Origin: Methylotenera mobilis JLW8
GTDB lineage: Bacteria > Pseudomonadota > Gammaproteobacteria > Burkholderiales > Methylophilaceae
NCBI RefSeq assembly: GCF_000023705.1
Contig: NC_012968.1
Span: 1,550,001 to 1,614,000 of the forward strand
DNA: 64,000 bases
Reading direction: 5' to 3'
Shown piece by piece: positions 1 to 64,000 of this stretch. The notes under the pieces are model-generated. The model was given only the letters and a program-made list of their open reading frames with translations. It did not search any database and was not told the origin of the DNA. Within the stretch, counting starts at the first letter, position 1, and each line of letters begins with the position of its first letter. Made by a program: the position numbers and the translations under genes.

Positions 1-804
1 GCCGCAATTCAAATGGCGTCAGGCCCTCATGTTAGTGCTAATTTAAGTGAAGCCGAGCGCCTAATTGAAATTGCCGCCAACCAAGGTGCCAAGCTAATTG
101 CGCTGCCTGAATACTTTGCCATCATGGGCTTGAAAGAGTCAGACAAAGTGAACGCACGTGAAGAAGAAGGCACAGGCCCGATTCAGGATTTTTTAAGCAA
201 AACTGCAAAAAAACATAAAATCTGGCTAATTGGTGGCTCAGTGCCATTGGTTAGCAGCGTTCCCAATAAAGTACGAAATAGCTGTTTAGTATTTGACGAT
301 AAAGGCAAGCAAGTTGCGCGCTACGATAAAATCCATCTGTTTGGCTTAAAGCTAGGCAACGAGCATTACACCGAAGAAAAAACAATTGAAGCAGGCGATA
401 CAGTCAAAGTGATAGATAGCCCATTTGGCAAAATCGGCCTATCCATTTGCTACGACCTGCGCTTCCCTGAGCTATATAGAGCGATGGGTGAGGTGAATAT
501 TATTGTGGTGCCTTCAGCATTTACCGACACAACCGGTAAAGCACACTGGGAAAGCTTGATCCGCGCACGTGCGATTGAAAATTTAAGTTATGTAATTGCA
601 CCGGCACAAGGTGGCTATCATATTTCAGGGCGTGAAACTCACGGTAACAGTATGATTGTAGACCCATGGGGCGTCGTGCTGGACAGGTTACCTCGTGGCT
701 CTGGAGTAGTAATGGCAACCATGAACCCAACCTATCAAGATAGCTTAAGAAAAAGTTTACCGGCATTGAAACATCGCACTATTAAGGTTGTCGGACAACA
801 ATAG
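1..804 (+). CDS. Nitrilase-superfamily amidase (Nit1/deaminated glutathione amidase-like), 5' end missing
   Basis: A carbon-nitrogen hydrolase that probably hydrolyses a small amide in the cytoplasm; the closest family is the deaminated-glutathione amidase type. The catalytic Glu-Lys-Cys set is visible: Glu in LPEYF, Lys in RYDKIHLF and Cys in SICYDLRFPEL (E33, K106 and C146 counted from the ATG at 13). The reading frame is open from base 1 and encodes AAIQ before that Met, which is the usual N-terminal strand of the family, so the true start lies outside the window and only a few residues are missing. A 12-bp inverted repeat follows the stop, and tldD lies downstream. The family is clear; the substrate is not. 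Confidence 0.9.
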   Translation, partial: AAIQMASGPHVSANLSEAERLIEIAANQGAKLIALPEYFAIMGLKESDKVNAREEEGTGPIQDFLSKTAKKHKIWLIGGSVPLVSSVPNKVRNSCLVFDDKGKQVARYDKIHLFGLKLGNEHYTEEKTIEAGDTVKVIDSPFGKIGLSICYDLRFPELYRAMGEVNIIVVPSAFTDTTGKAHWESLIRARAIENLSYVIAPAQGGYHISGRETHGNSMIVDPWGVVLDRLPRGSGVVMATMNPTYQDSLRKSLPALKHRTIKVVGQQ

Positions 805-828
805 CTTTACATATCCAGCGTTACCCAT

Positions 829-869
829 AACGCAACGTTGAAAAGGCATCCTCATTACAACGTTGCGTT
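829..869. terminator. 12-bp perfect inverted repeat after the amidase gene
   Basis: Arms AACGCAACGTTG (829-840) and CAACGTTGCGTT (858-869) are perfectly complementary with a 17-nt spacer. It lies 24 bp after the amidase stop. No T-run follows on either strand, so it may be a rho-dependent terminator hairpin or a protein-binding site. Confidence 0.4.
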
Positions 870-1032
870 CAATAGATGCTAACAATATTAAGCTAGCTAA
901 GTTAGTGGCCTTTTGCCCCAGTTAGATTGCTAGACATGGTCATTAGGCAGCCATGTGTATTAGCTAGTAATGTTAATCGCTTATTGCAATGTAAGTTTTG
1001 GTATTTACCAAGTTCTTTTTGAAAAGAAACCC

Positions 1033-2508
1033 ATGAAAACGCAAGAACCAAACACTAACGCCCAATCTATTAAAGGCACGCATTTTGATGCAGCTACAGA
1101 GGCGTTGCTTGCACCTGCCAACCTAGACGTAGCAAAGCTGCAAAACGTGCTCGCCGATATGATGTCGCATCAAATCGACTATGCTGACTTGTACTTTCAA
1201 TACAGTCGCAGTGAAAGCTGGGGGCTGGAAGAAGGCCAGGTTAAATCAGGTAACTTTTCTATAGACCAGGGCGTAGGTGTACGTGCGGTGAGTGGCGAGA
1301 AAACTGCTTTTGCCTATTCAGATGATATTAATTTAAAAGCGCTGCTAGAAGCCGCTAAAGCGACTAAATCTATCTCCAGCTTAGGTAATGAGCAAACTGC
1401 TGGCGCCATTATTAAGCCACAAGCGCCACAATTATATTTACCACACGACCCGATTGCTTCACTCTCTGCAGATGCAAAAGTAAAGCTGCTAGAGCATTTA
1501 GAATCAATCGCAAGAAAACTAGACCCACGCATTACCCAAGTCACGGCATCGATTGCCGGTGAGTATGAGGTCGTGATGGTGGCACGCCATGACGGCGTGA
1601 TGGCGGCTGACATTCGTCCTTTAGTGCGCGTTGGCATTAACGTGATTGCCGAAAGCAATGGCCGCCGCGAACAAGGCTCTGCTGGCGGTGGCGGTCGTTT
1701 TGATTATAGCTACTTCACCGATGCAGTCCTGCATGAGTATGCTCAAAAAGCTGTACACCAAGCCATTGTTAACCTAGATGCACGCCCGGCGCCGGCTGGT
1801 AGCATGACCGTGGTATTAGGTGCAGGCTGGCCTGGAATCCTACTACATGAGGCGATTGGCCACGGCTTGGAAGGCGACTTTAACCGCAAAGGCAGCTCAG
1901 CATTTAGCAATATGATTGGGCAGCAAGTGGCGGCAAAAGGCATCACCATTGTGGATGATGGCACCATTGCCGACCGCCGTGGCTCACTCAGCGTAGATGA
2001 TGAGGGCAACCCGACCAATAAAACCGTATTGATTGAAGATGGCATCTTACGCGGCTATATTCAAGATACGCTCAACGCACGCCTGATGAACATGCCGCTA
2101 ACCGGCAATGCGCGCCGCGAAAGTTACGCCCATGTGCCGATGCCGCGCATGACCAACACCTATATGCTCAACGGCACATTACCCCCTGAAGAAATCATCA
2201 AATCAGTGAAAAAAGGTTTGTACGCAGCAAACTTCGGTGGCGGCCAAGTGGATATCACCAGCGGAAAGTTTGTATTTAGCGCCGCAGAAGCCTACATGAT
2301 TGAAGACGGCAAAATCACCTACCCGGTAAAAGGCGCAACGCTGATTGGCAATGGTCCAGAAGTGCTGAAAAGAGTATCCATGATAGGCAATGACATGGCA
2401 CTGGATTCAGGTGTAGGTACTTGTGGCAAAGAGGGGCAAAGCGTACCGGTTGGCGTAGGGCAGCCCACGCTTAAGATTGACGGCTTAACCGTAGGCGGCA
2501 CCGCCTAA
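1033..2508 (+). CDS. tldD: TldD metalloprotease
   Basis: TldD forms a heterodimer with TldE/PmbA and is a cytoplasmic zinc metalloprotease acting on unfolded or modified peptides. The motif HEAIGHGLEGDFNR carries the HExxxH zinc site at about residue 272. The N-terminal DYADLYFQ and QGVGVRAVSGEKTAFAY blocks match the family. The frame is open back to an ATG at 970, but the ATG at 1033 gives 491 aa, close to the usual length of about 480, and the 21 extra residues do not look like the family. A terminator follows, so tldD is probably not co-transcribed with mfd. The partner gene tldE is not in the window. Confidence 0.93.
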   Translation: MKTQEPNTNAQSIKGTHFDAATEALLAPANLDVAKLQNVLADMMSHQIDYADLYFQYSRSESWGLEEGQVKSGNFSIDQGVGVRAVSGEKTAFAYSDDINLKALLEAAKATKSISSLGNEQTAGAIIKPQAPQLYLPHDPIASLSADAKVKLLEHLESIARKLDPRITQVTASIAGEYEVVMVARHDGVMAADIRPLVRVGINVIAESNGRREQGSAGGGGRFDYSYFTDAVLHEYAQKAVHQAIVNLDARPAPAGSMTVVLGAGWPGILLHEAIGHGLEGDFNRKGSSAFSNMIGQQVAAKGITIVDDGTIADRRGSLSVDDEGNPTNKTVLIEDGILRGYIQDTLNARLMNMPLTGNARRESYAHVPMPRMTNTYMLNGTLPPEEIIKSVKKGLYAANFGGGQVDITSGKFVFSAAEAYMIEDGKITYPVKGATLIGNGPEVLKRVSMIGNDMALDSGVGTCGKEGQSVPVGVGQPTLKIDGLTVGGTA

Positions 2509-2513
2509 ATAAC

Positions 2514-2563
2514 GCAGATTTTATAACGGCGAGTGCCTAACAGCCGTTATAATCTGCCTTTTC
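2514..2563 (+). terminator. Terminator hairpin after tldD
   Basis: Left arm 2514-2530 (GCAGATTTTATAACGGC) pairs with 2543-2557 (GCCGTTATAATCTGC) with a 2-nt bulge and a 12-nt loop, followed by a short CTTTTC run. It lies 6 bp after the tldD stop and before mfd. Confidence 0.7.
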
Positions 2564-2585
2564 ATCGCAACACAATCATAAGCTC

Positions 2586-5500
2586 ATGACGCAGAACACC
2601 CTGCCTATTCCCAATAAAGGCCAAGCCAACCGGCTCACGCTTGCTAGCAGTGGCGAAGATGCTTTTGCCCTAGCGATACTAGCACAGCAATCAAAAGCAC
2701 AAAAACCACATCAACCATTGGTGATCATCACCGCAGGCGGCTTTGATGCACAAAGACTGCTAGAAGAGATTCCGTATTTTGCGCCTGAGTTATCCGTGCA
2801 TTTATTACCGGACTGGGAAACGCTGCCTTATGACCAATTTTCACCGCACCCGGACTTAATTTCAGACCGCCTCACAACGCTCTACCATATTGCGCAGAAT
2901 GCCTTTGATGTGGTGATTGTGCCACTAGCCACCGCGCTGATCCGTTTAAGTCCTAAGGCATATTTAAGCGCCAATACCTTTATGCTCAAAAAAGGGCAGA
3001 CACTAGATATTGAAGCGCTGCGACTGCAATGTGCAGAAGCTGGCTACCATCATGTAACGCAGGTAATTTCACATGGCGAATTCAGTGTGCGGGGTGGCTT
3101 AGTTGATTTGTTCCCGATGGGCTCTGCACTACCTTACCGAATTGATTTGTTCGATGATGAAATTGAAACCATCCGCACTTTTGATGTAGACACGCAGCGC
3201 AGTCTGTACCCAGTACCTGAAATCAGACTTCTACCCGCACGTGAGTTTCCACTGGATGAAACCGGTATCGCCTTATTCCGTAGCCAGTTCCGTGAAGCGT
3301 TCGAAGGTGACCCGCAACGCGCCAAAATCTACAAAGATGTGAGCAAAGGCATCGCCTCCGGCGGCATTGAATGGTATTTACCTTTATTCTTCGAGCAAAC
3401 CGCCACCTTACTGGATTATCTAGCAGCAGATAGCCTGCTATGCCTGCATGGCGACCTAGACTTCAGCGCACAGCAGTTTTGGCGTGAGGCGCAATCACGC
3501 TATCGCACTTTAGCTCATGATGCAGAACGCCCGCTGCTGCAGCCAGAGAAACTACTGATTAAAACCGAAGACTTTTTCGCTGCCACACACTCTTTTGCCA
3601 GAGTAGTACTCAGCACAAGTGCAGAAACCGACAAGACCACAGCCACCTTGCCTGCGCTTGATATTGAGCGTCGCGCCGAGCAGCCACTGAATAAACTAAC
3701 CGCATTTATCAGTGAATTTAAGGGCCGTATCCTGATTGTGGCTGAAAGCTTAGGCCGCCGCGAAACCATGGCACAGTTATTTGCCGAGCATGGTTTTAAA
3801 GTCGCCATCTGTGAGACTTGGGCTGAGTTCCAAAGCAGCGACGCGCACGTCATGCTAGGCGTCAGCACGCTACATCGAGGCATGGCATTTCACGATAACC
3901 ATGCGCAGTCTATTGCTGTTATCACCGAGGCAGAGCTCTACGCCGCCACCGTGCGCCAGCAACGCCGCCGCGAGAAAGAAAAAGCCCGTAGTACAGAAGG
4001 CATGCTCAAAGATCTATCCGAGCTGCGCATTAACGACCCTGTGGTACATGAACAGCACGGCGTAGGCCGTTACAAAGGCTTGATTAACCTAGACCTAGGT
4101 GAAGGTGAAACCGAGTTCTTGCTGCTAGAGTATTACGGTGACGACAAACTGTATGTACCTGTTTCACAGCTATTCCTTATCTCACGCTACTCAGGTGGGC
4201 CGCCAGAATCTGCACCGCTGCACCGCTTAGGCAGCGGCAGCTGGGAAAAAGCCAAGAAAAAAGCCTTAAAGCAAATCCGCGATACCGCAGCAGAGTTGCT
4301 TAACCTTTATGCACAGCGTGCCGCCAGACGCGGCCATGCCTTTACTCTAAGTCTGCAGGATTACGAGGCATTCTGCGAAGGCTTTCCGTTTGAGGAAACC
4401 GCAGACCAGCTAGAAGCCATTGAAAACGTGATTAAAGATATGCAGTCTGGTCGCCCGATGGATAGGCTGGTATGCGGTGACGTTGGCTTTGGTAAAACCG
4501 AGGTTGCATTACGCGCGGCCTTTGTGGCGGTCATGGGCGGGCGTCAGGTGGCCGTATTGGTGCCAACCACCCTGCTTGCCGAGCAACACTTTAACAACTT
4601 TAGCGACCGCTTTGCCGAGTGGCCTATCAAAATCGCTGAAATCTCACGTTTCAGAACCGCAAAAGAACAAGCAGAAGCCCTGCGTGGCTTAGAGGCGGGC
4701 GAGATTGACATTATCATCGGCACCCATCGCTTGATTCAAAAAGACGTACGCTTTAAAAATCTTGGCCTAGTAATTTTGGATGAAGAGCATCGCTTTGGCG
4801 TACGCCAAAAAGAACAGCTCAAAGCACTGCGTGCAGAGGTAGATGTACTCACGCTTACTGCAACACCGATTCCACGTACACTAAGCATGGCAATGGAAGG
4901 TTTACGCGAGTTCAGCGTGATTGCTACCCCACCACAAAAACGCTTAAGCATTAAAACATTCCATACCGAATATTCAGAGGGCATTATCCGCGAAGCGGTG
5001 ACTCGTGAGTTTAAACGTGGTGGTCAGGTCTACTTCCTGCACAATGAAGTAGACACCATACACTCCATGCGTGAAAAGCTGGAACGCATCTTGCCGGATG
5101 CGCGTATCGCCGTGGCACACGGACAGCTACGCGAGCGCGAGCTAGAGCATGTCATGCGTGATTTTTACCACCAGCGCTATAACTTACTGTTATGTACCAC
5201 CATTATTGAAACCGGTATTGACGTACCGACTGCCAACACGATTATCATGAACAAAGCCGATATGTTTGGCTTGGCGCAAATGCACCAACTGCGTGGCCGT
5301 GTTGGGCGCTCACACCACCAAGCTTACGCTTACCTGCTGACCGAAGCTGGCCGTAAAATTACCGTGCAAGCGCAAAAACGTTTGGATGCGATTCAACTGA
5401 TGGAAGACCTAGGCGCAGGTTTCCACCTGGCGATGCACGATTTAGAGATTCGCGGCGCTGGTGAACTGCTGGGTGATTCACAAAGCGGTGAAATGCAGGA

Positions 5501-6023
5501 AATCGGCTTTAACTTATATGCCGATATGCTCAACCATGCCGTGAAGCAACTGAAAGCAGGCAAAGAGCCAGACTTAAATGCGCCACTAGGCGTGACCACT
5601 GAAATTAACCTGCACACCCCTGCACTGCTCACTAATGACTACTGCCCGGATGTACATGAACGCTTGGTGATTTATAAACGCCTAGCCAACTGTAACGATG
5701 ATGACAGTCTGGACAGTCTGCAAGAAGAGTTGATTGACCGCTTTGGCCTACTGCCTGAACAAGGTGAGGCGTTGATGGCATGTCACCGCCTGCGTATCGC
5801 AGCAAAACCTTTAGGCATTATTAAGATTGATGCGTCGGACGCAGCGATTCAATTACAGTTCAACCCTAGAGCTGATATTGACCCGTTAAAATTAATTAAC
5901 TTGCTACAGCGCGATAAACGATGCCGCATGAATGGACCAGACAAATTACGTGTATCTGTTGCTCTGGAAGCCATCAATCTACGGGCTGACTTTGTGAAAA
6001 GCCTACTAAAAGAGTTTGTATAA
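2586..6023 (+). CDS. mfd: Transcription-repair coupling factor Mfd
   Basis: Mfd is a DNA translocase that removes RNA polymerase stalled at lesions and recruits UvrA. At 1145 aa it is full length. Visible parts in order: the UvrB-like N-terminal module (LPDWETLPYDQFSPH), the RNA polymerase-interaction region (NDPVVHEQHGVGRYKGL), Walker A GDVGFGKTE at residues 631-639, the DEEH box at 732-735, the motif V-VI block ETGIDVP then QLRGRVGRS, and the C-terminal TRCF domain. The stop is followed by a strong hairpin. Nothing unusual is seen. Confidence 0.97.
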   Translation: MTQNTLPIPNKGQANRLTLASSGEDAFALAILAQQSKAQKPHQPLVIITAGGFDAQRLLEEIPYFAPELSVHLLPDWETLPYDQFSPHPDLISDRLTTLYHIAQNAFDVVIVPLATALIRLSPKAYLSANTFMLKKGQTLDIEALRLQCAEAGYHHVTQVISHGEFSVRGGLVDLFPMGSALPYRIDLFDDEIETIRTFDVDTQRSLYPVPEIRLLPAREFPLDETGIALFRSQFREAFEGDPQRAKIYKDVSKGIASGGIEWYLPLFFEQTATLLDYLAADSLLCLHGDLDFSAQQFWREAQSRYRTLAHDAERPLLQPEKLLIKTEDFFAATHSFARVVLSTSAETDKTTATLPALDIERRAEQPLNKLTAFISEFKGRILIVAESLGRRETMAQLFAEHGFKVAICETWAEFQSSDAHVMLGVSTLHRGMAFHDNHAQSIAVITEAELYAATVRQQRRREKEKARSTEGMLKDLSELRINDPVVHEQHGVGRYKGLINLDLGEGETEFLLLEYYGDDKLYVPVSQLFLISRYSGGPPESAPLHRLGSGSWEKAKKKALKQIRDTAAELLNLYAQRAARRGHAFTLSLQDYEAFCEGFPFEETADQLEAIENVIKDMQSGRPMDRLVCGDVGFGKTEVALRAAFVAVMGGRQVAVLVPTTLLAEQHFNNFSDRFAEWPIKIAEISRFRTAKEQAEALRGLEAGEIDIIIGTHRLIQKDVRFKNLGLVILDEEHRFGVRQKEQLKALRAEVDVLTLTATPIPRTLSMAMEGLREFSVIATPPQKRLSIKTFHTEYSEGIIREAVTREFKRGGQVYFLHNEVDTIHSMREKLERILPDARIAVAHGQLRERELEHVMRDFYHQRYNLLLCTTIIETGIDVPTANTIIMNKADMFGLAQMHQLRGRVGRSHHQAYAYLLTEAGRKITVQAQKRLDAIQLMEDLGAGFHLAMHDLEIRGAGELLGDSQSGEMQEIGFNLYADMLNHAVKQLKAGKEPDLNAPLGVTTEINLHTPALLTNDYCPDVHERLVIYKRLANCNDDDSLDSLQEELIDRFGLLPEQGEALMACHRLRIAAKPLGIIKIDASDAAIQLQFNPRADIDPLKLINLLQRDKRCRMNGPDKLRVSVALEAINLRADFVKSLLKEFV

Positions 6024-6030
6024 TCAATTT

Positions 6031-6062
6031 GGTGCGCTTATATCAATGCACATAAGCGCACC
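6031..6062 (+). terminator. Hairpin after mfd
   Basis: GGTGCGCTTAT (6031-6041) pairs perfectly with ATAAGCGCACC (6052-6062) around a 10-nt loop, 8 bp after the mfd stop. There is no clear T-run, so the termination mechanism is uncertain. Confidence 0.6.
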
Positions 6063-6291
6063 TATTATCTTAGCGACTGCCTTAGCTGTCCTAGCGACAA
6101 TCACACTCTGCCTAATCTACTTTAGGCACATCGTCCACATCCAACTTTAAAATGTCATATAAACTTGATTTAGCCATGACGCGGCCTAACATGACAGTGT
6201 CACAAAATCACCATAGAATCATATAATTAAACCTTGTATCTATATCAAATCGCTTTACAATGCTTGCATATGTGGGCAAAGGCATAATGCA

Positions 6292-8247
6292 GTGAACCAG
6301 TTTTTCCGTAAAAGAATCTCCAAATTAGATTTGATCGTATTGCGTATTGTCGGCATTTACCTTGCGTTTGGCTTGCTTTGGATATTTGCAACAGACTCTG
6401 CGCTATTTAGCTTGATCTCAAGCTATGAAGAGTTTTCGATACTAAACACCTATAAAGGTGTCGCCTTTATTTTCGTCACTGCCCTGCTGCTCTACTCACT
6501 ATTCCGCAGAACCTTAAAAAAGCAACAATCCATAGAACAGTCGCTACAGGCCAGCGAAGAACGCTGGAAATTTGCACTAGAAGGTTCTGGTGACGGCGTT
6601 TGGGATTGGGACATACCAAGCGACCATGTGTTCCGCTCTGCCCGCTGGAGTGAAATTTACGGCTATGCCGAAAATGAAATCATCGCCACTGCTGTCGCAG
6701 GAAGAGAGCTAGTGCACCCCGATGACTTAGCTATCCTCATTAGCGATGTACAAAATTACTTTGCCGGCAATAGTAACGTCTACATTTCAGAGTTTCGTCT
6801 ACGCTGCAAGGACGGTTCTTGGAAATGGACTTTAGCGCGCGGCATGACGGTAAGCAAATCTGCAGATGGAAAACCGCTGAGAATGATTGGTACCCACACC
6901 GATATTACCAATCGCAAAAGATCAGAAGCACAAGTCACCCATTTAGCGCACTATGACCAATTAACAGGTTTACCTAACCGCGTACTGTTTCTTGATCGAT
7001 TTAAGCAGGATATCAAGAAGGCTCAGCGCACCGGGCAAATTGTGACGCTCATGTTTTTAGATTTGGATAAATTCAAAGAGGTGAATGACTCACTTGGGCA
7101 CGATATTGGCGATATGCTGCTAAAAGATGTAGCGCGGCGCCTAGAAAACTGCGTACGCGATTCCGATACGGTAGCGCGCATGGGCGGTGATGAGTTCACC
7201 ATTATTCTTAACGATATTAATAGCCAAGTAAATATCGAGCGCATTGCACAAGATATTCTAAATCAACTAACGATGCCGTTTCACTTGGGCGACGAAGTCA
7301 TTCATGTGAGTACGAGCATTGGCATCAGTAACTATCCCAAAGATGATACCGAGGTAGAGCTGCTGCTCAAAAATGCCGACCAAGCCATGTACGTGGCAAA
7401 AGAACAGGGTCGCAACCGCTATCAATACTTCACGCCTGTGATGCAGGAAGAAGCACTAAAACGTATGCGCCTGATCAGTGATTTATGGGGCGCATTAAAT
7501 GACAACCAGTTCCGTGTGTACTACCAGCCGATTGTTGAACTGGCAACCGGTGCGATTTTTAAAGCTGAGGCACTTATCCGCTGGCAACATCCAACGCGCG
7601 GCTTAGTGGGCCCGAATGACTTTATTCCTGTGGCTGAAGATACCGGCTTAATTGTAGATATTGGTGACTGGCTGTTTAATGAAGTTGCTAGCCAAATGGT
7701 AAAATGGAAGCAGCACTACCCCAACCTGCAAGTGAGCGTGAATAAATCACCGGTGCAGTTTAGAAGTGTGCACGATAATTGCTCTAATTGGATAGAGCGC
7801 TTAGAGCAACTAGGATTATCTGGCGAAAATTTTATTGTAGAAATTACTGAGGGTTTGCTGTTAGATGCAAGAGACTCAGTGGTGAGTCAGCTTAATGCAT
7901 TTAGAGAAGCTGGCATGAAAATCGCCATTGATGACTTTGGCACGGGTTACTCATCACTGGCCTACCTGCGAAAGTTTGATATTGATTTTGTGAAGATTGA
8001 CCGCTCGTTCACCTCTAATATCACCCCCAACTCCAGTGATATGGTGCTGTGTGAGGCGATTATTGAAATGTCACACAAACTTGGCATGAAAGTGATTGCC
8101 GAAGGTGTAGAAACCGATGAACAACGCGATTTATTACGCAATGCCGACTGCGACTTTGCACAAGGCTACCTGTACTCAAAACCAATCACTGTTGACCAAT
8201 TCGAACAATTGTTAAACGCCACACAATCTAACTTCACGTTAAATTAA
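6292..8247 (+). CDS. Membrane PAS-GGDEF-EAL cyclic-di-GMP protein
   Basis: A 651-aa signalling protein for cyclic-di-GMP turnover at the inner membrane. Two membrane segments (about residues 13-35 and 53-70) are followed by a PAS domain (about 85-210, ending in GTHTDIT), a GGDEF domain with an intact GGDEF at 298-302 and an EAL domain with EAL at 426-428 (KAEALIRW). The EAL domain keeps DDFGTGYSSL and the late AEGVET block, so both activities are possible. The start is GTG, with AAAGG upstream at a workable distance. The last 9 bp overlap the 3' end of convergent hflX. The signal sensed is not evident. Confidence 0.93.
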   Translation: MNQFFRKRISKLDLIVLRIVGIYLAFGLLWIFATDSALFSLISSYEEFSILNTYKGVAFIFVTALLLYSLFRRTLKKQQSIEQSLQASEERWKFALEGSGDGVWDWDIPSDHVFRSARWSEIYGYAENEIIATAVAGRELVHPDDLAILISDVQNYFAGNSNVYISEFRLRCKDGSWKWTLARGMTVSKSADGKPLRMIGTHTDITNRKRSEAQVTHLAHYDQLTGLPNRVLFLDRFKQDIKKAQRTGQIVTLMFLDLDKFKEVNDSLGHDIGDMLLKDVARRLENCVRDSDTVARMGGDEFTIILNDINSQVNIERIAQDILNQLTMPFHLGDEVIHVSTSIGISNYPKDDTEVELLLKNADQAMYVAKEQGRNRYQYFTPVMQEEALKRMRLISDLWGALNDNQFRVYYQPIVELATGAIFKAEALIRWQHPTRGLVGPNDFIPVAEDTGLIVDIGDWLFNEVASQMVKWKQHYPNLQVSVNKSPVQFRSVHDNCSNWIERLEQLGLSGENFIVEITEGLLLDARDSVVSQLNAFREAGMKIAIDDFGTGYSSLAYLRKFDIDFVKIDRSFTSNITPNSSDMVLCEAIIEMSHKLGMKVIAEGVETDEQRDLLRNADCDFAQGYLYSKPITVDQFEQLLNATQSNFTLN

Positions 8248-9636
8248 CTTTACACTTTCGCTCAGTTTTCTAACGGCATCCACTTCACCGCGCACTTTAA
8301 AAAACGCCCCGGTATCATCAGAGGTTTCCGCTAAGACTTGGCAAGTTGCGTATATATTCTTGCGCAACTGCTGCGCTTCCCACGGTAAGAATATCTCAGC
8401 TTCAATTTGATCTTGCTGATAGATTGCAACAATCTTTTGATGCAGTTGCGCTACATCGTCCGGCCGTTTTGCACTCATTACTACGCAATCTGGGTAGCGG
8501 CTTTGCAGCGTGAGTGTTAATGCTGCCTGTGCTGCATCATCCCCGACATAATCAATTTTATTAAAGACGCGGATACGTGGCACATCATCTGCACCGATCT
8601 CTGCAAGCACCTCATTGGTGACCTCCAGTTGGCGTTCAAACCCCGAGTCACTGGCATCAATCACATGCAGCAACAGCGATGCATCTAACGCCTCGTCTAA
8701 GGTCGATTTAAATGACGCCACCAAACCATGTGGCAGATTTTTAATAAAACCTACCGTATCACTCACCAAAATACGTGGGATGCTCTCCGGATAGAGCGCA
8801 CGCACTGTGGTATCCAGTGTTGCAAATAATTTATTAGCAACCAGCACTTCACTGCCAGTAAGCGCGCGCATCAATGTGGATTTACCCGCGTTGGTATATC
8901 CTACCAATGCAACTCCGGCTAAGCCTTGACGCCCCTGCCTACGTGCACGCTGCGTTTTACGCTCCGCCTCCATCGCGATGATATCTTGCTGCAACTCAGC
9001 AATGCGGTCGCGAACTTTACGTCTATCCAGTTCAGTATGTGACTCACCGGCGCCGCGTCCACCTTCACCGCTACGCTGCCTACCTTGCGGGCCCGCCAGC
9101 TTTGCTGCCTCACGCAGACGTGGCGCCATATAGCCCAAGCGAGCGATTTCAACTTGTGCACGTGCCGCACGTGAGCGTGCATTACGGTGAAAAATCTCCA
9201 GAATCACCATAGTGCGATCCATCACTTCACAGCCTACTTCTTTTTCAAGATTACGTGCTTGTGATGGCGAGATTTCATGGTCAACGAGTACGGTGTCAAT
9301 TTCCCAATCATTGAGATTAGGTGGCGCTTTATCAAACTCCACATCATATGACTCATGATTAACGAAAGCGCGAATCTCTTCTCGCTTGCCTTCACCAAGA
9401 TAAGCTTTGATATCAAACCCAGCACGTTTCTGCACAAAGGTTTTAACTACATCGTAGCCTAAGGTTTTTGCAAGTTCTCGCAGCTCTGTTAGTGAAGCTT
9501 CAAACTCAGCATCACTCACGTTAGGTAATTGCACAGCGGCGACCAGCGCGAGATTTGAGCGCTCTTTAACTTCTTTTTGCATTAGATGATGGATGTGTTG
9601 ATTAATTGAGGACAGATAGTACCTGAAAAGTATCAT
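8239..9636 (-). CDS. hflX: Ribosome-associated GTPase HflX
   Basis: HflX is a translational GTPase that splits stalled ribosomes, notably after heat stress. The 465-aa protein has the N-terminal HflX subdomain, a glycine-rich linker (GPQGRQRSGEGGRGAGES), and the G domain with G1 GYTNAGKST, G3 DTVGFI and G4 NKID. The ATG at 9636 has AAGGAT just upstream, while the later in-frame Met at 9582 has no ribosome binding site, so the longer form is preferred. The usual hfq-hflX pairing is absent; alanine dehydrogenase lies upstream on the same strand. Confidence 0.94.
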   Translation of the reverse strand: MILFRYYLSSINQHIHHLMQKEVKERSNLALVAAVQLPNVSDAEFEASLTELRELAKTLGYDVVKTFVQKRAGFDIKAYLGEGKREEIRAFVNHESYDVEFDKAPPNLNDWEIDTVLVDHEISPSQARNLEKEVGCEVMDRTMVILEIFHRNARSRAARAQVEIARLGYMAPRLREAAKLAGPQGRQRSGEGGRGAGESHTELDRRKVRDRIAELQQDIIAMEAERKTQRARRQGRQGLAGVALVGYTNAGKSTLMRALTGSEVLVANKLFATLDTTVRALYPESIPRILVSDTVGFIKNLPHGLVASFKSTLDEALDASLLLHVIDASDSGFERQLEVTNEVLAEIGADDVPRIRVFNKIDYVGDDAAQAALTLTLQSRYPDCVVMSAKRPDDVAQLHQKIVAIYQQDQIEAEIFLPWEAQQLRKNIYATCQVLAETSDDTGAFFKVRGEVDAVRKLSESVKLI

Positions 9637-9716
9637 TTATCCTTATTGAGTTTGCAGTAAAGTACGATAAATCATAATCAAAACCAAACAGTTAAGCACA
9701 CGCTACGCTCACCTAT

Positions 9717-10832
9717 TTAGCGCATGCCTAACACCTCAACTGGCTCATTAAAGGCAAACCCTAAGGCACTAGCCACTGGCAGATTAGTGACTTTGCCTTG
9801 ATGGATATTTAAGCCGTTTCTCAAGCCCTCGTCATCACGTAACGCCTGCAAACCTTTATCCGCCAGCGCTATCACGTAGGGTAATGTGGCATTATTGAGC
9901 GCGTAGGCCGAGGTGCGCGGCACCGAGCCCGGCATATTGGCCACGCAGTAATGAATCACGCCATCCACTACATAAGTCGGTGCGTCATGCGTTGTAGGAT
10001 GGGAAGTTTCACAACAACCGCCCTGGTCAATGGCAACATCCACAATCACACTACCTGGCTTCATCCGCGCTACAATTTCATGCGTAATCAGCTTAGGTGC
10101 GGATGCACCCGGAATCAACACTGCGCCAATCACCAAGTCAGCCATCATGCAGTGCTGCTCAATAGCAGCCGCGGTTGAACATACAGTATGCAAGCGATGA
10201 CCGAATTGCTTTTGCAGTTTACGCAGCACCTCGATATTACGGTCCAGCACCGTCACATTAGCACCCATACCCAGTGCCACATCAATCGCATGCAAACCCA
10301 CTACACCGCCACCCAGCACGGTAACCTGCCCGGGCGCCACCCCAGGAATGCCACCCAACAGCACGCCCAAACCGCCATGTGTTTTTTCCAGAAAGTATGC
10401 ACCAGCTTGTACTGCAAGCCGGCCTGCCACTTCGGACATAGGTGCTAACAATGGTAAACCACCTTTGCCGGTCACCGTTTCATAAGCGATGCAGGTTGCA
10501 CCAGAATCAATTAGATCGATTGCCTGCTGCGGGTCCGGCGCGAGGTGTAAATAGGTAAAAAGCATTTGCCCGGCTTGTAGCCATTGTCGCTCTACAGCCT
10601 GCGGCTCTTTGACTTTAACGATGAGCTCAGTACTTTTAAACAGCTCTTGTGCCGAGTAGGTAATGGTTGCGCCAGCAGCCACATAATCCGCATCGGAAGC
10701 GCTAATACCATTCCCGGCACCCGCCTCCACCACAACTTCATGACCGCGTGCCACCAGTTCACGTACATTTTCTGGCACAAGGCCTACGCGATATTCCTGC
10801 GCTTTGATTTCTTTAGGTACACCAATCAACAT
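9717..10832 (-). CDS. ald: Alanine dehydrogenase
   Basis: NAD-dependent interconversion of L-alanine with pyruvate and ammonia in the cytoplasm. Family blocks are present: MLIGVPKEIKAQEYRVGLVP at the N terminus, the substrate-loop region EKTHGGLGVLLGG, the Rossmann VLGGGVVGLHA and the NMPGSVPRTSAYALN block. An upstream ATG exists at 10853, but the ATG at 10832 follows GAGGAG at a 9-nt spacing and gives 371 aa, the normal family length, so it is chosen. In a methylotroph this enzyme would link carbon and nitrogen flow; no regulator is adjacent. Confidence 0.94.
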   Translation of the reverse strand: MLIGVPKEIKAQEYRVGLVPENVRELVARGHEVVVEAGAGNGISASDADYVAAGATITYSAQELFKSTELIVKVKEPQAVERQWLQAGQMLFTYLHLAPDPQQAIDLIDSGATCIAYETVTGKGGLPLLAPMSEVAGRLAVQAGAYFLEKTHGGLGVLLGGIPGVAPGQVTVLGGGVVGLHAIDVALGMGANVTVLDRNIEVLRKLQKQFGHRLHTVCSTAAAIEQHCMMADLVIGAVLIPGASAPKLITHEIVARMKPGSVIVDVAIDQGGCCETSHPTTHDAPTYVVDGVIHYCVANMPGSVPRTSAYALNNATLPYVIALADKGLQALRDDEGLRNGLNIHQGKVTNLPVASALGFAFNEPVEVLGMR

Positions 10833-10996
10833 GAGCTTACACTCCTCAATCATGGTTCTTAATCACGACTTTGATAACACTTCCAAGCGGCACAAAGGCT
10901 AAGATTAAATTAGCCCTTACAGGTAGCACTATTTATAGCATGACTAGCTTATACCGAGGTTAGTTTATGTCAGGACTAATTAAGAATATGACCAAC

Positions 10997-13900
10997 TCAC
11001 ACTAAGACTAATTTACCTATACTTAAAAACAAAATCGCTTTTTTAATCGGCAGCCCTTCATGTGCAAATAACATAGCGTAGTTTTCCAGCTGGCTACGGT
11101 ACGGTGCAGTGGCCGCATTAAGTTCATACTCAGCCGCATCAGGCGCCAAACGTACTGATTTGTAATCAATAATCCAGCGTACGCCATCCTCTACAAAGGT
11201 ACGGTCTACCACATAACTTTTCACCTTATCTTGCTCGGTGCGGGTAATAGCCAGCTCAGACTCCGCGTCATGCCTTGCCTGTAGTACCCACTGACCATCA
11301 GCACTATTTAGCGTCTGCTGTAAGATGCGCACCACCGTCACAGCTGCATCATTGGCTGCCGCTGCGGTATGTCCTTGCTGACGTAACCAGTGTTGCATCG
11401 CAGCTTCAAGCGTGGCAACTCGAGTAGCTGTCCAGTTCGCCACTCCTTGCTGCGCTATCATCTCCATATAACGGTGCGCTAAAGTACCTGCATCTGCTTC
11501 TAAACTGCTATGGTAGCTAGGCTTTACGTTCGGCTTCGCATAACTAGGCGCAGCTTTTCCCGTCTGTAATAGTACAGGTACGGCAGGCTGTGCCAGCCGT
11601 ATTAGTTGCGGTGTAAAGTCAGCAATATCACCCTGTGCAGGCTGCTCGAATGCCAGCTGAGCATCAGCCTCAAACACGGGTGCAACCTCATTCCATAGCA
11701 GGTCTAAATAAGTATTCTTGGTCGGGCTAATCTCGCCCTTGGCATTTTGGTTGGCTATGCCAAACAGGTGCAATTTACGCTCCACCCGCGTTGCTGCCAC
11801 GTAGAGCACACGTGCTGATTCGTTCGCATCACGCGCTTTCTCACGCGATTCTAAGTAATCATATGGGCTCACATTATCTTTATCGCGCGCACCTTTCGGG
11901 ATATAAGGCGCAGCGAGCAGCTCATGACTATAGGATGTTTTTACCTCTTCCCACAGCACTAAAGGCTTATCAGTGTTGTTGCCGCCGGTTGGCGCCCCTA
12001 GCCCTAACAGCATTACGGTATCGAACTCCAGACCTTTGGATTTATGTATGGTCATCATTTGCAGATGCTCGCCCTGGCTGTCAGGCGCTGCAAACAGCTT
12101 GGTGATTTCACTCTCCATCCGTTCTGGTGAAAATTGATTACTACGGTCTAAACCATCTAAACACGTGAAAAACGCCTGCACATCCACTACATCTGCCTTA
12201 TCCCACAGGCAATCCGTACCGTTAAGCATCAGCCACACACCGCGAATCCAGCGACTTACACCCATACGGCCTTGGTTCACGTAGGCTTCTGTCAGCACGG
12301 CACGCAGATGCAGCAAACGTGCTTGTCCATCGTCAGATAAGCGCTGAATAATTTCGCTATCTTGCATCAGCGACCACACCGTACGGTAATGGTCGCGCCC
12401 GGCTAGTTCGTATAAATCATGCAAAGTTAACCCGCACCAAGGCGCACGTAAAATAGCCAGCCAATGCACCCGGTCTGCTCTATGGTGCAGCGCATGCATC
12501 AGGGAGAGCAGGTCTTGCACTATCTGCCTCCCTTCCAACGCTTCAATCTCCACCGCTTGGAACGGAATATCTTGATGCTCGCGCCGCAGTTGGCTCACCA
12601 AATGTGATAAATGCTTTTTCGACCTGACCAGCACCGCAATTTTTTGCCCAGGATACCGGTTACGCTCCTCTTGAATGGTGCGAATCACAGCCTCCGCTTC
12701 GCGCTGCGCAGCAGCTTCGTAGCTTTCATCCGCTTGCTTAATCAATGGATGCACCACTACCCCAGCCTCAGCCAACTCCTGCTTGGTGGCGATAAATGGC
12801 CGGTAATGTATCGCGCCCTGTGTCACTTCGTCATGTGTGGGGAATATAGGAGCGAAAGTCTGATTAATCCAGCTAATAATCGCAGGGCAAGAGCGATTAT
12901 TACGATAAAGCTGCAAACGCTCTAAGTGGATATTACCAATCCCATTATCCGCGGCCTCAATAAACAAGCCCACATTAGCTTTACGGAAACGATAAATGGA
13001 CTGCATCGGATCGCCCACGGCAAACAAAGTACGGCCATCATCAAATTGCCAACCTAAAGTTAGCTGCTCTATCAGTGCCACTTGGCTAGGGCTGGTATCT
13101 TGGAACTCATCTACCAGCAAATGCTGGATTTGGTAATCTAGCTTTAACGCCAGCTCGGTAGGCTCGCCAAAATGGTCAGACAAAGCATGGGTCGCACGCT
13201 GTGCTATCTCCACAAAATCAACCTCGCCTGCACGTTGAAACACCAGCCACAGCTCGGCCACTGCGAGCGTGAGCAATTTAGACAGCGTGGTGATAATTTG
13301 CCAGCTAGCGTTTTCATTACTTAAATTAGGCAACGATTTAACGCGATATAGCGCAGCAGGGTCTTCCACAGCGTGAATAATTTCAACCAAGGCAGTCTTT
13401 TGCGCGCGACCTTCATCGGTCGCGGGAAAGCCCACTTTTACATTCAGGCCGCCTTCTTTACGCGGCTCGCCACTTGCAGTCAGTAATAGCTCGGCCAAGG
13501 CGCACCACATTGGCAAGACTTCCTGCTTTTGTGCAAGAGGCGTTTCCCAATCCACCAACAAGGCAATCGGGTGATCACAAGGCAAATTAGATGCAGCAAA
13601 ACGTGCGGTAGGCATCAGTAAATGCTGCAACCTGAACGGCACCGCCTGCGCAGCTACTTCAAGCTCTTGCTCTACCAAATAACGCAAGGTTTGCTGCAGC
13701 TGCTCGGCATCTACCTCATGCTGGGCATGGTGTAGCCATTGGTCGCGCTTTTCCAACATCTTGACCAGCAGATTTTTAAGCTGGTTGCTATCATTATCCA
13801 CATAGCGCAGCGCTGTTTTCACTAAATCGCTATGCTCAGTGCCGTTCACCAAAGCCAGCGCCTGCTCAGCAGCTTGCGCATACAGCACGCCGGCATCAGT

Positions 13901-14353
13901 CGTTACCTGTGGTTGCGCGCCAAAGCGGCTCATTAACGGCATTTGTCGCGCTAAGTGCGCACATAAACTATCAATAGTAAAAATACGTAAGCGCGATGGG
14001 TTTTCTATCAGCTGCCAATTCTTTTGCTTAGATTGCTGCAGTGCCTTTAAACTCAATTCATAAGTGATTTGCTTGTGCGGCTGCGCTGGCATTTCCTTGC
14101 TATCTGCTTTTAGCAAGCTATCCAGAATACGCAAGCGCATTTCTGCCGCCGCCTTATTGGTAAAGGTAATTGCAATAATCTCTTCCGGCGCATTAACTGT
14201 TTGCAACAGCTTCAAATAGCGCTGGGTCAGTAGCTCGGTTTTACCCGCGCCTGCCGGTGCCTCTACAATAAAAGAAGCTAAATCCAGTGCGCGTAGGCGA
14301 TTTTGCGCATCTAGCGCTAAAGCTTCAGCGGCTGAGGTATGTTCTATACTCAT
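10997..14353 (-). CDS. AddA-like UvrD-family helicase-nuclease
   Basis: The helicase-nuclease subunit of an AddAB-type double-strand break repair complex, the functional counterpart of RecBCD. The 1118-aa protein shows Walker A APAGAGKT at 32-39, the helicase box LLVDEFQDTSP, motif III GDPMQSIYRFR, motif V TIHKSKGLEFD, and a C-terminal PD-(D/E)XK nuclease with WIIDYKS. The start overlaps the stop of the partner gene by one base, implying coupled translation. Products of this type are often annotated only as UvrD-helicase domain protein. Confidence 0.88.
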   Translation of the reverse strand: MSIEHTSAAEALALDAQNRLRALDLASFIVEAPAGAGKTELLTQRYLKLLQTVNAPEEIIAITFTNKAAAEMRLRILDSLLKADSKEMPAQPHKQITYELSLKALQQSKQKNWQLIENPSRLRIFTIDSLCAHLARQMPLMSRFGAQPQVTTDAGVLYAQAAEQALALVNGTEHSDLVKTALRYVDNDSNQLKNLLVKMLEKRDQWLHHAQHEVDAEQLQQTLRYLVEQELEVAAQAVPFRLQHLLMPTARFAASNLPCDHPIALLVDWETPLAQKQEVLPMWCALAELLLTASGEPRKEGGLNVKVGFPATDEGRAQKTALVEIIHAVEDPAALYRVKSLPNLSNENASWQIITTLSKLLTLAVAELWLVFQRAGEVDFVEIAQRATHALSDHFGEPTELALKLDYQIQHLLVDEFQDTSPSQVALIEQLTLGWQFDDGRTLFAVGDPMQSIYRFRKANVGLFIEAADNGIGNIHLERLQLYRNNRSCPAIISWINQTFAPIFPTHDEVTQGAIHYRPFIATKQELAEAGVVVHPLIKQADESYEAAAQREAEAVIRTIQEERNRYPGQKIAVLVRSKKHLSHLVSQLRREHQDIPFQAVEIEALEGRQIVQDLLSLMHALHHRADRVHWLAILRAPWCGLTLHDLYELAGRDHYRTVWSLMQDSEIIQRLSDDGQARLLHLRAVLTEAYVNQGRMGVSRWIRGVWLMLNGTDCLWDKADVVDVQAFFTCLDGLDRSNQFSPERMESEITKLFAAPDSQGEHLQMMTIHKSKGLEFDTVMLLGLGAPTGGNNTDKPLVLWEEVKTSYSHELLAAPYIPKGARDKDNVSPYDYLESREKARDANESARVLYVAATRVERKLHLFGIANQNAKGEISPTKNTYLDLLWNEVAPVFEADAQLAFEQPAQGDIADFTPQLIRLAQPAVPVLLQTGKAAPSYAKPNVKPSYHSSLEADAGTLAHRYMEMIAQQGVANWTATRVATLEAAMQHWLRQQGHTAAAANDAAVTVVRILQQTLNSADGQWVLQARHDAESELAITRTEQDKVKSYVVDRTFVEDGVRWIIDYKSVRLAPDAAEYELNAATAPYRSQLENYAMLFAHEGLPIKKAILFLSIGKLVLV

Positions 14354-17046
14354 TACACACCACCCTGTGCATTCGCACCCTGAAACCGTTCAAATTGCAA
14401 TTTACGCTCGGGTAGCCGGAGCAGTGTAGTCACTTCGCAATACATCAGATCAGTGGCATCGCTAAAGCGCGTTGCAGCTTCTCCCGCCTTCAGTTCCAGT
14501 GCTATATCTTCAATTGATGCTTTCCAATGCTGTAACAAATGCGGCCAATCTACAAAGTTTTGGGTAAATGCTGGTTTACGCTTGGCTTGTTCCGTCTCAA
14601 AGTTCACTTCCCCCACTCCGCTAAACGCATGGTCAGCCACCTTCACCATCCCAAAATAAATGCCAGTGACAGCCTGTGTATTTTCCGCATAAAAGCTTGC
14701 GTAAATAGGCAGTTGTGGCTCAGTAATGCGGTCTTCACCCCAGTTTTTGGTTTTAGGCGTTTGCCCCGTTTTGTAGTCAATAAACTCTAAACCACCGTTT
14801 TCCAACTCATGCACCCGGTCAATTTTCAAGGTCACTTCTATCCCGCAAATCTGTACGAGTTTGCTTACTTCACAACCTATCATCTTAAATGCTACGCCAC
14901 GCTCTTTCTCAAACTGCAGCCAATCACCGACCAGGTTGAAAAGACGCTCGTGTTCCAACTCAAGTATCGCAGGGGAAGCCACGTCAGTCTCGGTCGCAAA
15001 ATCTTCTAACGTTAGACTCACCGCCTGTTTTAAAGCCAAGATAAAATCATCCGCGCTCATATCCCGTAAATCGGCAAAATGACGCTTATTCCAAAACCGC
15101 TCCAGCACATCGTGCACAAGTGAGCCGCGCATCATATTATCTAAACCGCTGGTGGGAGTTTTGAGTGCTTTCGCCCCTAGGCGATATTGATAAAATGCCC
15201 AGGCAGGGCAAATCGCCTGTGCTTTCAATAAACCGGTACCGCCCGAAACATGGTCACCCTCCTCCACTATTGGCGCCATGTGGTCATCCATATGCATCAG
15301 CGTTTCGTGCGCGCTAGCACTTAACTGCTCAGCTAGTGTTTCAGCCAAAGGGATATCCGTATCCAGCGTCGGAATATCATGCATCAATGGTGATGCACGT
15401 AGCTGACTCTCGCCAGACGTGCGACTGCTGGAAAACGTAATCTGCTGTGCCGAATGTAATAAACGGTGATGTATGGTTGCCGCAAACGTTGCCTGAATAC
15501 TGTCATCAGCATTAGGTAAACCTGCTGTACGCTGAATAAACGCTGGCAGCAATGGATTAGGACGTGCCGGCGGCGGCCAAATATGGTCATTCATATGCAT
15601 GCACCAAATCGCATCCACCGGTGCACTCAGGCCTTCCATAATGCCCAATATCTGAATCGCCGGCGTTTGTTCGGTTTCTGGCTGGAACACCTGGTTGGTA
15701 CAGATTTGCTGCAAATAAGCCACGGCCTGATTCGCAGAAATGCGTCTGCCCAAGACATCCAGCTGCGCTAGCTGCTGCAATGCTTTTTGCCATGCATTGA
15801 TTGCCTGATACTCCAAGCTACTGATAGTACGCTCGCCCGGCCAACGCATGTGCTCCAGCAACGTATCTAGCACTTCGCCCCACTGTGCCGCGTGTGCTAA
15901 TTTGCTCGGCACTGCAGCCACCACCGCGTTAAGGTCTTGCAACAACTGCTGCAAGTTCAGGCCTTCATCATGTTGCTTCTGTGCAAATGCAATAAAACTG
16001 GCCAAGGTAAACTGCGCGGGGAGTTTTTCACGCATCCTTGCGTCAAGCAACGCACGCGCATCCGCTTCTTGCTGGCTTGCAGACCAAAATGGAGAAAGCA
16101 ACATCGCGGAAACATCAGCATAGGCCAATTGATAAGCAGTCACCAATCGCAATAAATGCAGCGCGGCTTGCACCACGGGTTGCTGCGCCAGCGGTGTGCC
16201 TAAAGAAAAGTTATAACGGCGCGGTAACGCAGCCAAGCTAGGGCGCACACTTTCAGGGTAAAGCACGTCATCCAGTAAATCTGCCAGCTGGCTTCTCACC
16301 TCGCCCAAGCGTGGCGTCACTATCGCTATCACGGCATCAGGCTGCGCCGCTAAATATTGCGCTGCCCATGCTACGGCGGCACGGCACTCTGCATCATCAT
16401 GCTCCAAGCACACATGCTGCGCCTGTGCAGGTTCATTGGCTGTAGTGACGTAGTCTTCGACCTGCACACCGCGCGCTATTAGAATCTCCCGCAAACGCTT
16501 TTCCTGCGGCGCAGTCTGGTCAAAACCGGCAAACGCAATTCGGCATGGCAAGCCACTGCCCACATTAGCCAATTGAGAAAGCTGCCAATCTAAATAGCGC
16601 ACACTCTCTAGTGCGTTTAGCTCGCCACAGCGCGCCTGAAAAGCTTGCTGCCACAGTAAAAACTGACGCGTTTCTTCGGCCTGATGTTCACGTGGCACAT
16701 GCAGATGCCAAGCCACTACATAGCGGTTCGCTTCCATCGCAGCCTTGGCCAGGCCGGACACATCAAACAGCTCACCAAAAGCATTCTTTTTCAGTGACTG
16801 CGTAATCACCTCTTCCCATAGCAGCTGCTCATTAAAGCCGCTTAAGGCATAAGGTGAGTTCTGTGCGGCTAGCTCGCCAGTCAGCAATCCTATTTCAACA
16901 ACACTCTCTAACCATTGCGATAAGGTCTGTACATCAGGGCTATGCCACTGGTTTTGCTCTGCTTGTAGGTGCTGCTGTGCGATGTCGGTTTGAATACTGC
17001 GCGCCAAACGGGCAGACGGGCAAAGGATAAGCGTGTTTGAGGTCAT
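14353..17046 (-). CDS. AddB-like PD-(D/E)XK nuclease, inactivated-helicase type
   Basis: The second subunit of the AddAB-type complex, expected to process the opposite strand at a DNA end and recognise Chi-like sites. The 897-aa protein starts with TLILCPSARLARS, where the Walker A lysine motif is absent, and ends with a RecB-type nuclease carrying LEFIDYKTGQ near residue 755. No clear iron-sulphur cysteine cluster of the Firmicute AddB kind was recognised. It is first in a two-gene operon with the helicase gene. Confidence 0.85.
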   Translation of the reverse strand: MTSNTLILCPSARLARSIQTDIAQQHLQAEQNQWHSPDVQTLSQWLESVVEIGLLTGELAAQNSPYALSGFNEQLLWEEVITQSLKKNAFGELFDVSGLAKAAMEANRYVVAWHLHVPREHQAEETRQFLLWQQAFQARCGELNALESVRYLDWQLSQLANVGSGLPCRIAFAGFDQTAPQEKRLREILIARGVQVEDYVTTANEPAQAQHVCLEHDDAECRAAVAWAAQYLAAQPDAVIAIVTPRLGEVRSQLADLLDDVLYPESVRPSLAALPRRYNFSLGTPLAQQPVVQAALHLLRLVTAYQLAYADVSAMLLSPFWSASQQEADARALLDARMREKLPAQFTLASFIAFAQKQHDEGLNLQQLLQDLNAVVAAVPSKLAHAAQWGEVLDTLLEHMRWPGERTISSLEYQAINAWQKALQQLAQLDVLGRRISANQAVAYLQQICTNQVFQPETEQTPAIQILGIMEGLSAPVDAIWCMHMNDHIWPPPARPNPLLPAFIQRTAGLPNADDSIQATFAATIHHRLLHSAQQITFSSSRTSGESQLRASPLMHDIPTLDTDIPLAETLAEQLSASAHETLMHMDDHMAPIVEEGDHVSGGTGLLKAQAICPAWAFYQYRLGAKALKTPTSGLDNMMRGSLVHDVLERFWNKRHFADLRDMSADDFILALKQAVSLTLEDFATETDVASPAILELEHERLFNLVGDWLQFEKERGVAFKMIGCEVSKLVQICGIEVTLKIDRVHELENGGLEFIDYKTGQTPKTKNWGEDRITEPQLPIYASFYAENTQAVTGIYFGMVKVADHAFSGVGEVNFETEQAKRKPAFTQNFVDWPHLLQHWKASIEDIALELKAGEAATRFSDATDLMYCEVTTLLRLPERKLQFERFQGANAQGGV

Positions 17047-17122
17047 TGCACAATTCTATTGGATTATTTGTAATAGGCAAATAAAATAGCCGTACTCACA
17101 ACCTAAAGTCTAAAAACCAGCC

Positions 17123-17515
17123 ATGCTATCTCGCCTAAAAAAAATAATGACTTTTTTCACCTTTTTGGTGCTGCTACCCCTCGCGCTCTTTGCGCTATAC
17201 ACTTGGGCATCATTAAGCTGGGTTTACTCCTCTGGCGAGCGCGCGGGCTATGTGCAAAAACTCTCGCAAAAAGGTTGGATCTGCAAAACTTATGAAGGTG
17301 AGCTGATTTTAGTTTCCATGCCGGGCACACAGGCGGAGAAGTTCGCTTTTACGGTCAGAGATGCTAGCGTCGCAAAAAAAATCAATACAACCGTTGGCGA
17401 ACGCGTACGTCTAATCTATGAAGAGCATAAAGGTGTACCAACCACCTGCTTTGGCGAAACCAGCTTTTATGTCAAAGACGTAGAGTTACTAGACCCAACT
17501 AAAGCGAGCGACTAA
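17123..17515 (+). CDS. Unknown single-span membrane protein, 130 aa
   Basis: Function not recognised. Residues about 10-32 (FFTFLVLLPLALFALYTWAS) form one membrane segment or uncleaved signal anchor, preceded by positive residues, so the remaining ~95 residues are predicted to lie in the periplasm. Two cysteines (in WICKTY and TTCFGE) could form a disulphide. It is the first gene of a tight plus-strand run with greB, a DUF3147-like gene and earP, with only 7 bp before greB. It is divergent from the addB-like gene. Confidence 0.75.
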   Translation: MLSRLKKIMTFFTFLVLLPLALFALYTWASLSWVYSSGERAGYVQKLSQKGWICKTYEGELILVSMPGTQAEKFAFTVRDASVAKKINTTVGERVRLIYEEHKGVPTTCFGETSFYVKDVELLDPTKASD

Positions 17516-17522
17516 TTACCTC

Positions 17523-18008
17523 ATGGCCGCTACCGACGAAAAAAACTACATCACCCCTGAAGGTTTTGAAGCGCTCAGGGCAGAGTTTCATCAGCTCTAT
17601 AAAATTGAACGCCCTGAAATCGTACGCACCGTATCATGGGCTGCCAGCAACGGTGACCGCAGCGAAAATGGTGACTATATTTACGGCAAACGGCGTTTAC
17701 GCCAAATTGACAGCCGCTGCCGCCATTTAATGCGGCGTATGGATTTAGCGGAAATCGTAGATGCCAGCCAACAACAGCATCTGGAAAAAGTATATTTTGG
17801 CGCGTGGGTCACCTTATACAACCTGGACGATGACACTGAATATACTTACCGTATTGTGGGTAAAGACGAGCTCGAGCCCAGCAAAGGTTATATCAGCTGG
17901 GTGTCGCCACTGGCCAAATCCATACTAGGCAAATCTATCGGTGATACGGTACGCGCCGCCACACCCAAAGGTGAAGCAACTTTCGAAATCATCGAGATTA
18001 AGTACTAG
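17523..18008 (+). CDS. greB: Transcript cleavage factor GreB
   Basis: GreB enters the secondary channel of RNA polymerase and stimulates cleavage of backtracked transcripts. The 161-aa protein has the N-terminal coiled-coil with the acidic tip (NGDRSENGDYIYGKRRLRQID), which carries the D and E residues that coordinate metal, and the FKBP-like C-terminal domain (GYISWVSPLAKSILGKSIGD). The YGKRR form after the tip is typical of GreB rather than GreA. It sits in a close run with its neighbours. Confidence 0.94.
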   Translation: MAATDEKNYITPEGFEALRAEFHQLYKIERPEIVRTVSWAASNGDRSENGDYIYGKRRLRQIDSRCRHLMRRMDLAEIVDASQQQHLEKVYFGAWVTLYNLDDDTEYTYRIVGKDELEPSKGYISWVSPLAKSILGKSIGDTVRAATPKGEATFEIIEIKY

Positions 18009-18013
18009 CCGCC

Positions 18014-18364
18014 ATGAGTTACCTGATTATCAAATACCTGCTAACAGCACTGGCGATTGTGGTGATTTCTGAAACCGCGAAACTCAACGACAAGCTGGGT
18101 GGTTTAGTGGCTGCGCTGCCCCTGATTACTGTGATCAGCCTGATTTGGCTCTATATCGAACAACAGCCCACGGCTAAAATTGCCAACCACGCTTACTATA
18201 CGTTTTGGTATGTTATCCCCACGCTGCCGATGTTTCCGCTGTTTGCATGGATGCTACCAAGGTTCGGATTCTGGCCTACGCTCCTTACCTGTATCTTACT
18301 CACGGCTGTGCTGTTCTACGGCTACGCTCAGCTGCTCAAAATCTTCAATATTCACTTGCTGTAA
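18014..18364 (+). CDS. DUF3147-like small membrane protein
   Basis: A 116-aa integral membrane protein with four predicted segments: the N-terminal YLLTALAIVVISETA, the LVAALPLITVISLIWLYIE block, WYVIPTLPMFPLFAWML and the final LLTCILLTAVLFYGYA. The layout fits the DUF3147 family, which has no known function. It starts 5 bp after greB and ends 6 bp before earP, so it is very probably in the same transcript. No catalytic motif is visible. Confidence 0.8.
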   Translation: MSYLIIKYLLTALAIVVISETAKLNDKLGGLVAALPLITVISLIWLYIEQQPTAKIANHAYYTFWYVIPTLPMFPLFAWMLPRFGFWPTLLTCILLTAVLFYGYAQLLKIFNIHLL

Positions 18365-18370
18365 GAGATT

Positions 18371-19504
18371 ATGGCAAGCGATAAACATTGGGATATATTC
18401 TGCAAAATTGTCGATAACTTTGGTGACATCGGCGTCTGCTGGCGCTTGGCCAAACAGCTACACAACGAGCATCAGTTAACCATCTGCTTGTATATTGATG
18501 ACCTGTATGTCGCCAAGCAGCTGATTCCGGCCATCGATACTTCACTAGCACAGCAAACCATACAAAATATCTGCATCATTGTATGGCATGCAGATACCCA
18601 GTTCCCGCATGCGGCTCCGGTGGTGATTGAAAGCTTTGCCTGCGAATTACCGCCAACCTATCTCGCCACCATGCAGCCCAGCACGGTCTGGATTAATCTG
18701 GAGTATTTATCGGCCGAAGGCTGGGTTGATGATTTTCATGCCAACAGCTCAAAACGCGGTGCTTTAACCCGTCACTTTTTCTTCCCCGGCTTTACTCACA
18801 ACACCGGCGGCTTGTTACGCGAACATGCTATGCTGCAACAGCAGAGCCAAGTACCCGCGCAGCAGCCAGACCATTGGAAAGGCTTAGGCTTAACACCCAG
18901 CCAGCACCTGAAAGTATCATTATTCTGCTATCCGCATGCACCTATTTCCACACTATTATCGGCCATGGCGCAATCGACACAGCCGATTAACTGCTACGTG
19001 CCGGCCGGTAGCATTTTACCTAGTGTGGCTGACTTTTTCGGAAAGCCGTCATTACACATTGGCGATACGCTAAACCAACAAAACCTTACCTTGCATGTGA
19101 TTCCGTTTTTAAGTCAGGATGGTTACGATCAACTGCTAGCCTGCTGCGACATCAACTTTGTACGCGGTGAAGATAGCTGGATACGTGCCATTTGGGCGGG
19201 CAAGCCATTTATTTGGCAGCCATACCTGCAAACAGAACAAACCCACATTAAAAAACTACATGCATTTTTAGATTTATTTTACGCACAATGCCCACCTGCT
19301 CCCAAGGCGGCAGCGTATCAACTGCATAACGCATGGCAATCAGAACAAGTACCTAACACAGCATGGGATGATTATTTAAACAAGCTAACTGCACTTAAAA
19401 GCTATCACACCCTGCAAACGAATGCCCTTGCACAGCAAACAGACCTAGCGACTAAGTTGGTGATTTTTAGTGAGAAAATCATCAAAAGCACCACAGAAAA
19501 ATAA
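18371..19504 (+). CDS. earP: EF-P arginine rhamnosyltransferase EarP
   Basis: EarP transfers rhamnose from TDP-rhamnose to arginine 32 of elongation factor P, activating it to relieve ribosome stalling at polyproline. The 377-aa inverting GT-B enzyme has the N-terminal DNFGDIGVCWRLAKQL block and the C-terminal donor-binding block FVRGEDSWIRAIWAGKPFIWQ. The substrate gene efp follows 75 bp downstream and has the arginine EarP needs, which strongly supports the call. TDP-rhamnose synthesis genes are not in this window. Confidence 0.95.
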   Translation: MASDKHWDIFCKIVDNFGDIGVCWRLAKQLHNEHQLTICLYIDDLYVAKQLIPAIDTSLAQQTIQNICIIVWHADTQFPHAAPVVIESFACELPPTYLATMQPSTVWINLEYLSAEGWVDDFHANSSKRGALTRHFFFPGFTHNTGGLLREHAMLQQQSQVPAQQPDHWKGLGLTPSQHLKVSLFCYPHAPISTLLSAMAQSTQPINCYVPAGSILPSVADFFGKPSLHIGDTLNQQNLTLHVIPFLSQDGYDQLLACCDINFVRGEDSWIRAIWAGKPFIWQPYLQTEQTHIKKLHAFLDLFYAQCPPAPKAAAYQLHNAWQSEQVPNTAWDDYLNKLTALKSYHTLQTNALAQQTDLATKLVIFSEKIIKSTTEK

Positions 19505-19537
19505 CGTCAAGGAAAATAACATATAGGAAAAATAAGG

Positions 19538-19543
19538 TATAAT
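19538..19543 (+). promoter_or_regulatory. Likely -10 element of the efp promoter
   Basis: A perfect TATAAT lies 36 bp before the efp start, in the gap after earP. No good TTGACA is found 17 bp upstream, so the -35 is weak or absent. The position suggests efp has its own promoter besides read-through from earP. Confidence 0.45.
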
Positions 19544-19578
19544 GCGCGATTTTACGCATTTAGAATCTAAGGCACCCT

Positions 19579-20139
19579 ATGAAAACAGCACAAGAACTCC
19601 GCGCCGGTAACGTGATTATGGTGGATAACGTTCCACTAGTCGTAGTAAAAGCAGAATACAACAAGTCAGGCCGCAGCACTGCCGTTGTTAAAATGAAATT
19701 CAAAAACTTACTGACAGAAGCACCGAGCGAAAGCATCTACGGCGCTGGCGATAAGTTTGATGTGATCGTACTTGAGAAAAAAGAAGTGACTTACTCATAC
19801 TTTGCTGACCCTACTTACGTATTCATGGATGCAGAATATAACCAATACGATGTAGATGCAGAATTCATGGAAGATGCATTACCATACCTAGAAGACGGCA
19901 TGCCAGCTGACTTGCGTTTTTACGATGGCAAAGCAATTACTGTTGAGTTACCAACAACCGTGGTACGTGAAGTTACTTACACTGAGCCAGCAGTAAAAGG
20001 CGACACCTCAGGTAAAGTAATGAAACCAGCTAAAATCGCTTCAGGCTTTGAGATTTCAGTGCCTTTATTCTGTGCTCAAGGCGACAAAATCGAGATCGAT
20101 ACTCGCACTGGTGAATACCGTAACCGTGTAATGAAATAA
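19579..20139 (+). CDS. efp: Elongation factor P, arginine-32 type
   Basis: EF-P binds between the P and E sites and rescues ribosomes at consecutive prolines. The 186-aa protein has the KOW-like domain I and two OB domains, ending in the conserved [11 protein letters not shown] block. The loop reads [13 protein letters not shown] with Arg at residue 32, so it belongs to the EarP-rhamnosylated class and not the lysylated EpmA class. It lies next to earP. A strong intrinsic terminator follows. Confidence 0.97.
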
Positions 20140-20172
20140 TTTTTCAGCTATCAGCCGATAGCAAAAAAATTG

Positions 20173-20200
20173 AAAAGGGAGCAACTCGCTCCCTTTTTTT
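20173..20200 (+). terminator. Intrinsic terminator of efp
   Basis: AAAAGGGAGC (20173-20182), a 5-nt loop AACTC and GCTCCCTTTT (20188-20197) followed by TTT: a GC-rich stem with a T-run, 34 bp after the efp stop. Confidence 0.9.
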
Positions 20201-20269
20201 ATGACTAAGCAAAGTAAATAGCGTTAATATAGTCATCACAATAAGTAAAAAAGTCATGGGGATACGAAA

Positions 20270-20941
20270 ATGAATGACAAACAATTGGTCGCACTACGTG
20301 CTGCGCAGTACGTACAAAACGGCATGCTGGTTGGCTTAGGTACCGGCTCAACAGCAAATTATTTCATTGAAGAACTCGCCAGACTGACACGTGAGCAAGG
20401 TTTACGATGTACCACGATTGCCAGCTCCGCCATCAGTGCACACAAGGCCCAATCCTTGCAGTTGCCTATCGTGGCGCTAGAGCACGTAGCCAGCATAGAT
20501 CTATACGTCGATGGTGCAGATGAGATCACACCAGACAAAACCTTACTTAAAGGGCGTGGTAGCGATCTGGTTAAAGAGAAACTACTGGCCAAAGCTGCCA
20601 CCCAGTTTATTGCCGTGGCCGATGCCAGCAAGCTTGTGAGTCATATCGGACAAAACTTCACTATCCCAATTGAAGTCATTCCCTTTGCCTGGCAGCTAGC
20701 AAAGAAAAACTTAGAAGCATTAGGCGGCGTAGGCGAACTGCGCCCGAATGCCGCAAAAGATGGCTTCTGGATTACCTCGCACGGCAGCTACGTATTGGAC
20801 ATGAAGTTTGATGCTAACATTGATGCCAATACCCTAAATGCCATGCTCAATAACACGCCTGGCGTGGTAGAACATGGCATTTTCTACCAGCTAGCCGATA
20901 CCATACTAATCGCCCAAGACGGCGTGGTGAGCGAGCGCTAA
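20270..20941 (+). CDS. rpiA: Ribose-5-phosphate isomerase A
   Basis: Interconverts ribose 5-phosphate and ribulose 5-phosphate; in ribulose-monophosphate methylotrophs it also helps regenerate the formaldehyde acceptor. The 223-aa protein has the phosphate-binding GLGTGSTANYF, the catalytic-region YVDGADEI and LLKGRGSDLVKEKLLA, and the conserved VVEHGIF at the end. The next gene begins 3 bp after its stop, so the two are probably co-transcribed. Confidence 0.96.
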   Translation: MNDKQLVALRAAQYVQNGMLVGLGTGSTANYFIEELARLTREQGLRCTTIASSAISAHKAQSLQLPIVALEHVASIDLYVDGADEITPDKTLLKGRGSDLVKEKLLAKAATQFIAVADASKLVSHIGQNFTIPIEVIPFAWQLAKKNLEALGGVGELRPNAAKDGFWITSHGSYVLDMKFDANIDANTLNAMLNNTPGVVEHGIFYQLADTILIAQDGVVSER

Positions 20942-20943
20942 GT

Positions 20944-22371
20944 TTGCTAGCCCTCATACAAAATAAACAGTGGCTGCGTATATGCGCGCTGGCATTGCTT
21001 TGTGTGTGTTTCGTTGGCTGTAAACCTAAGCAAGAAGCTGAGCGCACGCTGACCATTGATACCAAGAAAAAAGAAATTGTCTTTGTTACGCACAATGGTC
21101 CAACCACTTACTATTTAAACAGTGACAACCAGCCTGCCGGGATTGAATACGACCTAGCTACGCTGTTTGTGCAAGACTACTACCCTGAATACAAAGCTCG
21201 CTTCTTGCTGGTCAACAGCATTAGTGATGTGATTCCTAGCCTGCTCAAAGGCAAGGCACACATTGCCGCTGCTAGCCTAAGCATTACGCATCTGCGCGAA
21301 CATCTGGTGTTGTTCTCCACTCCTTATCAGGAAACGCAGCAACAGCTCATTTTCAACAGTGAAATCAACGCCGAGCCTGATAATGTCTCCGACATTATTG
21401 GCAAAACCATTGCCGTACCAGAAGGCACCAGCTATGAAGAACACTTAGCAGTTTTACAGAAAAAAAATAGCGCACTCAAATGGCAAAGCGTGAAGCGCAC
21501 CAATACGGAATCATTAATAGAAGAAGTAGCAGATGGCCTGCTTGACTACACGATCGCAGACAATCATCTCGCGGCATTAATGCAAAACTACCACCCCAAC
21601 CTGAGCATTGCCATGCCGATTGGCCCTGCCGATAAAATTGCCTGGGCGATGTCTAAAAACTCAGATCGCCAAATGCTGGCTAACATCAATAAGTTTTTTG
21701 AGAAAATCAAAAATGACGGCACATTACGTAATCTGCTAGATCGCTATTACGGTCATAACAAGCGCCTTAATTCGTCAGATATCACCACGTTTCTTGAGCG
21801 CAGTGATAGCTTGCTACCCAAATACATACACTTGTTTAAACAGGCACAGGATATTACCGGCATAGACTGGCGTTTACTGGCTGCGGTAAGTTACAGAGAG
21901 TCACACTGGGATACTTACAACACCTCTCCTACCAATGTACGCGGCCTGATGATGCTAACAGAAGGCACTGCGGACCTGATGGGCGTAACTGACAGGCTAG
22001 ACCCTAAGCAAAGCATACCGGCGGGCGCTAAGTACTTGCTTAAACTCATAGACACGGTGCCTGAGCGCATCCCAGAGCCAGACAGAACCTATATGGCGCT
22101 TGCCTCTTACAACATAGGCTACGCCCACGTGGAAGACGCTCGTGTACTGGCCAAACGCTTGAAATTAAACCCTGACAGCTGGGCAGATATTAAAAAGACT
22201 TTAGTCTTACTCAAAAACCCTGAGTACTACACCACCCTCAAATACGGATACGCCAGCGGTGGCGCGCCTGTGATTTTTGTGGAGTCGGTGCGCAGTTATC
22301 AGCGCATTCTAGAAAAACACCAACCTAGCCATAACCCAAACTTTGATGCATTTAAGATTGCACGCAATTAA
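20944..22371 (+). CDS. mltF: MltF-type membrane-bound lytic transglycosylase
   Basis: Cleaves peptidoglycan glycan strands from the periplasmic side of the outer membrane. The 475-aa protein has a signal peptide ending in a lipobox (FVGC, Cys about residue 26), a family-3 solute-binding domain (about 40-270) and a C-terminal SLT domain with the catalytic Glu in AVSYRESHWD and the RGLMMLT block. The start is TTG, three bases after the rpiA stop; no in-frame ATG lies before the signal peptide, so TTG is required. The domain order matches MltF. Confidence 0.88.
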   Translation: MLALIQNKQWLRICALALLCVCFVGCKPKQEAERTLTIDTKKKEIVFVTHNGPTTYYLNSDNQPAGIEYDLATLFVQDYYPEYKARFLLVNSISDVIPSLLKGKAHIAAASLSITHLREHLVLFSTPYQETQQQLIFNSEINAEPDNVSDIIGKTIAVPEGTSYEEHLAVLQKKNSALKWQSVKRTNTESLIEEVADGLLDYTIADNHLAALMQNYHPNLSIAMPIGPADKIAWAMSKNSDRQMLANINKFFEKIKNDGTLRNLLDRYYGHNKRLNSSDITTFLERSDSLLPKYIHLFKQAQDITGIDWRLLAAVSYRESHWDTYNTSPTNVRGLMMLTEGTADLMGVTDRLDPKQSIPAGAKYLLKLIDTVPERIPEPDRTYMALASYNIGYAHVEDARVLAKRLKLNPDSWADIKKTLVLLKNPEYYTTLKYGYASGGAPVIFVESVRSYQRILEKHQPSHNPNFDAFKIARN

Positions 22372-22446
22372 TCTGCACTTACACTCATTTCTAACTGAAT
22401 TAAGTGCCGTGTATCAACAATCAACGATACTAGTGAACCCAGACCA

Positions 22447-23316
22447 CTAATTCATCAAGACCAAAAGACTGCCAGCCATCATTACCAAGCTAGCTAACAG
22501 CTTTCTGGCAATATCTTTCTCATTAAATAGGCGGTAGCCTATCAGCACCTGCAACACCATGCCCAATTGAAACAGCGCCAGTGCGTAGGCCACCAGCATA
22601 TTGGCAAGCAGTAGCAAGGTAAAGTACTGCATGGCAAACACCATCGCCCCGATTAGGCTAACGCTGTACCAATGCTGCTTAGTCGTTTTAATTTGCTCGG
22701 CAACGCTATTGGGTAGAAAAAAATAATTACTGAGTAATACCAGCGGCAGGCCGATTAGCGACCAAAACACCATGGTTTCCAGCACGCCGTCAGCCACTGA
22801 TTTTTTAAGAAAAACCGTACCTACCGAAAACAGGAATATAGATAAGAAGCGCGCCTGCACGCCTTTATCGCGTAACAAGCCACCGATCCTATTAGCTTGC
22901 GTTGCTGCCTTAGCAGGCATTAAGAAAAAGCTGCCGATAATAATCAGCAGCACACCTGACAAGCCCTGAGCGCTGGGCACTTCGTGCAGAAACAGCGCAG
23001 CCAGCAACATGGAGGCCACGACTTTATACGCGTTGAGCGGGCCAAATACGGACAAATCGGTTTTGGATAAGGATAGGACTAAAAACATCCAGCCAGCAAC
23101 ATCAAATAACGATGCTAGCCATATATTGAGCCAAAAATCATGACGCAGGCTACTGAACTGAATCATCTGCAGCAAAGGCGCAGCTAAAACACCTAGTACC
23201 AAATAAGTAGCTGCAACGATATAAAACGGGTGCAAACCATGTTGCGCCAATTTTTTTTGATAGACAGTGGACGCCAGAGAGAACATCAGGCGTCCAGCTA
23301 CATAAAGCAGCTCCAC
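22447..23316 (-). CDS. EamA/DMT-family membrane transporter
   Basis: A 289-aa protein with about ten hydrophobic segments in two similar halves, as in drug/metabolite transporters of the EamA type; the substrate is unknown. The start is GTG, and an in-frame ATG lies 30 bp later at 23286; neither has a strong ribosome binding site. It is the last gene of the minus-strand run ftsK-lolA-rarA-serS and starts 40 bp after the serS stop. Confidence 0.78.
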   Translation of the reverse strand: MELLYVAGRLMFSLASTVYQKKLAQHGLHPFYIVAATYLVLGVLAAPLLQMIQFSSLRHDFWLNIWLASLFDVAGWMFLVLSLSKTDLSVFGPLNAYKVVASMLLAALFLHEVPSAQGLSGVLLIIIGSFFLMPAKAATQANRIGGLLRDKGVQARFLSIFLFSVGTVFLKKSVADGVLETMVFWSLIGLPLVLLSNYFFLPNSVAEQIKTTKQHWYSVSLIGAMVFAMQYFTLLLLANMLVAYALALFQLGMVLQVLIGYRLFNEKDIARKLLASLVMMAGSLLVLMN

Positions 23317-23356
23317 TAAACTAAAAAGACCGAAGTATCTAGAATAGCTGAAGAAT

Positions 23357-24640
<1,284 letters not shown>

Positions 24641-24736
24641 TTAATTATTCTGTTGCATGCTCGCCAGCACCATCTACTATCCGCTCTATCCGGCCTGAGC
24701 CGCGCGGATTCAAATGCATAGTGTGTGGTCGACTGC

Positions 24737-26044
24737 TTATTTTTTTGCTTTTCTGTCTAGCTCACGCAAATACGCTAATTTTTCCGCTATTTTACCCTCA
24801 AGACCACGTGGCGTGGGGGAGTAAAATTGCTGCGGCGGTAAATCATCTGGAAAGTAATTTTCACCTGCGGCGTAAGCATCTGGTTCATTGTGCGCATAAC
24901 GGTACTCTTTACCGTAATCCAACGCCTTCATCAGTTTGGTTGGCGCATTGCGTAAATGTAACGGTACGGTTCGTGACTTATCTTGCGCTACAAAGGCTTT
25001 GGCCTGATTGTAAGCCATATAGGCCGCATTGCTTTTAGCGGCGACTGCCAGATAAATCACGGCGTTAGATAACGCCAACTCGCCTTCAGGCGAGCCAAGC
25101 CGCTCGTAAATCTGGCAGGCTTCTAGCGCCATAGTCTGCGCACGTGGGTCTGCAATACCAATATCCTCAACCGCCATACGCACGATACGGCGCCCCAAGT
25201 ATAGCGGGTCTGCCCCGCCATCTATCATACGTAAAAACCAGTACAAAGCAGCGTCTGGATTAGAGCCACGCACCGACTTATGCAATGCAGAGATTTGGTC
25301 ATAAAACGCCTCGCCGCCTTTATCAAACCGACGCAGTTTACTTGCCATCGTCGTCTGCAAAAATGTCTCATCAATTTCAGAGATGCCTGCACCCTGCGCC
25401 GCATTGAACAAACCTTCTGCAAAATTGAGCAAACGTCTGGCATCGCCATCAGCATAGGCTAAAACCTGCTCACGCACTTCTGGCGTAACGCTTAAATCTG
25501 AGGCTACCAGTTGTTGCGCACGATCTAGCAGCAACGACAACTCCGCCTCAGATAGCGAGTTGAGTACAAATACCTGCGCACGGCTTAGCAACGCGCTATT
25601 CACTTCAAACGAAGGATTCTCGGTTGTCGCGCCAATAAAAGTAATCAGACCACTTTCAACGAAAGGTAAAAATGCATCTTGTTGGCCTTTATTGAAACGA
25701 TGTACTTCATCCACAAACAATATGGTTTTACGCCGGTGCTGCTGCAAAGTATGCTCTGCAAGTTCTACTGCCTCACGGATATCTTTAATGCCAGACAACA
25801 CCGCAGAAATAGGGATAAACTCAGCATCTGCCGTGTTGGCAATGAGGCGAGCCAAGGTGGTTTTACCTACGCCGGGCGGCCCCCACAAAATCATAGAGGG
25901 CAGCTTGCCGGACTGAAAAGCTAGGCGTAGCGGCTTGCCCGTGCCTAGCAGATGAGATTGACCGACAACCTCATCTAACGCTTTAGGGCGTAATCGCTCA
26001 GCAAGTGGTGCTTGGGGGGTATTGGGTTCAAATAGGCTGTTCAA
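24737..26044 (-). CDS. rarA: Replication-associated recombination protein RarA (MgsA)
   Basis: A AAA+ clamp-loader-like ATPase that acts at stalled replication forks and interacts with SSB. The 435-aa protein shows LAERLRPKALDEVVGQSHLLG, Walker A GPPGVGKTT, the Walker B segment FVDEVHRFNKGQQDAFLP, sensor 1 GATTENPSFEVN and the C-terminal MgsA domain (GLEGKIAEKLAYLRELDRK). It lies 26 bp after lolA and upstream of serS. Confidence 0.96.
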   Translation of the reverse strand: MNSLFEPNTPQAPLAERLRPKALDEVVGQSHLLGTGKPLRLAFQSGKLPSMILWGPPGVGKTTLARLIANTADAEFIPISAVLSGIKDIREAVELAEHTLQQHRRKTILFVDEVHRFNKGQQDAFLPFVESGLITFIGATTENPSFEVNSALLSRAQVFVLNSLSEAELSLLLDRAQQLVASDLSVTPEVREQVLAYADGDARRLLNFAEGLFNAAQGAGISEIDETFLQTTMASKLRRFDKGGEAFYDQISALHKSVRGSNPDAALYWFLRMIDGGADPLYLGRRIVRMAVEDIGIADPRAQTMALEACQIYERLGSPEGELALSNAVIYLAVAAKSNAAYMAYNQAKAFVAQDKSRTVPLHLRNAPTKLMKALDYGKEYRYAHNEPDAYAAGENYFPDDLPPQQFYSPTPRGLEGKIAEKLAYLRELDRKAKK

Positions 26045-26070
26045 AATAAATCGGTATCTTTCGCCATTGA

Positions 26071-26721
26071 CTACTCACCCACCACGTCAACACCTTTGGG
26101 TGGTTTGAATAAAAATGACTTTTCATCTAGGGCAGGATTTACCTCAACCTTGCTAAAGACAATTTTTGTGTTGTGGCCAAAACTATCTAACAACGCCATT
26201 TCCTGAATCTGATTGTCTTTGAAACCCAGCAATATTTTCTCAAAGCCTGATTCTTTATCTTTAGGCTGCGCACTCACCCAATTCAAACCATCGCGATTGC
26301 TTGCATTAGCCAAAGTAAAAGTCTCTTCGATGGCCTTACCACCAGCTAACAACGCAGCAGGGCTAGAGCCCAGCGCCTTGCCAATATCACGCACGGTTAC
26401 CTGAGCCAACTCGGTGTCATACAACCACACCTGTTTGCCATCACTAATAATCTGTTGCTCGTATGGCTTGTGGTAATCCCATCTAAATTTATTCGGGCGC
26501 TTCAGCTGCATGGTGCCCTGTACTTCTTGCACCTTGCGTCCTTGTTTATCGGTCACCACTTGGTGAAAGCTCGCACGTACTGCCTGCGTCTTTTCATAAA
26601 AGGCCTTTACGCTATCCATGCCATCGGCATGTGCCGCTGGCATCAAGAACAGCGCAGGCAATACAAGTAAACTGTTAATAAAATGCAAACGCGTACGTTG
26701 CAGTTTTTTAATAATATTCAT
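26071..26721 (-). CDS. lolA: Outer-membrane lipoprotein carrier LolA
   Basis: Periplasmic chaperone that carries lipoproteins from the LolCDE transporter to LolB. The 216-aa protein has a signal peptide (hydrophobic LLVLPALFLMPAAHA, cleavage near residue 32) and the unclosed-barrel fold sequence blocks GTMQLKRPNKFRWDY and YEQQIISDGKQVWLYD. It stands between ftsK and rarA, the normal gene order. Confidence 0.94.
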   Translation of the reverse strand: MNIIKKLQRTRLHFINSLLVLPALFLMPAAHADGMDSVKAFYEKTQAVRASFHQVVTDKQGRKVQEVQGTMQLKRPNKFRWDYHKPYEQQIISDGKQVWLYDTELAQVTVRDIGKALGSSPAALLAGGKAIEETFTLANASNRDGLNWVSAQPKDKESGFEKILLGFKDNQIQEMALLDSFGHNTKIVFSKVEVNPALDEKSFLFKPPKGVDVVGE

Positions 26722-26762
26722 TCAGTAATCTATTTTCTTTAAAAGTTAGCGCTCATGAAAAA

Positions 26763-29078
26763 TTAAGGCTCATGATGCGGCGCCAATACCTCACGGTTAC
26801 CATTGCTTTGCATCGCAGAAACCAAGCCTGCGCGCTCCATATCTTCGATCAGGCGAGCGGCACGGTTGTAGCCTATGCGCAACTGACGCTGTACCGATGA
26901 AATGCTGGCACGACGTGATTTAAGCACGATACCCACTGCCTCGTCATACAGCGGATCAACTTCTGAACCTCCACCACCTGAGCTACTAGCAACAAAATCG
27001 CCACCACCAGCTTCTTCAGTTTCGTTGGTTAGAATACCGTCAATGTAATTCGGTTCACCTTGCGCTTTAAGATAATCAACAACTTTGTGCACTTCCTGAT
27101 CTGAAACAAACGCGCCGTGGATACGCAGCGGGTAACCGGTACCTGGCGGCATGTAGAGCATATCACCCTGCCCTAGCAAGGCCTCTGCGCCCATTTGATC
27201 CAGAATGGTCCGTGAGTCAATTTTGCTCGAAACCTGGAATGAAATACGCGTAGGCACGTTAGCTTTGATCAAGCCGGTAATCACATCCACTGATGGACGC
27301 TGCGTTGCCAACACCAAATGTATGCCAGAAGCACGTGCTTTCTGCGCTAAACGTGCAATCAGCTCTTCCACTTTTTTGCCCACCACCATCATCAAATCTG
27401 CTAATTCGTCGATGACCACAACAATCAATGGCATTTCCTCTAATGGTTCAGGTTCATCTGGCGTAATGCTAAATGGATGTGGGATTTTCTCGCCGGCTTT
27501 ATCTGCGTCTTTAATTTTCTGGTTATAACCCGCAAGGTTACGCACGCCTAACATAGACATCAATTTATAACGACGCTCCATCTCAGCCACGCACCAGTTC
27601 AGCGCATTTGCTGCTTGGCGCATATCGGTGACAACTGGCGCTAACAGATGTGGAATACCTTCATAGACTGACAGCTCCAGCATCTTAGGGTCAATCAGAA
27701 TCATACGTACTTGGCTGGAATCTGCTTTGTACAGCACGCTTAAAATCAGCGCGTTAATCGCAACAGATTTACCAGAGCCGGTAGTACCAGCAACCAACAC
27801 GTGCGGCATTTTCGCTAAATCTGCTACCGCAGGCTTACCGCCAATATCTTTACCCAAAGAAATAGCCAGTGGTGAATGGATATCCGCATAGGCTTGGCTG
27901 CCCATGATTTCTGACAAATAGACAATTTGGCGTTTCGGGTTAGGTATCTCTAAACCCATGCAAGTTTTACCTGGAATAGTCTCTACCACACGCACGCTAA
28001 CCACAGATAAAGCGCGCGCTAAGTCTTTGACAAGATTAGTCACTTGGCTGCCCTTCACACCTGCTGCCGGCTCCAGCTCATAACGCGTGATTACCGGTCC
28101 TGGCAATGCAGTTAACACTTTGACTTCAATGCCAAAATCCATGAGCTTACGTTCTATCAAGCGCGAGGTGAAATCCAAAGTTTCAGCGGAAGGCAGCTCG
28201 ACGGTGCCAGAAGGCTCATCCAACAAATGGATAGGTGGCAATGGCGTATCCGGGTGCGTATCGAACAGCGGCACTTGCTTTTCTTTTTGTACACGCACAC
28301 TTTGCGCGATTTCAAGCACTGGCGTTTCAATTTGCACCGGCTCACGATCTACCACACGCTTACGTTCGCTTTTCACATACTCAATACGCTCTTGCTCTAC
28401 AGCTTTACCAGCTTTTCTGTCTTGCCAGTCTTGCCACTTAAGCGTAATAAACGCATAGCTTGTAATCAAAAGTGCGCCAAATTTTTCGGTAATCATGATC
28501 CATGACCAACCTGTAAACAAGCTAAAACCCACCACAAACATTAACAGCAGCAGCATGCTAGAGCCGGTATAACCAAACAAGCTACGCAACCCTGCATCCA
28601 CGGCACTACCCAGCATACCACCCGCACTGTCAGGTAAGGCGGCAGGCAGGTCAATCAGGTGTCCGGCTTCCAGCGCGCTTGATGCAAGCAACAGCAAAGC
28701 AAACCCGAAAAAGTTGAAGAGTAAAAATGGCTTCTCGCTCTGATCGACAGCTTCTAAGGTTAAATACACAAACCACATCGCGTAAAAAGCCAGTACAGCC
28801 CACCACCATGCAGAGAAACCAAACACATAGAGTAATAGATCAGAAATCCAGGCACCGACACTACCGCCGCCATTTTGAATCACAGCGCTATCAGGCGCGA
28901 TATGCGACCATGAGGAGTCGTTAGGGTTATACGTAAAAAGAATGACGGTAATATACAACCCGATTAGCACTAAAACCAACCACCAAGCTTCTTTAATCAG
29001 CGTAGTAGCGAGGGCACTAGATTTAATTACTTCAGCTTCACGGCGAGCATTAACCGGTTTAGATTTTTTGAAAAACAA
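26763..29078 (-). CDS. ftsK: DNA translocase FtsK
   Basis: A septal DNA pump that helps resolve chromosome dimers at dif with XerCD. The 771-aa protein has four to five N-terminal membrane segments (about residues 30-200), a short linker, the beta domain ending in Walker [12 protein letters not shown] and Walker [14 protein letters not shown], and the C-terminal winged-helix gamma domain ([21 protein letters not shown]) that reads KOPS sites. It is divergent from dps. The linker is short compared with enteric FtsK, as is common in beta-proteobacteria. Confidence 0.96.
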
Positions 29079-29143
29079 GATAAACCTTTAACGTATTTTA
29101 AGTGTCGGATTTAATTATAGCAGTATCAAAGTCGCTGCGTAGC

Positions 29144-29171
29144 GATTAGAATATCATTCTCAATTCTAATC
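29144..29171. promoter_or_regulatory. 28-bp inverted repeat in the ftsK-dps intergenic region
   Basis: GATTAGAAT (29144-29152) and ATTCTAATC (29163-29171) are perfect inverted arms with a 10-bp spacer, 47 bp before the dps start. The sequence between and around has GAGAATGATATTC on the minus strand, which resembles a Fur box loosely. It may be an operator for an iron or peroxide regulator controlling dps; which one is not decidable here. Confidence 0.4.
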
Positions 29172-29217
29172 ATAAAACGTTGTAATTTCTTAATCTAGAG
29201 TCTTATCAGGAGTGCAA

Positions 29218-29682
29218 ATGGATATTGGCATTAAAGAAGAAGATAGAAAAAATATTGCTCAGGGTCTTTCCCATTTACTAGCAGACACCTACACTTTATA
29301 TTTGAAAACACATTACTTTCATTGGAACGTAACTGGTCCAATGTTCAACACCCTGCACTTGATGTTCGAAACTCAATACAACGAGCTGGCACTAGCGGTC
29401 GATTTAGTGGCTGAGCGTATTCGCGCTTTAGATGTGTACGCGCCGGGCACTTATCGCGACTTTGCCAAATTAAGCTCAATTAAAGAATCAGAATCCGTGC
29501 CGAAAGCGCAAGACATGATTGCTGAATTGGTAGCTGGCCATGAAGCAGTGTGCCGCACCGCACGCAGCGTGTTCCCAAGCGCAGATGCGGCCTCAGATGA
29601 AGCCACAGCAGATTTACTCACCCAGCGCTTACAAACCCATGAAAAAACCGCTTGGATGCTGCGAAGCTTGCTAGAAAAATAA
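29218..29682 (+). CDS. dps: Dps-family DNA-binding ferritin
   Basis: A 154-aa mini-ferritin that oxidises and stores iron and protects DNA in starvation or peroxide stress. The ferroxidase residues appear in [13 protein letters not shown] and in the [23 protein letters not shown] helix (His, Asp and Glu). An AGGAG lies 5 bp before the ATG at 29218; a GTG at 29212 overlaps the ribosome binding site and is rejected as start. A 28-bp inverted repeat lies upstream. Confidence 0.93.
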
Positions 29683-29769
29683 CACCTTAGTTTTTCAAGG
29701 CTTGGTTTTTCAAGATAAGCCAAGGCAAAACTACAGTGATGCCACCCGCTCACTTGAAAAACTAAATGA

Positions 29770-30768
<999 letters not shown>

Positions 30769-30775
30769 GTAAACA

Positions 30776-30801
30776 TGAGGGCGGTATTCATACCGCCCTC
30801 A
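30776..30801 (+). terminator. Perfect 12-bp hairpin between trxB and the smr gene
   Basis: TGAGGGCGGTAT (30776-30787) and ATACCGCCCTCA (30790-30801) are fully complementary. It starts 8 bp after the trxB stop and ends 25 bp before the smr start. No T-run follows, so it may attenuate rather than fully terminate. Confidence 0.55.
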
Positions 30802-30826
30802 CCTACTCAGTAAAGCTAACAACATT

Positions 30827-31360
30827 GTGGAAGACGCTGACGACAACGGAGCCGACCTGTTTTTAGAAGCAGTCAAAGATGCGCGCCCACTCAAACCAAA
30901 ACGTGTGCATCATGCACCGTTACGCCCTAAACCAATCCCCAGACAGTTCATTCGAGATGAACAGCAAGCGCTAGCCGATTCGCTAAGCGACCACTACATA
31001 CCAGCACATGACCTAGAAACCGGTGAGGAACTGCTTTACCTGCGCGAAGGCCACTCTCCGGATATTTTAAGTAAATTACGTCGTGGCCATTGGGTAATAC
31101 AAGCAGCAATTGACCTGCATGGCTTAATCAGTGACGAGGCAAGGCTTTACGTAGCCACCTTTTTAAACGACTGCAAAAAACGAGGCATACGTTGCGTACG
31201 CATTGTGCATGGCAAAGGCTTAGGCTCACGTAACCGCGAGCCGGTACTGAAACACAAATTACGTGGCTGGTTAATGCAACGTGATGAAGTCATCGCTTAT
31301 GCTGAAGCTCGTCGGCAAGATGGCGGCAGCGGCGCAGTGATTGTGCTGCTCAAAGCCTAA
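30827..31360 (+). CDS. Smr-domain protein
   Basis: A 177-aa protein with a C-terminal Smr domain: IDLHGLISDEARLYV, the HGKG motif in RIVHGKGLGSRNREP and the final GGSGAVIVLLK. Smr domains are nucleic-acid nicking or mRNA-cleaving modules; related YfcN/SmrB proteins act at collided ribosomes. The N-terminal ~90 residues are charged and likely flexible. The start is GTG; no ATG is available upstream in frame before the hairpin. Confidence 0.88.
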   Translation: MEDADDNGADLFLEAVKDARPLKPKRVHHAPLRPKPIPRQFIRDEQQALADSLSDHYIPAHDLETGEELLYLREGHSPDILSKLRRGHWVIQAAIDLHGLISDEARLYVATFLNDCKKRGIRCVRIVHGKGLGSRNREPVLKHKLRGWLMQRDEVIAYAEARRQDGGSGAVIVLLKA

Positions 31361-31408
31361 ATAAAGCCATCATCAAGCAAGGCTAAACTAGCACTGTCTT
31401 CATAACAA

Positions 31409-31447
31409 AAGGGCACCCCATAAAAAAGGACACCCTCAGGTGCCCTT
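31409..31447. terminator. Bidirectional terminator between smr and ccoG
   Basis: AAGGGCACC (31409-31417) pairs with GGTGCCCTT (31439-31447) around a 21-nt loop that itself contains an A-run. It lies between the convergent smr and ccoG genes. Confidence 0.65.
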
Positions 31448-31478
31448 AACTCCATGCCAAACTACCGATACTTAATAA

Positions 31479-32909
31479 CTATCGAGACATATAAAAGATA
31501 GATTTTTGCGTAATACGCTCTTTAGAGCCCAATGCCTCAACTTCAAACATAATCGGGTGCGTACCGCTGCGTATGGCGCCATCAGCAATTTGCAGACTCA
31601 CCGCTACTAGCCTTTCATTGGCTGGCTCAACCGTAAACTGGGTTTGCGAAGCCATCGACAAGCCATCAATACCCGTCACAGACACGCGATAACTTTCTGC
31701 GGCTTCGGTTACATTGGTAATTTGTAATTGATAGACATTTTCCACCTTACCGCCAGAGACCAACCTAGACATCACACCACGATCACGATTCACATCCACT
31801 TTGAACGATGGACGCAGCGCCAAGGAGGCAACCAAGCCTAAGGAAAGCAGTAACAGTAGCGCGCTATAAATCAGCACACGCGGACGCAATATCTTTTGTA
31901 TCACTTGATGCTTAGTCCAATGCTGTGCCAAGCCATTTTGTGTAGTAAATCTGATTAAGCCACGTGAATAATTCATTTTATCCATAATGCTGTTACATGC
32001 ATCCACGCATAAGCCGCAACTAATACACTCATACTGCAAGCCATTGCGGATATCAATCCCCACTGGGCACACTTGCACACAGAAATTGCAATCAATACAG
32101 TCACCTAGACCTTCCTGTTTTGCATCTACCTTTCTGGAGCGGCCACTGCGAGGCTCGCCGCGCTCTTGGTCATAAGTTACGATCAATGTGTCGTTATCGA
32201 ACATTGCACTTTGAAAGCGTGCATAAGGGCACATGTGTTTACATACCTGCTCGCGTAGGAAGCCGGCATTGCCATAAGTGGCTAGGCCATAAAAACAAAT
32301 CCAGAACGTTTCCCACGGGCTGAGTTTAATCTCAAGAATACTATGCAATAAATCACGTATTGGTGAAAAATAACCTAAGAAAGTAAACCCGGTAAAAATG
32401 GAAAAGCTAATCCAAGCAAAATGTTTCATGGATTTTATATATAGCTTTTTAACGCCAAACTTGCTTTCATCCAGGCGCATGCGTGCCGCTCTATCCCCTT
32501 CAATTTTACGCTCCATCCATAAAAAGATTTCGGTATAAACCGACTGCGGGCAGGAGAAGCCACACCATAGCCTACCGGCAACCGCCGTAAATAAGAACAG
32601 GGCTAAAGCGGCGATAATCAGGATAATTACCAGGTAAATTAAATCTTGCGGGTACAGTACCAAGCCAAAAATATAGAAACGGTGAGTGCTTATATCCAGC
32701 AGCATGGCTTGACGCTCACCCCATTGCAGCCATGGCACGCCATAAAATACAATTTGCGTGATCCAAATCATCACCCAGCGCCAGTTTTTGAAAAAACCAG
32801 CGGTGTTGCGTGGGTAGATCTTGGCCTGCGCTTCGTACATTGGCATAAAACCGCCCGGTGCAGGCGCGATAGGAATTATTTTCTTAGATGTGGTTTTAGC
32901 ATCTTTCAT
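31479..32909 (-). CDS. ccoG: Cytochrome c oxidase accessory protein CcoG (FixG/RdxA)
   Basis: A membrane iron-sulphur protein involved in copper delivery for cbb3-type oxidase assembly. The 476-aa protein has membrane segments near WVMIWITQIVFYGVPW, LIYLVIILIIAALALFLF and later, a bacterial ferredoxin pair CIDCNFCVQVCPVG and CISCGLCVDAC, and a C-terminal IgG-like periplasmic domain. A TTG exists at 32915, but the ATG at 32909 follows AAGGA at 6-nt spacing. The ccoNOPQ genes are not in the window. Two direct 11-bp repeats lie upstream. Confidence 0.93.
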   Translation of the reverse strand: MKDAKTTSKKIIPIAPAPGGFMPMYEAQAKIYPRNTAGFFKNWRWVMIWITQIVFYGVPWLQWGERQAMLLDISTHRFYIFGLVLYPQDLIYLVIILIIAALALFLFTAVAGRLWCGFSCPQSVYTEIFLWMERKIEGDRAARMRLDESKFGVKKLYIKSMKHFAWISFSIFTGFTFLGYFSPIRDLLHSILEIKLSPWETFWICFYGLATYGNAGFLREQVCKHMCPYARFQSAMFDNDTLIVTYDQERGEPRSGRSRKVDAKQEGLGDCIDCNFCVQVCPVGIDIRNGLQYECISCGLCVDACNSIMDKMNYSRGLIRFTTQNGLAQHWTKHQVIQKILRPRVLIYSALLLLLSLGLVASLALRPSFKVDVNRDRGVMSRLVSGGKVENVYQLQITNVTEAAESYRVSVTGIDGLSMASQTQFTVEPANERLVAVSLQIADGAIRSGTHPIMFEVEALGSKERITQKSIFYMSR

Positions 32910-32957
32910 TTGCAATCCTTGCTTACAATATAACCACTTAAATTAGACTGATTTAAA

Positions 32958-32988
32958 TAGTTAAACTGATATAAAGTTAGTTAAACTG
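32958..32988. repeat. Direct repeats upstream of ccoG
   Basis: TAGTTAAACTG occurs at 32958-32968 and 32978-32988, exactly 20 bp apart, 49 bp upstream of the ccoG start. The two-turn spacing would suit a regulator binding one face of the helix. The regulator is unknown. Confidence 0.4.
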
Positions 32989-33039
32989 GCGTGAATCTAA
33001 AGTTTTCAATCGAAATTAACTTTCGGACGAGATTAGTTT

Positions 33040-33564
33040 TTAAGGTCTGCTCCTAAGCGGCTGTCGATAAGACTTTTGGTAGGTATCACTAAACGTATGC
33101 AAGGCAGCTAACGCCAGCTGAGCATCATGCCCCGGCTTAATCAGAAAGCTATCAAACCCGCATCTAGCTTGGTAGTACACGGTATCAATCATCACGTCGC
33201 CCACAGCCCTTAGCTCACCAGACCATTGGTAGACATTTCTTAACAATTGCGCCAGTGAGTAGCCTCTACCATCGGTGTAGCTTGGGAAATCTATGGCAAT
33301 AAACGCAATATCGGCCTGACATAAGGCCTGTACCTGATGACTAATACCGCTATCAAAATCCACATCGGAGGCAATGAGCACGGCTACTGGAAACTGCCGA
33401 CCCTCCAATAACGACTGTTGCGCTATCCAAGTATCCAATGTCACCATCCAGCTTGCATCATCAGGCGGAACCAGCAATGCAGCATCGTTACTCACATCGA
33501 AGCACTGCACCTCATTCACGGTAAGCTGACCATTACAAATCAGGTTTTTGCTATAGTCAGACAT
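33040..33564 (-). CDS. DUF934 protein, partner of sulfite/nitrite reductase
   Basis: A 174-aa DUF934 protein. This family is regularly found after cysI-type genes and is thought to help assimilatory sulfite reduction, perhaps as an electron-transfer or assembly partner, but the role is unproven. It overlaps the end of the reductase gene by 8 bp, which implies translational coupling. The family block SYTDGRGYSLAQLLRN is present. No cofactor motif is seen. Confidence 0.85.
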   Translation of the reverse strand: MSDYSKNLICNGQLTVNEVQCFDVSNDAALLVPPDDASWMVTLDTWIAQQSLLEGRQFPVAVLIASDVDFDSGISHQVQALCQADIAFIAIDFPSYTDGRGYSLAQLLRNVYQWSGELRAVGDVMIDTVYYQARCGFDSFLIKPGHDAQLALAALHTFSDTYQKSYRQPLRSRP

Positions 33565-35299
33565 TAGATTCCCCCACTAAGTTTGGCATCTTGGCTAGCA
33601 TAGGATCCGCATAAACATCCTTCTTAAATGGCTCAATTCCGATACGGTCCACCACATCAATAAAGCGCTCAACATCACTTTCGCGGATGGATAAATAAGT
33701 TTTAATCAGGCGAGCAATCACATCAGGCACTTGCTCACGCGCAAACGATGGCCCAATCACTCGACCAATCGCTGCGCTTGTATTGCCATCTATGCTGGAT
33801 TTGCTATCAGCCTTGAGCGCACCAGACTGTCTGCCGCCCAATGTAATTTGGTACCACTCCTCACCGGCCTTATCCACGCCTAAAATCCCTATATGACCTA
33901 CATGGTGATGCCCACAGGAGTTCATGCAGCCAGATAAATTAAGATCAATCTCACCAATCTCATGCACATAATCCAGATCATCAAATTTTTGCTGAATAGC
34001 CGCTGCCACTGGAATAGAAACCGCATTGGCTAAACTGCAGTAATCTCCGCCTGGACAGGCGATGATATTGGTAATCAAGCCGATATTAGGGGTGGACAGA
34101 TTAAGCACGCTCAACTCTTGCCATAAAGCATAAAGCGACTTGGTTTTAACATCAGGCAAAATGATATTCTGCTCATGTGAAACACGCAGTTCGCCAAAAC
34201 CGTAGTTGTCAGCCATTTCAGCAAGCACATCCATCTGGTCTGCAGTCATATCACCCGGTGGAGAACCAGGCGCTTTCAAAGACACCGTCACTGATGAATA
34301 GCCGGGGATTTTATGCTGGTGAATATTGGTGCGAAACCAGCGTGCAAAAGCTGGGTTAGCCTCTAAATGATGCGCGATACTGGTACCGTCATCATCTTGC
34401 AACTGTTTATAGCTGGGCCAGGTAAATTTATCGGCAATCGCGCTGACAAATTCTGCGGTTACGGTATCTGCACCACCTCGAATCAGCGCCCATTGTTCAT
34501 TTACCTGCTGTGCAAACACCTCTGGCGTGAGGTCTTTTACCAAAATTTTAATGCGTGCTTTATATTTGTTGTCGCGTCTGCCATGCAGGTTATACACACG
34601 CAATGTTGCCTGCAAATAAGTCAGCAGGTCATACCAGGCCACAAAAGGATTAATCAGCTTGCCAACCAGCGGCGTCCTACCCAAGCCGCCGCCCACAAAT
34701 ACTCTGAAACCAAATACGCCGTTACTCTCAACTGCCTGCAAGCCGATATCGTGTACGCCGATGGCAGCCCTATCCGTGACGGAACCACTCACGGCGATTT
34801 TGAATTTACGTGGTAAGAATGCAAACTCAGGGTGCAGCATGGACCATTGCCTGATAATTTCGCACCATACCAGTGGATTAATGATTTCATCATGTGCCAC
34901 CCCGGCAAAATGGTCGGTAGTGGTGTTACGAATACAATTACCGCTGGTCTGGATCGCATGCATTTGCACAGTAGCCAGCTTAGCCAAAATATCAGGCGCA
35001 TCTTCCAAACGCGGCCAGTTGAACTGTATATTCTGTCTAGTGGTGAGATGGGCATAGCCTCTATCCCAGCGCCGCGCAACATAAGACAACGTACGTAATT
35101 GGTTAGAGGTCAACATCCCATAAGGAATCGCTACGCGTAGCATGGGCGCATGACGCTGAAGATACAATCCATTTTGCAAACGCAGCACGCGGAAATCATC
35201 TTCAGAGAGCTGGCCATTGAGAAAGCGCTGCGTCTGCCCCCGGAATTGGGCAACGCGCTGTTCCACCAGTCGCTGATCTATTTCATCATAGATATACAT
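33557..35299 (-). CDS. cysI: Nitrite/sulfite reductase, siroheme type
   Basis: Probably the hemoprotein of assimilatory sulfite reductase; nitrite reduction is possible. The 580-aa protein has two ferredoxin-like repeats and the siroheme/4Fe-4S cysteines in CPGGDYCSLA and SGCMNSCGHHHVGH. The N-terminal region (YGMLTSNQLRTLSYVARRWD) matches the NirA/CysI family that often uses ferredoxin. The adjacent DUF934 gene favours sulfite as substrate. No cysJ-like flavoprotein is nearby, so the electron donor is unclear. Confidence 0.85.
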   Translation of the reverse strand: MYIYDEIDQRLVEQRVAQFRGQTQRFLNGQLSEDDFRVLRLQNGLYLQRHAPMLRVAIPYGMLTSNQLRTLSYVARRWDRGYAHLTTRQNIQFNWPRLEDAPDILAKLATVQMHAIQTSGNCIRNTTTDHFAGVAHDEIINPLVWCEIIRQWSMLHPEFAFLPRKFKIAVSGSVTDRAAIGVHDIGLQAVESNGVFGFRVFVGGGLGRTPLVGKLINPFVAWYDLLTYLQATLRVYNLHGRRDNKYKARIKILVKDLTPEVFAQQVNEQWALIRGGADTVTAEFVSAIADKFTWPSYKQLQDDDGTSIAHHLEANPAFARWFRTNIHQHKIPGYSSVTVSLKAPGSPPGDMTADQMDVLAEMADNYGFGELRVSHEQNIILPDVKTKSLYALWQELSVLNLSTPNIGLITNIIACPGGDYCSLANAVSIPVAAAIQQKFDDLDYVHEIGEIDLNLSGCMNSCGHHHVGHIGILGVDKAGEEWYQITLGGRQSGALKADSKSSIDGNTSAAIGRVIGPSFAREQVPDVIARLIKTYLSIRESDVERFIDVVDRIGIEPFKKDVYADPMLAKMPNLVGESNV

Positions 35300-35432
35300 T
35301 TAATCACCTTACAAATTGGCGTTGATACAACGGCCAAGTTATTTGTTTAACAGTGACTAAAGCTTAAGGCTTGCTACTAATTAATAACAGAGACAGATGC
35401 TTGCAAAAAAAGCATAACAGATGATAAAAATC

Positions 35433-36863
35433 TTACGATAACGGCTGTGGTATTAACGCTAATACCAGCGAACCTAAAGTTAACAGCGCGGCTTCTATGC
35501 GCGCATCCCAAATATGCCCGTAGTTCAAGCGTACATAACTGCTGAAGTGACGCTGCGCAGAAAATATCGGGCCAGGCGCGATGCTAATATCGTGATTAAG
35601 CGCAAGTTTATGCAGTTCCAGTGCATTAACGCTATCTGGCAACTTCACCCATAAAAAATACCCGCCCTGCGGTAAGGTTAAGCAGGTACCGGTAGGGAAA
35701 TAACGCTCTATTGCTTCTACAAATTTAATTTGGTTTAGCAATAAGGCATGACGCAGATTACGCAAATGTCTGTCGTAACCGCCCTTTTGCAAATATTTGG
35801 CAATGGCTACTTGCGCCGGTACTGATGCAGAAATAGTTGTGGTTAACTTAAGCCGCGCGACTGCCTTTGCAAATCGCCCAGGTGCAACCCAACCCACTCT
35901 GTAACCAGGTGCTAGGCATTTAGAAAATGATGAACAATGCATGACCAAACCTTCGCTATCAAAGGCTTTTGCCGGCATGGGTCGTTTATCGGAAAAATAC
36001 AACTCACCGTAAACATCGTCTTCAATTAGCGGCAGTTGATATTTGGTGATGAGTACCACCAAGGCCTGTTTCTTTTCATTAGAAAGCAAACTACCTAACG
36101 GATTCTGAAAGTTAGTCATCAACCAGCAAGCTTTAGGCTGGTGCTGCACAATGGCGCGCTCCATTGCCGCTAAATCAATACCGTCTTTAGGGTGGCTAGG
36201 AATCTCTACCGCGCGCAAACCTATGCGCTCTATAGATTGTAAGGCAGCATAAAAGGTCGGCGATTCAATAAGCACGGTATCACCAGGGCGAGCCACTGCC
36301 ATCAAACATAGGTTTAATGCCTCCAGCGCACCATTGGTCACCACAATTTCATCTGCAGTTACATGCAGGCCATCTATCATGTAACGCAAAGCAATCTGGC
36401 GCCTAAGATTCATATCCCCAGCACTTAAATTATCTACACTGGCCCAAGGGTCCATAATCTGCACGCTGGAAGCCATGCTCTTGGCCAGATTCGCGCGTGG
36501 AAACAGTAACGGGCTTGGGAATGCCGAACCTAAAGGCACCACGCTTTTGAGCCGAATCGACTCCAGCACCTCAAATACCAACTCACTCACATCCACCTGT
36601 TTAGATTCTAGCTGGTCCTGTGTCACAGGCTCGGGCAAAGACGGAATATTCAGCGCACCGCCGGTAACGAAATAACCGGAGCGTTCGCGCGCCGTAATCA
36701 GGCCACGTGCCTCCAGCAGATAATATGCCTCTAATACCGTGGCCGCACTCACTTCACGGCTAATACTGGCTTGGCGTACAGATGGCAGTTTATCGCCACG
36801 GCACAACACCCCTTCTTGAATAGACTGGGCAATAGAATTAGCAAGCTGCTCGTAAAGCTTCAT
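35433..36863 (-). CDS. MocR-type regulator (GntR-aminotransferase fusion)
   Basis: A 476-aa transcription factor with an N-terminal GntR winged helix (KLYEQLANSIAQSIQEG then GDKLPSVRQAS) and a fold-type I aminotransferase domain. The PLP lysine region is SSFSKCLAPGYRVGW. Such proteins sense PLP, an amino acid or a related ligand. The ATG has AGGAAAG 4 bp upstream. A TGTATACA palindrome lies about 20 bp upstream (36884-36891) and may be its own operator. The target gene is not obvious. Confidence 0.9.
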   Translation of the reverse strand: MKLYEQLANSIAQSIQEGVLCRGDKLPSVRQASISREVSAATVLEAYYLLEARGLITARERSGYFVTGGALNIPSLPEPVTQDQLESKQVDVSELVFEVLESIRLKSVVPLGSAFPSPLLFPRANLAKSMASSVQIMDPWASVDNLSAGDMNLRRQIALRYMIDGLHVTADEIVVTNGALEALNLCLMAVARPGDTVLIESPTFYAALQSIERIGLRAVEIPSHPKDGIDLAAMERAIVQHQPKACWLMTNFQNPLGSLLSNEKKQALVVLITKYQLPLIEDDVYGELYFSDKRPMPAKAFDSEGLVMHCSSFSKCLAPGYRVGWVAPGRFAKAVARLKLTTTISASVPAQVAIAKYLQKGGYDRHLRNLRHALLLNQIKFVEAIERYFPTGTCLTLPQGGYFLWVKLPDSVNALELHKLALNHDISIAPGPIFSAQRHFSSYVRLNYGHIWDARIEAALLTLGSLVLALIPQPLS

Positions 36864-36883
36864 CGCTTTCCTGTGAGGTTAAA

Positions 36884-36891
36884 TGTATACA
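36884..36891. promoter_or_regulatory. Possible MocR operator TGTATACA
   Basis: An 8-bp perfect palindrome just upstream of the MocR gene, similar to the TGTACA cores near the second MocR gene at 43 kb. Short palindromes occur by chance in AT-rich DNA, so support is weak. Confidence 0.25.
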
Positions 36892-37143
36892 AATGGCATG
36901 CTACCCGATAAGCACTGCTTTATAGAAATGAATACTAACTTCAATACTGAAAAATAATTAAATCTAAAATTATTAAATACAAACCACCAAAATCATGCTG
37001 ATTAATTAAGTTTTATACAGAAAAAATCCTAGAAATGACATAAAAATACGTACAAATTAAAAATAATTTAAAAACTAACTATATGAATCCATTAACAATT
37101 AGATAAATATATAAATTATTTTAAATATTTTTCACTTTTACCC

Positions 37144-37170
37144 TAAAGTATCTAAATTAGCTGCCGTTAA
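37144..37170 (+). promoter_or_regulatory. Sigma-28 (FliA) promoter for flaG
   Basis: TAAA (37144-37147), a 15-bp spacer and GCCGTTAA (37163-37170). The FliA consensus is TAAA-N15-GCCGATAA, so there is one mismatch and exact spacing. It lies 77 bp before the flaG start. Confidence 0.8.
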
Positions 37171-37247
37171 ATAGTTGTAGGATATGGCAAAATTTAACTT
37201 AATTTTTTAACCAATAACAATTTAAGACGCGATTTTAAAGGGCTAAC

Positions 37248-37628
37248 ATGTTTAATTCTTCAATAGATGGTTACGGCGGCATTAAAATGCCAATCAGCAC
37301 GCAACAAACTACAGATGCGAGAGCGACGGCCCAAACCAGTAGTGCGAATCGCGCTGCGTTAAAATCAGTGGACACGTCTGACAACAGAACTTCAACTGAA
37401 GCAAACAAAGACATGTTAACGGCTGCGGTCAATAAATTGAATGAGTTGGTAGCGCCTGCCCTGCAAACAGTTCAATTCTCGATGGATGAAGAAGCTGGTC
37501 GCATGATTGTGAAAGTCATCGACACTGCGACGCAAAAAACCATCAGACAAATCCCTAACGAAGAGGTGCTAGCCTTTTCAAAAACACTGGGCAGACTACA
37601 AGGCTTAGTGGTAAGAGAACGCGCTTAA
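37248..37628 (+). CDS. flaG: FlaG-family flagellar protein
   Basis: A 126-aa FlaG-family protein, which affects flagellar filament length. The conserved C-terminal half reads LQFSMDEEAGRMIVKVIDTATQ-like (here VQFSMDEEAGRM) and then IRQIPNEEVL. The N-terminal half is Thr/Ser/Ala-rich and disordered. AAAGG lies 7 bp before the ATG. A sigma-28 promoter lies upstream. It stands alone: no fliC, fliD or fliS adjoins it, unlike the usual order. Confidence 0.88.
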   Translation: MFNSSIDGYGGIKMPISTQQTTDARATAQTSSANRAALKSVDTSDNRTSTEANKDMLTAAVNKLNELVAPALQTVQFSMDEEAGRMIVKVIDTATQKTIRQIPNEEVLAFSKTLGRLQGLVVRERA

Positions 37629-37682
37629 TTAAGCCACACCCCATCGTCTAAAACAGCCTCAGCTGCATCACCTGTGAAATAA

Positions 37683-37713
37683 GCATTTACGGCACATTGG
37701 GTGCCGCAAATGC
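37683..37713 (+). terminator. Hairpin after flaG
   Basis: A 13-bp stem with one mismatch: 37683-37695 pairs with 37701-37713 around the loop ATTGG (core CGGCAC/GTGCCG), 55 bp after the flaG stop. No T-run. Confidence 0.5.
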
Positions 37714-37745
37714 ACGAGAAACACTACCCACAAATATCAGCCCTA

Positions 37746-37774
37746 AACCAGCCAATCGAAGATTGAGGCTGGTT
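37746..37774 (-). terminator. Hairpin after the DUF1348 gene
   Basis: AACCAGCC (37746-37753) pairs with GGCTGGTT (37767-37774), with AATC/GATT extending the stem. It lies 15 bp beyond the minus-strand DUF1348 stop, followed on that strand by TTTAGGG. Confidence 0.55.
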
Positions 37775-37788
37775 AACGATGCCTCGCG

Positions 37789-38268
37789 CTATAAGCCCAA
37801 TTCACTCAAGCTGGCATAATCATCAGGTCTGCGCCCTATCGGCCATAAAAACTTACGCTCAGTCTCTTTGATCGGTAAATCGTTGATACTGGCATAACGT
37901 AACTCCATTAAACCATTGGCATCAAACTGCCAATTTTCATTACCGTAAGAGCGATACCACTGCCCAGAGTCATCATGCCACTCATAGGCAAAGCGCACCG
38001 CAATACGGTTGTGATCGTGCGCCCACAGCTCTTTAATTAAGCGATACTCCAATTCACGCGACCATTTACGGGTTAAGAACGCAACAATCTGCTCACGCCC
38101 AGTTATAAACTCTGCCCGATTACGCCACTGACTATCAGGGGTATATACCAGCGATACGCGTTGCGGGTCTCGGCTGTTCCAGCCATCTTCAGCCAGACGC
38201 ACTTTTTGCGCTGCTGTTTCACGCGTAAATGGAGGTAACGGTGGCTTTACTTCATTGCTTGCTGACAT
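37789..38268 (-). CDS. DUF1348/NTF2-like (SnoaL-type) protein
   Basis: A 159-aa protein of the DUF1348 family with an NTF2-like cone fold. Family blocks: [46 protein letters not shown] and the final [20 protein letters not shown]2-like folds bind small hydrophobic ligands or act as isomerases, but the reaction here is unknown. It is 61 bp downstream of the ABC transporter gene on the same strand, possibly one transcript. Confidence 0.88.
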
Positions 38269-38329
38269 CTCTTCACTCCTAAAATATGAACATATTTAAC
38301 ACTGATGAAACGAGAAAAATGAGTAAGCG

Positions 38330-40153
38330 CTATTCTCCCAAAAAGCCGCCACTTTGGTGTGCCCATAAAGTTGCGTATATACCGCCTTGTTTAATCAGGG
38401 TTTGATGATCGCCCTCTTCGACAATTCGGCCATCATCCAGCACAATAAGGCGGTCCATCGCTGCAATGGTAGAAAGCCGGTGCGCAATAGCCACCACAGT
38501 TTTTCCCTGCATCAAGTCATACAGGCTCGCCTGTATCGCCTGCTCCACCTCAGAATCCAACGCACTGGTAGCTTCATCCAGCAGCAAGATTGGTGCATCT
38601 TTTAAAATAACCCGCGCAATTGCAATACGCTGACGCTGGCCACCTGATAACTTTACACCACGCTCGCCTACATGTGCATCATAACCGGTGCGCCCTTTAG
38701 CATCGCGCAGGCTTAAGATAAAGTCATGCGCCTCGGCACGCTTTGCTGCATCCATCATCTCTTGCTCGGTGGCGTTTGGCCGCCCATACAGAATATTGTC
38801 ACGCACACTGCGATGCAGCAGCGAGGTATCTTGCGTCACCATCGCAATCTGGCTGCGCAAGCTGTTTTGCGTCACGTCGCGCACATCCTGCCCATCAATC
38901 AAAACGCGGCCACTCTCTACATCATAAAAACGTAACAGCAGATTCACGATGGTAGATTTACCAGCGCCAGAGCGCCCAACCAGACCAACTTTTTCACCAG
39001 GTCTAATATTCAAACTCAACGCTCTTAATACTGAGGTCTGCATACCATACGCAAAATCAACCTGATCAAAGGTGATTTCACCGCTGCTGATTTTTAATGA
39101 TGGCGCGTCTGGCTTGTCGATAATCTGCTGGGTGAGCGATAGCGTGTTTACGCCATCTTGCGCGGTGCCGATATGCTCATATAGCGAAGTAAGTTCCCAC
39201 ATCACCCAATGCGAAATACCATTGAGGCGTAGCGCCATAGCCGTAGCGGCCGCCACACCGCCAACGCTCACCTGATTATTAGTCCACAACCACAGCGCAA
39301 CACCGGAAGTTGCAATCACTAACAGCATATTCAAAATATGGTTGGTAAACTCCACACCAGACACATAGCGCATTTGCTTATGCACAGTGCCCAAGAACTC
39401 ACTCATGGCAGATTTGGCATAGTATGCCTCGCGCCCCGCGTGTGAGAACAATTTAACTGTACTGATATTTGTATAGGCATCGGTGATACGCCCAGTCATT
39501 AATGAGCGAGCATCTGCCTGGTTTTGCGAAACCTTGGCTAATCTTGGTACAAAGTAGCTGAGTGAAATGACATAACATACGACCCACACCAGAAACGGCA
39601 CGACTACCATGGCGTTAAAATGCCCGACCACTGCTACCATCGTCACAAAATAAATCACTACGAAGACTAAAATATCCGCCACAATAAACCACACGTCACG
39701 CACGGCTAATGCAGTTTGCATCACCTTTGCAGAAACACGCCCGGCAAACTCATCCTGATAAAAACTCATGCTTTGCCCAAGCATTAATCGGTGAAAATTC
39801 CAGCGCAAACGCATCGGGAAATTACCCGCTAAGGTTTGATGCTTAATCAGGGTTTGTACCGCTATCAGCACACCACTGAAAATCAGCAACCCTGCCAACA
39901 TCAATAAGTGATTTTTCTCAGTCTGCCACAACAATGCTGGCGAGGTCTTGCTCAACCAATCCACCACTTTGCCCATCACGGCAAATAGCATGGCCTCAAA
40001 CCCGCCAATCATGGCAGTAAAAAATGTCATCACTAATATAAATAAACGCGAACCTTTGGTGCATGACCATAAGAATGGCCATAGGGCATTAGGTGGAGGA
40101 ACGATTTCTTTTGCAGGAAAAGGATTTAACAGGTTTTCAAACCAGCGCAGCAT
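38330..40153 (-). CDS. ABC exporter, fused permease-ATPase
   Basis: A 607-aa half-transporter with six membrane helices (residues about 30-320) and a nucleotide-binding domain: Walker A GRSGAGKST, signature LSGGQRQRIAIAR, Walker B ILLLDEATSALD and the H-loop AHRLST. It works as a homodimer in the inner membrane. The sequence type is that of MsbA/multidrug-like exporters, but the substrate cannot be told. No accessory fusion protein is encoded nearby. Confidence 0.9.
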   Translation of the reverse strand: MLRWFENLLNPFPAKEIVPPPNALWPFLWSCTKGSRLFILVMTFFTAMIGGFEAMLFAVMGKVVDWLSKTSPALLWQTEKNHLLMLAGLLIFSGVLIAVQTLIKHQTLAGNFPMRLRWNFHRLMLGQSMSFYQDEFAGRVSAKVMQTALAVRDVWFIVADILVFVVIYFVTMVAVVGHFNAMVVVPFLVWVVCYVISLSYFVPRLAKVSQNQADARSLMTGRITDAYTNISTVKLFSHAGREAYYAKSAMSEFLGTVHKQMRYVSGVEFTNHILNMLLVIATSGVALWLWTNNQVSVGGVAAATAMALRLNGISHWVMWELTSLYEHIGTAQDGVNTLSLTQQIIDKPDAPSLKISSGEITFDQVDFAYGMQTSVLRALSLNIRPGEKVGLVGRSGAGKSTIVNLLLRFYDVESGRVLIDGQDVRDVTQNSLRSQIAMVTQDTSLLHRSVRDNILYGRPNATEQEMMDAAKRAEAHDFILSLRDAKGRTGYDAHVGERGVKLSGGQRQRIAIARVILKDAPILLLDEATSALDSEVEQAIQASLYDLMQGKTVVAIAHRLSTIAAMDRLIVLDDGRIVEEGDHQTLIKQGGIYATLWAHQSGGFLGE

Positions 40154-40273
40154 AGTGGCCTTTGGTCATGCATCTTATACAGATGCGTTTAGTCATAAAT
40201 GCGTAAATAGATTGCGTAACACGCATCGGTTTTGTATAGATGGGCAATGCGCATCAGGTTAGTGCAGCTGCCT

Positions 40274-40747
40274 TCAGTTAGGTTGCAACAGGCATACCGC
40301 CTCGGCGGCAACACCTTCACCTCGGCCAGTAAAACCAAGCTTTTCGGTTGTGGTAGCTTTCACGTTAATTTGCGTCACATCAACCCCGCAATCTGCAGCA
40401 ATATGCACACACATCGCAGCCGTATGCGGGCTCAACTTAGGCGCCTCGCACATCACGGTAGCGTCAATATTACCCACCGTGTAGCCACGCTCTCGCACTA
40501 GGCTCACCACGTGTCTTAGTAACTGACGTGAATCTATCCCCTTGTAGCGCATATCCGTTGGCGGGAAGTGCTTACCAATATCACCCAGGGCTACAGCGCC
40601 CAGCAATGCGTCGCAAATAGCATGCAGCAATACATCCGCATCAGAATGTCCATCCAAGCCTTTGTCATGCGGAATATCTACCCCGCCGATAATGCACTTA
40701 CGACCAACCACTAAAGCATGCACATCAAAGCCGTGACCAATTCTCAT
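40274..40747 (-). CDS. ispF: 2-C-methyl-D-erythritol 2,4-cyclodiphosphate synthase
   Basis: The fifth step of the MEP isoprenoid pathway: forms the cyclic diphosphate with release of CMP. The 157-aa protein has the metal ligands in GHGFDVHAL (Asp8, His10) and His in [12 protein letters not shown], plus the [12 protein letters not shown] end. Its start overlaps the ispD stop by one base. Confidence 0.97.
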
Positions 40748-41436
40748 TATGCGATTTCCTTTTGTATTAGCACTTCCATCAGCGCCATGTCTTGTGGGTA
40801 GGTAATTTTCATGTTTCTTAGTGAGCCAACCACCAATTTAGGTTCCAACCCTAGCGCTTCTACGGCCTGCGCTTCGTCCGTAGGTGAGCCATCAAAGCTC
40901 TCTAAAGCACGCTTCAACAGGCTATAGCGGAACATTTGTGGGGTTTGTGCCTGCCACAGACCTTCACGAGGAATCGTATTTTTCACACGCGCATCGGCAT
41001 CAGACTGCTTTAAGGTATCTGCCAAGGGCAGTGCCAGCAACCCGCCCACCGCATCATGCTCCAAGCTATCTAATAAGGTATTGAGTAGCGACAAACTTAA
41101 ACCTGGTCGTGCCGCATCATGTACAAGTATCCAGTCATCCTCTGCTATCTGCGATTGCAACGCCAGCAAGGTATTTAACACGGTTTGCGCCCGCGTTTCA
41201 CCGCCTGTGTAATGTAGCTGCAATCGACTATTAGCATCTAGATCGAGATTGCGCCAGAAATAATCCTCCGGGCTTAACGCTAAGTTAATACTAGCAATAC
41301 GTGGCGATGCGAAAAAAGTCTGGATACTGTAAGAAATCATCGGCTTACCAGACAAGGGCAAATACTGTTTTGGAATAGCCGTTTCCATCCGATTACCGAT
41401 GCCAGCTGCGGGGATAACAATGTGAAAACGTGCCAT
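40747..41436 (-). CDS. ispD: 2-C-methyl-D-erythritol 4-phosphate cytidylyltransferase
   Basis: The third MEP pathway step: couples MEP to CTP. The 229-aa protein has the nucleotide-binding loop [27 protein letters not shown], the VHDAARPG block and the substrate-binding TPQMFR region. It forms a tight operon with ispF (one-base overlap). Confidence 0.97.
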
Positions 41437-41574
41437 ACTAAACCATCAATAAATTAAAAATCATGCTCGGATTCTAACATAGCCACCTGACCGATTTTAA
41501 AAATAACGCGGTGCTAGACATGTGTATCTGGCGTGGCACCAGCATATTAACTAGCCAGTTAACAAGCTAGCTAA

Positions 41575-43005
41575 CTAGTTTGGTTTATTTGCATCGACCT
41601 GCCGTTTTAGAAAGTCAAAAATCCTATCGTCATCGCAATGTGCCACATTAAAACGCAGCCAGGATGATGGCTCCTGATAAGGGCGGAATAAATTACCCGG
41701 CGCTAGCATGATATTTTCCTGTGTTGCTAATGTGGCAACCTCTGCCGCATTGCGCCCATTTGGTAACTCAGCCCACACAAACATACCGCCAACCGGGTCT
41801 GCGTGTAACTTCAGGCCACTTTGCTCCAACTGCGCTATCACTTGTCCGCGCTTTTCTTGCAAACGTGAACGTACGCGCTCCACGTGTTTGCGATAGCGCC
41901 CCTCAATTAAAATCTGGTACATCACTCTCTGGTTTATTTCAGAAGTCGTCAGGCCAGAAAGTAGTTTTAAATCCAGCAACTTTGCAGCCAGCTCTGGAGC
42001 ACAGGCAATAAAACCTACGCGCAAGCTGGCAGATATGGTCTTGGAGAAGCTACTAATGTAGATGACGCGTTTAAGCTGGTCTAACGTTGCCAGCCTAGAT
42101 GCATTGCTTGGATGCAAGTCGCCGTAGATATCATCTTCCACGATATAGAGCTGATGCTTTTCAGCCAATTGCAAAATTTGGTGCGCAACGGCCAGACTGG
42201 TGCTGGTTCCGGTTGGGTTATGCAGCACGGTATTAGTAAAAAACAACTTGGGCTGATACTCTTGGATTAACTGCCCCATGCGCGCCACGTCGGGCCCGTC
42301 TATATTACGGGGAACGCCGATTAATTTGGCGCCCAAAGTTTTAAGATAGCCAAAAAGCGTGTAATAACCAGGATCATCAATCAACACGGCATCACCTGGC
42401 CTGATCAAAAGGCGCGCCGTTAAATCCAGGCCATGTGTAGCGCCGTTAGTCATGATGACCTGATTCACCTCGGCAGCAATGCCAATATCAGACAGATGCT
42501 TTTGCAATAGATGCTGACGTAATGGCAAATAGCCGCTCACATCGCCATACCGCGTTAAAAACTCACCTGGCTTGCGTGATAGTTCATGCAAACTTTTCTG
42601 TATCACACTCTGATTCAACCAATCGCTAGGTAACCAGCCACAGCCTGGCCTGACTGCACCAGAGATATCATGAAAAGTATTATGCAGCAGCCATAACACA
42701 TCATCCGCCTGTTCTAGACGGCAGTTGCTCACTGTCGAAATTTCCACCTGCTGCCGCGCCGCAACATAAAATCCAGAGCCGCGACGCGAGGACAAATACC
42801 CTAATGCCACCAAGCGATCATAAGCATCCACCACAGTAAAACGGCTGACATCATGCTGAATGGCAAAGTTGCGTATAGAAGGCAGGCGCGTCCCCGTTCT
42901 CAGTACACGCTCCTCAGTTAAGCGCTTGATGCCTGCAACAATCTGCTCCACCAAGGGGATGGAATCGAGTGGATTCAAAGTCAGTAAAGGCGATGTATCT
43001 GGCAT
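41575..43005 (-). CDS. MocR-type regulator next to paiB
   Basis: A GntR winged helix (PLVEQIVAGIKRLTEERVL, then GTRLPSIRNFA) fused to an aminotransferase-like PLP domain (PLP lysine in SSFSKTISASLRVGF). The frame is open to an ATG at 43053, but that codon lies in the second TGTACA palindrome and the family usually begins near the MPDTSPLLTLNP segment, so the ATG at 43005 is preferred (476 aa). It is divergent from a small lipoprotein gene and paiB, its probable targets. Confidence 0.85.
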   Translation of the reverse strand: MPDTSPLLTLNPLDSIPLVEQIVAGIKRLTEERVLRTGTRLPSIRNFAIQHDVSRFTVVDAYDRLVALGYLSSRRGSGFYVAARQQVEISTVSNCRLEQADDVLWLLHNTFHDISGAVRPGCGWLPSDWLNQSVIQKSLHELSRKPGEFLTRYGDVSGYLPLRQHLLQKHLSDIGIAAEVNQVIMTNGATHGLDLTARLLIRPGDAVLIDDPGYYTLFGYLKTLGAKLIGVPRNIDGPDVARMGQLIQEYQPKLFFTNTVLHNPTGTSTSLAVAHQILQLAEKHQLYIVEDDIYGDLHPSNASRLATLDQLKRVIYISSFSKTISASLRVGFIACAPELAAKLLDLKLLSGLTTSEINQRVMYQILIEGRYRKHVERVRSRLQEKRGQVIAQLEQSGLKLHADPVGGMFVWAELPNGRNAAEVATLATQENIMLAPGNLFRPYQEPSSWLRFNVAHCDDDRIFDFLKRQVDANKPN

Positions 43006-43016
43006 GGTGTTGTTAC

Positions 43017-43052
43017 CTGTACAGTTATCCGTAGTGAATAATAAATTGTACA
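43017..43052. promoter_or_regulatory. Possible MocR operators, CTGTACAG and TGTACA
   Basis: CTGTACAG (43017-43024) and TGTACA (43047-43052) are 30 bp apart just upstream of the preferred MocR start. Paired palindromic or direct repeats of this type are common operators of MocR proteins next to the divergent target gene. Confidence 0.4.
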
Positions 43053-43111
43053 TGTAGTGTCATGGTATAGAAAGCTATAGTGGTATCAGTCAATAACGGG
43101 ATCACCCAACC

Positions 43112-43357
43112 ATGAAACGCATTACACTACCAGCATGCCTAATTTTGTTAGCAATAACAGGATGTACCAACCAAGCGGAAGCACAGGGCAGACAAGCCAC
43201 CACCGATATTGCGCAAGAAACACCAATCGTTAAATCTAAAGATGAGAAACCGTGCCTAACCAATTTTTCCAACAAATTAGCCGCATGCACAGGCAGCAAC
43301 TCCCAGCAAAAACGCTTTGTATTGGTACGCTCTGTCGCTATCCCAGAAAACCAATAA
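43112..43357 (+). CDS. Small predicted lipoprotein
   Basis: An 81-aa protein with a lipoprotein signal peptide: MKR, then a hydrophobic stretch and the lipobox LAITGC (Cys at about 18). The mature part is short with two more cysteines (KPCLTNF and LAACTGS) that could form a disulphide. No family was recognised. It lies between the divergent MocR gene and paiB, 45 bp before the latter, and is probably co-transcribed with it. Confidence 0.6.
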   Translation: MKRITLPACLILLAITGCTNQAEAQGRQATTDIAQETPIVKSKDEKPCLTNFSNKLAACTGSNSQQKRFVLVRSVAIPENQ

Positions 43358-43402
43358 ACTATTGTATGTAAATCCATAGACGCAACACCTAAAAGTTAAT
43401 TT

Positions 43403-44128
43403 ATGTATATTCCAGCACATTTTGCAGAAAGTCGCCCGCAAGTACTTTTAGACATTATTGCAAACTACCCACTGGGAACATTGGTAACGCAAGACGCCAA
43501 TGGCTTAGAAGCCAATCACCTCCCATTTGAAATATATGCAGACGGGGATGAGCACTGCACATTACTGGCACACGTAGCAAAAGCTAACCCAATTTGGCGT
43601 AAAACTGCAGCAGGTGATGAAGTGCTGGTAATTTTTAAGGGCGTAGATGCATATGTATCGCCCAACTGGTATCCAAGCAAACATGAAACGCATCGGCAAG
43701 TGCCCACCTGGAATTATCAAGCCGTGCATGTGTACGGGAAAATTAGGTTTATAGAAGATGTGAACTATCTGCGCGCGATGCTTGAACGCCTCACGCATAC
43801 GCACGAACATAAGGTACAGCCAGAGTCTCCCTGGCAGATGTCAGATGCCCCGCCAGACTATATAGCAGGAATGTTAAAAGCGATTATAGGCATTGAGATT
43901 AGCATCACCAGAATTATAGGCAAGTCAAAGCTAAGTCAGAACAAACAGGTTCAAGACAGGACCAACCTAGCTGCAGAACTGTATCGCCAAGGACATACAG
44001 TAATCTCCGAGCTAACGCTCAAAAACATAGCATCCTCAGAGGAAGCTCACGAAGCCTCAGCTCAAGCTAACAAACAACTATTAAACAACAAAAAAAGCTC
44101 GCTTAAGCGAGCTTTTTTAAAAATTTAA
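43403..44128 (+). CDS. PaiB-like FMN-binding negative regulator family protein
   Basis: A 241-aa protein of the PaiB family: YIPAHFAESRPQVLLDII, LVTQDANGLEANHLPFE, VSPNWYPSKHETHRQVPTW and WNYQAVHVYG are all typical. The family has an FMN-binding split-barrel fold and is annotated as a transcriptional regulator, though many members may be flavin enzymes. The C terminus is extended by about 40 residues beyond the usual length, and the last codons are encoded by the terminator hairpin. It is likely controlled by the divergent MocR protein. Confidence 0.88.
   Translation: MYIPAHFAESRPQVLLDIIANYPLGTLVTQDANGLEANHLPFEIYADGDEHCTLLAHVAKANPIWRKTAAGDEVLVIFKGVDAYVSPNWYPSKHETHRQVPTWNYQAVHVYGKIRFIEDVNYLRAMLERLTHTHEHKVQPESPWQMSDAPPDYIAGMLKAIIGIEISITRIIGKSKLSQNKQVQDRTNLAAELYRQGHTVISELTLKNIASSEEAHEASAQANKQLLNNKKSSLKRAFLKI
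44091..44118. terminator. Intrinsic terminator overlapping the 3' end of the paiB-like gene
   Basis: AAAAAAGCTCGC (44091-44102), loop TTAA, GCGAGCTTTTTT (44107-44118): a perfect stem with A- and T-runs on both sides, so it works in both directions. The reading frame continues through it and stops at 44126-44128. Confidence 0.9.
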
Positions 44129-44260
44129 CATCCAATTAAGTTCTACTGGATATTATTTGTATCTATCGTAAATTATAGTAATTTTATTAAAGGCTGTTAG
44201 GGTGAGTTTTATATCTCAACATGCCCGTCAACCACCCTAAATTGGTGCCGAAGTAGCTTA

Positions 44261-44953
44261 TTAAATGAATCTAAAGCCAACTCCGATTTCTGTAATTAAA
44301 TGCTCAGGCTGCGTTGGATTATCTTCAAGCTTTTGTCGTAAGTGACTCATATAGATTCTAAGGTAGTGTTCATTATCTACATAACTTGGCCCCCAGACCT
44401 CTTTTAACAATTGTCTTTGGGTAACTACTCGGCCAGCATTTTTAACTAATTCTGTAAAAAGTCTAAATTCAATTGGCGTAAGATGAATTATTTGTCCGTT
44501 TTTTGAAACTAATCTTTTGGGTAGATCTACAGTAATGCTTCCAAATACATGAACACCCAGCTGATTTACATCACTAAGCATGGCTCTCCGTCGCAATTGC
44601 GCCCGTAATCTCGCTAGCAACTCAGGTGTGCCAAAAGGTTTAGATACAAAGTCATCTGCACCAGCATCTAAAGCAGCTACTTTTTCGGACTCTTGCGTTC
44701 TGGCAGAAAGTATAATGATTGGGACATTACTCCAGTTTCTGGTGTCCTTTATTACTTCAAGCCCGTCCATATCAGGTAATCCCAGATCCAAAATAACCGC
44801 ATCCGGCTTTCTTGTGCCAATCTCAATCAGCCCCTGTTTTCCAGTCTCTGCGCAATACACCTGAAAATTCTCACTCTCAAGGGCAGCAGTAACGAAACGA
44901 CGAATCTGTAATTCGTCTTCGATTAATATGATATTTCCGATAGTGTTAAACAT
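44261..44953 (-). CDS. kdpE: KdpE response regulator
   Basis: The OmpR-family regulator that activates kdpFABC under potassium limitation. The 230-aa protein has a receiver domain with the phospho-acceptor Asp in AVILDLGLPDMDG and a C-terminal winged helix (HLTPIEFRLFTELVKNAGRVVTQRQLL). It directly follows kdpD. A likely KdpE box is found before the operon (52573-52591). Confidence 0.96.
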   Translation of the reverse strand: MFNTIGNIILIEDELQIRRFVTAALESENFQVYCAETGKQGLIEIGTRKPDAVILDLGLPDMDGLEVIKDTRNWSNVPIIILSARTQESEKVAALDAGADDFVSKPFGTPELLARLRAQLRRRAMLSDVNQLGVHVFGSITVDLPKRLVSKNGQIIHLTPIEFRLFTELVKNAGRVVTQRQLLKEVWGPSYVDNEHYLRIYMSHLRQKLEDNPTQPEHLITEIGVGFRFI

Positions 44954-47698
44954 TTATACTAAATCATCATCTGGTGGGAGACTTGGTGGTGTCCCTAAAG
45001 GTAGCGAAAAGGTGAATATAGCGCCATGTGGAGGTTTGTTGTTCGCCCAAATCTTGCCATCATGCGCTTCAATAATTGCTTTACATATAGACAACCCAAG
45101 ACCAACACCGGCTTTTGATGATTCTTTCTCCCCACGTGTAAATTTCTCAAAGAGTTGATTTTCCAAATTTTCAGGCAAACCAGAGCCTTCGTCTGCAACT
45201 GATATCCAAACATCATTTTGCTGCGTTCTAGCACTTATAAAGATTCTATTCCCTGCAGGTGAGTATTTGCTAGCATTGTCTAGCAAATTACATAAAACTC
45301 TGTCAATTAGAACAGCATCAAACTCAATCAGTGGCAGGTCATGTGGCATGTCGATTACTATAGTATGCTTTGATACTACTTCACTCATAGTGCGCAGCGA
45401 GGTGCCAACAACCTCTTCAAGTAGTTGCCATTGTTTATTAAGTTTAACTTTCCCGGATTGTAGTCTCGCCATATCAAGTAAATTAACGACAAGATTCTTC
45501 ATTCGTATGGATTGCTCATTCAGCATGGAGACATATTCATAACGCTTATCATTAATTTCTGTTTCTTGTTTAAGCCAGCCGGCAGCTGCAATAATAGTGG
45601 TAAGTGGCGTGTTTAAATCATGTGAAATTGCGCTTAATACAGAATTCCTTAATCGTTCAGACTCCATAGAGATGAGGGCTTCCTGTGCAACCTCCACATA
45701 ATGAACACGCTCAATTGCAATTGCAATTTGAGAAGAGAAAGTGTCTAGCAATTGTCTTTGTTCAGGTAAGAATATTGTACGGTTTCCCTTCGATAAATTA
45801 GTATCAGGCAAAATCACTAACACGCCTCTCGTGCGCATAGGAGCCTGCAAAGGAATATATAAAGCAGGTGCTGATGGCAATGTATCGGTTCCAAAGCCAG
45901 CTTGCTGCTGATGGTCATATACCCATTGAGCTACAGCTAAATCCACATCAAAATTAGAATTTAAATCAGGTTTAGCATTTGAGATTTTATGTAGAGAAGT
46001 GTTGACAATTTTCTCTTGGCTATCTGGTAATAATATTGCTACTTTAGCTTTAAAAATACCAGATAAATGTGGAATGCTAATTTCAATAATATGTGCTGCA
46101 GTAAGCGCTGAAGCCAATGACTTACCTAAATCATACAAGGCGCGACTGCGCTTTTCGCGATTCATCGCTACCATCGCCTGATAGCGTAAATTGGCGGTCA
46201 AGTTACTAATGACTAACGCAACGACTAACATAACAGCAAAAATAAGTAAGTACTGTGTATCTGATACGCTAAACGAAAGTTTAGGTGGTACGAAAAAGAA
46301 ATCGAACGTTGCAACGCTGATAAAAGATGAAAATATGCCGGGTCCTCTACCATATTTAGATGAAATCAAAATCACACCTAAAAGGTAAAGCATCACTACA
46401 TTGGCTAATTCAAAATAATCTAATAACTGAGCGGACAATATTGCCGTAATAGCGCACACAATGGCAGCAATGTAATATCCTGCATAGCTTTTATCTCCAG
46501 AGGCTCGTTCCAAGTTATCCGTATTATCATGATTAGTGGCTAGTCTTTCAGCTAATGTTCGTTCACGAGAAACAACATGAAGATCAATGTCCGTCGCGTG
46601 GTTAGTCAAATCATCAACCACGCCAGGTAAAATCAAACGCTCAAGGGTCGTACGGGTAGATTTACCCACTACAAGTTTTGTTACATTACGACTGCGGGCA
46701 TAGCTCAACACAGTTTCCGCCACCTTGGTACCGCTTAATGTAGCCGTCTCTGCACCTAACGTTTCAGCAAGTTTTAGTGTTTTTAAAATTAGGTTACGTT
46801 GCTTATCTGAAATGCGCTGTAATTTTGGTGTTTCTACATAGACTGCTAGCCAGTCCGATTTTAAACTTTGCGCTAATCTAGCAGCCACTCTCACTAAACG
46901 TTCAGACTCTGAATCCGGACCAACACAGACCAGCAAGCGATCTTTAGCTTGCCAAACCTGACTTATAGATGAGTTGGTACGGTATTCACGCATTTGCGAA
47001 TCTACGCGATCCGCAGTACGTCTTAGTGCCATTTCCCGTAAGGCGATGAGATTTCCTTTGCGAAAGAAACTTTTACCTGCACGTTTTGCTTGTTGCGGTT
47101 GATACACTTTCCCATCTTGTAGTCTTTGCAGCAATTCATCCGCTGGCAAATCAACCAAAGTAACTTCATCAGCGATATCGAATACTTTGTCAGGTATCGT
47201 TTCACTGACTCGAATGCCAGTGATTTGGCCCACTACATCATTCAAACTCTCAATATGTTGCACATTGAGCGTGGTGTAAACATCAACACCTGCAATCAAT
47301 AACTCTTCAACATCTTGCCAACGTTTTGGGTGTCGCGACCCTTCAACATTGGAGTGTGCAAGTTCGTCCACCAGAATTAAGTCTGGTTTACGTGCTAATG
47401 CCGCATCAAGGTCAAATTCAGTTAACTCACGCTCTCGATAAATGAGTTTTTTAAGTGGCAATACTTCTAAGTTGGCTAATTGGCTTTGTGTCCCAATACG
47501 ACCATGCGTTTCCACTATGCCAACAACAACGTCCAGACCTTCTTGGCGTAGCGTACGGGCCGTTGATAGCATAGCGAAGGTTTTACCTACACCTGCGCAA
47601 GCGCCAAAGAAAATCTTTAAGCGACCACGCTTTTCCTTTTCCGCGTCTTTGTTAATCTTTTCCAGCAACAGGTCTGGATTTGGGCGATCATCATTCAT
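44954..47698 (-). CDS. kdpD: KdpD sensor histidine kinase
   Basis: The membrane sensor of potassium limitation and osmotic state. The 914-aa protein has an N-terminal KdpD ATP-binding domain (GACAGVGKTFAML, DLILVDELAHSN), a USP-like domain, four membrane segments (around residues 410-510), a GAF-like region and the kinase core with the phospho-His in SAISHDLNTPLTTI and ATP-binding GSGLPENL and GVGLGLSICKAI. It lies 37 bp after kdpC and abuts kdpE. Confidence 0.97.
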   Translation of the reverse strand: MNDDRPNPDLLLEKINKDAEKEKRGRLKIFFGACAGVGKTFAMLSTARTLRQEGLDVVVGIVETHGRIGTQSQLANLEVLPLKKLIYRERELTEFDLDAALARKPDLILVDELAHSNVEGSRHPKRWQDVEELLIAGVDVYTTLNVQHIESLNDVVGQITGIRVSETIPDKVFDIADEVTLVDLPADELLQRLQDGKVYQPQQAKRAGKSFFRKGNLIALREMALRRTADRVDSQMREYRTNSSISQVWQAKDRLLVCVGPDSESERLVRVAARLAQSLKSDWLAVYVETPKLQRISDKQRNLILKTLKLAETLGAETATLSGTKVAETVLSYARSRNVTKLVVGKSTRTTLERLILPGVVDDLTNHATDIDLHVVSRERTLAERLATNHDNTDNLERASGDKSYAGYYIAAIVCAITAILSAQLLDYFELANVVMLYLLGVILISSKYGRGPGIFSSFISVATFDFFFVPPKLSFSVSDTQYLLIFAVMLVVALVISNLTANLRYQAMVAMNREKRSRALYDLGKSLASALTAAHIIEISIPHLSGIFKAKVAILLPDSQEKIVNTSLHKISNAKPDLNSNFDVDLAVAQWVYDHQQQAGFGTDTLPSAPALYIPLQAPMRTRGVLVILPDTNLSKGNRTIFLPEQRQLLDTFSSQIAIAIERVHYVEVAQEALISMESERLRNSVLSAISHDLNTPLTTIIAAAGWLKQETEINDKRYEYVSMLNEQSIRMKNLVVNLLDMARLQSGKVKLNKQWQLLEEVVGTSLRTMSEVVSKHTIVIDMPHDLPLIEFDAVLIDRVLCNLLDNASKYSPAGNRIFISARTQQNDVWISVADEGSGLPENLENQLFEKFTRGEKESSKAGVGLGLSICKAIIEAHDGKIWANNKPPHGAIFTFSLPLGTPPSLPPDDDLV

Positions 47699-47735
47699 AG
47701 TTAATTATTTATATAGAAGTCTAAAATATCCAGAA

Positions 47736-48371
47736 TTAACGAGCGCTAGTCTTCGTTGCGTTATCCAAGGCAATGTTAAGTAATAGCACGTTGACACGCG
47801 GCTCGCCCAATACGCCCCATTGGCGCCCTTCAGTATTGTTATTAATTAAAGCTTGTACAGTTTCTGGACTTAATCCTCTGGCTTTCGCCACTCTATTTAT
47901 CTGATAATAAGCTGCGGCGGGGCTGATGTGCGGATCCAAGCCGCTGGCAGAAGTCGTCACTAAATCAACAGGTATAGGTTGCGAATTGTCTGGATCTGCA
48001 TTTTTCAGCGCAGCAACACGTCCTTTAACTGCTTCAGCTAATGCAGGATTAAGCGGCCCTAGACTTGAGCCAGTCGAGGCTGCTGCATTATTTGGATAGG
48101 GCGCTGTAGCAGATGGACGGCCCCAAAAGTATTTGGCTTCCGTAAAGTTTTGACCAATTAAAGTAGAGCCAACTAATTTTCCATCTTTCTCTATCAAAGA
48201 TCCACCAGCTTGTTTTGGCATTAGCCATTGCCCAATGCCGGTTGTCACTAGTGGGTACACTATTCCGGTAATGATTGTAAGTACAACAAACAACAATGCT
48301 GCAGACCTAATAGTTTGCTTGATTGACTCTTTGAAACCTATAGCGGCATTATTTTCGATGATTCTATCCAT
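47736..48371 (-). CDS. kdpC: KdpC, potassium-transporting ATPase subunit C
   Basis: The single-span subunit of the KdpFABC potassium pump. The 211-aa protein has one membrane segment (about residues 26-46, [21 protein letters not shown]) and the periplasmic domain with [34 protein letters not shown]-like (here [11 protein letters not shown]), [19 protein letters not shown] and [15 protein letters not shown]. All are family hallmarks. Confidence 0.97.
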
Positions 48372-48403
48372 GATTTTTCCTTTAAAAACTCTGTGATATT
48401 TGC

Positions 48404-50497
48404 TTATGCAAAACCAACTGATGTCAGCGCAGCATCAATAATTTTGATACCAATGAAAGGCACAACAAGTCCACCTAAACCATAGATGAGCAAGTTTCTA
48501 CGTAATAATTGCTGTGCGCCTATGGCTTTGTAAGCAACACCTTTTAAGGCCAGTGGGATTAAAACAATAATAATGAGAGCATTAAAAATCACAGCAGAAA
48601 GGATGGCTGAGTTTGGACTGCCCAAATGCATGATATTGAGTGCATTAAGTGCTGGAAATGTACTCGCAAAGGCTGCAGGGATGATGGCGAAATATTTGGC
48701 TACATCGTTAGCGATACTGAATGTTGTAAGCGAACCGCGCGTCATCAGCATTTGTTTGCCAATTTCAACAATTTCGATCAGCTTAGTAGGGTTTGAGTCT
48801 AAATCCACCATGTTGCCTGCTTCTTTAGCTGCTTGTGTACCCGTATTCATGGCCACGGCAACATCTGCTTGTGCCAATGCTGGGGCGTCATTCGTACCGT
48901 CACCCGTCATCGCGACTAGCTTACCTTCTGCCTGATAATCTCGGATGAGCTTTAGCTTAGCTTCTGGTGTAGCTTCTGCTAAAAAGTCATCCACCCCTGC
49001 CTCAGCAGCAATGGCAGCAGCGGTTAAACGGTTATCGCCCGTAATCATGATGGTTGTAATACCCATACGACGTAATTCAGAAAAACGTTCTTTTATACCA
49101 CCTTTCACAATGTCTTTAAGTTCGACGACACCTAATACTACTTTGTCATCTGCAACCACTAACGGCGTGCTACCACGACGCGCTACATCATCTACTTTTT
49201 GATTAATATCCGCGGTGAATACACCACCCAGATTTTCCACATGCTGTTTGATAGCACTTGCAGCTCCTTTGAGAATTTCACGTTGACGATCACCATCTTT
49301 CAAATGAACCCCGCTCATCCTAGTTTGTGCTGTAAACGGTATGAATGTAGCGCCTAGTGTGGCAATTTCGCGTTCACGAATATTAAAGCGGATTTTTGCT
49401 AATACTACGACACTGCGTCCTTCTGGTGTTTCATCGTTTAATGATGCCAATTGCGCTGCATCGGCTAACGCATGTTCAGTAACACCATTAGCCGGTATAA
49501 ATGTTGAAGCTTGGCGGTTACCCAATGTAATCGTACCTGTTTTATCCAACAACAATACGTTTACATCTCCAGCTGCTTCGACTGCGCGACCTGAAGTTGC
49601 AATGACATTAGCTTGCATCATGCGACTCATGCCCGCCACACCAATGGCTGAAAGTAAACCCGCAATGGTAGTTGGAATTAAACAGACTAATAGGGAGATG
49701 AGTACTGTGACGCTAGGGGGTGAACCAGCACCAACTGCACTTACACCAAACATTGAGAACGGCAACAAGGTGACCGTGACCAATAGAAATACTATCGTGA
49801 GTGCTACCAAAAGAATCGTTAAGGCAATTTCATTAGGTGTTTTTTGACGTTTTGCACCTTCTACCATAGCAATCATTCGGTCTAGAAATGCTTCACCAGG
49901 ATTAACACTGACACGCATCACTATCCAGTCAGACAACACCTGCGTACCGCCTGTGACCGCACTGAAATCACCACCGGATTCTCGAATCACAGGAGCCGAC
50001 TCACCCGTAATGGCAGCTTCGTTGACTGACGCAATACCATCAACCACTTCACCATCTGCCGGGATCATGTCTCCAGCTTCTACTAATAACAAGTCGCCTC
50101 TACGCAAGCTATTGCTATCAGTAAGCGTGACTGCAGACTCACGTGATTCATTGGCTAGCTTTTTAGCGACCACATTTTTCTTGGCACTGCGTAATGAGGC
50201 AGCCTGTGCTTTACTACGACCCTCTGCCATCGCTTCAGCAAAGTTCGCAAATAACACAGTGAACCATAACCAAATACTTACTAAAGCAATGAATCCTGAA
50301 GCAGCCTCATCTTTACCAAATAGAGACTTTATCAAGAACATAGTAGTAAGGATGCTGCCCAAGTAAACAACAAACATTACTGGGTTGCGCCACTGTATTT
50401 GTGGGGCTAGTTTTTTGAATGATTCTGCAATGGCCGGCTTGACCAGTTTCGGGTCAAACATTGATTTCATCGCTGAACTTGAGGCTGAACTAGACAT
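48404..50497 (-). CDS. kdpB: KdpB, P-type ATPase subunit
   Basis: The catalytic P-type ATPase of the high-affinity potassium pump. The 697-aa protein has the phosphorylation motif DKTGTIT, the actuator loop with TGES, the nucleotide-binding [15 protein letters not shown] region, the hinge [19 protein letters not shown] and the membrane segments expected. It lies 30 bp after kdpA. Confidence 0.98.
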
Positions 50498-50527
50498 AGT
50501 GTTTTCCTAAATAATTCTTTAACTTTA

Positions 50528-52315
50528 TTAAACGCCAACCATAAGCAGATGCTCAATGACAGGGCCAAGGGCGAGGGCCGGAATATAAGTAAGTGCGCCT
50601 ACCAATATCACTGCACCTATCAGCAATGTGACAAATAATGCGCCGTGTGTTGGCATGGTGCCCAAACTCACAGGAATACGTTTTTTAGCTGCCATAGAAC
50701 CTGCAATCGCTAATACCGGCAGAATGATGCCAAAGCGACCAAAGAACATCGCAAAAGCTAATAACGTGTTATAAAAGGGGGTATTGGCAGAAAGCCCTGC
50801 AAACGCACTACCGTTGTTATTGGCTGCTGATGACAAGGCATATAACATTTCACTAAAGCCATGCGCCCCGGGGTTAGCAACGCCTACAGTACCTGAAGTA
50901 ACGCTGACGGCAATCGCGGTACCAATTAATACCAACAATGGTGTGACTAAAATAATGATGGCAGTCATTTTCATATCGAATATTTCAATTTTTTTGCCTA
51001 AATATTCTGGCGTACGGCCTATCATTAGCCCGGCAATAAATACAGCCAATACTGCATAGATCAACATGGTATAAAGTCCAGAGCCAACACCACCAAAAAT
51101 CACTTCACCAAGCTGTATGAGCCACATTGGTACTAGGCCGCCAATTGGTGTTAATGAATCATGCATGGTATTTACCGCACCGCATGAGGCAGCAGTGGTA
51201 ACGGTAGCAAATAAGGCAGATGAAACAATACCAAACCGGGTTTCCTTACCTTCCATATTACCGCCTGATTGAAGTGCCATACCAGACTGCGAGACGCTCA
51301 CTGTTTGGTCTGCACCGCTAGCCGTTAATATAGGGTTACCAGCCTGTTCTGCCGAAATTGCGACTGCAGCCATGACTACAAACACTATCGCCATGGCAGA
51401 AAATACCGCCCAACCTTGTCGTCTATCGCCCACCATCATGCCGAATGCAAAACACAATCCTGCCGGTATCAAAAATATCGCCAGCATCTGTAAAAAATTA
51501 GAAAGCGGCGTGGGGTTTTCAAATGGATGTGCAGAATTGGTATTAAAAAAGCCACCACCATTTGTACCAATCATTTTGATGGCCTCTTGTGAAGCTACAG
51601 GCCCCATTGCTAATGTCTGCGTATTGGCAGTTTGATTTATCAGCTGACCAGCTTCATTAGCCGTTGAATAAGTGGTTGGTTGTAAAGTCGAAACTTCTTT
51701 GTAAGCATCAAAGTTTTGAATTACCCCTTGTCCCATGAGCGCGATTGCAAATACAAATGACAACGGCAACAATATATACAAAGTAGAACGCGTCATATCC
51801 ACCCAGAAATTACCGATGGTTTTTGATGTATGTCTTGCAAATCCACGAATTAGAGCAAAAACCACTGCAATTCCTGTTGCGGCTGAAAGGAAGTTTTGCA
51901 CTGTTAGCCCAAGCATCTGCGACAAATAACTCATTGTTGTCTCGCCTGAGTAGCCTTGCCAATTCGTATTTGTGACGAAACTAATCGCCGTGTTGAAAGA
52001 TGAATCAACGCTGACTGCGGAGAAGTGTTGTGGGTTTAACGGCAACCAGACTTGCCAGCGTTGCAATATGTAGACAAACGCCACACCTACTAAATTAAAA
52101 AGTAATAACGCTATAGCGTATTGCTTCCACCCCATTTCGGTATCTGGGCTTGTGCCAAGTGTGCGATAGATAAGACGCTCAAAAGGAGCACTAAGCCTAT
52201 TGATTATTTTACAGTTGCCATTCATTACATTGACAATCCACAAACCCATAGGCTTAGTAACTAACAATAATACCGTGAGAAATAAACCTACTTGCACTAA
52301 AGTATTTGAGAACAT
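50528..52315 (-). CDS. kdpA: KdpA, potassium channel subunit
   Basis: The channel-like subunit that selects potassium. The 595-aa protein has about ten membrane helices and selectivity-filter segments such as [39 protein letters not shown] and [12 protein letters not shown]. The ATG overlaps the stop of kdpF (TAATG). It is the first large gene of the operon. Confidence 0.98.
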
Positions 52316-52404
52316 TAAAAATTCTCCGGTTTAATTAATACGTAAAATAAATAAGCCAATACCAGCAAGGCTATTAGACCACTAATCCAAATCATTGCGT
52401 TCAT
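52315..52404 (-). CDS. kdpF: KdpF, small stabilising subunit
   Basis: A 29-aa membrane peptide read directly from the sequence: starts [10 protein letters not shown], one hydrophobic helix, ends KPENF. The C-terminal (K)PExF after a Leu/Tyr-rich helix is the hallmark of KdpF. The stop overlaps the kdpA start (TAATG) and the start overlaps the end of the upstream 30-codon ORF, so translation is coupled. GAGTGG precedes the ATG by about 6 bp. The peptide stabilises the KdpABC complex. Confidence 0.9.
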
Positions 52405-52493
52405 TTTTTACCACTCCAATTAACGAGGATATAAATCAGGAAATAGCAAATGATTAAATAGATAATAACCAAGCTAATGCCACAGATATCCAT
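52401..52493 (-). CDS. 30-aa membrane microprotein upstream of kdpF
   Basis: A short ORF with sequence MDICGISLVIIYL at the start and VNWSGKK at the end, a single hydrophobic helix of about 20 residues and a positive C terminus. Its TGA overlaps the kdpF ATG (AAATGAAC), the same coupling style as kdpF-kdpA. GGA lies about 11 bp upstream of the ATG. It is downstream of the KdpE box, so it would be the first gene of the kdp transcript. It is not KdpF itself; function unknown. Small ORFs of this kind are easily missed. Confidence 0.55.
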   Translation of the reverse strand: MDICGISLVIIYLIICYFLIYILVNWSGKK

Positions 52494-52572
52494 ACTCGAA
52501 TTCCATACAAACTATGAGTATTGAATGGTAGGCTTCAGCGAATAAAAATGTCGTAACAAGTAAAATGATTAC

Positions 52573-52591
52573 TGTAAAAAAAGTGTAAAAA
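52573..52591 (-). promoter_or_regulatory. KdpE-binding box upstream of the kdp operon
   Basis: On the minus strand the site reads TTTTTACACTTTTTTTACA, differing at one position from the Escherichia coli KdpE site as I recall it (TTTTTATACTTTTTTTACA). It is oriented towards the operon, 80 bp before the microprotein start, consistent with activation by KdpE. Confidence 0.7.
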
Positions 52592-52672
52592 TCGTTTTTA
52601 CCAGTAAAGAGTAAATGGACTTCCCAGAATTCAGTAGCCATTCAATAATGTCGAAATTGAACTGAAGACTAG

Positions 52673-52942
52673 TCAATAAGAGACAAAAGATATACAGCTG
52701 AATTTAAAGCTGAAGCAGTCAAACAAATCACTGAGCGTGGTCATAGTGTCGTTGAAGTGTCAAATCGCCTAGGTGTTTCAGATAAAAGTCTTTACGCTTG
52801 GCTTAAGCTAAGCCAACCAGATGATCTACCAAATTCAAAAGATAAATAGCTACAACACATGAAAGCTGAGCTCAATCGCACCACCGAAGAGCCAGTCATT
52901 CGAAAAAAGGCCGCCGCGCACTTTGCCAAACTGTCCGATTAA
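52673..52942 (+). pseudogene. IS3 orfA remnant
   Basis: Translation shows RYTAEFKAEAVKQITERGHS and RLGVSDKSLYAWLK, the helix-turn-helix of IS3 OrfA. A TAG at 52847 interrupts the frame; past it the same frame gives KAELNRTTEE and KKAAAHFAKLSD, the normal end with mutated residues. No proper start codon remains. Confidence 0.85.
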
Positions 52943-53298
52943 AGTACGCATTTATTGATCAGCACTGTCATCTATTCCGCTTAATAAGTATGTGCCGCGT
53001 AATGAAAGTGCATCGCAGTGACTACTACGCTTGGAAGTTAAAACCATTATCTAACCGCGCAATTGAAGATACAGCACTGCTAGTTGAAATTAAACGGCCC
53101 TATGAGGAAAGCTGCGGCATTTACAGCAGCCCTCTAATTCACTGCAACTTAAGAGAGGTTGGTATTATCTGTAGCATCACCAAATAGGCTTCAGCAAGTG
53201 ATTATCCACTCTGATTAAGCAGTCAGTTTGGTAGCGACGACTTTGTGATATGGTGTAAAGATAATCATCTAGAACCAAGCACGAGTCGTCGCGGCTGA
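52942..53298 (+). pseudogene. IS3 orfB (DDE transposase) remnant with internal deletion
   Basis: The first part (to a stop at 53187) reads KYAFIDQHCHLFRL, MCRVMKVHRSDYYAWKLKP and KRPYEESCGIYSS, the OrfB N terminus. From 53195 a second fragment gives QVIIHSD, then after a frameshift QFGSDDFVIWCKDNHLEPS and TSRRG, the region round the second catalytic Asp. About 100 residues between them, and the whole C-terminal part, are gone. Confidence 0.85.
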
Positions 53299-53560
53299 CC
53301 TTCTTAATTGCATATTTGCTTAAAGTAGTGAGCTAAAAAATAATAAATGTAAATCTAATGTTTGAGAGAAACTTAGAAATCTGTGAGAATAAACTTAAAC
53401 ATTTTCATCCACTTCGTTGCTACAAAATTTCATAAGAAGTATCAATCAAAACTATTTCAATAATATAGCGCTGTTCGGTTACTAGCTATAACTATCAATA
53501 AGTTACCAACCTTAATGTCACAAAAAAAAGGCCTTAATATAAAACCTTTCAATTTCATTT

Positions 53561-53708
53561 CCGACAAACTTTATTCCCAGCCGACAGACTTAATTAATTT
53601 ATATCAATTATGGTGATAAGAACTAATAAAGTCTGTCGAGACATAGCAAGATAACTATATGAATTTTAATATATTGCATTATTAGCGAAATGCATTCAAA
53701 GTCTGTCT
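53561..53708. repeat. Four copies of a 15-bp repeat in divergent pairs
   Basis: Unit (Y)CGACARACTTWATT. Two copies read on the plus strand at 53561-53575 and 53581-53595 (20 bp apart). Two read on the minus strand at 53624-53638 and 53694-53708, the last one less conserved. The inverse core AATAAAGTCT also occurs in Tn7 TnsB-binding sites as I recall them. They may be transposase-binding sites of the element end; an operator array for the RES gene (75 bp downstream) is the alternative. Confidence 0.6.
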
Positions 53709-53769
53709 AATTCGTTTGTTTAATTCAACATATAACATCATGGTATTAAACCTGTAATCATTAACGCAT

Positions 53770-55065
53770 TTGAAGAAAATAAAAATGATTTGCATACATT
53801 GTGTTTCTCCAGAACCGCTCAAGAAATTTTTTATTGGGCAAGCTATTCAAACTTGTAAATATTGTGGCGAAGACGCTATAGCGATTGAATCGAGTTTATT
53901 TTTTGATGGAATTCTTAAACTGATAGATGAAAACACCGCTACAGAAGATGATTTATCACCATACGAATATGGGATGCTTTATGAATGTGGTGCAGAAGAT
54001 ATTTCAATCGCAACCTTAGATGTGGTTCTTGCCGAATGGATAAGTCTCGACAATGAGCCTTACTTTAACGACCTTTATGAATATGCTCCTAGGAAATACA
54101 AAGTTAATCTTAGTAATATCGATCGCCATTACTTTGGCGATGATGGGATGCTAGAAAAGAATTTTTACGAAGAGAGATGGGAAAAATTCATTGACGACAT
54201 CAGACACTCACATCGCTTTTTCAATCCAAACGCTAAAGAGTTTCTGGACTCAGTTTTTGCTTTTCTCTCTATCGATAATTTGTTGAAACCTGAATGCGTT
54301 CGGACTATTTTAAAAGGCACCCCACTTTATCGTGCTCGGTCTGCTTCTACCTATGAGGAAATCAAGAAGATTGCAGATGATCCAGCAAGTCAACTTGGAC
54401 CAACACCGAAGGACAGAGCCAGTAACCAACGGATGACTCCCAATGGTATTTCGGCTTTGTACTGTGCTCTGGAGAGAGAGACTTGTTTGAGCGAGATCCG
54501 ATCCATAACAGGTGACAACGTGGTAAGCGTCGCCATGACCCCTACTAATGAGCTCCGACTTCTAGATTTGACTAAGTTAGAGCTTGTTGAACCCCCTCAA
54601 TTGACTCTCTTGGACAATGGCTATCGTAATGCATTACACCTTAAAACATTCATTAGTACCCTTGTAAAGAAAATGTCGAAACCCAAGGGTCGCAATGACG
54701 ATTTGAGCTACCTATCCACACAAGTTGTCTTTGAATACCTTAGGCTCCGTTTTGGCGGTCAGGTAAACGGGTTGGTCTTTCCTTCGGTACAAACAGGAGA
54801 ACAAGGTACTAACGTGGTCTTCTTCCCTGAAGTAAGCATTGTAAGTGCAAAGAACTTTCGGAATGAGTCCAAACATATAAGCGTTAAAACTGAAAAGCAT
54901 GAAGAGGAGCCATTTGAAGACGGAGCCATGCTCTACTGTCTTCCGAACTCCCTACGATTCCATAAGGTTAAGGCCATCGAAACTAAAGCTCATGAATACA
55001 CCCATATCGGTGAACTGTTCATAAGCGACCTGAATAGAAAACGACTGGGAATCTCTGAGCATTAG
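53770..55065 (+). CDS. RES-domain protein with zinc-ribbon and HEPN-like N-terminal part
   Basis: A 431-aa protein. Residues 8-32 hold two CxxC pairs (CIHC, CKYC), a likely zinc ribbon. Residues about 40-175 are an acidic helical part of the HEPN/RES N-terminal type. From about 185 a RES domain follows: LYRARSA, NQRMTPNGISALYCALE and CLSEIRS, with Arg188/Arg190, Tyr231 and Glu242 as candidates for the NAD-degrading active site. RES proteins in Xre-RES toxin pairs degrade NAD; no Xre antitoxin is adjacent. The start is TTG at 53770 or ATG at 53785; neither has a clear ribosome binding site. Possibly a defence effector. Confidence 0.8.
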   Translation: MKKIKMICIHCVSPEPLKKFFIGQAIQTCKYCGEDAIAIESSLFFDGILKLIDENTATEDDLSPYEYGMLYECGAEDISIATLDVVLAEWISLDNEPYFNDLYEYAPRKYKVNLSNIDRHYFGDDGMLEKNFYEERWEKFIDDIRHSHRFFNPNAKEFLDSVFAFLSIDNLLKPECVRTILKGTPLYRARSASTYEEIKKIADDPASQLGPTPKDRASNQRMTPNGISALYCALERETCLSEIRSITGDNVVSVAMTPTNELRLLDLTKLELVEPPQLTLLDNGYRNALHLKTFISTLVKKMSKPKGRNDDLSYLSTQVVFEYLRLRFGGQVNGLVFPSVQTGEQGTNVVFFPEVSIVSAKNFRNESKHISVKTEKHEEEPFEDGAMLYCLPNSLRFHKVKAIETKAHEYTHIGELFISDLNRKRLGISEH

Positions 55066-55159
55066 TATTGGAAAAATTTAAGCCTTTCAGACTTGTTTTA
55101 ACCTTAACATTGTGTAAAACGAGTCCAAACTAATCTAATATTTGAAATCCTGTGATCTG

Positions 55160-55789
55160 TTATTTTAACTCCTGAAAATAAGCATCGAAATTCACTCTTC
55201 TTGATTTAGGTAATGCGGCACGTAATCGTCGGTACTGCCAGTATTCTAAATCTCCAACCTGATCAACAACTCTTCCACGTCTTGTATTGATACGGAAATC
55301 TGCTGAATTGAAAGTAAATCCATTTTGCTTGCAATATACGGAAATCATTAACAATTGCTTAGCGCTATATCCTAGTTTCCAGGTTGTGCGCCACGATATT
55401 TGTGCAAACTTATCGGGATGTTTTTTAGCGAGTTTGCTTAAAAGATCAAAAGCTCTCTCTTCTCTTGACTGATTTTCATATTCCGTTTGGCGACGGCGAA
55501 GTAGACTTGCTTTAGCCTCTTCACCAATTATCTCGCGACCATTCTCAAATAATGGGATGAACTTTGTGATGCAGGTAGAGCCGACCCAAAGAGTTTTGCG
55601 AGTAGTTAAGTTTTCAATTTCATATTGATAACGTAGCCCTTCATGCTCACATAGTTCGCATACCTCTTCGATGTTATGGCTATCTTCATAACCGCCTGTA
55701 GTTACCCATTCGCGTAATGCTTCTGCTAGATTGTTAGCTCTAGATAGATGCAAGATATTCGCTGTAGCTTTTTCTGCCCAATTTGTCAT
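55160..55789 (-). CDS. Zinc-finger protein at the end of the ubiquitin-like operon
   Basis: A 209-aa protein of unknown function. Residues 44-76 read CELC, then ENLTTRKTLWVGSTCITKF, a CxxC plus VGxxC arrangement seen in small zinc-binding domains of phage and island proteins. The rest is basic and helical (SREERAFDLLSKLAKKHPDKF and a C-terminal Arg-rich stretch RRLRAALPKSRRVN), suggesting nucleic-acid binding. It follows the DUF6527 gene by 63 bp on the same strand and is convergent with the RES gene. It could be a co-transcribed accessory or an independent passenger. Confidence 0.65.
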   Translation of the reverse strand: MTNWAEKATANILHLSRANNLAEALREWVTTGGYEDSHNIEEVCELCEHEGLRYQYEIENLTTRKTLWVGSTCITKFIPLFENGREIIGEEAKASLLRRRQTEYENQSREERAFDLLSKLAKKHPDKFAQISWRTTWKLGYSAKQLLMISVYCKQNGFTFNSADFRINTRRGRVVDQVGDLEYWQYRRLRAALPKSRRVNFDAYFQELK

Positions 55790-55852
55790 GTGGTTTCCCC
55801 AGTGGCCAACTGCCTAGCCAAAATCAAAACAATTTAATGAGTATATATTAAG

Positions 55853-56266
55853 TTATTTAAAAAAATTTCGGATCCATAGCCAAAGTTGCGGAATAATGTC
55901 CTTTGACGATTTATCAGTGGTCGAAGCATATATTTCTGCATCAGCACGATCCAACTTGCGTACATGTGCAATCTGCTTATCAGACATTTTTGCCGCCCAT
56001 TTAATTTGTCCGTGCTTTATCCAGTAATGTGATTTACATGGAAAACTCCAATTACCAACGGAAGGAAAGAGAGAGACAGACTTGCCATGATCGGTTAAGG
56101 CCCACTTGGCAGCATTAAGTGGTGTAACAACTTTATGTCCACATCCACAGCAACATAGATGAGAAGCAGTTTTGTATTTTAGTGAGATGTAGAGAATTCC
56201 AGGCTGTAAATGTTCAGGAATATACTCTACATACTCATGCTTAACAGATTGCTGCTGCCCCATCAT
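55853..56266 (-). CDS. DUF6527 protein, putative Ubl processing/deconjugating enzyme
   Basis: A 137-aa protein matching what I know as DUF6527: the cysteine cluster CCCGCGHK (Cys38-42), PSVGNWSFPCKSHYWI (Ser69, Cys77, His80) and the GQIKW strand. These proteins are encoded with multiubiquitin-type Ubl and ThiF genes, and recent work on Bub pathways treats such a partner as a protease; that role is from memory and not shown by the sequence. Its ATG overlaps the E1 stop by 4 bp (ATGA), so the two are coupled. An inactive zinc-binding role is the alternative. Confidence 0.75.
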   Translation of the reverse strand: MMGQQQSVKHEYVEYIPEHLQPGILYISLKYKTASHLCCCGCGHKVVTPLNAAKWALTDHGKSVSLFPSVGNWSFPCKSHYWIKHGQIKWAAKMSDKQIAHVRKLDRADAEIYASTTDKSSKDIIPQLWLWIRNFFK

Positions 56267-57432
56267 TCGTCCTCGTTAACCATTTCATTGGCCGCTATCG
56301 AATAGCTAATAAAGTGGGCATCTGATGAGTCCCGAAAAAAACCAAATACCTTTTTCCATCGTATCACCGCTAAACATGCATTCAAAGCATTCAGTTCAGC
56401 AATCTGAATGTTGGTTGAATATTCATCTTCAGGGGCATCACCTTCAGAAAAATTGATTTTGTTTAGAACCTTGTCATGAACTTCTTTTGTACCTGTCACA
56501 ACCCTTATTATCCCAGATAGGCTGTCATTACTACGTACTACCCCCATGCCTACTTCGATAAAAGGTATACCAAGCTGTATCAACGTTGCTACGATGGCTT
56601 TTTTTGATGCTCCACGGTCTAAACAGAGAAAAACAAAATCAAGTCCATTAAGTTGATTGGATGTAGAGCTGTCTATGTATGTCTCATGGATCACCAACCC
56701 GTGTCGCATTTTTGCATAGACACTTTCTAAATACATTACTTTTGAGGGTTTAATCTTTAACTCATCGATTGATGCCGCTCCCGGAGTGCGGAATGCATTA
56801 TGTTGGGAAAAAACATCTCCATCGAAAAGATGGATTTCCTTAACACAAGTTTTAGCTACTAGATCCAGAACATAAGACCCCGTGCCACCTAAACCAACAA
56901 TTCCGATTCGCTGTCCGGCTAACTTTTCGTTGAAGTTACCAATATTGACCCGACTTGAAGCGGTATCTTGATATTTAAATACCGATTCATTTTCTTCCGT
57001 AGGGATTACTGGATACGTTTCAGCTGTAGCAGCTGCATCAATAACCTGTGCTTCACCTGTAATCCGACCAATATAGGTTGTCATTTTATGATGATAGTCA
57101 CGATATTCTGCTTTCGCTGAAAAAGTGAAGTCAACCTTTAGACCGTTGCCTAAATCTTGAGGTGCACTAGGATTCTGTATCGTAGCAATTACTGCTCCTG
57201 TACTGTGGCATGGGTGTTCTCCAACCCAATAAGCAACGTGATCGCTAGGTCTGTTGGTAATGTCTCCATTCAATTCAAGCCTAGATACTAGTGTTCCTAG
57301 TTTTACCTCACGACTTGCGTTTACATAGGGAACATCTTTTATAAGAAGATAACCATGTTGAATATCAAGATCTAAACCTTGATTCCTGAGTTTTTGTAAG
57401 TCAGGGCTATGAGCGATTAGTTGATGTGACAT
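56263..57432 (-). CDS. ThiF-family E1-like enzyme with N-terminal DUF6791-type domain
   Basis: A 389-aa fusion. Residues 1-140 form a family-specific domain (YWVGEHPCHSTG at 68-79; FSAKAEYRDYHHKMTTYIG at 104-122) that I associate with DUF6791. Residues about 170-389 are a ThiF/E1 adenylation domain: GLGGTG at 180-185, FDGDVF and HN..R at 203-215, CLDRG at 270-274, IPFIEVGMGV at 289-298. It should adenylate the C terminus of the adjacent Ubl. Cysteines are only at 75, 196, 270 and 353; none lies in the crossover stretch 300-345. Its start overlaps the Ubl gene by 26 bp. Confidence 0.88.
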   Translation of the reverse strand: MSHQLIAHSPDLQKLRNQGLDLDIQHGYLLIKDVPYVNASREVKLGTLVSRLELNGDITNRPSDHVAYWVGEHPCHSTGAVIATIQNPSAPQDLGNGLKVDFTFSAKAEYRDYHHKMTTYIGRITGEAQVIDAAATAETYPVIPTEENESVFKYQDTASSRVNIGNFNEKLAGQRIGIVGLGGTGSYVLDLVAKTCVKEIHLFDGDVFSQHNAFRTPGAASIDELKIKPSKVMYLESVYAKMRHGLVIHETYIDSSTSNQLNGLDFVFLCLDRGASKKAIVATLIQLGIPFIEVGMGVVRSNDSLSGIIRVVTGTKEVHDKVLNKINFSEGDAPEDEYSTNIQIAELNALNACLAVIRWKKVFGFFRDSSDAHFISYSIAANEMVNEDE

Positions 57433-57679
57433 CGAATTCCATCCCTTCTTTCACTTTAACTGATTGACCTTCTACTAAGGTGCCTTTTGGTTTATCTGAG
57501 TGTCCTTTTGTATATTGAATTGTGAATTGGACACCATCACCAGTAGGGGGCGTTTCATATGCCAATGCCACAATTTCCTCAAATGACATACGTTCTTTTT
57601 CTACTGATTTAGCAGCGCCATTGATAATAATTGTTACCACTTTTGCTTCTTTATTTTTTCCAGCATTTTCGATACTCAT
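57407..57679 (-). CDS. Multiubiquitin-type ubiquitin-like protein
   Basis: A 90-aa beta-grasp protein of the multiubiquitin (Multi_ubiq) type, here a single domain: IIINGAAKSVEKERMSFEEI, then FTIQYTKG, GTLVEGQSVKVKEGMEFDV and the end TSTNRS. It is the presumed modifier of the adjacent E1. There is no C-terminal Gly-Gly; the protein ends in Ser. The frame is open to a TTG at 57694, but GGAG lies 9 bp before the ATG at 57679, which is chosen. It is first in the operon and divergent from the sigma-like gene. Confidence 0.85.
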   Translation of the reverse strand: MSIENAGKNKEAKVVTIIINGAAKSVEKERMSFEEIVALAYETPPTGDGVQFTIQYTKGHSDKPKGTLVEGQSVKVKEGMEFDVTSTNRS

Positions 57680-57880
57680 AATTTGTTGCTCCAATCTATT
57701 GTTGAGTCGGGTTTAAACAGACAGTGGATATTGCAGTATTAAAATTTAGTAAGTCATAACATCGTTAGATACTTGATATCATTAAGCTAATGATTCACTA
57801 TCTGTATTAAGTTAGTTACAACTACTAAGCTTTTTTCTGCATTACCATGTCGTATATATAAAGACTGACAGCAACTACTT

Positions 57881-57918
57881 TGCGGACGAAAAAAATAAAT
57901 TTATTTAAAACGTCCGCA
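57881..57918. promoter_or_regulatory. 38-bp imperfect palindrome between the divergent cassettes
   Basis: Perfect 8-bp arms TGCGGACG (57881-57888) and CGTCCGCA (57911-57918) enclose a 22-bp A/T-only spacer whose centre (AAATAAATTTATTT) is itself palindromic. GC-rich arms in AT-rich DNA stand out. It lies 48 bp before the sigma-like gene and about 200 bp before the Ubl gene, fitting an operator for the plus-strand cassette or both. The binding protein is unknown. Confidence 0.6.
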
Positions 57919-57966
57919 TGGAGTAACACAACAGTCTAATAGTTTGATAGGTTTGGGAGTCATGCA

Positions 57967-58521
57967 ATGTCAGATGAAACATCACTAAGCAAATCTGAAG
58001 TTGAAGCGGCATTGACGCAGATGTCGCCTGCCGATTGGAAGCGTATAAAAATCAAAGCTCGAACCTATTCCAAAGCGCTTACATACTTAACGGCAGATGA
58101 CATAATTCAAGAAGCATTGATCAACTTGCTATCTGGAGACCGTGTGTGGCCTAGAAGTGCAAGATCAGTAATTGTAGTTATTAATGCAATGCATAGTGAA
58201 GCTTCTAACTGCAGGGAACGAGAGCAGTCTGGAGCTATCGATCATCGAGTTGATATTTCTGTATTGTCGCAACAGTATGATGAAGATGCTGGAACTTTAG
58301 TAATGCCTATCAATGAAGTGACCCCAGAAAGAATCGTTGAGTCTCGTGGTGACATTGAAGCTATAGAAAGATTAGTCGAAAATGATGAAGAGTTACAAGA
58401 TGTGGTGCTTGTATGGAGCTTAGGAATTCGCGGCAAAGATGCTGCCATAGAGTTAGGCTGGGAAATGAATAAGTACGAGGCTGCGAGAAAACGCCTTACA
58501 CGCCTACTTGAGTCATTGTGA
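57967..58521 (+). CDS. Sigma-70-like (ECF-type) factor
   Basis: A 184-aa protein with a region-2-like stretch (LTADDIIQEALINLLSGDRVWP, about residues 40-60) and a C-terminal helix-turn-helix of region-4 type (DVVLVWSLGIRGKDAAIELGWEMNKYEAARKRLTRLLES), joined by an acidic linker. This is the layout of small alternative sigma factors, though the sequence is divergent. GGGAG lies 7 bp upstream of the ATG. It leads a three-gene cassette with a helical protein and an ImmA/IrrE peptidase and is divergent from the Ubl operon. Confidence 0.75.
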   Translation: MSDETSLSKSEVEAALTQMSPADWKRIKIKARTYSKALTYLTADDIIQEALINLLSGDRVWPRSARSVIVVINAMHSEASNCREREQSGAIDHRVDISVLSQQYDEDAGTLVMPINEVTPERIVESRGDIEAIERLVENDEELQDVVLVWSLGIRGKDAAIELGWEMNKYEAARKRLTRLLESL

Positions 58522-58531
58522 GGAGAACCAA

Positions 58532-58927
58532 ATGACTGATACTACACATAAGCAAGATGAACTACGTAAATTTTTTAAGACTCAGCTTGACGAGTTGCTT
58601 GAAATGTCTGATGAGGAAATTCTTGAAGGTTCAGACCCTGAAGTACTAAAAATTGAAGGTATGGCAATGATTGCAGCTGCGAAAGCAAAGATTGGCGGGA
58701 GGCGAATGGCTGCAGCAAAAGCAGCAATGGCAAATAGAAAAGTCTCGACTTCACCAATAATTAGCGCAGTCAATATTGATGATGCTCGTGCTTATCTTCA
58801 GGCAGCAGCGAATGATTCTCGAATAACTATTGCTGCTAGATCATTAGGAGAAATGTCAGATGCGGATATTATCAGAATGTATACCCAACTTAATAAATTG
58901 CAGCAAGACATTAGCGGCTCTAAGTAA
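58532..58927 (+). CDS. Unknown helical protein between sigma and IrrE genes
   Basis: A 131-aa protein, not recognised. It is mostly helical and Ala/Asp/Glu-rich (FFKTQLDELLEMSDEEILEG, AAAKAKIGGRRMAAAKAAMA, then LGEMSDADIIRMYTQLNKLQ). No membrane segment. An in-frame ATG at 58508 lies inside the sigma gene; the ATG at 58532 follows AGGAG well and is chosen. Its position between a sigma-like gene and a peptidase gene suggests an anti-sigma or adaptor, which would be the peptidase's target; this is inference only. Confidence 0.7.
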   Translation: MTDTTHKQDELRKFFKTQLDELLEMSDEEILEGSDPEVLKIEGMAMIAAAKAKIGGRRMAAAKAAMANRKVSTSPIISAVNIDDARAYLQAAANDSRITIAARSLGEMSDADIIRMYTQLNKLQQDISGSK

Positions 58928-58933
58928 TATCTT

Positions 58934-59752
58934 ATGAACCCTGCTGTACGCGCTGAAAGTCTCATAAATGAATTATGTATTTCATCTGCAAATGAAATTG
59001 ATGTAGAAGTTATTGCTTTCGATTCTGGGATTGAGATTTTATACGAGCGTCTCTATGGCTGCGAAGCTACACTGGTTGGTTTTGGTTCAAAAGCAATCGC
59101 AACGATTAGTCCATCTTCAAGCCGAGGCAGGGAGCGCTTTTCAATTGCGCATGAAATAGGACATTGGCTTATGCATAGAGGAAAATCTTTTCGTTGCAGA
59201 GTTGATGATATTGTCCAAAATTACGAAGCTAACATCCAACTGGAAAAAGAGGCGGACTTATTTGCATCTCATTTGTTGATGCCAACTTGCTTATTTCAAC
59301 CAGCTATCAAAGCAGCAAACCGTCCAGGACTGAGAGACCTTCAAGAAATAGCCAATCAATTTGATGTCAGCCTTCAAGCCGTGTCCATACGATTGGCATT
59401 GCTGGATTCGCTTCCAGTAATTGTTGCCTGTTACAACAAGGCTGGACTCAAATGGTCATTAAAATCCCCTCATATTCCCAAGAGATGGTGGCTGTGTCAG
59501 AAGCTGGATGAGGATAGTTTCGCATACGACTTGCTTTACTCTGGCAAGCTCTGTCCACGGCTTGCGAAGCAGCCTGCAGAAACTTGGTTTGAAAATGATG
59601 ACGCGGATCAATATGAAATACTTGAGCAGTGCATGGTTTCAACAAAAGATCATGTTCTTGTACTGCTATATTTAAACGACCCAGAAATGTTTAATGTTGG
59701 ATTTGATCCTAATGTAGGGAAATCGCGTTTTAGCGTAAAAACCTCTTGGTAA
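58934..59752 (+). CDS. ImmA/IrrE-family metallopeptidase
   Basis: A 272-aa protein with the zinc motif HEIGH at residues 73-77 (RFSIAHEIGHWLMH) and the third ligand Glu in EKEADLFASHLLMP (about 106). The N-terminal ~160 residues are the peptidase; the C-terminal ~110 residues (VIVACYNKAG to the end) form a separate, uncharacterised domain that may sense a signal. ImmA/IrrE proteases cut repressors of mobile elements (ImmR, DdrO). It starts 6 bp after the helical gene, so the three are one operon. Confidence 0.88.
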   Translation: MNPAVRAESLINELCISSANEIDVEVIAFDSGIEILYERLYGCEATLVGFGSKAIATISPSSSRGRERFSIAHEIGHWLMHRGKSFRCRVDDIVQNYEANIQLEKEADLFASHLLMPTCLFQPAIKAANRPGLRDLQEIANQFDVSLQAVSIRLALLDSLPVIVACYNKAGLKWSLKSPHIPKRWWLCQKLDEDSFAYDLLYSGKLCPRLAKQPAETWFENDDADQYEILEQCMVSTKDHVLVLLYLNDPEMFNVGFDPNVGKSRFSVKTSW

Positions 59753-59778
59753 TTTCAATAACTTTAATAATTATTAAT

Positions 59779-60126
59779 TCAATTTGCTTGTTGTTGTACT
59801 AATGTCTTTTTTTTAGTGAATTCGAAGGTTACATCCCGATGCGTAATAGGTAAATACTTAATTATCAATGCACGTTTAATTATTTGCAATTCTGAGTTTT
59901 TGGGATCCCCAGGCTCATCTATCAATTGGTAAATTCTACCGCTTTCTGTCTTACCTATTTTGTTTTGAGGATACCACTCAACTATCTTTGTAGATACTCC
60001 TCCACATCCATCAATACTTTCACAGAAATAATATGCATCTCCCTCGATGGTTTGAAGTTCTTGTATGACCATAGATTTGTAAACTAAATAACTAGGAGAT
60101 ACTACTCCAATACTCTTTATGGCCAT
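59779..60126 (-). CDS. Unknown 115-aa protein at the end of the transposition operon
   Basis: Function not recognised. The sequence is beta-rich and soluble (VYKSMVIQELQTIEGDAYYF, CESIDGCGGVSTKIVEWYPQ). Its ATG overlaps the stop of the TniB-like gene (TAATG), so it is translated with the transposition genes. In related elements a target-selection (TniQ/TnsD) gene could stand here, but there is no zinc-finger TniQ motif and the protein is too short. It is convergent with the IrrE gene. Confidence 0.65.
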   Translation of the reverse strand: MAIKSIGVVSPSYLVYKSMVIQELQTIEGDAYYFCESIDGCGGVSTKIVEWYPQNKIGKTESGRIYQLIDEPGDPKNSELQIIKRALIIKYLPITHRDVTFEFTKKKTLVQQQAN

Positions 60127-61436
60127 TACAAACTATCACGAAACTTTTTGGCATTATTTATCAACTCTTGACTGTTAAGTTTATTGTTCTTACCTAGGGG
60201 AACAACATTATTTTTATTTTTCTTAAAAGTTGATTGAATTTCCTTCGCGGCTTTACGTTCAGGGCCAGTTAATGCTGATTTAAGCTCCATTTCTGCAACC
60301 AAGTCATTTCTATGCGCTCTAGCATCCTCAAAAAATTGAGTTGCTGCATCCTTGGGCATTGGCAACGAGCACCACAAATCAGCTCTGCCTTTGTGAGGAT
60401 GATTGAGTATCATTTGATTGAGAATAATTTCAGAATCTTTGCGATAGCTTGAAAACTCATATGATTTGTAGGCACGCTCCAATGCTGACATATCAATCAA
60501 CCCTTTTGATGGATAGACAATTCTAAATGCTTCGCAGATTAATCGCCTAGTTGCACGCTTTCTACCAGCAGTCATTATATAAATTCTTTTTGCGTCACTC
60601 TCTGCATCAAACTTGATTATTTCTGGCGCAACTTCCTTTTGGAATCCTAAAGTATTCATCCAGCACTCTGAATTGTAAGAGTCAGGACGTAGCACTATTG
60701 GGTTTGATAATAACCTCTCAACTTCTTCAACTGGCCTGCGTTGTAACTTATTAAGTAGACTAAAATTTGCACAAAACATCCATGGCACACCTACGTAACA
60801 TAAAGATAATAACATTTGAGAAATAATCGTATTAGCCGTGCTTGAACTAGTAGCAAACTGGAACTCATCAGCGATAATAAACGGAATGGAGTCCCTGTAT
60901 GATTGAAATCTAGCTACGTAATTAAGATTTTTTGCGTCACTATTCGTTAAAGCTTTCATCAAATCATTAACACTTTTCCTAGGGCCGATCGTAATTAACT
61001 TGGGAGTTGCCATTACAAATGGTGAGTGATATTGATTTAACTCTATATATTGTTCGCAACCCATAACCCGTAAAAACGCTTTTAATAAACTAGTTTTTCC
61101 AATTCCAGCCAGCCCCGTTAAACAAATAGGTAGCTCAAATTGCTTAAGCGGCACATCTTCGTCATATATACCCATTAAAAAATTTTCGATATCACTATAA
61201 GTAAGCCGATAATGGGCATCTGCTGCCCCAATCAATCTTGCAAGTATGTCAACACATTGATTAGTAGGATAAAACGTTTGATCTAAAAGAGACTCTAGTT
61301 TTGCGCATGCCAACTCAATAGGTAATGAATAAAGATCCTCTAAGGGAGAGACTCTTACTGTAGCCAGTTCTTTTATTCGCTCTTTATTCAATAAGTCAGC
61401 AAATCGATGAGCCCATGGATTGATTTTATTCTGCAT
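60126..61436 (-). CDS. tniB: TniB/TnsC-like AAA+ transposition ATPase
   Basis: The regulator ATPase that links target choice to the transposase. The 436-aa protein has Walker A GLAGIGKT at residues 108-115, Walker B IIADEF at 187-192, and conserved WMFCANFSLLNKLQRRPVEEVERLLSNPI with an arginine-rich sensor region. It is longer than Tn5053 TniB because of a C-terminal lysine-rich tail. The start overlaps the transposase stop by one base (TGATG). Confidence 0.88.
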   Translation of the reverse strand: MQNKINPWAHRFADLLNKERIKELATVRVSPLEDLYSLPIELACAKLESLLDQTFYPTNQCVDILARLIGAADAHYRLTYSDIENFLMGIYDEDVPLKQFELPICLTGLAGIGKTSLLKAFLRVMGCEQYIELNQYHSPFVMATPKLITIGPRKSVNDLMKALTNSDAKNLNYVARFQSYRDSIPFIIADEFQFATSSSTANTIISQMLLSLCYVGVPWMFCANFSLLNKLQRRPVEEVERLLSNPIVLRPDSYNSECWMNTLGFQKEVAPEIIKFDAESDAKRIYIMTAGRKRATRRLICEAFRIVYPSKGLIDMSALERAYKSYEFSSYRKDSEIILNQMILNHPHKGRADLWCSLPMPKDAATQFFEDARAHRNDLVAEMELKSALTGPERKAAKEIQSTFKKNKNNVVPLGKNNKLNSQELINNAKKFRDSL

Positions 61437-63469
61437 CAGGCTACCCTAGACCTTCTTAAGTTAGTTGAGGCTGAATGGATAACTTCGTTGGTTTCTTGTC
61501 GAGATTTATCATTCTTAACGGGACGACCTTTCTTGCGACTACCACCTTCATAATCCTTGCCTACATCCTCTTCAAACCTTACCTGAGCATCAACATGAAC
61601 AGCATGAGCATGCAAACGAAAAGCAGACTGGACAATCTTTCTATTTTGATTCCAATCATTCAACTCGTCGATTGAAGTGAAAAGTGTCTCTGAATCGCCC
61701 CTTATCCTGAGCATTGCCGGCACTTCAATTAACCTACCGCTAACATCAACCCAAATGTAGCGTGTACACATATCCATCATATATCCGCTAACTTTTGTAA
61801 CACCTGGCATATCAAATAAACCTGACTCTCTGAGTGATTCAGAAAAATATAATCTCCCTAAAAGGTAAATACCATCCTCTTTAACCGTAAACTCAACAGG
61901 ACTTAAAAACGCCCTAACAGCATCGTCAAATGAGATTGGTTGTGCATCGTTACGATAAAGTTGATCGTAATGCTTCCATAATCCATTGGGGGATGGGGTT
62001 ACATCTATCATTTCTGAATCAGGGTCAATCCTATCCTCCATGTTTGCACTTTCATTGAAAGTAATCAGTCTTCTAATTTCTCTTCGTGCAAGTTGAACAG
62101 GTGTTAAACCGCTTTCAACATAAGTAGGCTGGCCTTCGATTGAAATATCTCTAGGGTGACTAGATTCAACAGTTGCTTTAGATTGCCCAGAATAAGATGG
62201 TGACATATCTTTGATTGGAATAATCTTTTCTAAGCGCTCAATTAGATCTTTAGATGAACCAGGTCCTCTATCTACAGTAAAATGAGGAGGTAATCCTTCA
62301 CTCATCCATTCATTCTCCTTGAGACTAATTCCAAAATATCGACAAAATGCATGTTTTGGAATTGCCATCGAGAACAACATCATTCTGTATGCTGTTAACC
62401 TTTCCTCTCCAAATGAAAAACCAATGCCAAGCTTGCTCCCAGAAAGCAGGTCTCGACCTACTACCACACATAAAGGGGGCAAAGTTGAGCCCTCAACATA
62501 ACCTCGGGGAAAGTCAGATGTATAGTATCCATCAACTTCAACGCGCTCGTACAAATTTGAAATTTCTTCTGAGAATCGGCCTTTTGAATTCGAAAGCTTA
62601 GTTCTAACACGCACTTCCCCATAAATTTTTATTTGAATCTGCTCTTGGCTGTAAGCTTTTTTCACCTGATATCTGAACTGATCGTATGTGGGGAAAGCGC
62701 TTTCATTTTTACTAATCAGAATTTTCATTCCTTTTTTCTGAATACTTAAATGACAATTAAAATACTTAACCATTGCCCCCCTATAGATCGACACCATAGA
62801 TTTACCTAACACAGCTAAATTATCAAAACTATCAACGCAGCGCTTAGCAAGATCAGTGGACATACCATAGCCATAATTTCGCCCCTGAGACTTTGATGGG
62901 GCTCCAAATTTAGTATCTGGATGTTTTAAGCGGTTCCAATTCCCACTATTATGAAAAGGAGGTAATAGTGACCATATATTTCTTCCAAAAATTAGATATG
63001 TCAAAAACCATAATGTGTATCTGGAAATGTTTTGTGAAGTTTCACACCGTTGAGCATACCTACTGATTTCTTCTTGTGGAGACTTCGCTTTTAATATTTC
63101 AGCACTATTAGTTACAGCCTCTGTAATAATCTTAAATCGTTCTGTCACTCGAGTTGAATGACTAACTTTAGGCTTACCCGTTCTGTAGTCATCAATTCTG
63201 GAAAGATCATATCCTTCAAACTTCTCTAACCATGGTGGCAATGTGTTTTGTGTTTCACACATTAAAATTGAATTCTGTTTTACTCCAGCTTCAAAGGTTT
63301 GCTGATTAACCGACACCAAACTTGCTTTTATAGCCTTCTTTTCTGCATATTCAAAAAATACCAATAAAACACGTCTACTGTTTGAATCACTGTTTAAAAA
63401 ATAATACTCAATTTCTTTACATATTGACTTCCACCCTTCTGGAGCATGTATCTTAGCGCCTATCTTCAT
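61436..63469 (-). CDS. tniA: DDE transposase of the Mu/TniA/TnsB type
   Basis: The 677-aa integrase-fold transposase. The DDE triad is visible: Asp313 in YERVEVDGYY, Asp400 in HFTVDRGPGSS and Glu435 in QSKATVESSHPR. An N-terminal helix-turn-helix and a C-terminal Mu-C-like beta-barrel (IYLLGRLYFSESLRESGLF, RYIWVDVSGRLIEVPAM) flank the core. The C-terminal tail is basic (RKKGRPVKNDKSRQE). The start overlaps the TnsA-like stop by 4 bp. Confidence 0.9.
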   Translation of the reverse strand: MKIGAKIHAPEGWKSICKEIEYYFLNSDSNSRRVLLVFFEYAEKKAIKASLVSVNQQTFEAGVKQNSILMCETQNTLPPWLEKFEGYDLSRIDDYRTGKPKVSHSTRVTERFKIITEAVTNSAEILKAKSPQEEISRYAQRCETSQNISRYTLWFLTYLIFGRNIWSLLPPFHNSGNWNRLKHPDTKFGAPSKSQGRNYGYGMSTDLAKRCVDSFDNLAVLGKSMVSIYRGAMVKYFNCHLSIQKKGMKILISKNESAFPTYDQFRYQVKKAYSQEQIQIKIYGEVRVRTKLSNSKGRFSEEISNLYERVEVDGYYTSDFPRGYVEGSTLPPLCVVVGRDLLSGSKLGIGFSFGEERLTAYRMMLFSMAIPKHAFCRYFGISLKENEWMSEGLPPHFTVDRGPGSSKDLIERLEKIIPIKDMSPSYSGQSKATVESSHPRDISIEGQPTYVESGLTPVQLARREIRRLITFNESANMEDRIDPDSEMIDVTPSPNGLWKHYDQLYRNDAQPISFDDAVRAFLSPVEFTVKEDGIYLLGRLYFSESLRESGLFDMPGVTKVSGYMMDMCTRYIWVDVSGRLIEVPAMLRIRGDSETLFTSIDELNDWNQNRKIVQSAFRLHAHAVHVDAQVRFEEDVGKDYEGGSRKKGRPVKNDKSRQETNEVIHSASTNLRRSRVA

Positions 63470-63999
63470 GACGCCTCCTTGAACCAGTCGGCATAAACTT
63501 CTAAAACATCACGTGCTTCTGGATTAAGAGGTTTATTGATTAAAATCGGTGAAAATAAATCTACTCTGAGCTCTCGATTCCAGATCAGTTGATAAAAAAT
63601 AGTGCGGCACTGATAAACAGAATATTTTCTTCTTGTAGAAAAATTTTCAATAACACTGTTTGGGGCGATGCCAATTTCCATAGCAGTTTTATAGGCACTT
63701 GCAATTTCATTATGCTGTTCAACATTGAGATTAACTTCACTAGCATGATGAAGAAAAAGCTGCCTTAAGTTCGCAACTACATTTGAGTCAATAAATTCAT
63801 CCGAGATATGAGTCGTGCGAATATCACAGTCTGAGTAATAAACCTGCTCAATTTGATGCCTAACTAGCAAATCCTGATGAAATTGATTGCCAGCATTTCC
63901 TTTACTTTTACTTTGAGACTCTAAAAACTGTTCACGCTTGCCCTTTATGGACCAATTGATGCAAAAAACATCACCAACATCATTTTTAACAGCCCATAG
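63466..63999 (-). CDS. TnsA-like transposon endonuclease, N-terminal part outside the window
   Basis: The visible 177 residues are the C-terminal part. The frame is open to the window edge and encodes LWAVKNDVGDVFCINWSIKG before the first listed TTG at 63870; the Asp and the Lys of SIKG fit the end of the TnsA nuclease core, so the gene starts beyond 64000 and the TTG is not the start. The rest (DEFIDSNVVANLRQLFLHHA and the final ARDVLEVYADWFKEAS) resembles the TnsA C-terminal domain. TnsA cuts the non-transferred strand for cut-and-paste movement. It couples to the transposase gene by ATGA. Confidence 0.75.
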   Translation of the reverse strand, partial: LWAVKNDVGDVFCINWSIKGKREQFLESQSKSKGNAGNQFHQDLLVRHQIEQVYYSDCDIRTTHISDEFIDSNVVANLRQLFLHHASEVNLNVEQHNEIASAYKTAMEIGIAPNSVIENFSTRRKYSVYQCRTIFYQLIWNRELRVDLFSPILINKPLNPEARDVLEVYADWFKEAS

Positions 64000-64000
64000 C

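Follow-up and report, generated by a model that had tools for sequence, protein, structure and literature searches.

Several bacterial systems that couple a ubiquitin-like modifier (Ubl) to an E1 enzyme have been described. The structurally characterised Bub system of Citrobacter (BubA, BubB and BubCD; PDB 9ea4, 9eae and 9eav) includes, in the available part of its description, an E2 enzyme and a JAB-E1 fusion. The Bil E2 carries a CEHH motif, and Bil also has a JAB/JAMM protease, according to the accessible part of its source (PMC11354881). A further type, the class 6e or 'domain X' operons, was predicted in 2006 (Iyer et al. 2006, PMC1779556), and the accessible part of that paper gives it a Ubl or polyUbl, an E1 in which a distinct domain replaces JAB, and a small protein with the metal-binding signature Cx3C-x(35-38)-Hx2C, and lists it with an inactive E2/RWD domain. 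In the part of PMC13373217 (EMBO J 2026) that was available, CapW or CapH+CapP is reported at 219 of 544 Bub operons, both are said also to control known immune operons, and protection against phage by Bub is described as not demonstrated. In a literature search that had most subscription journals outside its range, no paper was found on DUF6791, DUF6527, PRK06153 or multi-ubiquitin domain-containing proteins.

An operon encoding proteins related to these was examined in the window, the whole 64,000-nucleotide stretch of Methylotenera mobilis JLW8 DNA that was analysed. It is read here, with a probability of about 0.6, as a compact ubiquitin-like conjugation system that forms a sister branch of Bub without a recognisable E2 or JAB and travels as cargo of a Tn7-like transposon.

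A coupled operon of three genes

The Ubl, E1-like and DUF6527 genes are all open on the minus strand and are followed by a fourth gene:

57407..57679, minus strand: ubiquitin-like modifier, one Multi_ubiq domain, 90 aa (PF14452, E=2.6e-18)
56263..57432, minus strand: E1-like enzyme, DUF6791 (residues 10-157; Pfam, 3.3e-52) plus ThiF adenylation domain (168-297 by Pfam, 5.9e-14; fold to 389)
55853..56266, minus strand: DUF6527 protein with helical C-terminus (PF20137, 3.2e-24; AF2 pLDDT 85.3)
55160..55789, minus strand: 209-aa Cys-containing protein, C-x2-C by eye

The Pfam matches of the first three proteins are all above the curated cut-offs, and an alternative TTG start at 57694 would give a Ubl of 95 aa. 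The first-pass annotation had placed these three genes in a single coupled operon, and the coordinates and reading frames bear this out, with overlaps of 26 bp between Ubl and E1 (57407-57432) and 4 bp between E1 and DUF6527 (56263-56266). It had also described a zinc-finger gene after the operon; the gene is present 63 bp downstream, but its product belongs to no Pfam family and homologues were found in only two of 35 relatives (L014 and L016). This gene is part of the movable cassette described below and not of the conserved operon.

The 35 relative loci, which carry labels from several phyla and are in many cases metagenome bins, were obtained by a scan of genome contigs that started from the window's E1 and used the peptide YRDYHHKM. 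The Ubl gene lies upstream of the E1 gene in 34 of them and the DUF6527 gene downstream in 33; the locus without a Ubl (L047) has a truncated E1, and at the two without DUF6527 (L015 and L045) the contig ends before the DUF6527 position. These counts include L047 as well as L036, in which the E1 frame is shifted relative to that of its Ubl. The 26-nt overlap is kept in 32 of the 34 relatives having a Ubl. As the scan had begun from the window's own E1, a sample of 398 genomes of the same phylum was also used, in which DUF6791 was found in eight genomes, the window's genome among them, and the order Ubl-E1-DUF6527 in all eight. Neighbours that never pair in other genomes had been named by the first-pass annotation as grounds for rejecting it; the neighbours found pair consistently, and the association of the three genes is far above chance. 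The E1 was detected in 114 of 72,556 plasmid records (E<=1e-20) and in none of 50,697 phage records (E<=1e-5). The ubiquitin-like operon is real, conserved and mobile.

Comparison with Bub, Bil and class 6e

The three families had at first been matched to the Bub pathways, and a ubiquitin-like system related to Bub is indeed what was found, but the E2 and the JAB-E1 fusion were not, DUF6791 being present instead. Neither BubB/Prok-E2_E (profile of five sequences) nor JAB (profile that recovers its five training loci) was detected at any of the 35 loci, and in the 398-genome sample the eight DUF6791 genomes did not overlap with the eight genomes having Prok-E2_E matches. One DUF6791 genome (G190) carries a Prok-E2_B gene, more than 1 Mb distant. 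The window branch shares with canonical Bub an E1 fold of the BubC type, a Ubl of the multiubiquitin family, an adjoining DUF6527 gene, Cap-type regulators and a tyrosine (Y338) tentatively matched to BubCD Y370, whereas it differs in lacking a detected BubB-type E2 or JAB, in having DUF6791 and in its Ubl ending in TxxS. By the features tested, it is not canonical Bub. A Ubl and an E1 are also shared with Bil (BilABCD), but the E2 and JAB/JAMM protease given for Bil in the available part of its source were not found here, the E2 query being the Prok-E2_E profile.

With class 6e, as set out in the accessible part of PMC1779556, the operon shares a Ubl beside an E1 and a distinct domain, here DUF6791, where JAB would lie, together with a small, probably metal-binding Cys/His protein; the inactive E2/RWD domain listed for the class was not recognised in the window branch. 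The C38-x3-C42-x34-C77-x2-H80 arrangement of DUF6527 is similar to the class 6e signature given there, but is one residue short and has Cys and His swapped. It is most likely that the operon represents a sister branch of Bub predicted in 2006, domain X presumably being DUF6791 and domain Y DUF6527. Because this operon class has already been published and its parts are named in plasmid records, the novelty is limited. What is usefully added is a DUF6527 common to both branches, the failure to find an E2 or JAB, the constant end of the Ubl, the link to M78 proteases and the recurrent carriage by Tn7-like elements.

The E1-like protein and DUF6791

In NCBIfam, the E1 is a 659-bit equivalog match to PRK06153.1-4, which is named 'hypothetical protein'. 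Absence of an E1 fold in the 389-aa protein was another ground for rejection that had been named, and a ThiF fold was found: in a comparison of residues 145-389, which covers the ThiF half and lies outside most of DUF6791, the solved BubCD ranked first, with MccB, MoeB and ThiF also strong matches. The ThiF half aligned with five canonical Bub E1s in hhalign at 98.8% (E=5e-17). Residue conservation was examined in alignments A1 (E1), A2 (DUF6527) and A4, comprising 28, 19 and 21 of the rows available, and in A5 (E1; 37 rows). All 28 rows of A1 share the ThiF glycines, D204, N212, R215, K231, D272 and Y338, and Y338 aligns with BubCD Y370, though within a gapped stretch with an alignment confidence digit of 3 of 9. 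C75, located in DUF6791, is the sole invariant cysteine of the E1 alignments and is kept in 37/37 rows of A5. H114 and H115 were dropped as invariant residues; they had seemed so in the first 28 rows because the scan peptide contains them, and are kept in 32 and 30 of the 37 rows of A5, respectively.

DUF6791 had no E2 match in a PDB profile search or in a Pfam scan of 37 members. Alignment by hhalign with five Prok-E2_E sequences (0.2% and 0.1%) and eight Prok-E2_B sequences (0.9%) gave no E2 homology, but the positive control, Prok-E2_E against Prok-E2_B, also failed (1.2%), and the hhalign negatives therefore decide nothing on E2 kinship at this depth. The predicted order of elements in DUF6791, namely helix, strands, loop and helix, resembles the UBC/RWD fold.

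The modifier and its C-terminus

The Ubl is predicted to adopt a beta-grasp fold from its Pfam family and from a match over residues 14-90 to PDB 9cd2, a 'multi-ubiquitin domain protein' (E=1.6e-9). A search with the Ubl profile (E<=10) did not recover Citrobacter BubA. The C-terminus reads FDVTSTNRS, with glycine absent and Ser, not GG, at the end. The end pattern is V-T-x-T-x-x-S, in which the second T and the S (TxxS) are invariant in 35/35 aligned rows, and the crystallised 9cd2 protein has a similar end, VTQTDKS, in its last domain, which suggests that a Ubl of this branch has already been studied. As TxxS is invariant while E1 residues 3-10, which overlap the frame of the Ubl end, vary (27 of 28 rows used), the mature end of the Ubl is apparently encoded directly, which would agree with a system that has no JAB protease.

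A terminal serine in place of GG would also suit a different chemistry, in which the E1 and Ubl act, in the manner of MccB or ThiF, on a small molecule, on a peptide or on the Ubl itself, or in which the Ubl has a structural role or forms filaments and its end is adenylated and nothing more. The strong fold matches of the E1 to MccB, MoeB and ThiF, and the failure to find a separate E2 in the 35 loci, point the same way. This is considered unlikely, and conjugation by a sister branch of Bub is the preferred reading.

DUF6527

A Cys/His set (H36, C38, C40, C42, C77 and H80) is invariant in the 19 rows of A2, where conservation is dense, and DUF6527 is probably metal-binding. Its model had no fold match with Foldseek or VIA, which does not imply a new fold, and no match to a peptidase fold. 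The gene lies after that for the E1 in all eight DUF6791 genomes of the sample. It also follows the E1 gene in four of five canonical Prok-E2_E operons, being ~1.4 kb further along in the fifth, and occurs without DUF6791 or Prok-E2_E in 6 of 19 genomes. DUF6527 is thus a component common to canonical Bub and the DUF6791 branch.

The catalytic novelty could lie in DUF6527 and not in DUF6791, if DUF6527 were a metallo-deconjugase that replaces JAB and makes the system reversible, and both the densely conserved Cys/His set and the failure to detect JAB at 35/35 loci would agree with this. However, as DUF6527 is also found beside canonical operons that do contain JAB, it is no mere replacement for JAB, and the lack of a peptidase fold match also argues against a deconjugase. 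This role is considered quite improbable; it would be compatible with the preferred reading, a Bub-related conjugation system, in all but one-way tagging.

Regulators upstream of the operon

Three genes are divergent from the operon, and a candidate operator lies in front of them:

57881..57918: candidate operator, inverted repeat TGCGGACG-N22-CGTCCGCA (script search, 8-bp arms)
57967..58521, plus strand: candidate regulator, divergent from the operon, with a weak resemblance to sigma-70 ECF factors (TIGR02937, E=0.032, below cut-off)
58508..58927, plus strand: 139-aa partner in the regulatory trio, no Pfam family, homologues in L014, L015 and L016
58934..59752, plus strand: CapP-type M78 metalloprotease with HEIGH motif (PADLOC capP, 3.7e-61; PF06114, 6.2e-18)

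The sigma-like regulator co-occurs with CapP in the same three relatives. A CGGACG...CGTCCG inverted repeat is found in front of the regulator at all four trio loci, with 8-bp arms by script in three of the four and the shorter CGGACG/CGTCCG arms by eye in L015; as 34 to 116 out of 500 shuffled sequences also contained an 8-bp repeat, a single locus alone is not significant. The arrangement resembles CapH+CapP in that a CapP-type M78 protease is divergent from the operon, but its partners are the weakly sigma-like protein and the 139-aa protein and not a recognised HTH repressor. CapH was not recognised in the trio, and Pfam detected no HTH family in either partner gene.

It is likely that the CapP-type protease is a DNA-damage sensor or switch beside the operon. 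An M78-like protein is encoded upstream in 29 of the 35 relatives. Among the six without one, L038 and L047 are on short contigs, no M78 was found upstream in L041, L042 and L046, and L017 encodes a GHKL ATPase with a small partner at the positions that CapK and CapS would have. The M78 match lies within an ORF of more than 1000 aa in 12 of the 35, and the one such ORF scanned (L033) has UvrD helicase and PD-(D/E)XK domains besides M78. Pfam scans of neighbours covered selected genes only. In the E1 tree, the loci with long M78 ORFs cluster on a weakly supported branch (48/34); the tree omits L045, L047 and L051 (the window itself), and its regulator labels were assigned by hand, those of L065, L067 and L069 from an annotated UvrD gene and that of L068 from an unannotated gap. 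No homology was found between the window's sigma-like and 139-aa regulators and the regulators of the UvrD-type relatives. A WYL regulator replaces M78 in two of eight plasmid records viewed.

Regulators of stress-sensing kinds (M78, the GHKL ATPase of L017 and WYL), together with an E1 present in plasmid but not in phage records, would also be expected if the operon served a stress response or were selfish transposon cargo and not anti-phage immunity, a reading that rivals only the defence role. As the accessible part of PMC13373217 places known immune operons, too, under the control of CapW and CapH+CapP, their kind does not speak for stress alone, and this alternative is regarded as somewhat unlikely.

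Proposed mechanism

We infer conjugation, every transfer step, induction and any role in defence or in DNA-damage survival from features that were computed, namely gene content, E1 and Ubl kinship, conserved residues, regulator linkage and transposon ends. DNA damage or phage attack would make the CapP-type protease active, and repression of the divergent operon would be relieved. The ThiF domain of the E1-like protein would then adenylate the C-terminal serine of the Ubl, for which trimming would be unneeded because the Ubl gene already ends at this serine. The acceptor of the Ubl would lie within the E1-like protein itself, at C75 in DUF6791 and/or at Y338, the tentative counterpart of BubCD Y370, and DUF6791 would take over the role of the missing E2 before transfer to target proteins. 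DUF6527, as a metal-binding accessory common with canonical Bub, would most likely act in target choice or ligation.

In its fullest form, the proposal would have a single polypeptide serve as both E1 and E2, passing the adenylated, serine-terminated modifier to targets via C75 or Y338, with no deubiquitinase and hence one-way tagging. M78 proteases that sense ssDNA, in some relatives as M78-helicase-nuclease fusions, would turn the system on, and Tn7-like transposons would have spread it on repeated occasions; this complete scheme is tentative and on balance rather unlikely. If the E1-like protein does conjugate alone, it would amount to a minimal ubiquitin-like ligase with which the contributions of E2s and deubiquitinases could be studied, and the presence of DUF6527 in both branches and the frequent M78 neighbour offer handles on target choice and switching-on.

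The Tn7-like transposon and its cargo

The operon lies in an element of 36.75 kb that spans 53614 (TGATA...) to genome position 1640363 (...TATCA), with the following features:

53614..53707: left end, terminus TGATA, with TnsB-type sites at 53624-53638 and 53698-53707
53770..55065, plus strand: RES-domain protein, left-end cargo (PF08808, 8.7e-14; HEPN_RES_NTD1, 0.011, below cut-off)
60126..61436, minus strand: TnsC/TniB-type ATPase, weak (NACHT, 8.9e-4, and AAA_22, 0.0054, both below cut-off)
61436..63469, minus strand: TniA/TnsB-type transposase (PDB 7pik Tn7 TnsB, E=2e-4 over residues 161-550)
63466..64467, minus strand: TnsA by position, 333 aa, past the window end at 64000
genome 1640300-1640363: right end of the element, repeated TnsB-type sites

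The transposase has no Pfam family over cut-off and matches the DDE transposase of a Klebsiella element in BLASTP (2e-8). A 134-aa piece of TnsA matched PF08721 below cut-off (E=0.068), and the full-length protein had no Pfam match up to 0.1. Two target selectors are encoded in the element, one with TnsD (6.6e-31) and TniQ (3.2e-12) matches (L002:16045-17529) and one with TniQ (6.2e-11; L002:18065-19396). Carriage on a Tn7-like transposon, as first proposed, is thus borne out by genes of the TnsB, TnsD and TniQ types and by both ends; of the TnsA, TniA and TniB named at that stage, the TniA/TnsB-type transposase holds up, but TnsA, which runs off the window, and TniB are only weakly recognisable.

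Tn7-like elements are flanked by a target duplication of 5 bp. Here ATGG (4 bp) is found on the outer flank of each end, and the right end is 16 bp beyond the stop codon of a gene identified by eye as amtB. The element shares with Tn7-like transposons its TnsB, TnsD and TniQ homologues, repeated TnsB-type sites at the ends and insertion beside a gene end, but differs in its position next to amtB, its 4-bp flanking repeat and its weakly recognisable TnsA/TnsC.

A 4.58-kb stretch (55175-59754), comprising the Bub-like genes, the regulatory trio and most of the 209-aa gene, is 90.7% identical in a Methylotenera MAG contig (L014), where no such transposon ends were found in the available flanks. 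The flanks searched in the 35 relatives, which extend for up to 6 kb, contained no homologue of the element's TniA, TniB or TnsA, and among 369 genomes of the class the window's genome alone had the tandem end motif. In L015, the operon is immediately inside a similar transposon end, and in a Klebsiella plasmid (CP120875) a related operon is beside annotated TnsD, ATP-binding, DDE and TnsA genes, the TnsD (3e-18) and transposase (2e-8) being related to those of the window element and the TnsA and ATPase not significantly so. The first-pass annotation had offered the transposon as the explanation for the spread of the system; carriage by Tn7-like elements is recurrent (window, L015 and Klebsiella plasmid), but is not shown to be the rule. 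The E1 tree places the window and L015 in a starred set of 12 rows that does not include the plasmid copy, which suggests at least two captures of the operon by Tn7-like elements. Further genes of the window element resemble metal efflux genes (by eye).

Insertion site and content of the Tn7-like transposon

The Tn7-like transposon carrying the operon was found to lie next to a gene identified by eye as amtB, the right end of the element being situated 16 bp beyond the stop of this gene (genome coordinates 1640363–1640380; window coordinate 90363). The amtB gene is not a known attachment site of Tn7-like elements. A second, diverged right end adjoins the left end of the transposon (window coordinates 53390–53608; sites at 53562 and 53582), as if the same site were occupied in tandem by two related elements. 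A second set of sites was present in one relative (L015; coordinates 104–2435), suggesting that a small element of ~2.3 kb, with an integrase-core (rve) gene, is in tandem with the operon-carrying element there.

The transposon encodes both a TnsD-type protein and a second TniQ-type protein (coordinates 16045–17529 and 18065–19396 of stretch L002), suggesting that it has two ways of choosing targets. Its right half carries as cargo several genes that, judged by eye, resemble those for cation efflux proteins and heavy-metal P-type ATPases (stretch L003; genome coordinates 1621123–1638861).

Genes associated with the operon and its relatives

In relative L033, the polyUbl operon is directly downstream of a gene for a 1134-aa protein (coordinates 1776–5180) that combines an M78 protease domain with those of a UvrD helicase and a PD-(D/E)XK nuclease, possibly a DNA-end sensor fused to its protease. 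Comparable long ORFs with an M78 match were found in 12 of the 35 relatives. In four relatives, the M78 regulator gene is flanked by a gene pair for an AAA ATPase and a subtilase; the pair was identified by a scan in L021 (coordinates 1285–4720) and by similarity in L022–L024.

In the window, a gene for a RES-domain protein (coordinates 53770–55065) with no visible antitoxin is located near the operon. A RES and Xre-type pair, identified using Pfam, is beside the operon in L033 (coordinates 7664–8398), and homologues of this pair are immediately 3′ of the DUF6527 gene in L034, L035, L038 and L047.

In the 398-genome phylum sample, DUF6527 copies were also located away from any gene for DUF6791 or Prok-E2_E, the E2 family of canonical Bub, in genomes G255, where this is a second copy, G350, G062, G166, G348, G059 and G278, indicating that the family has further settings.
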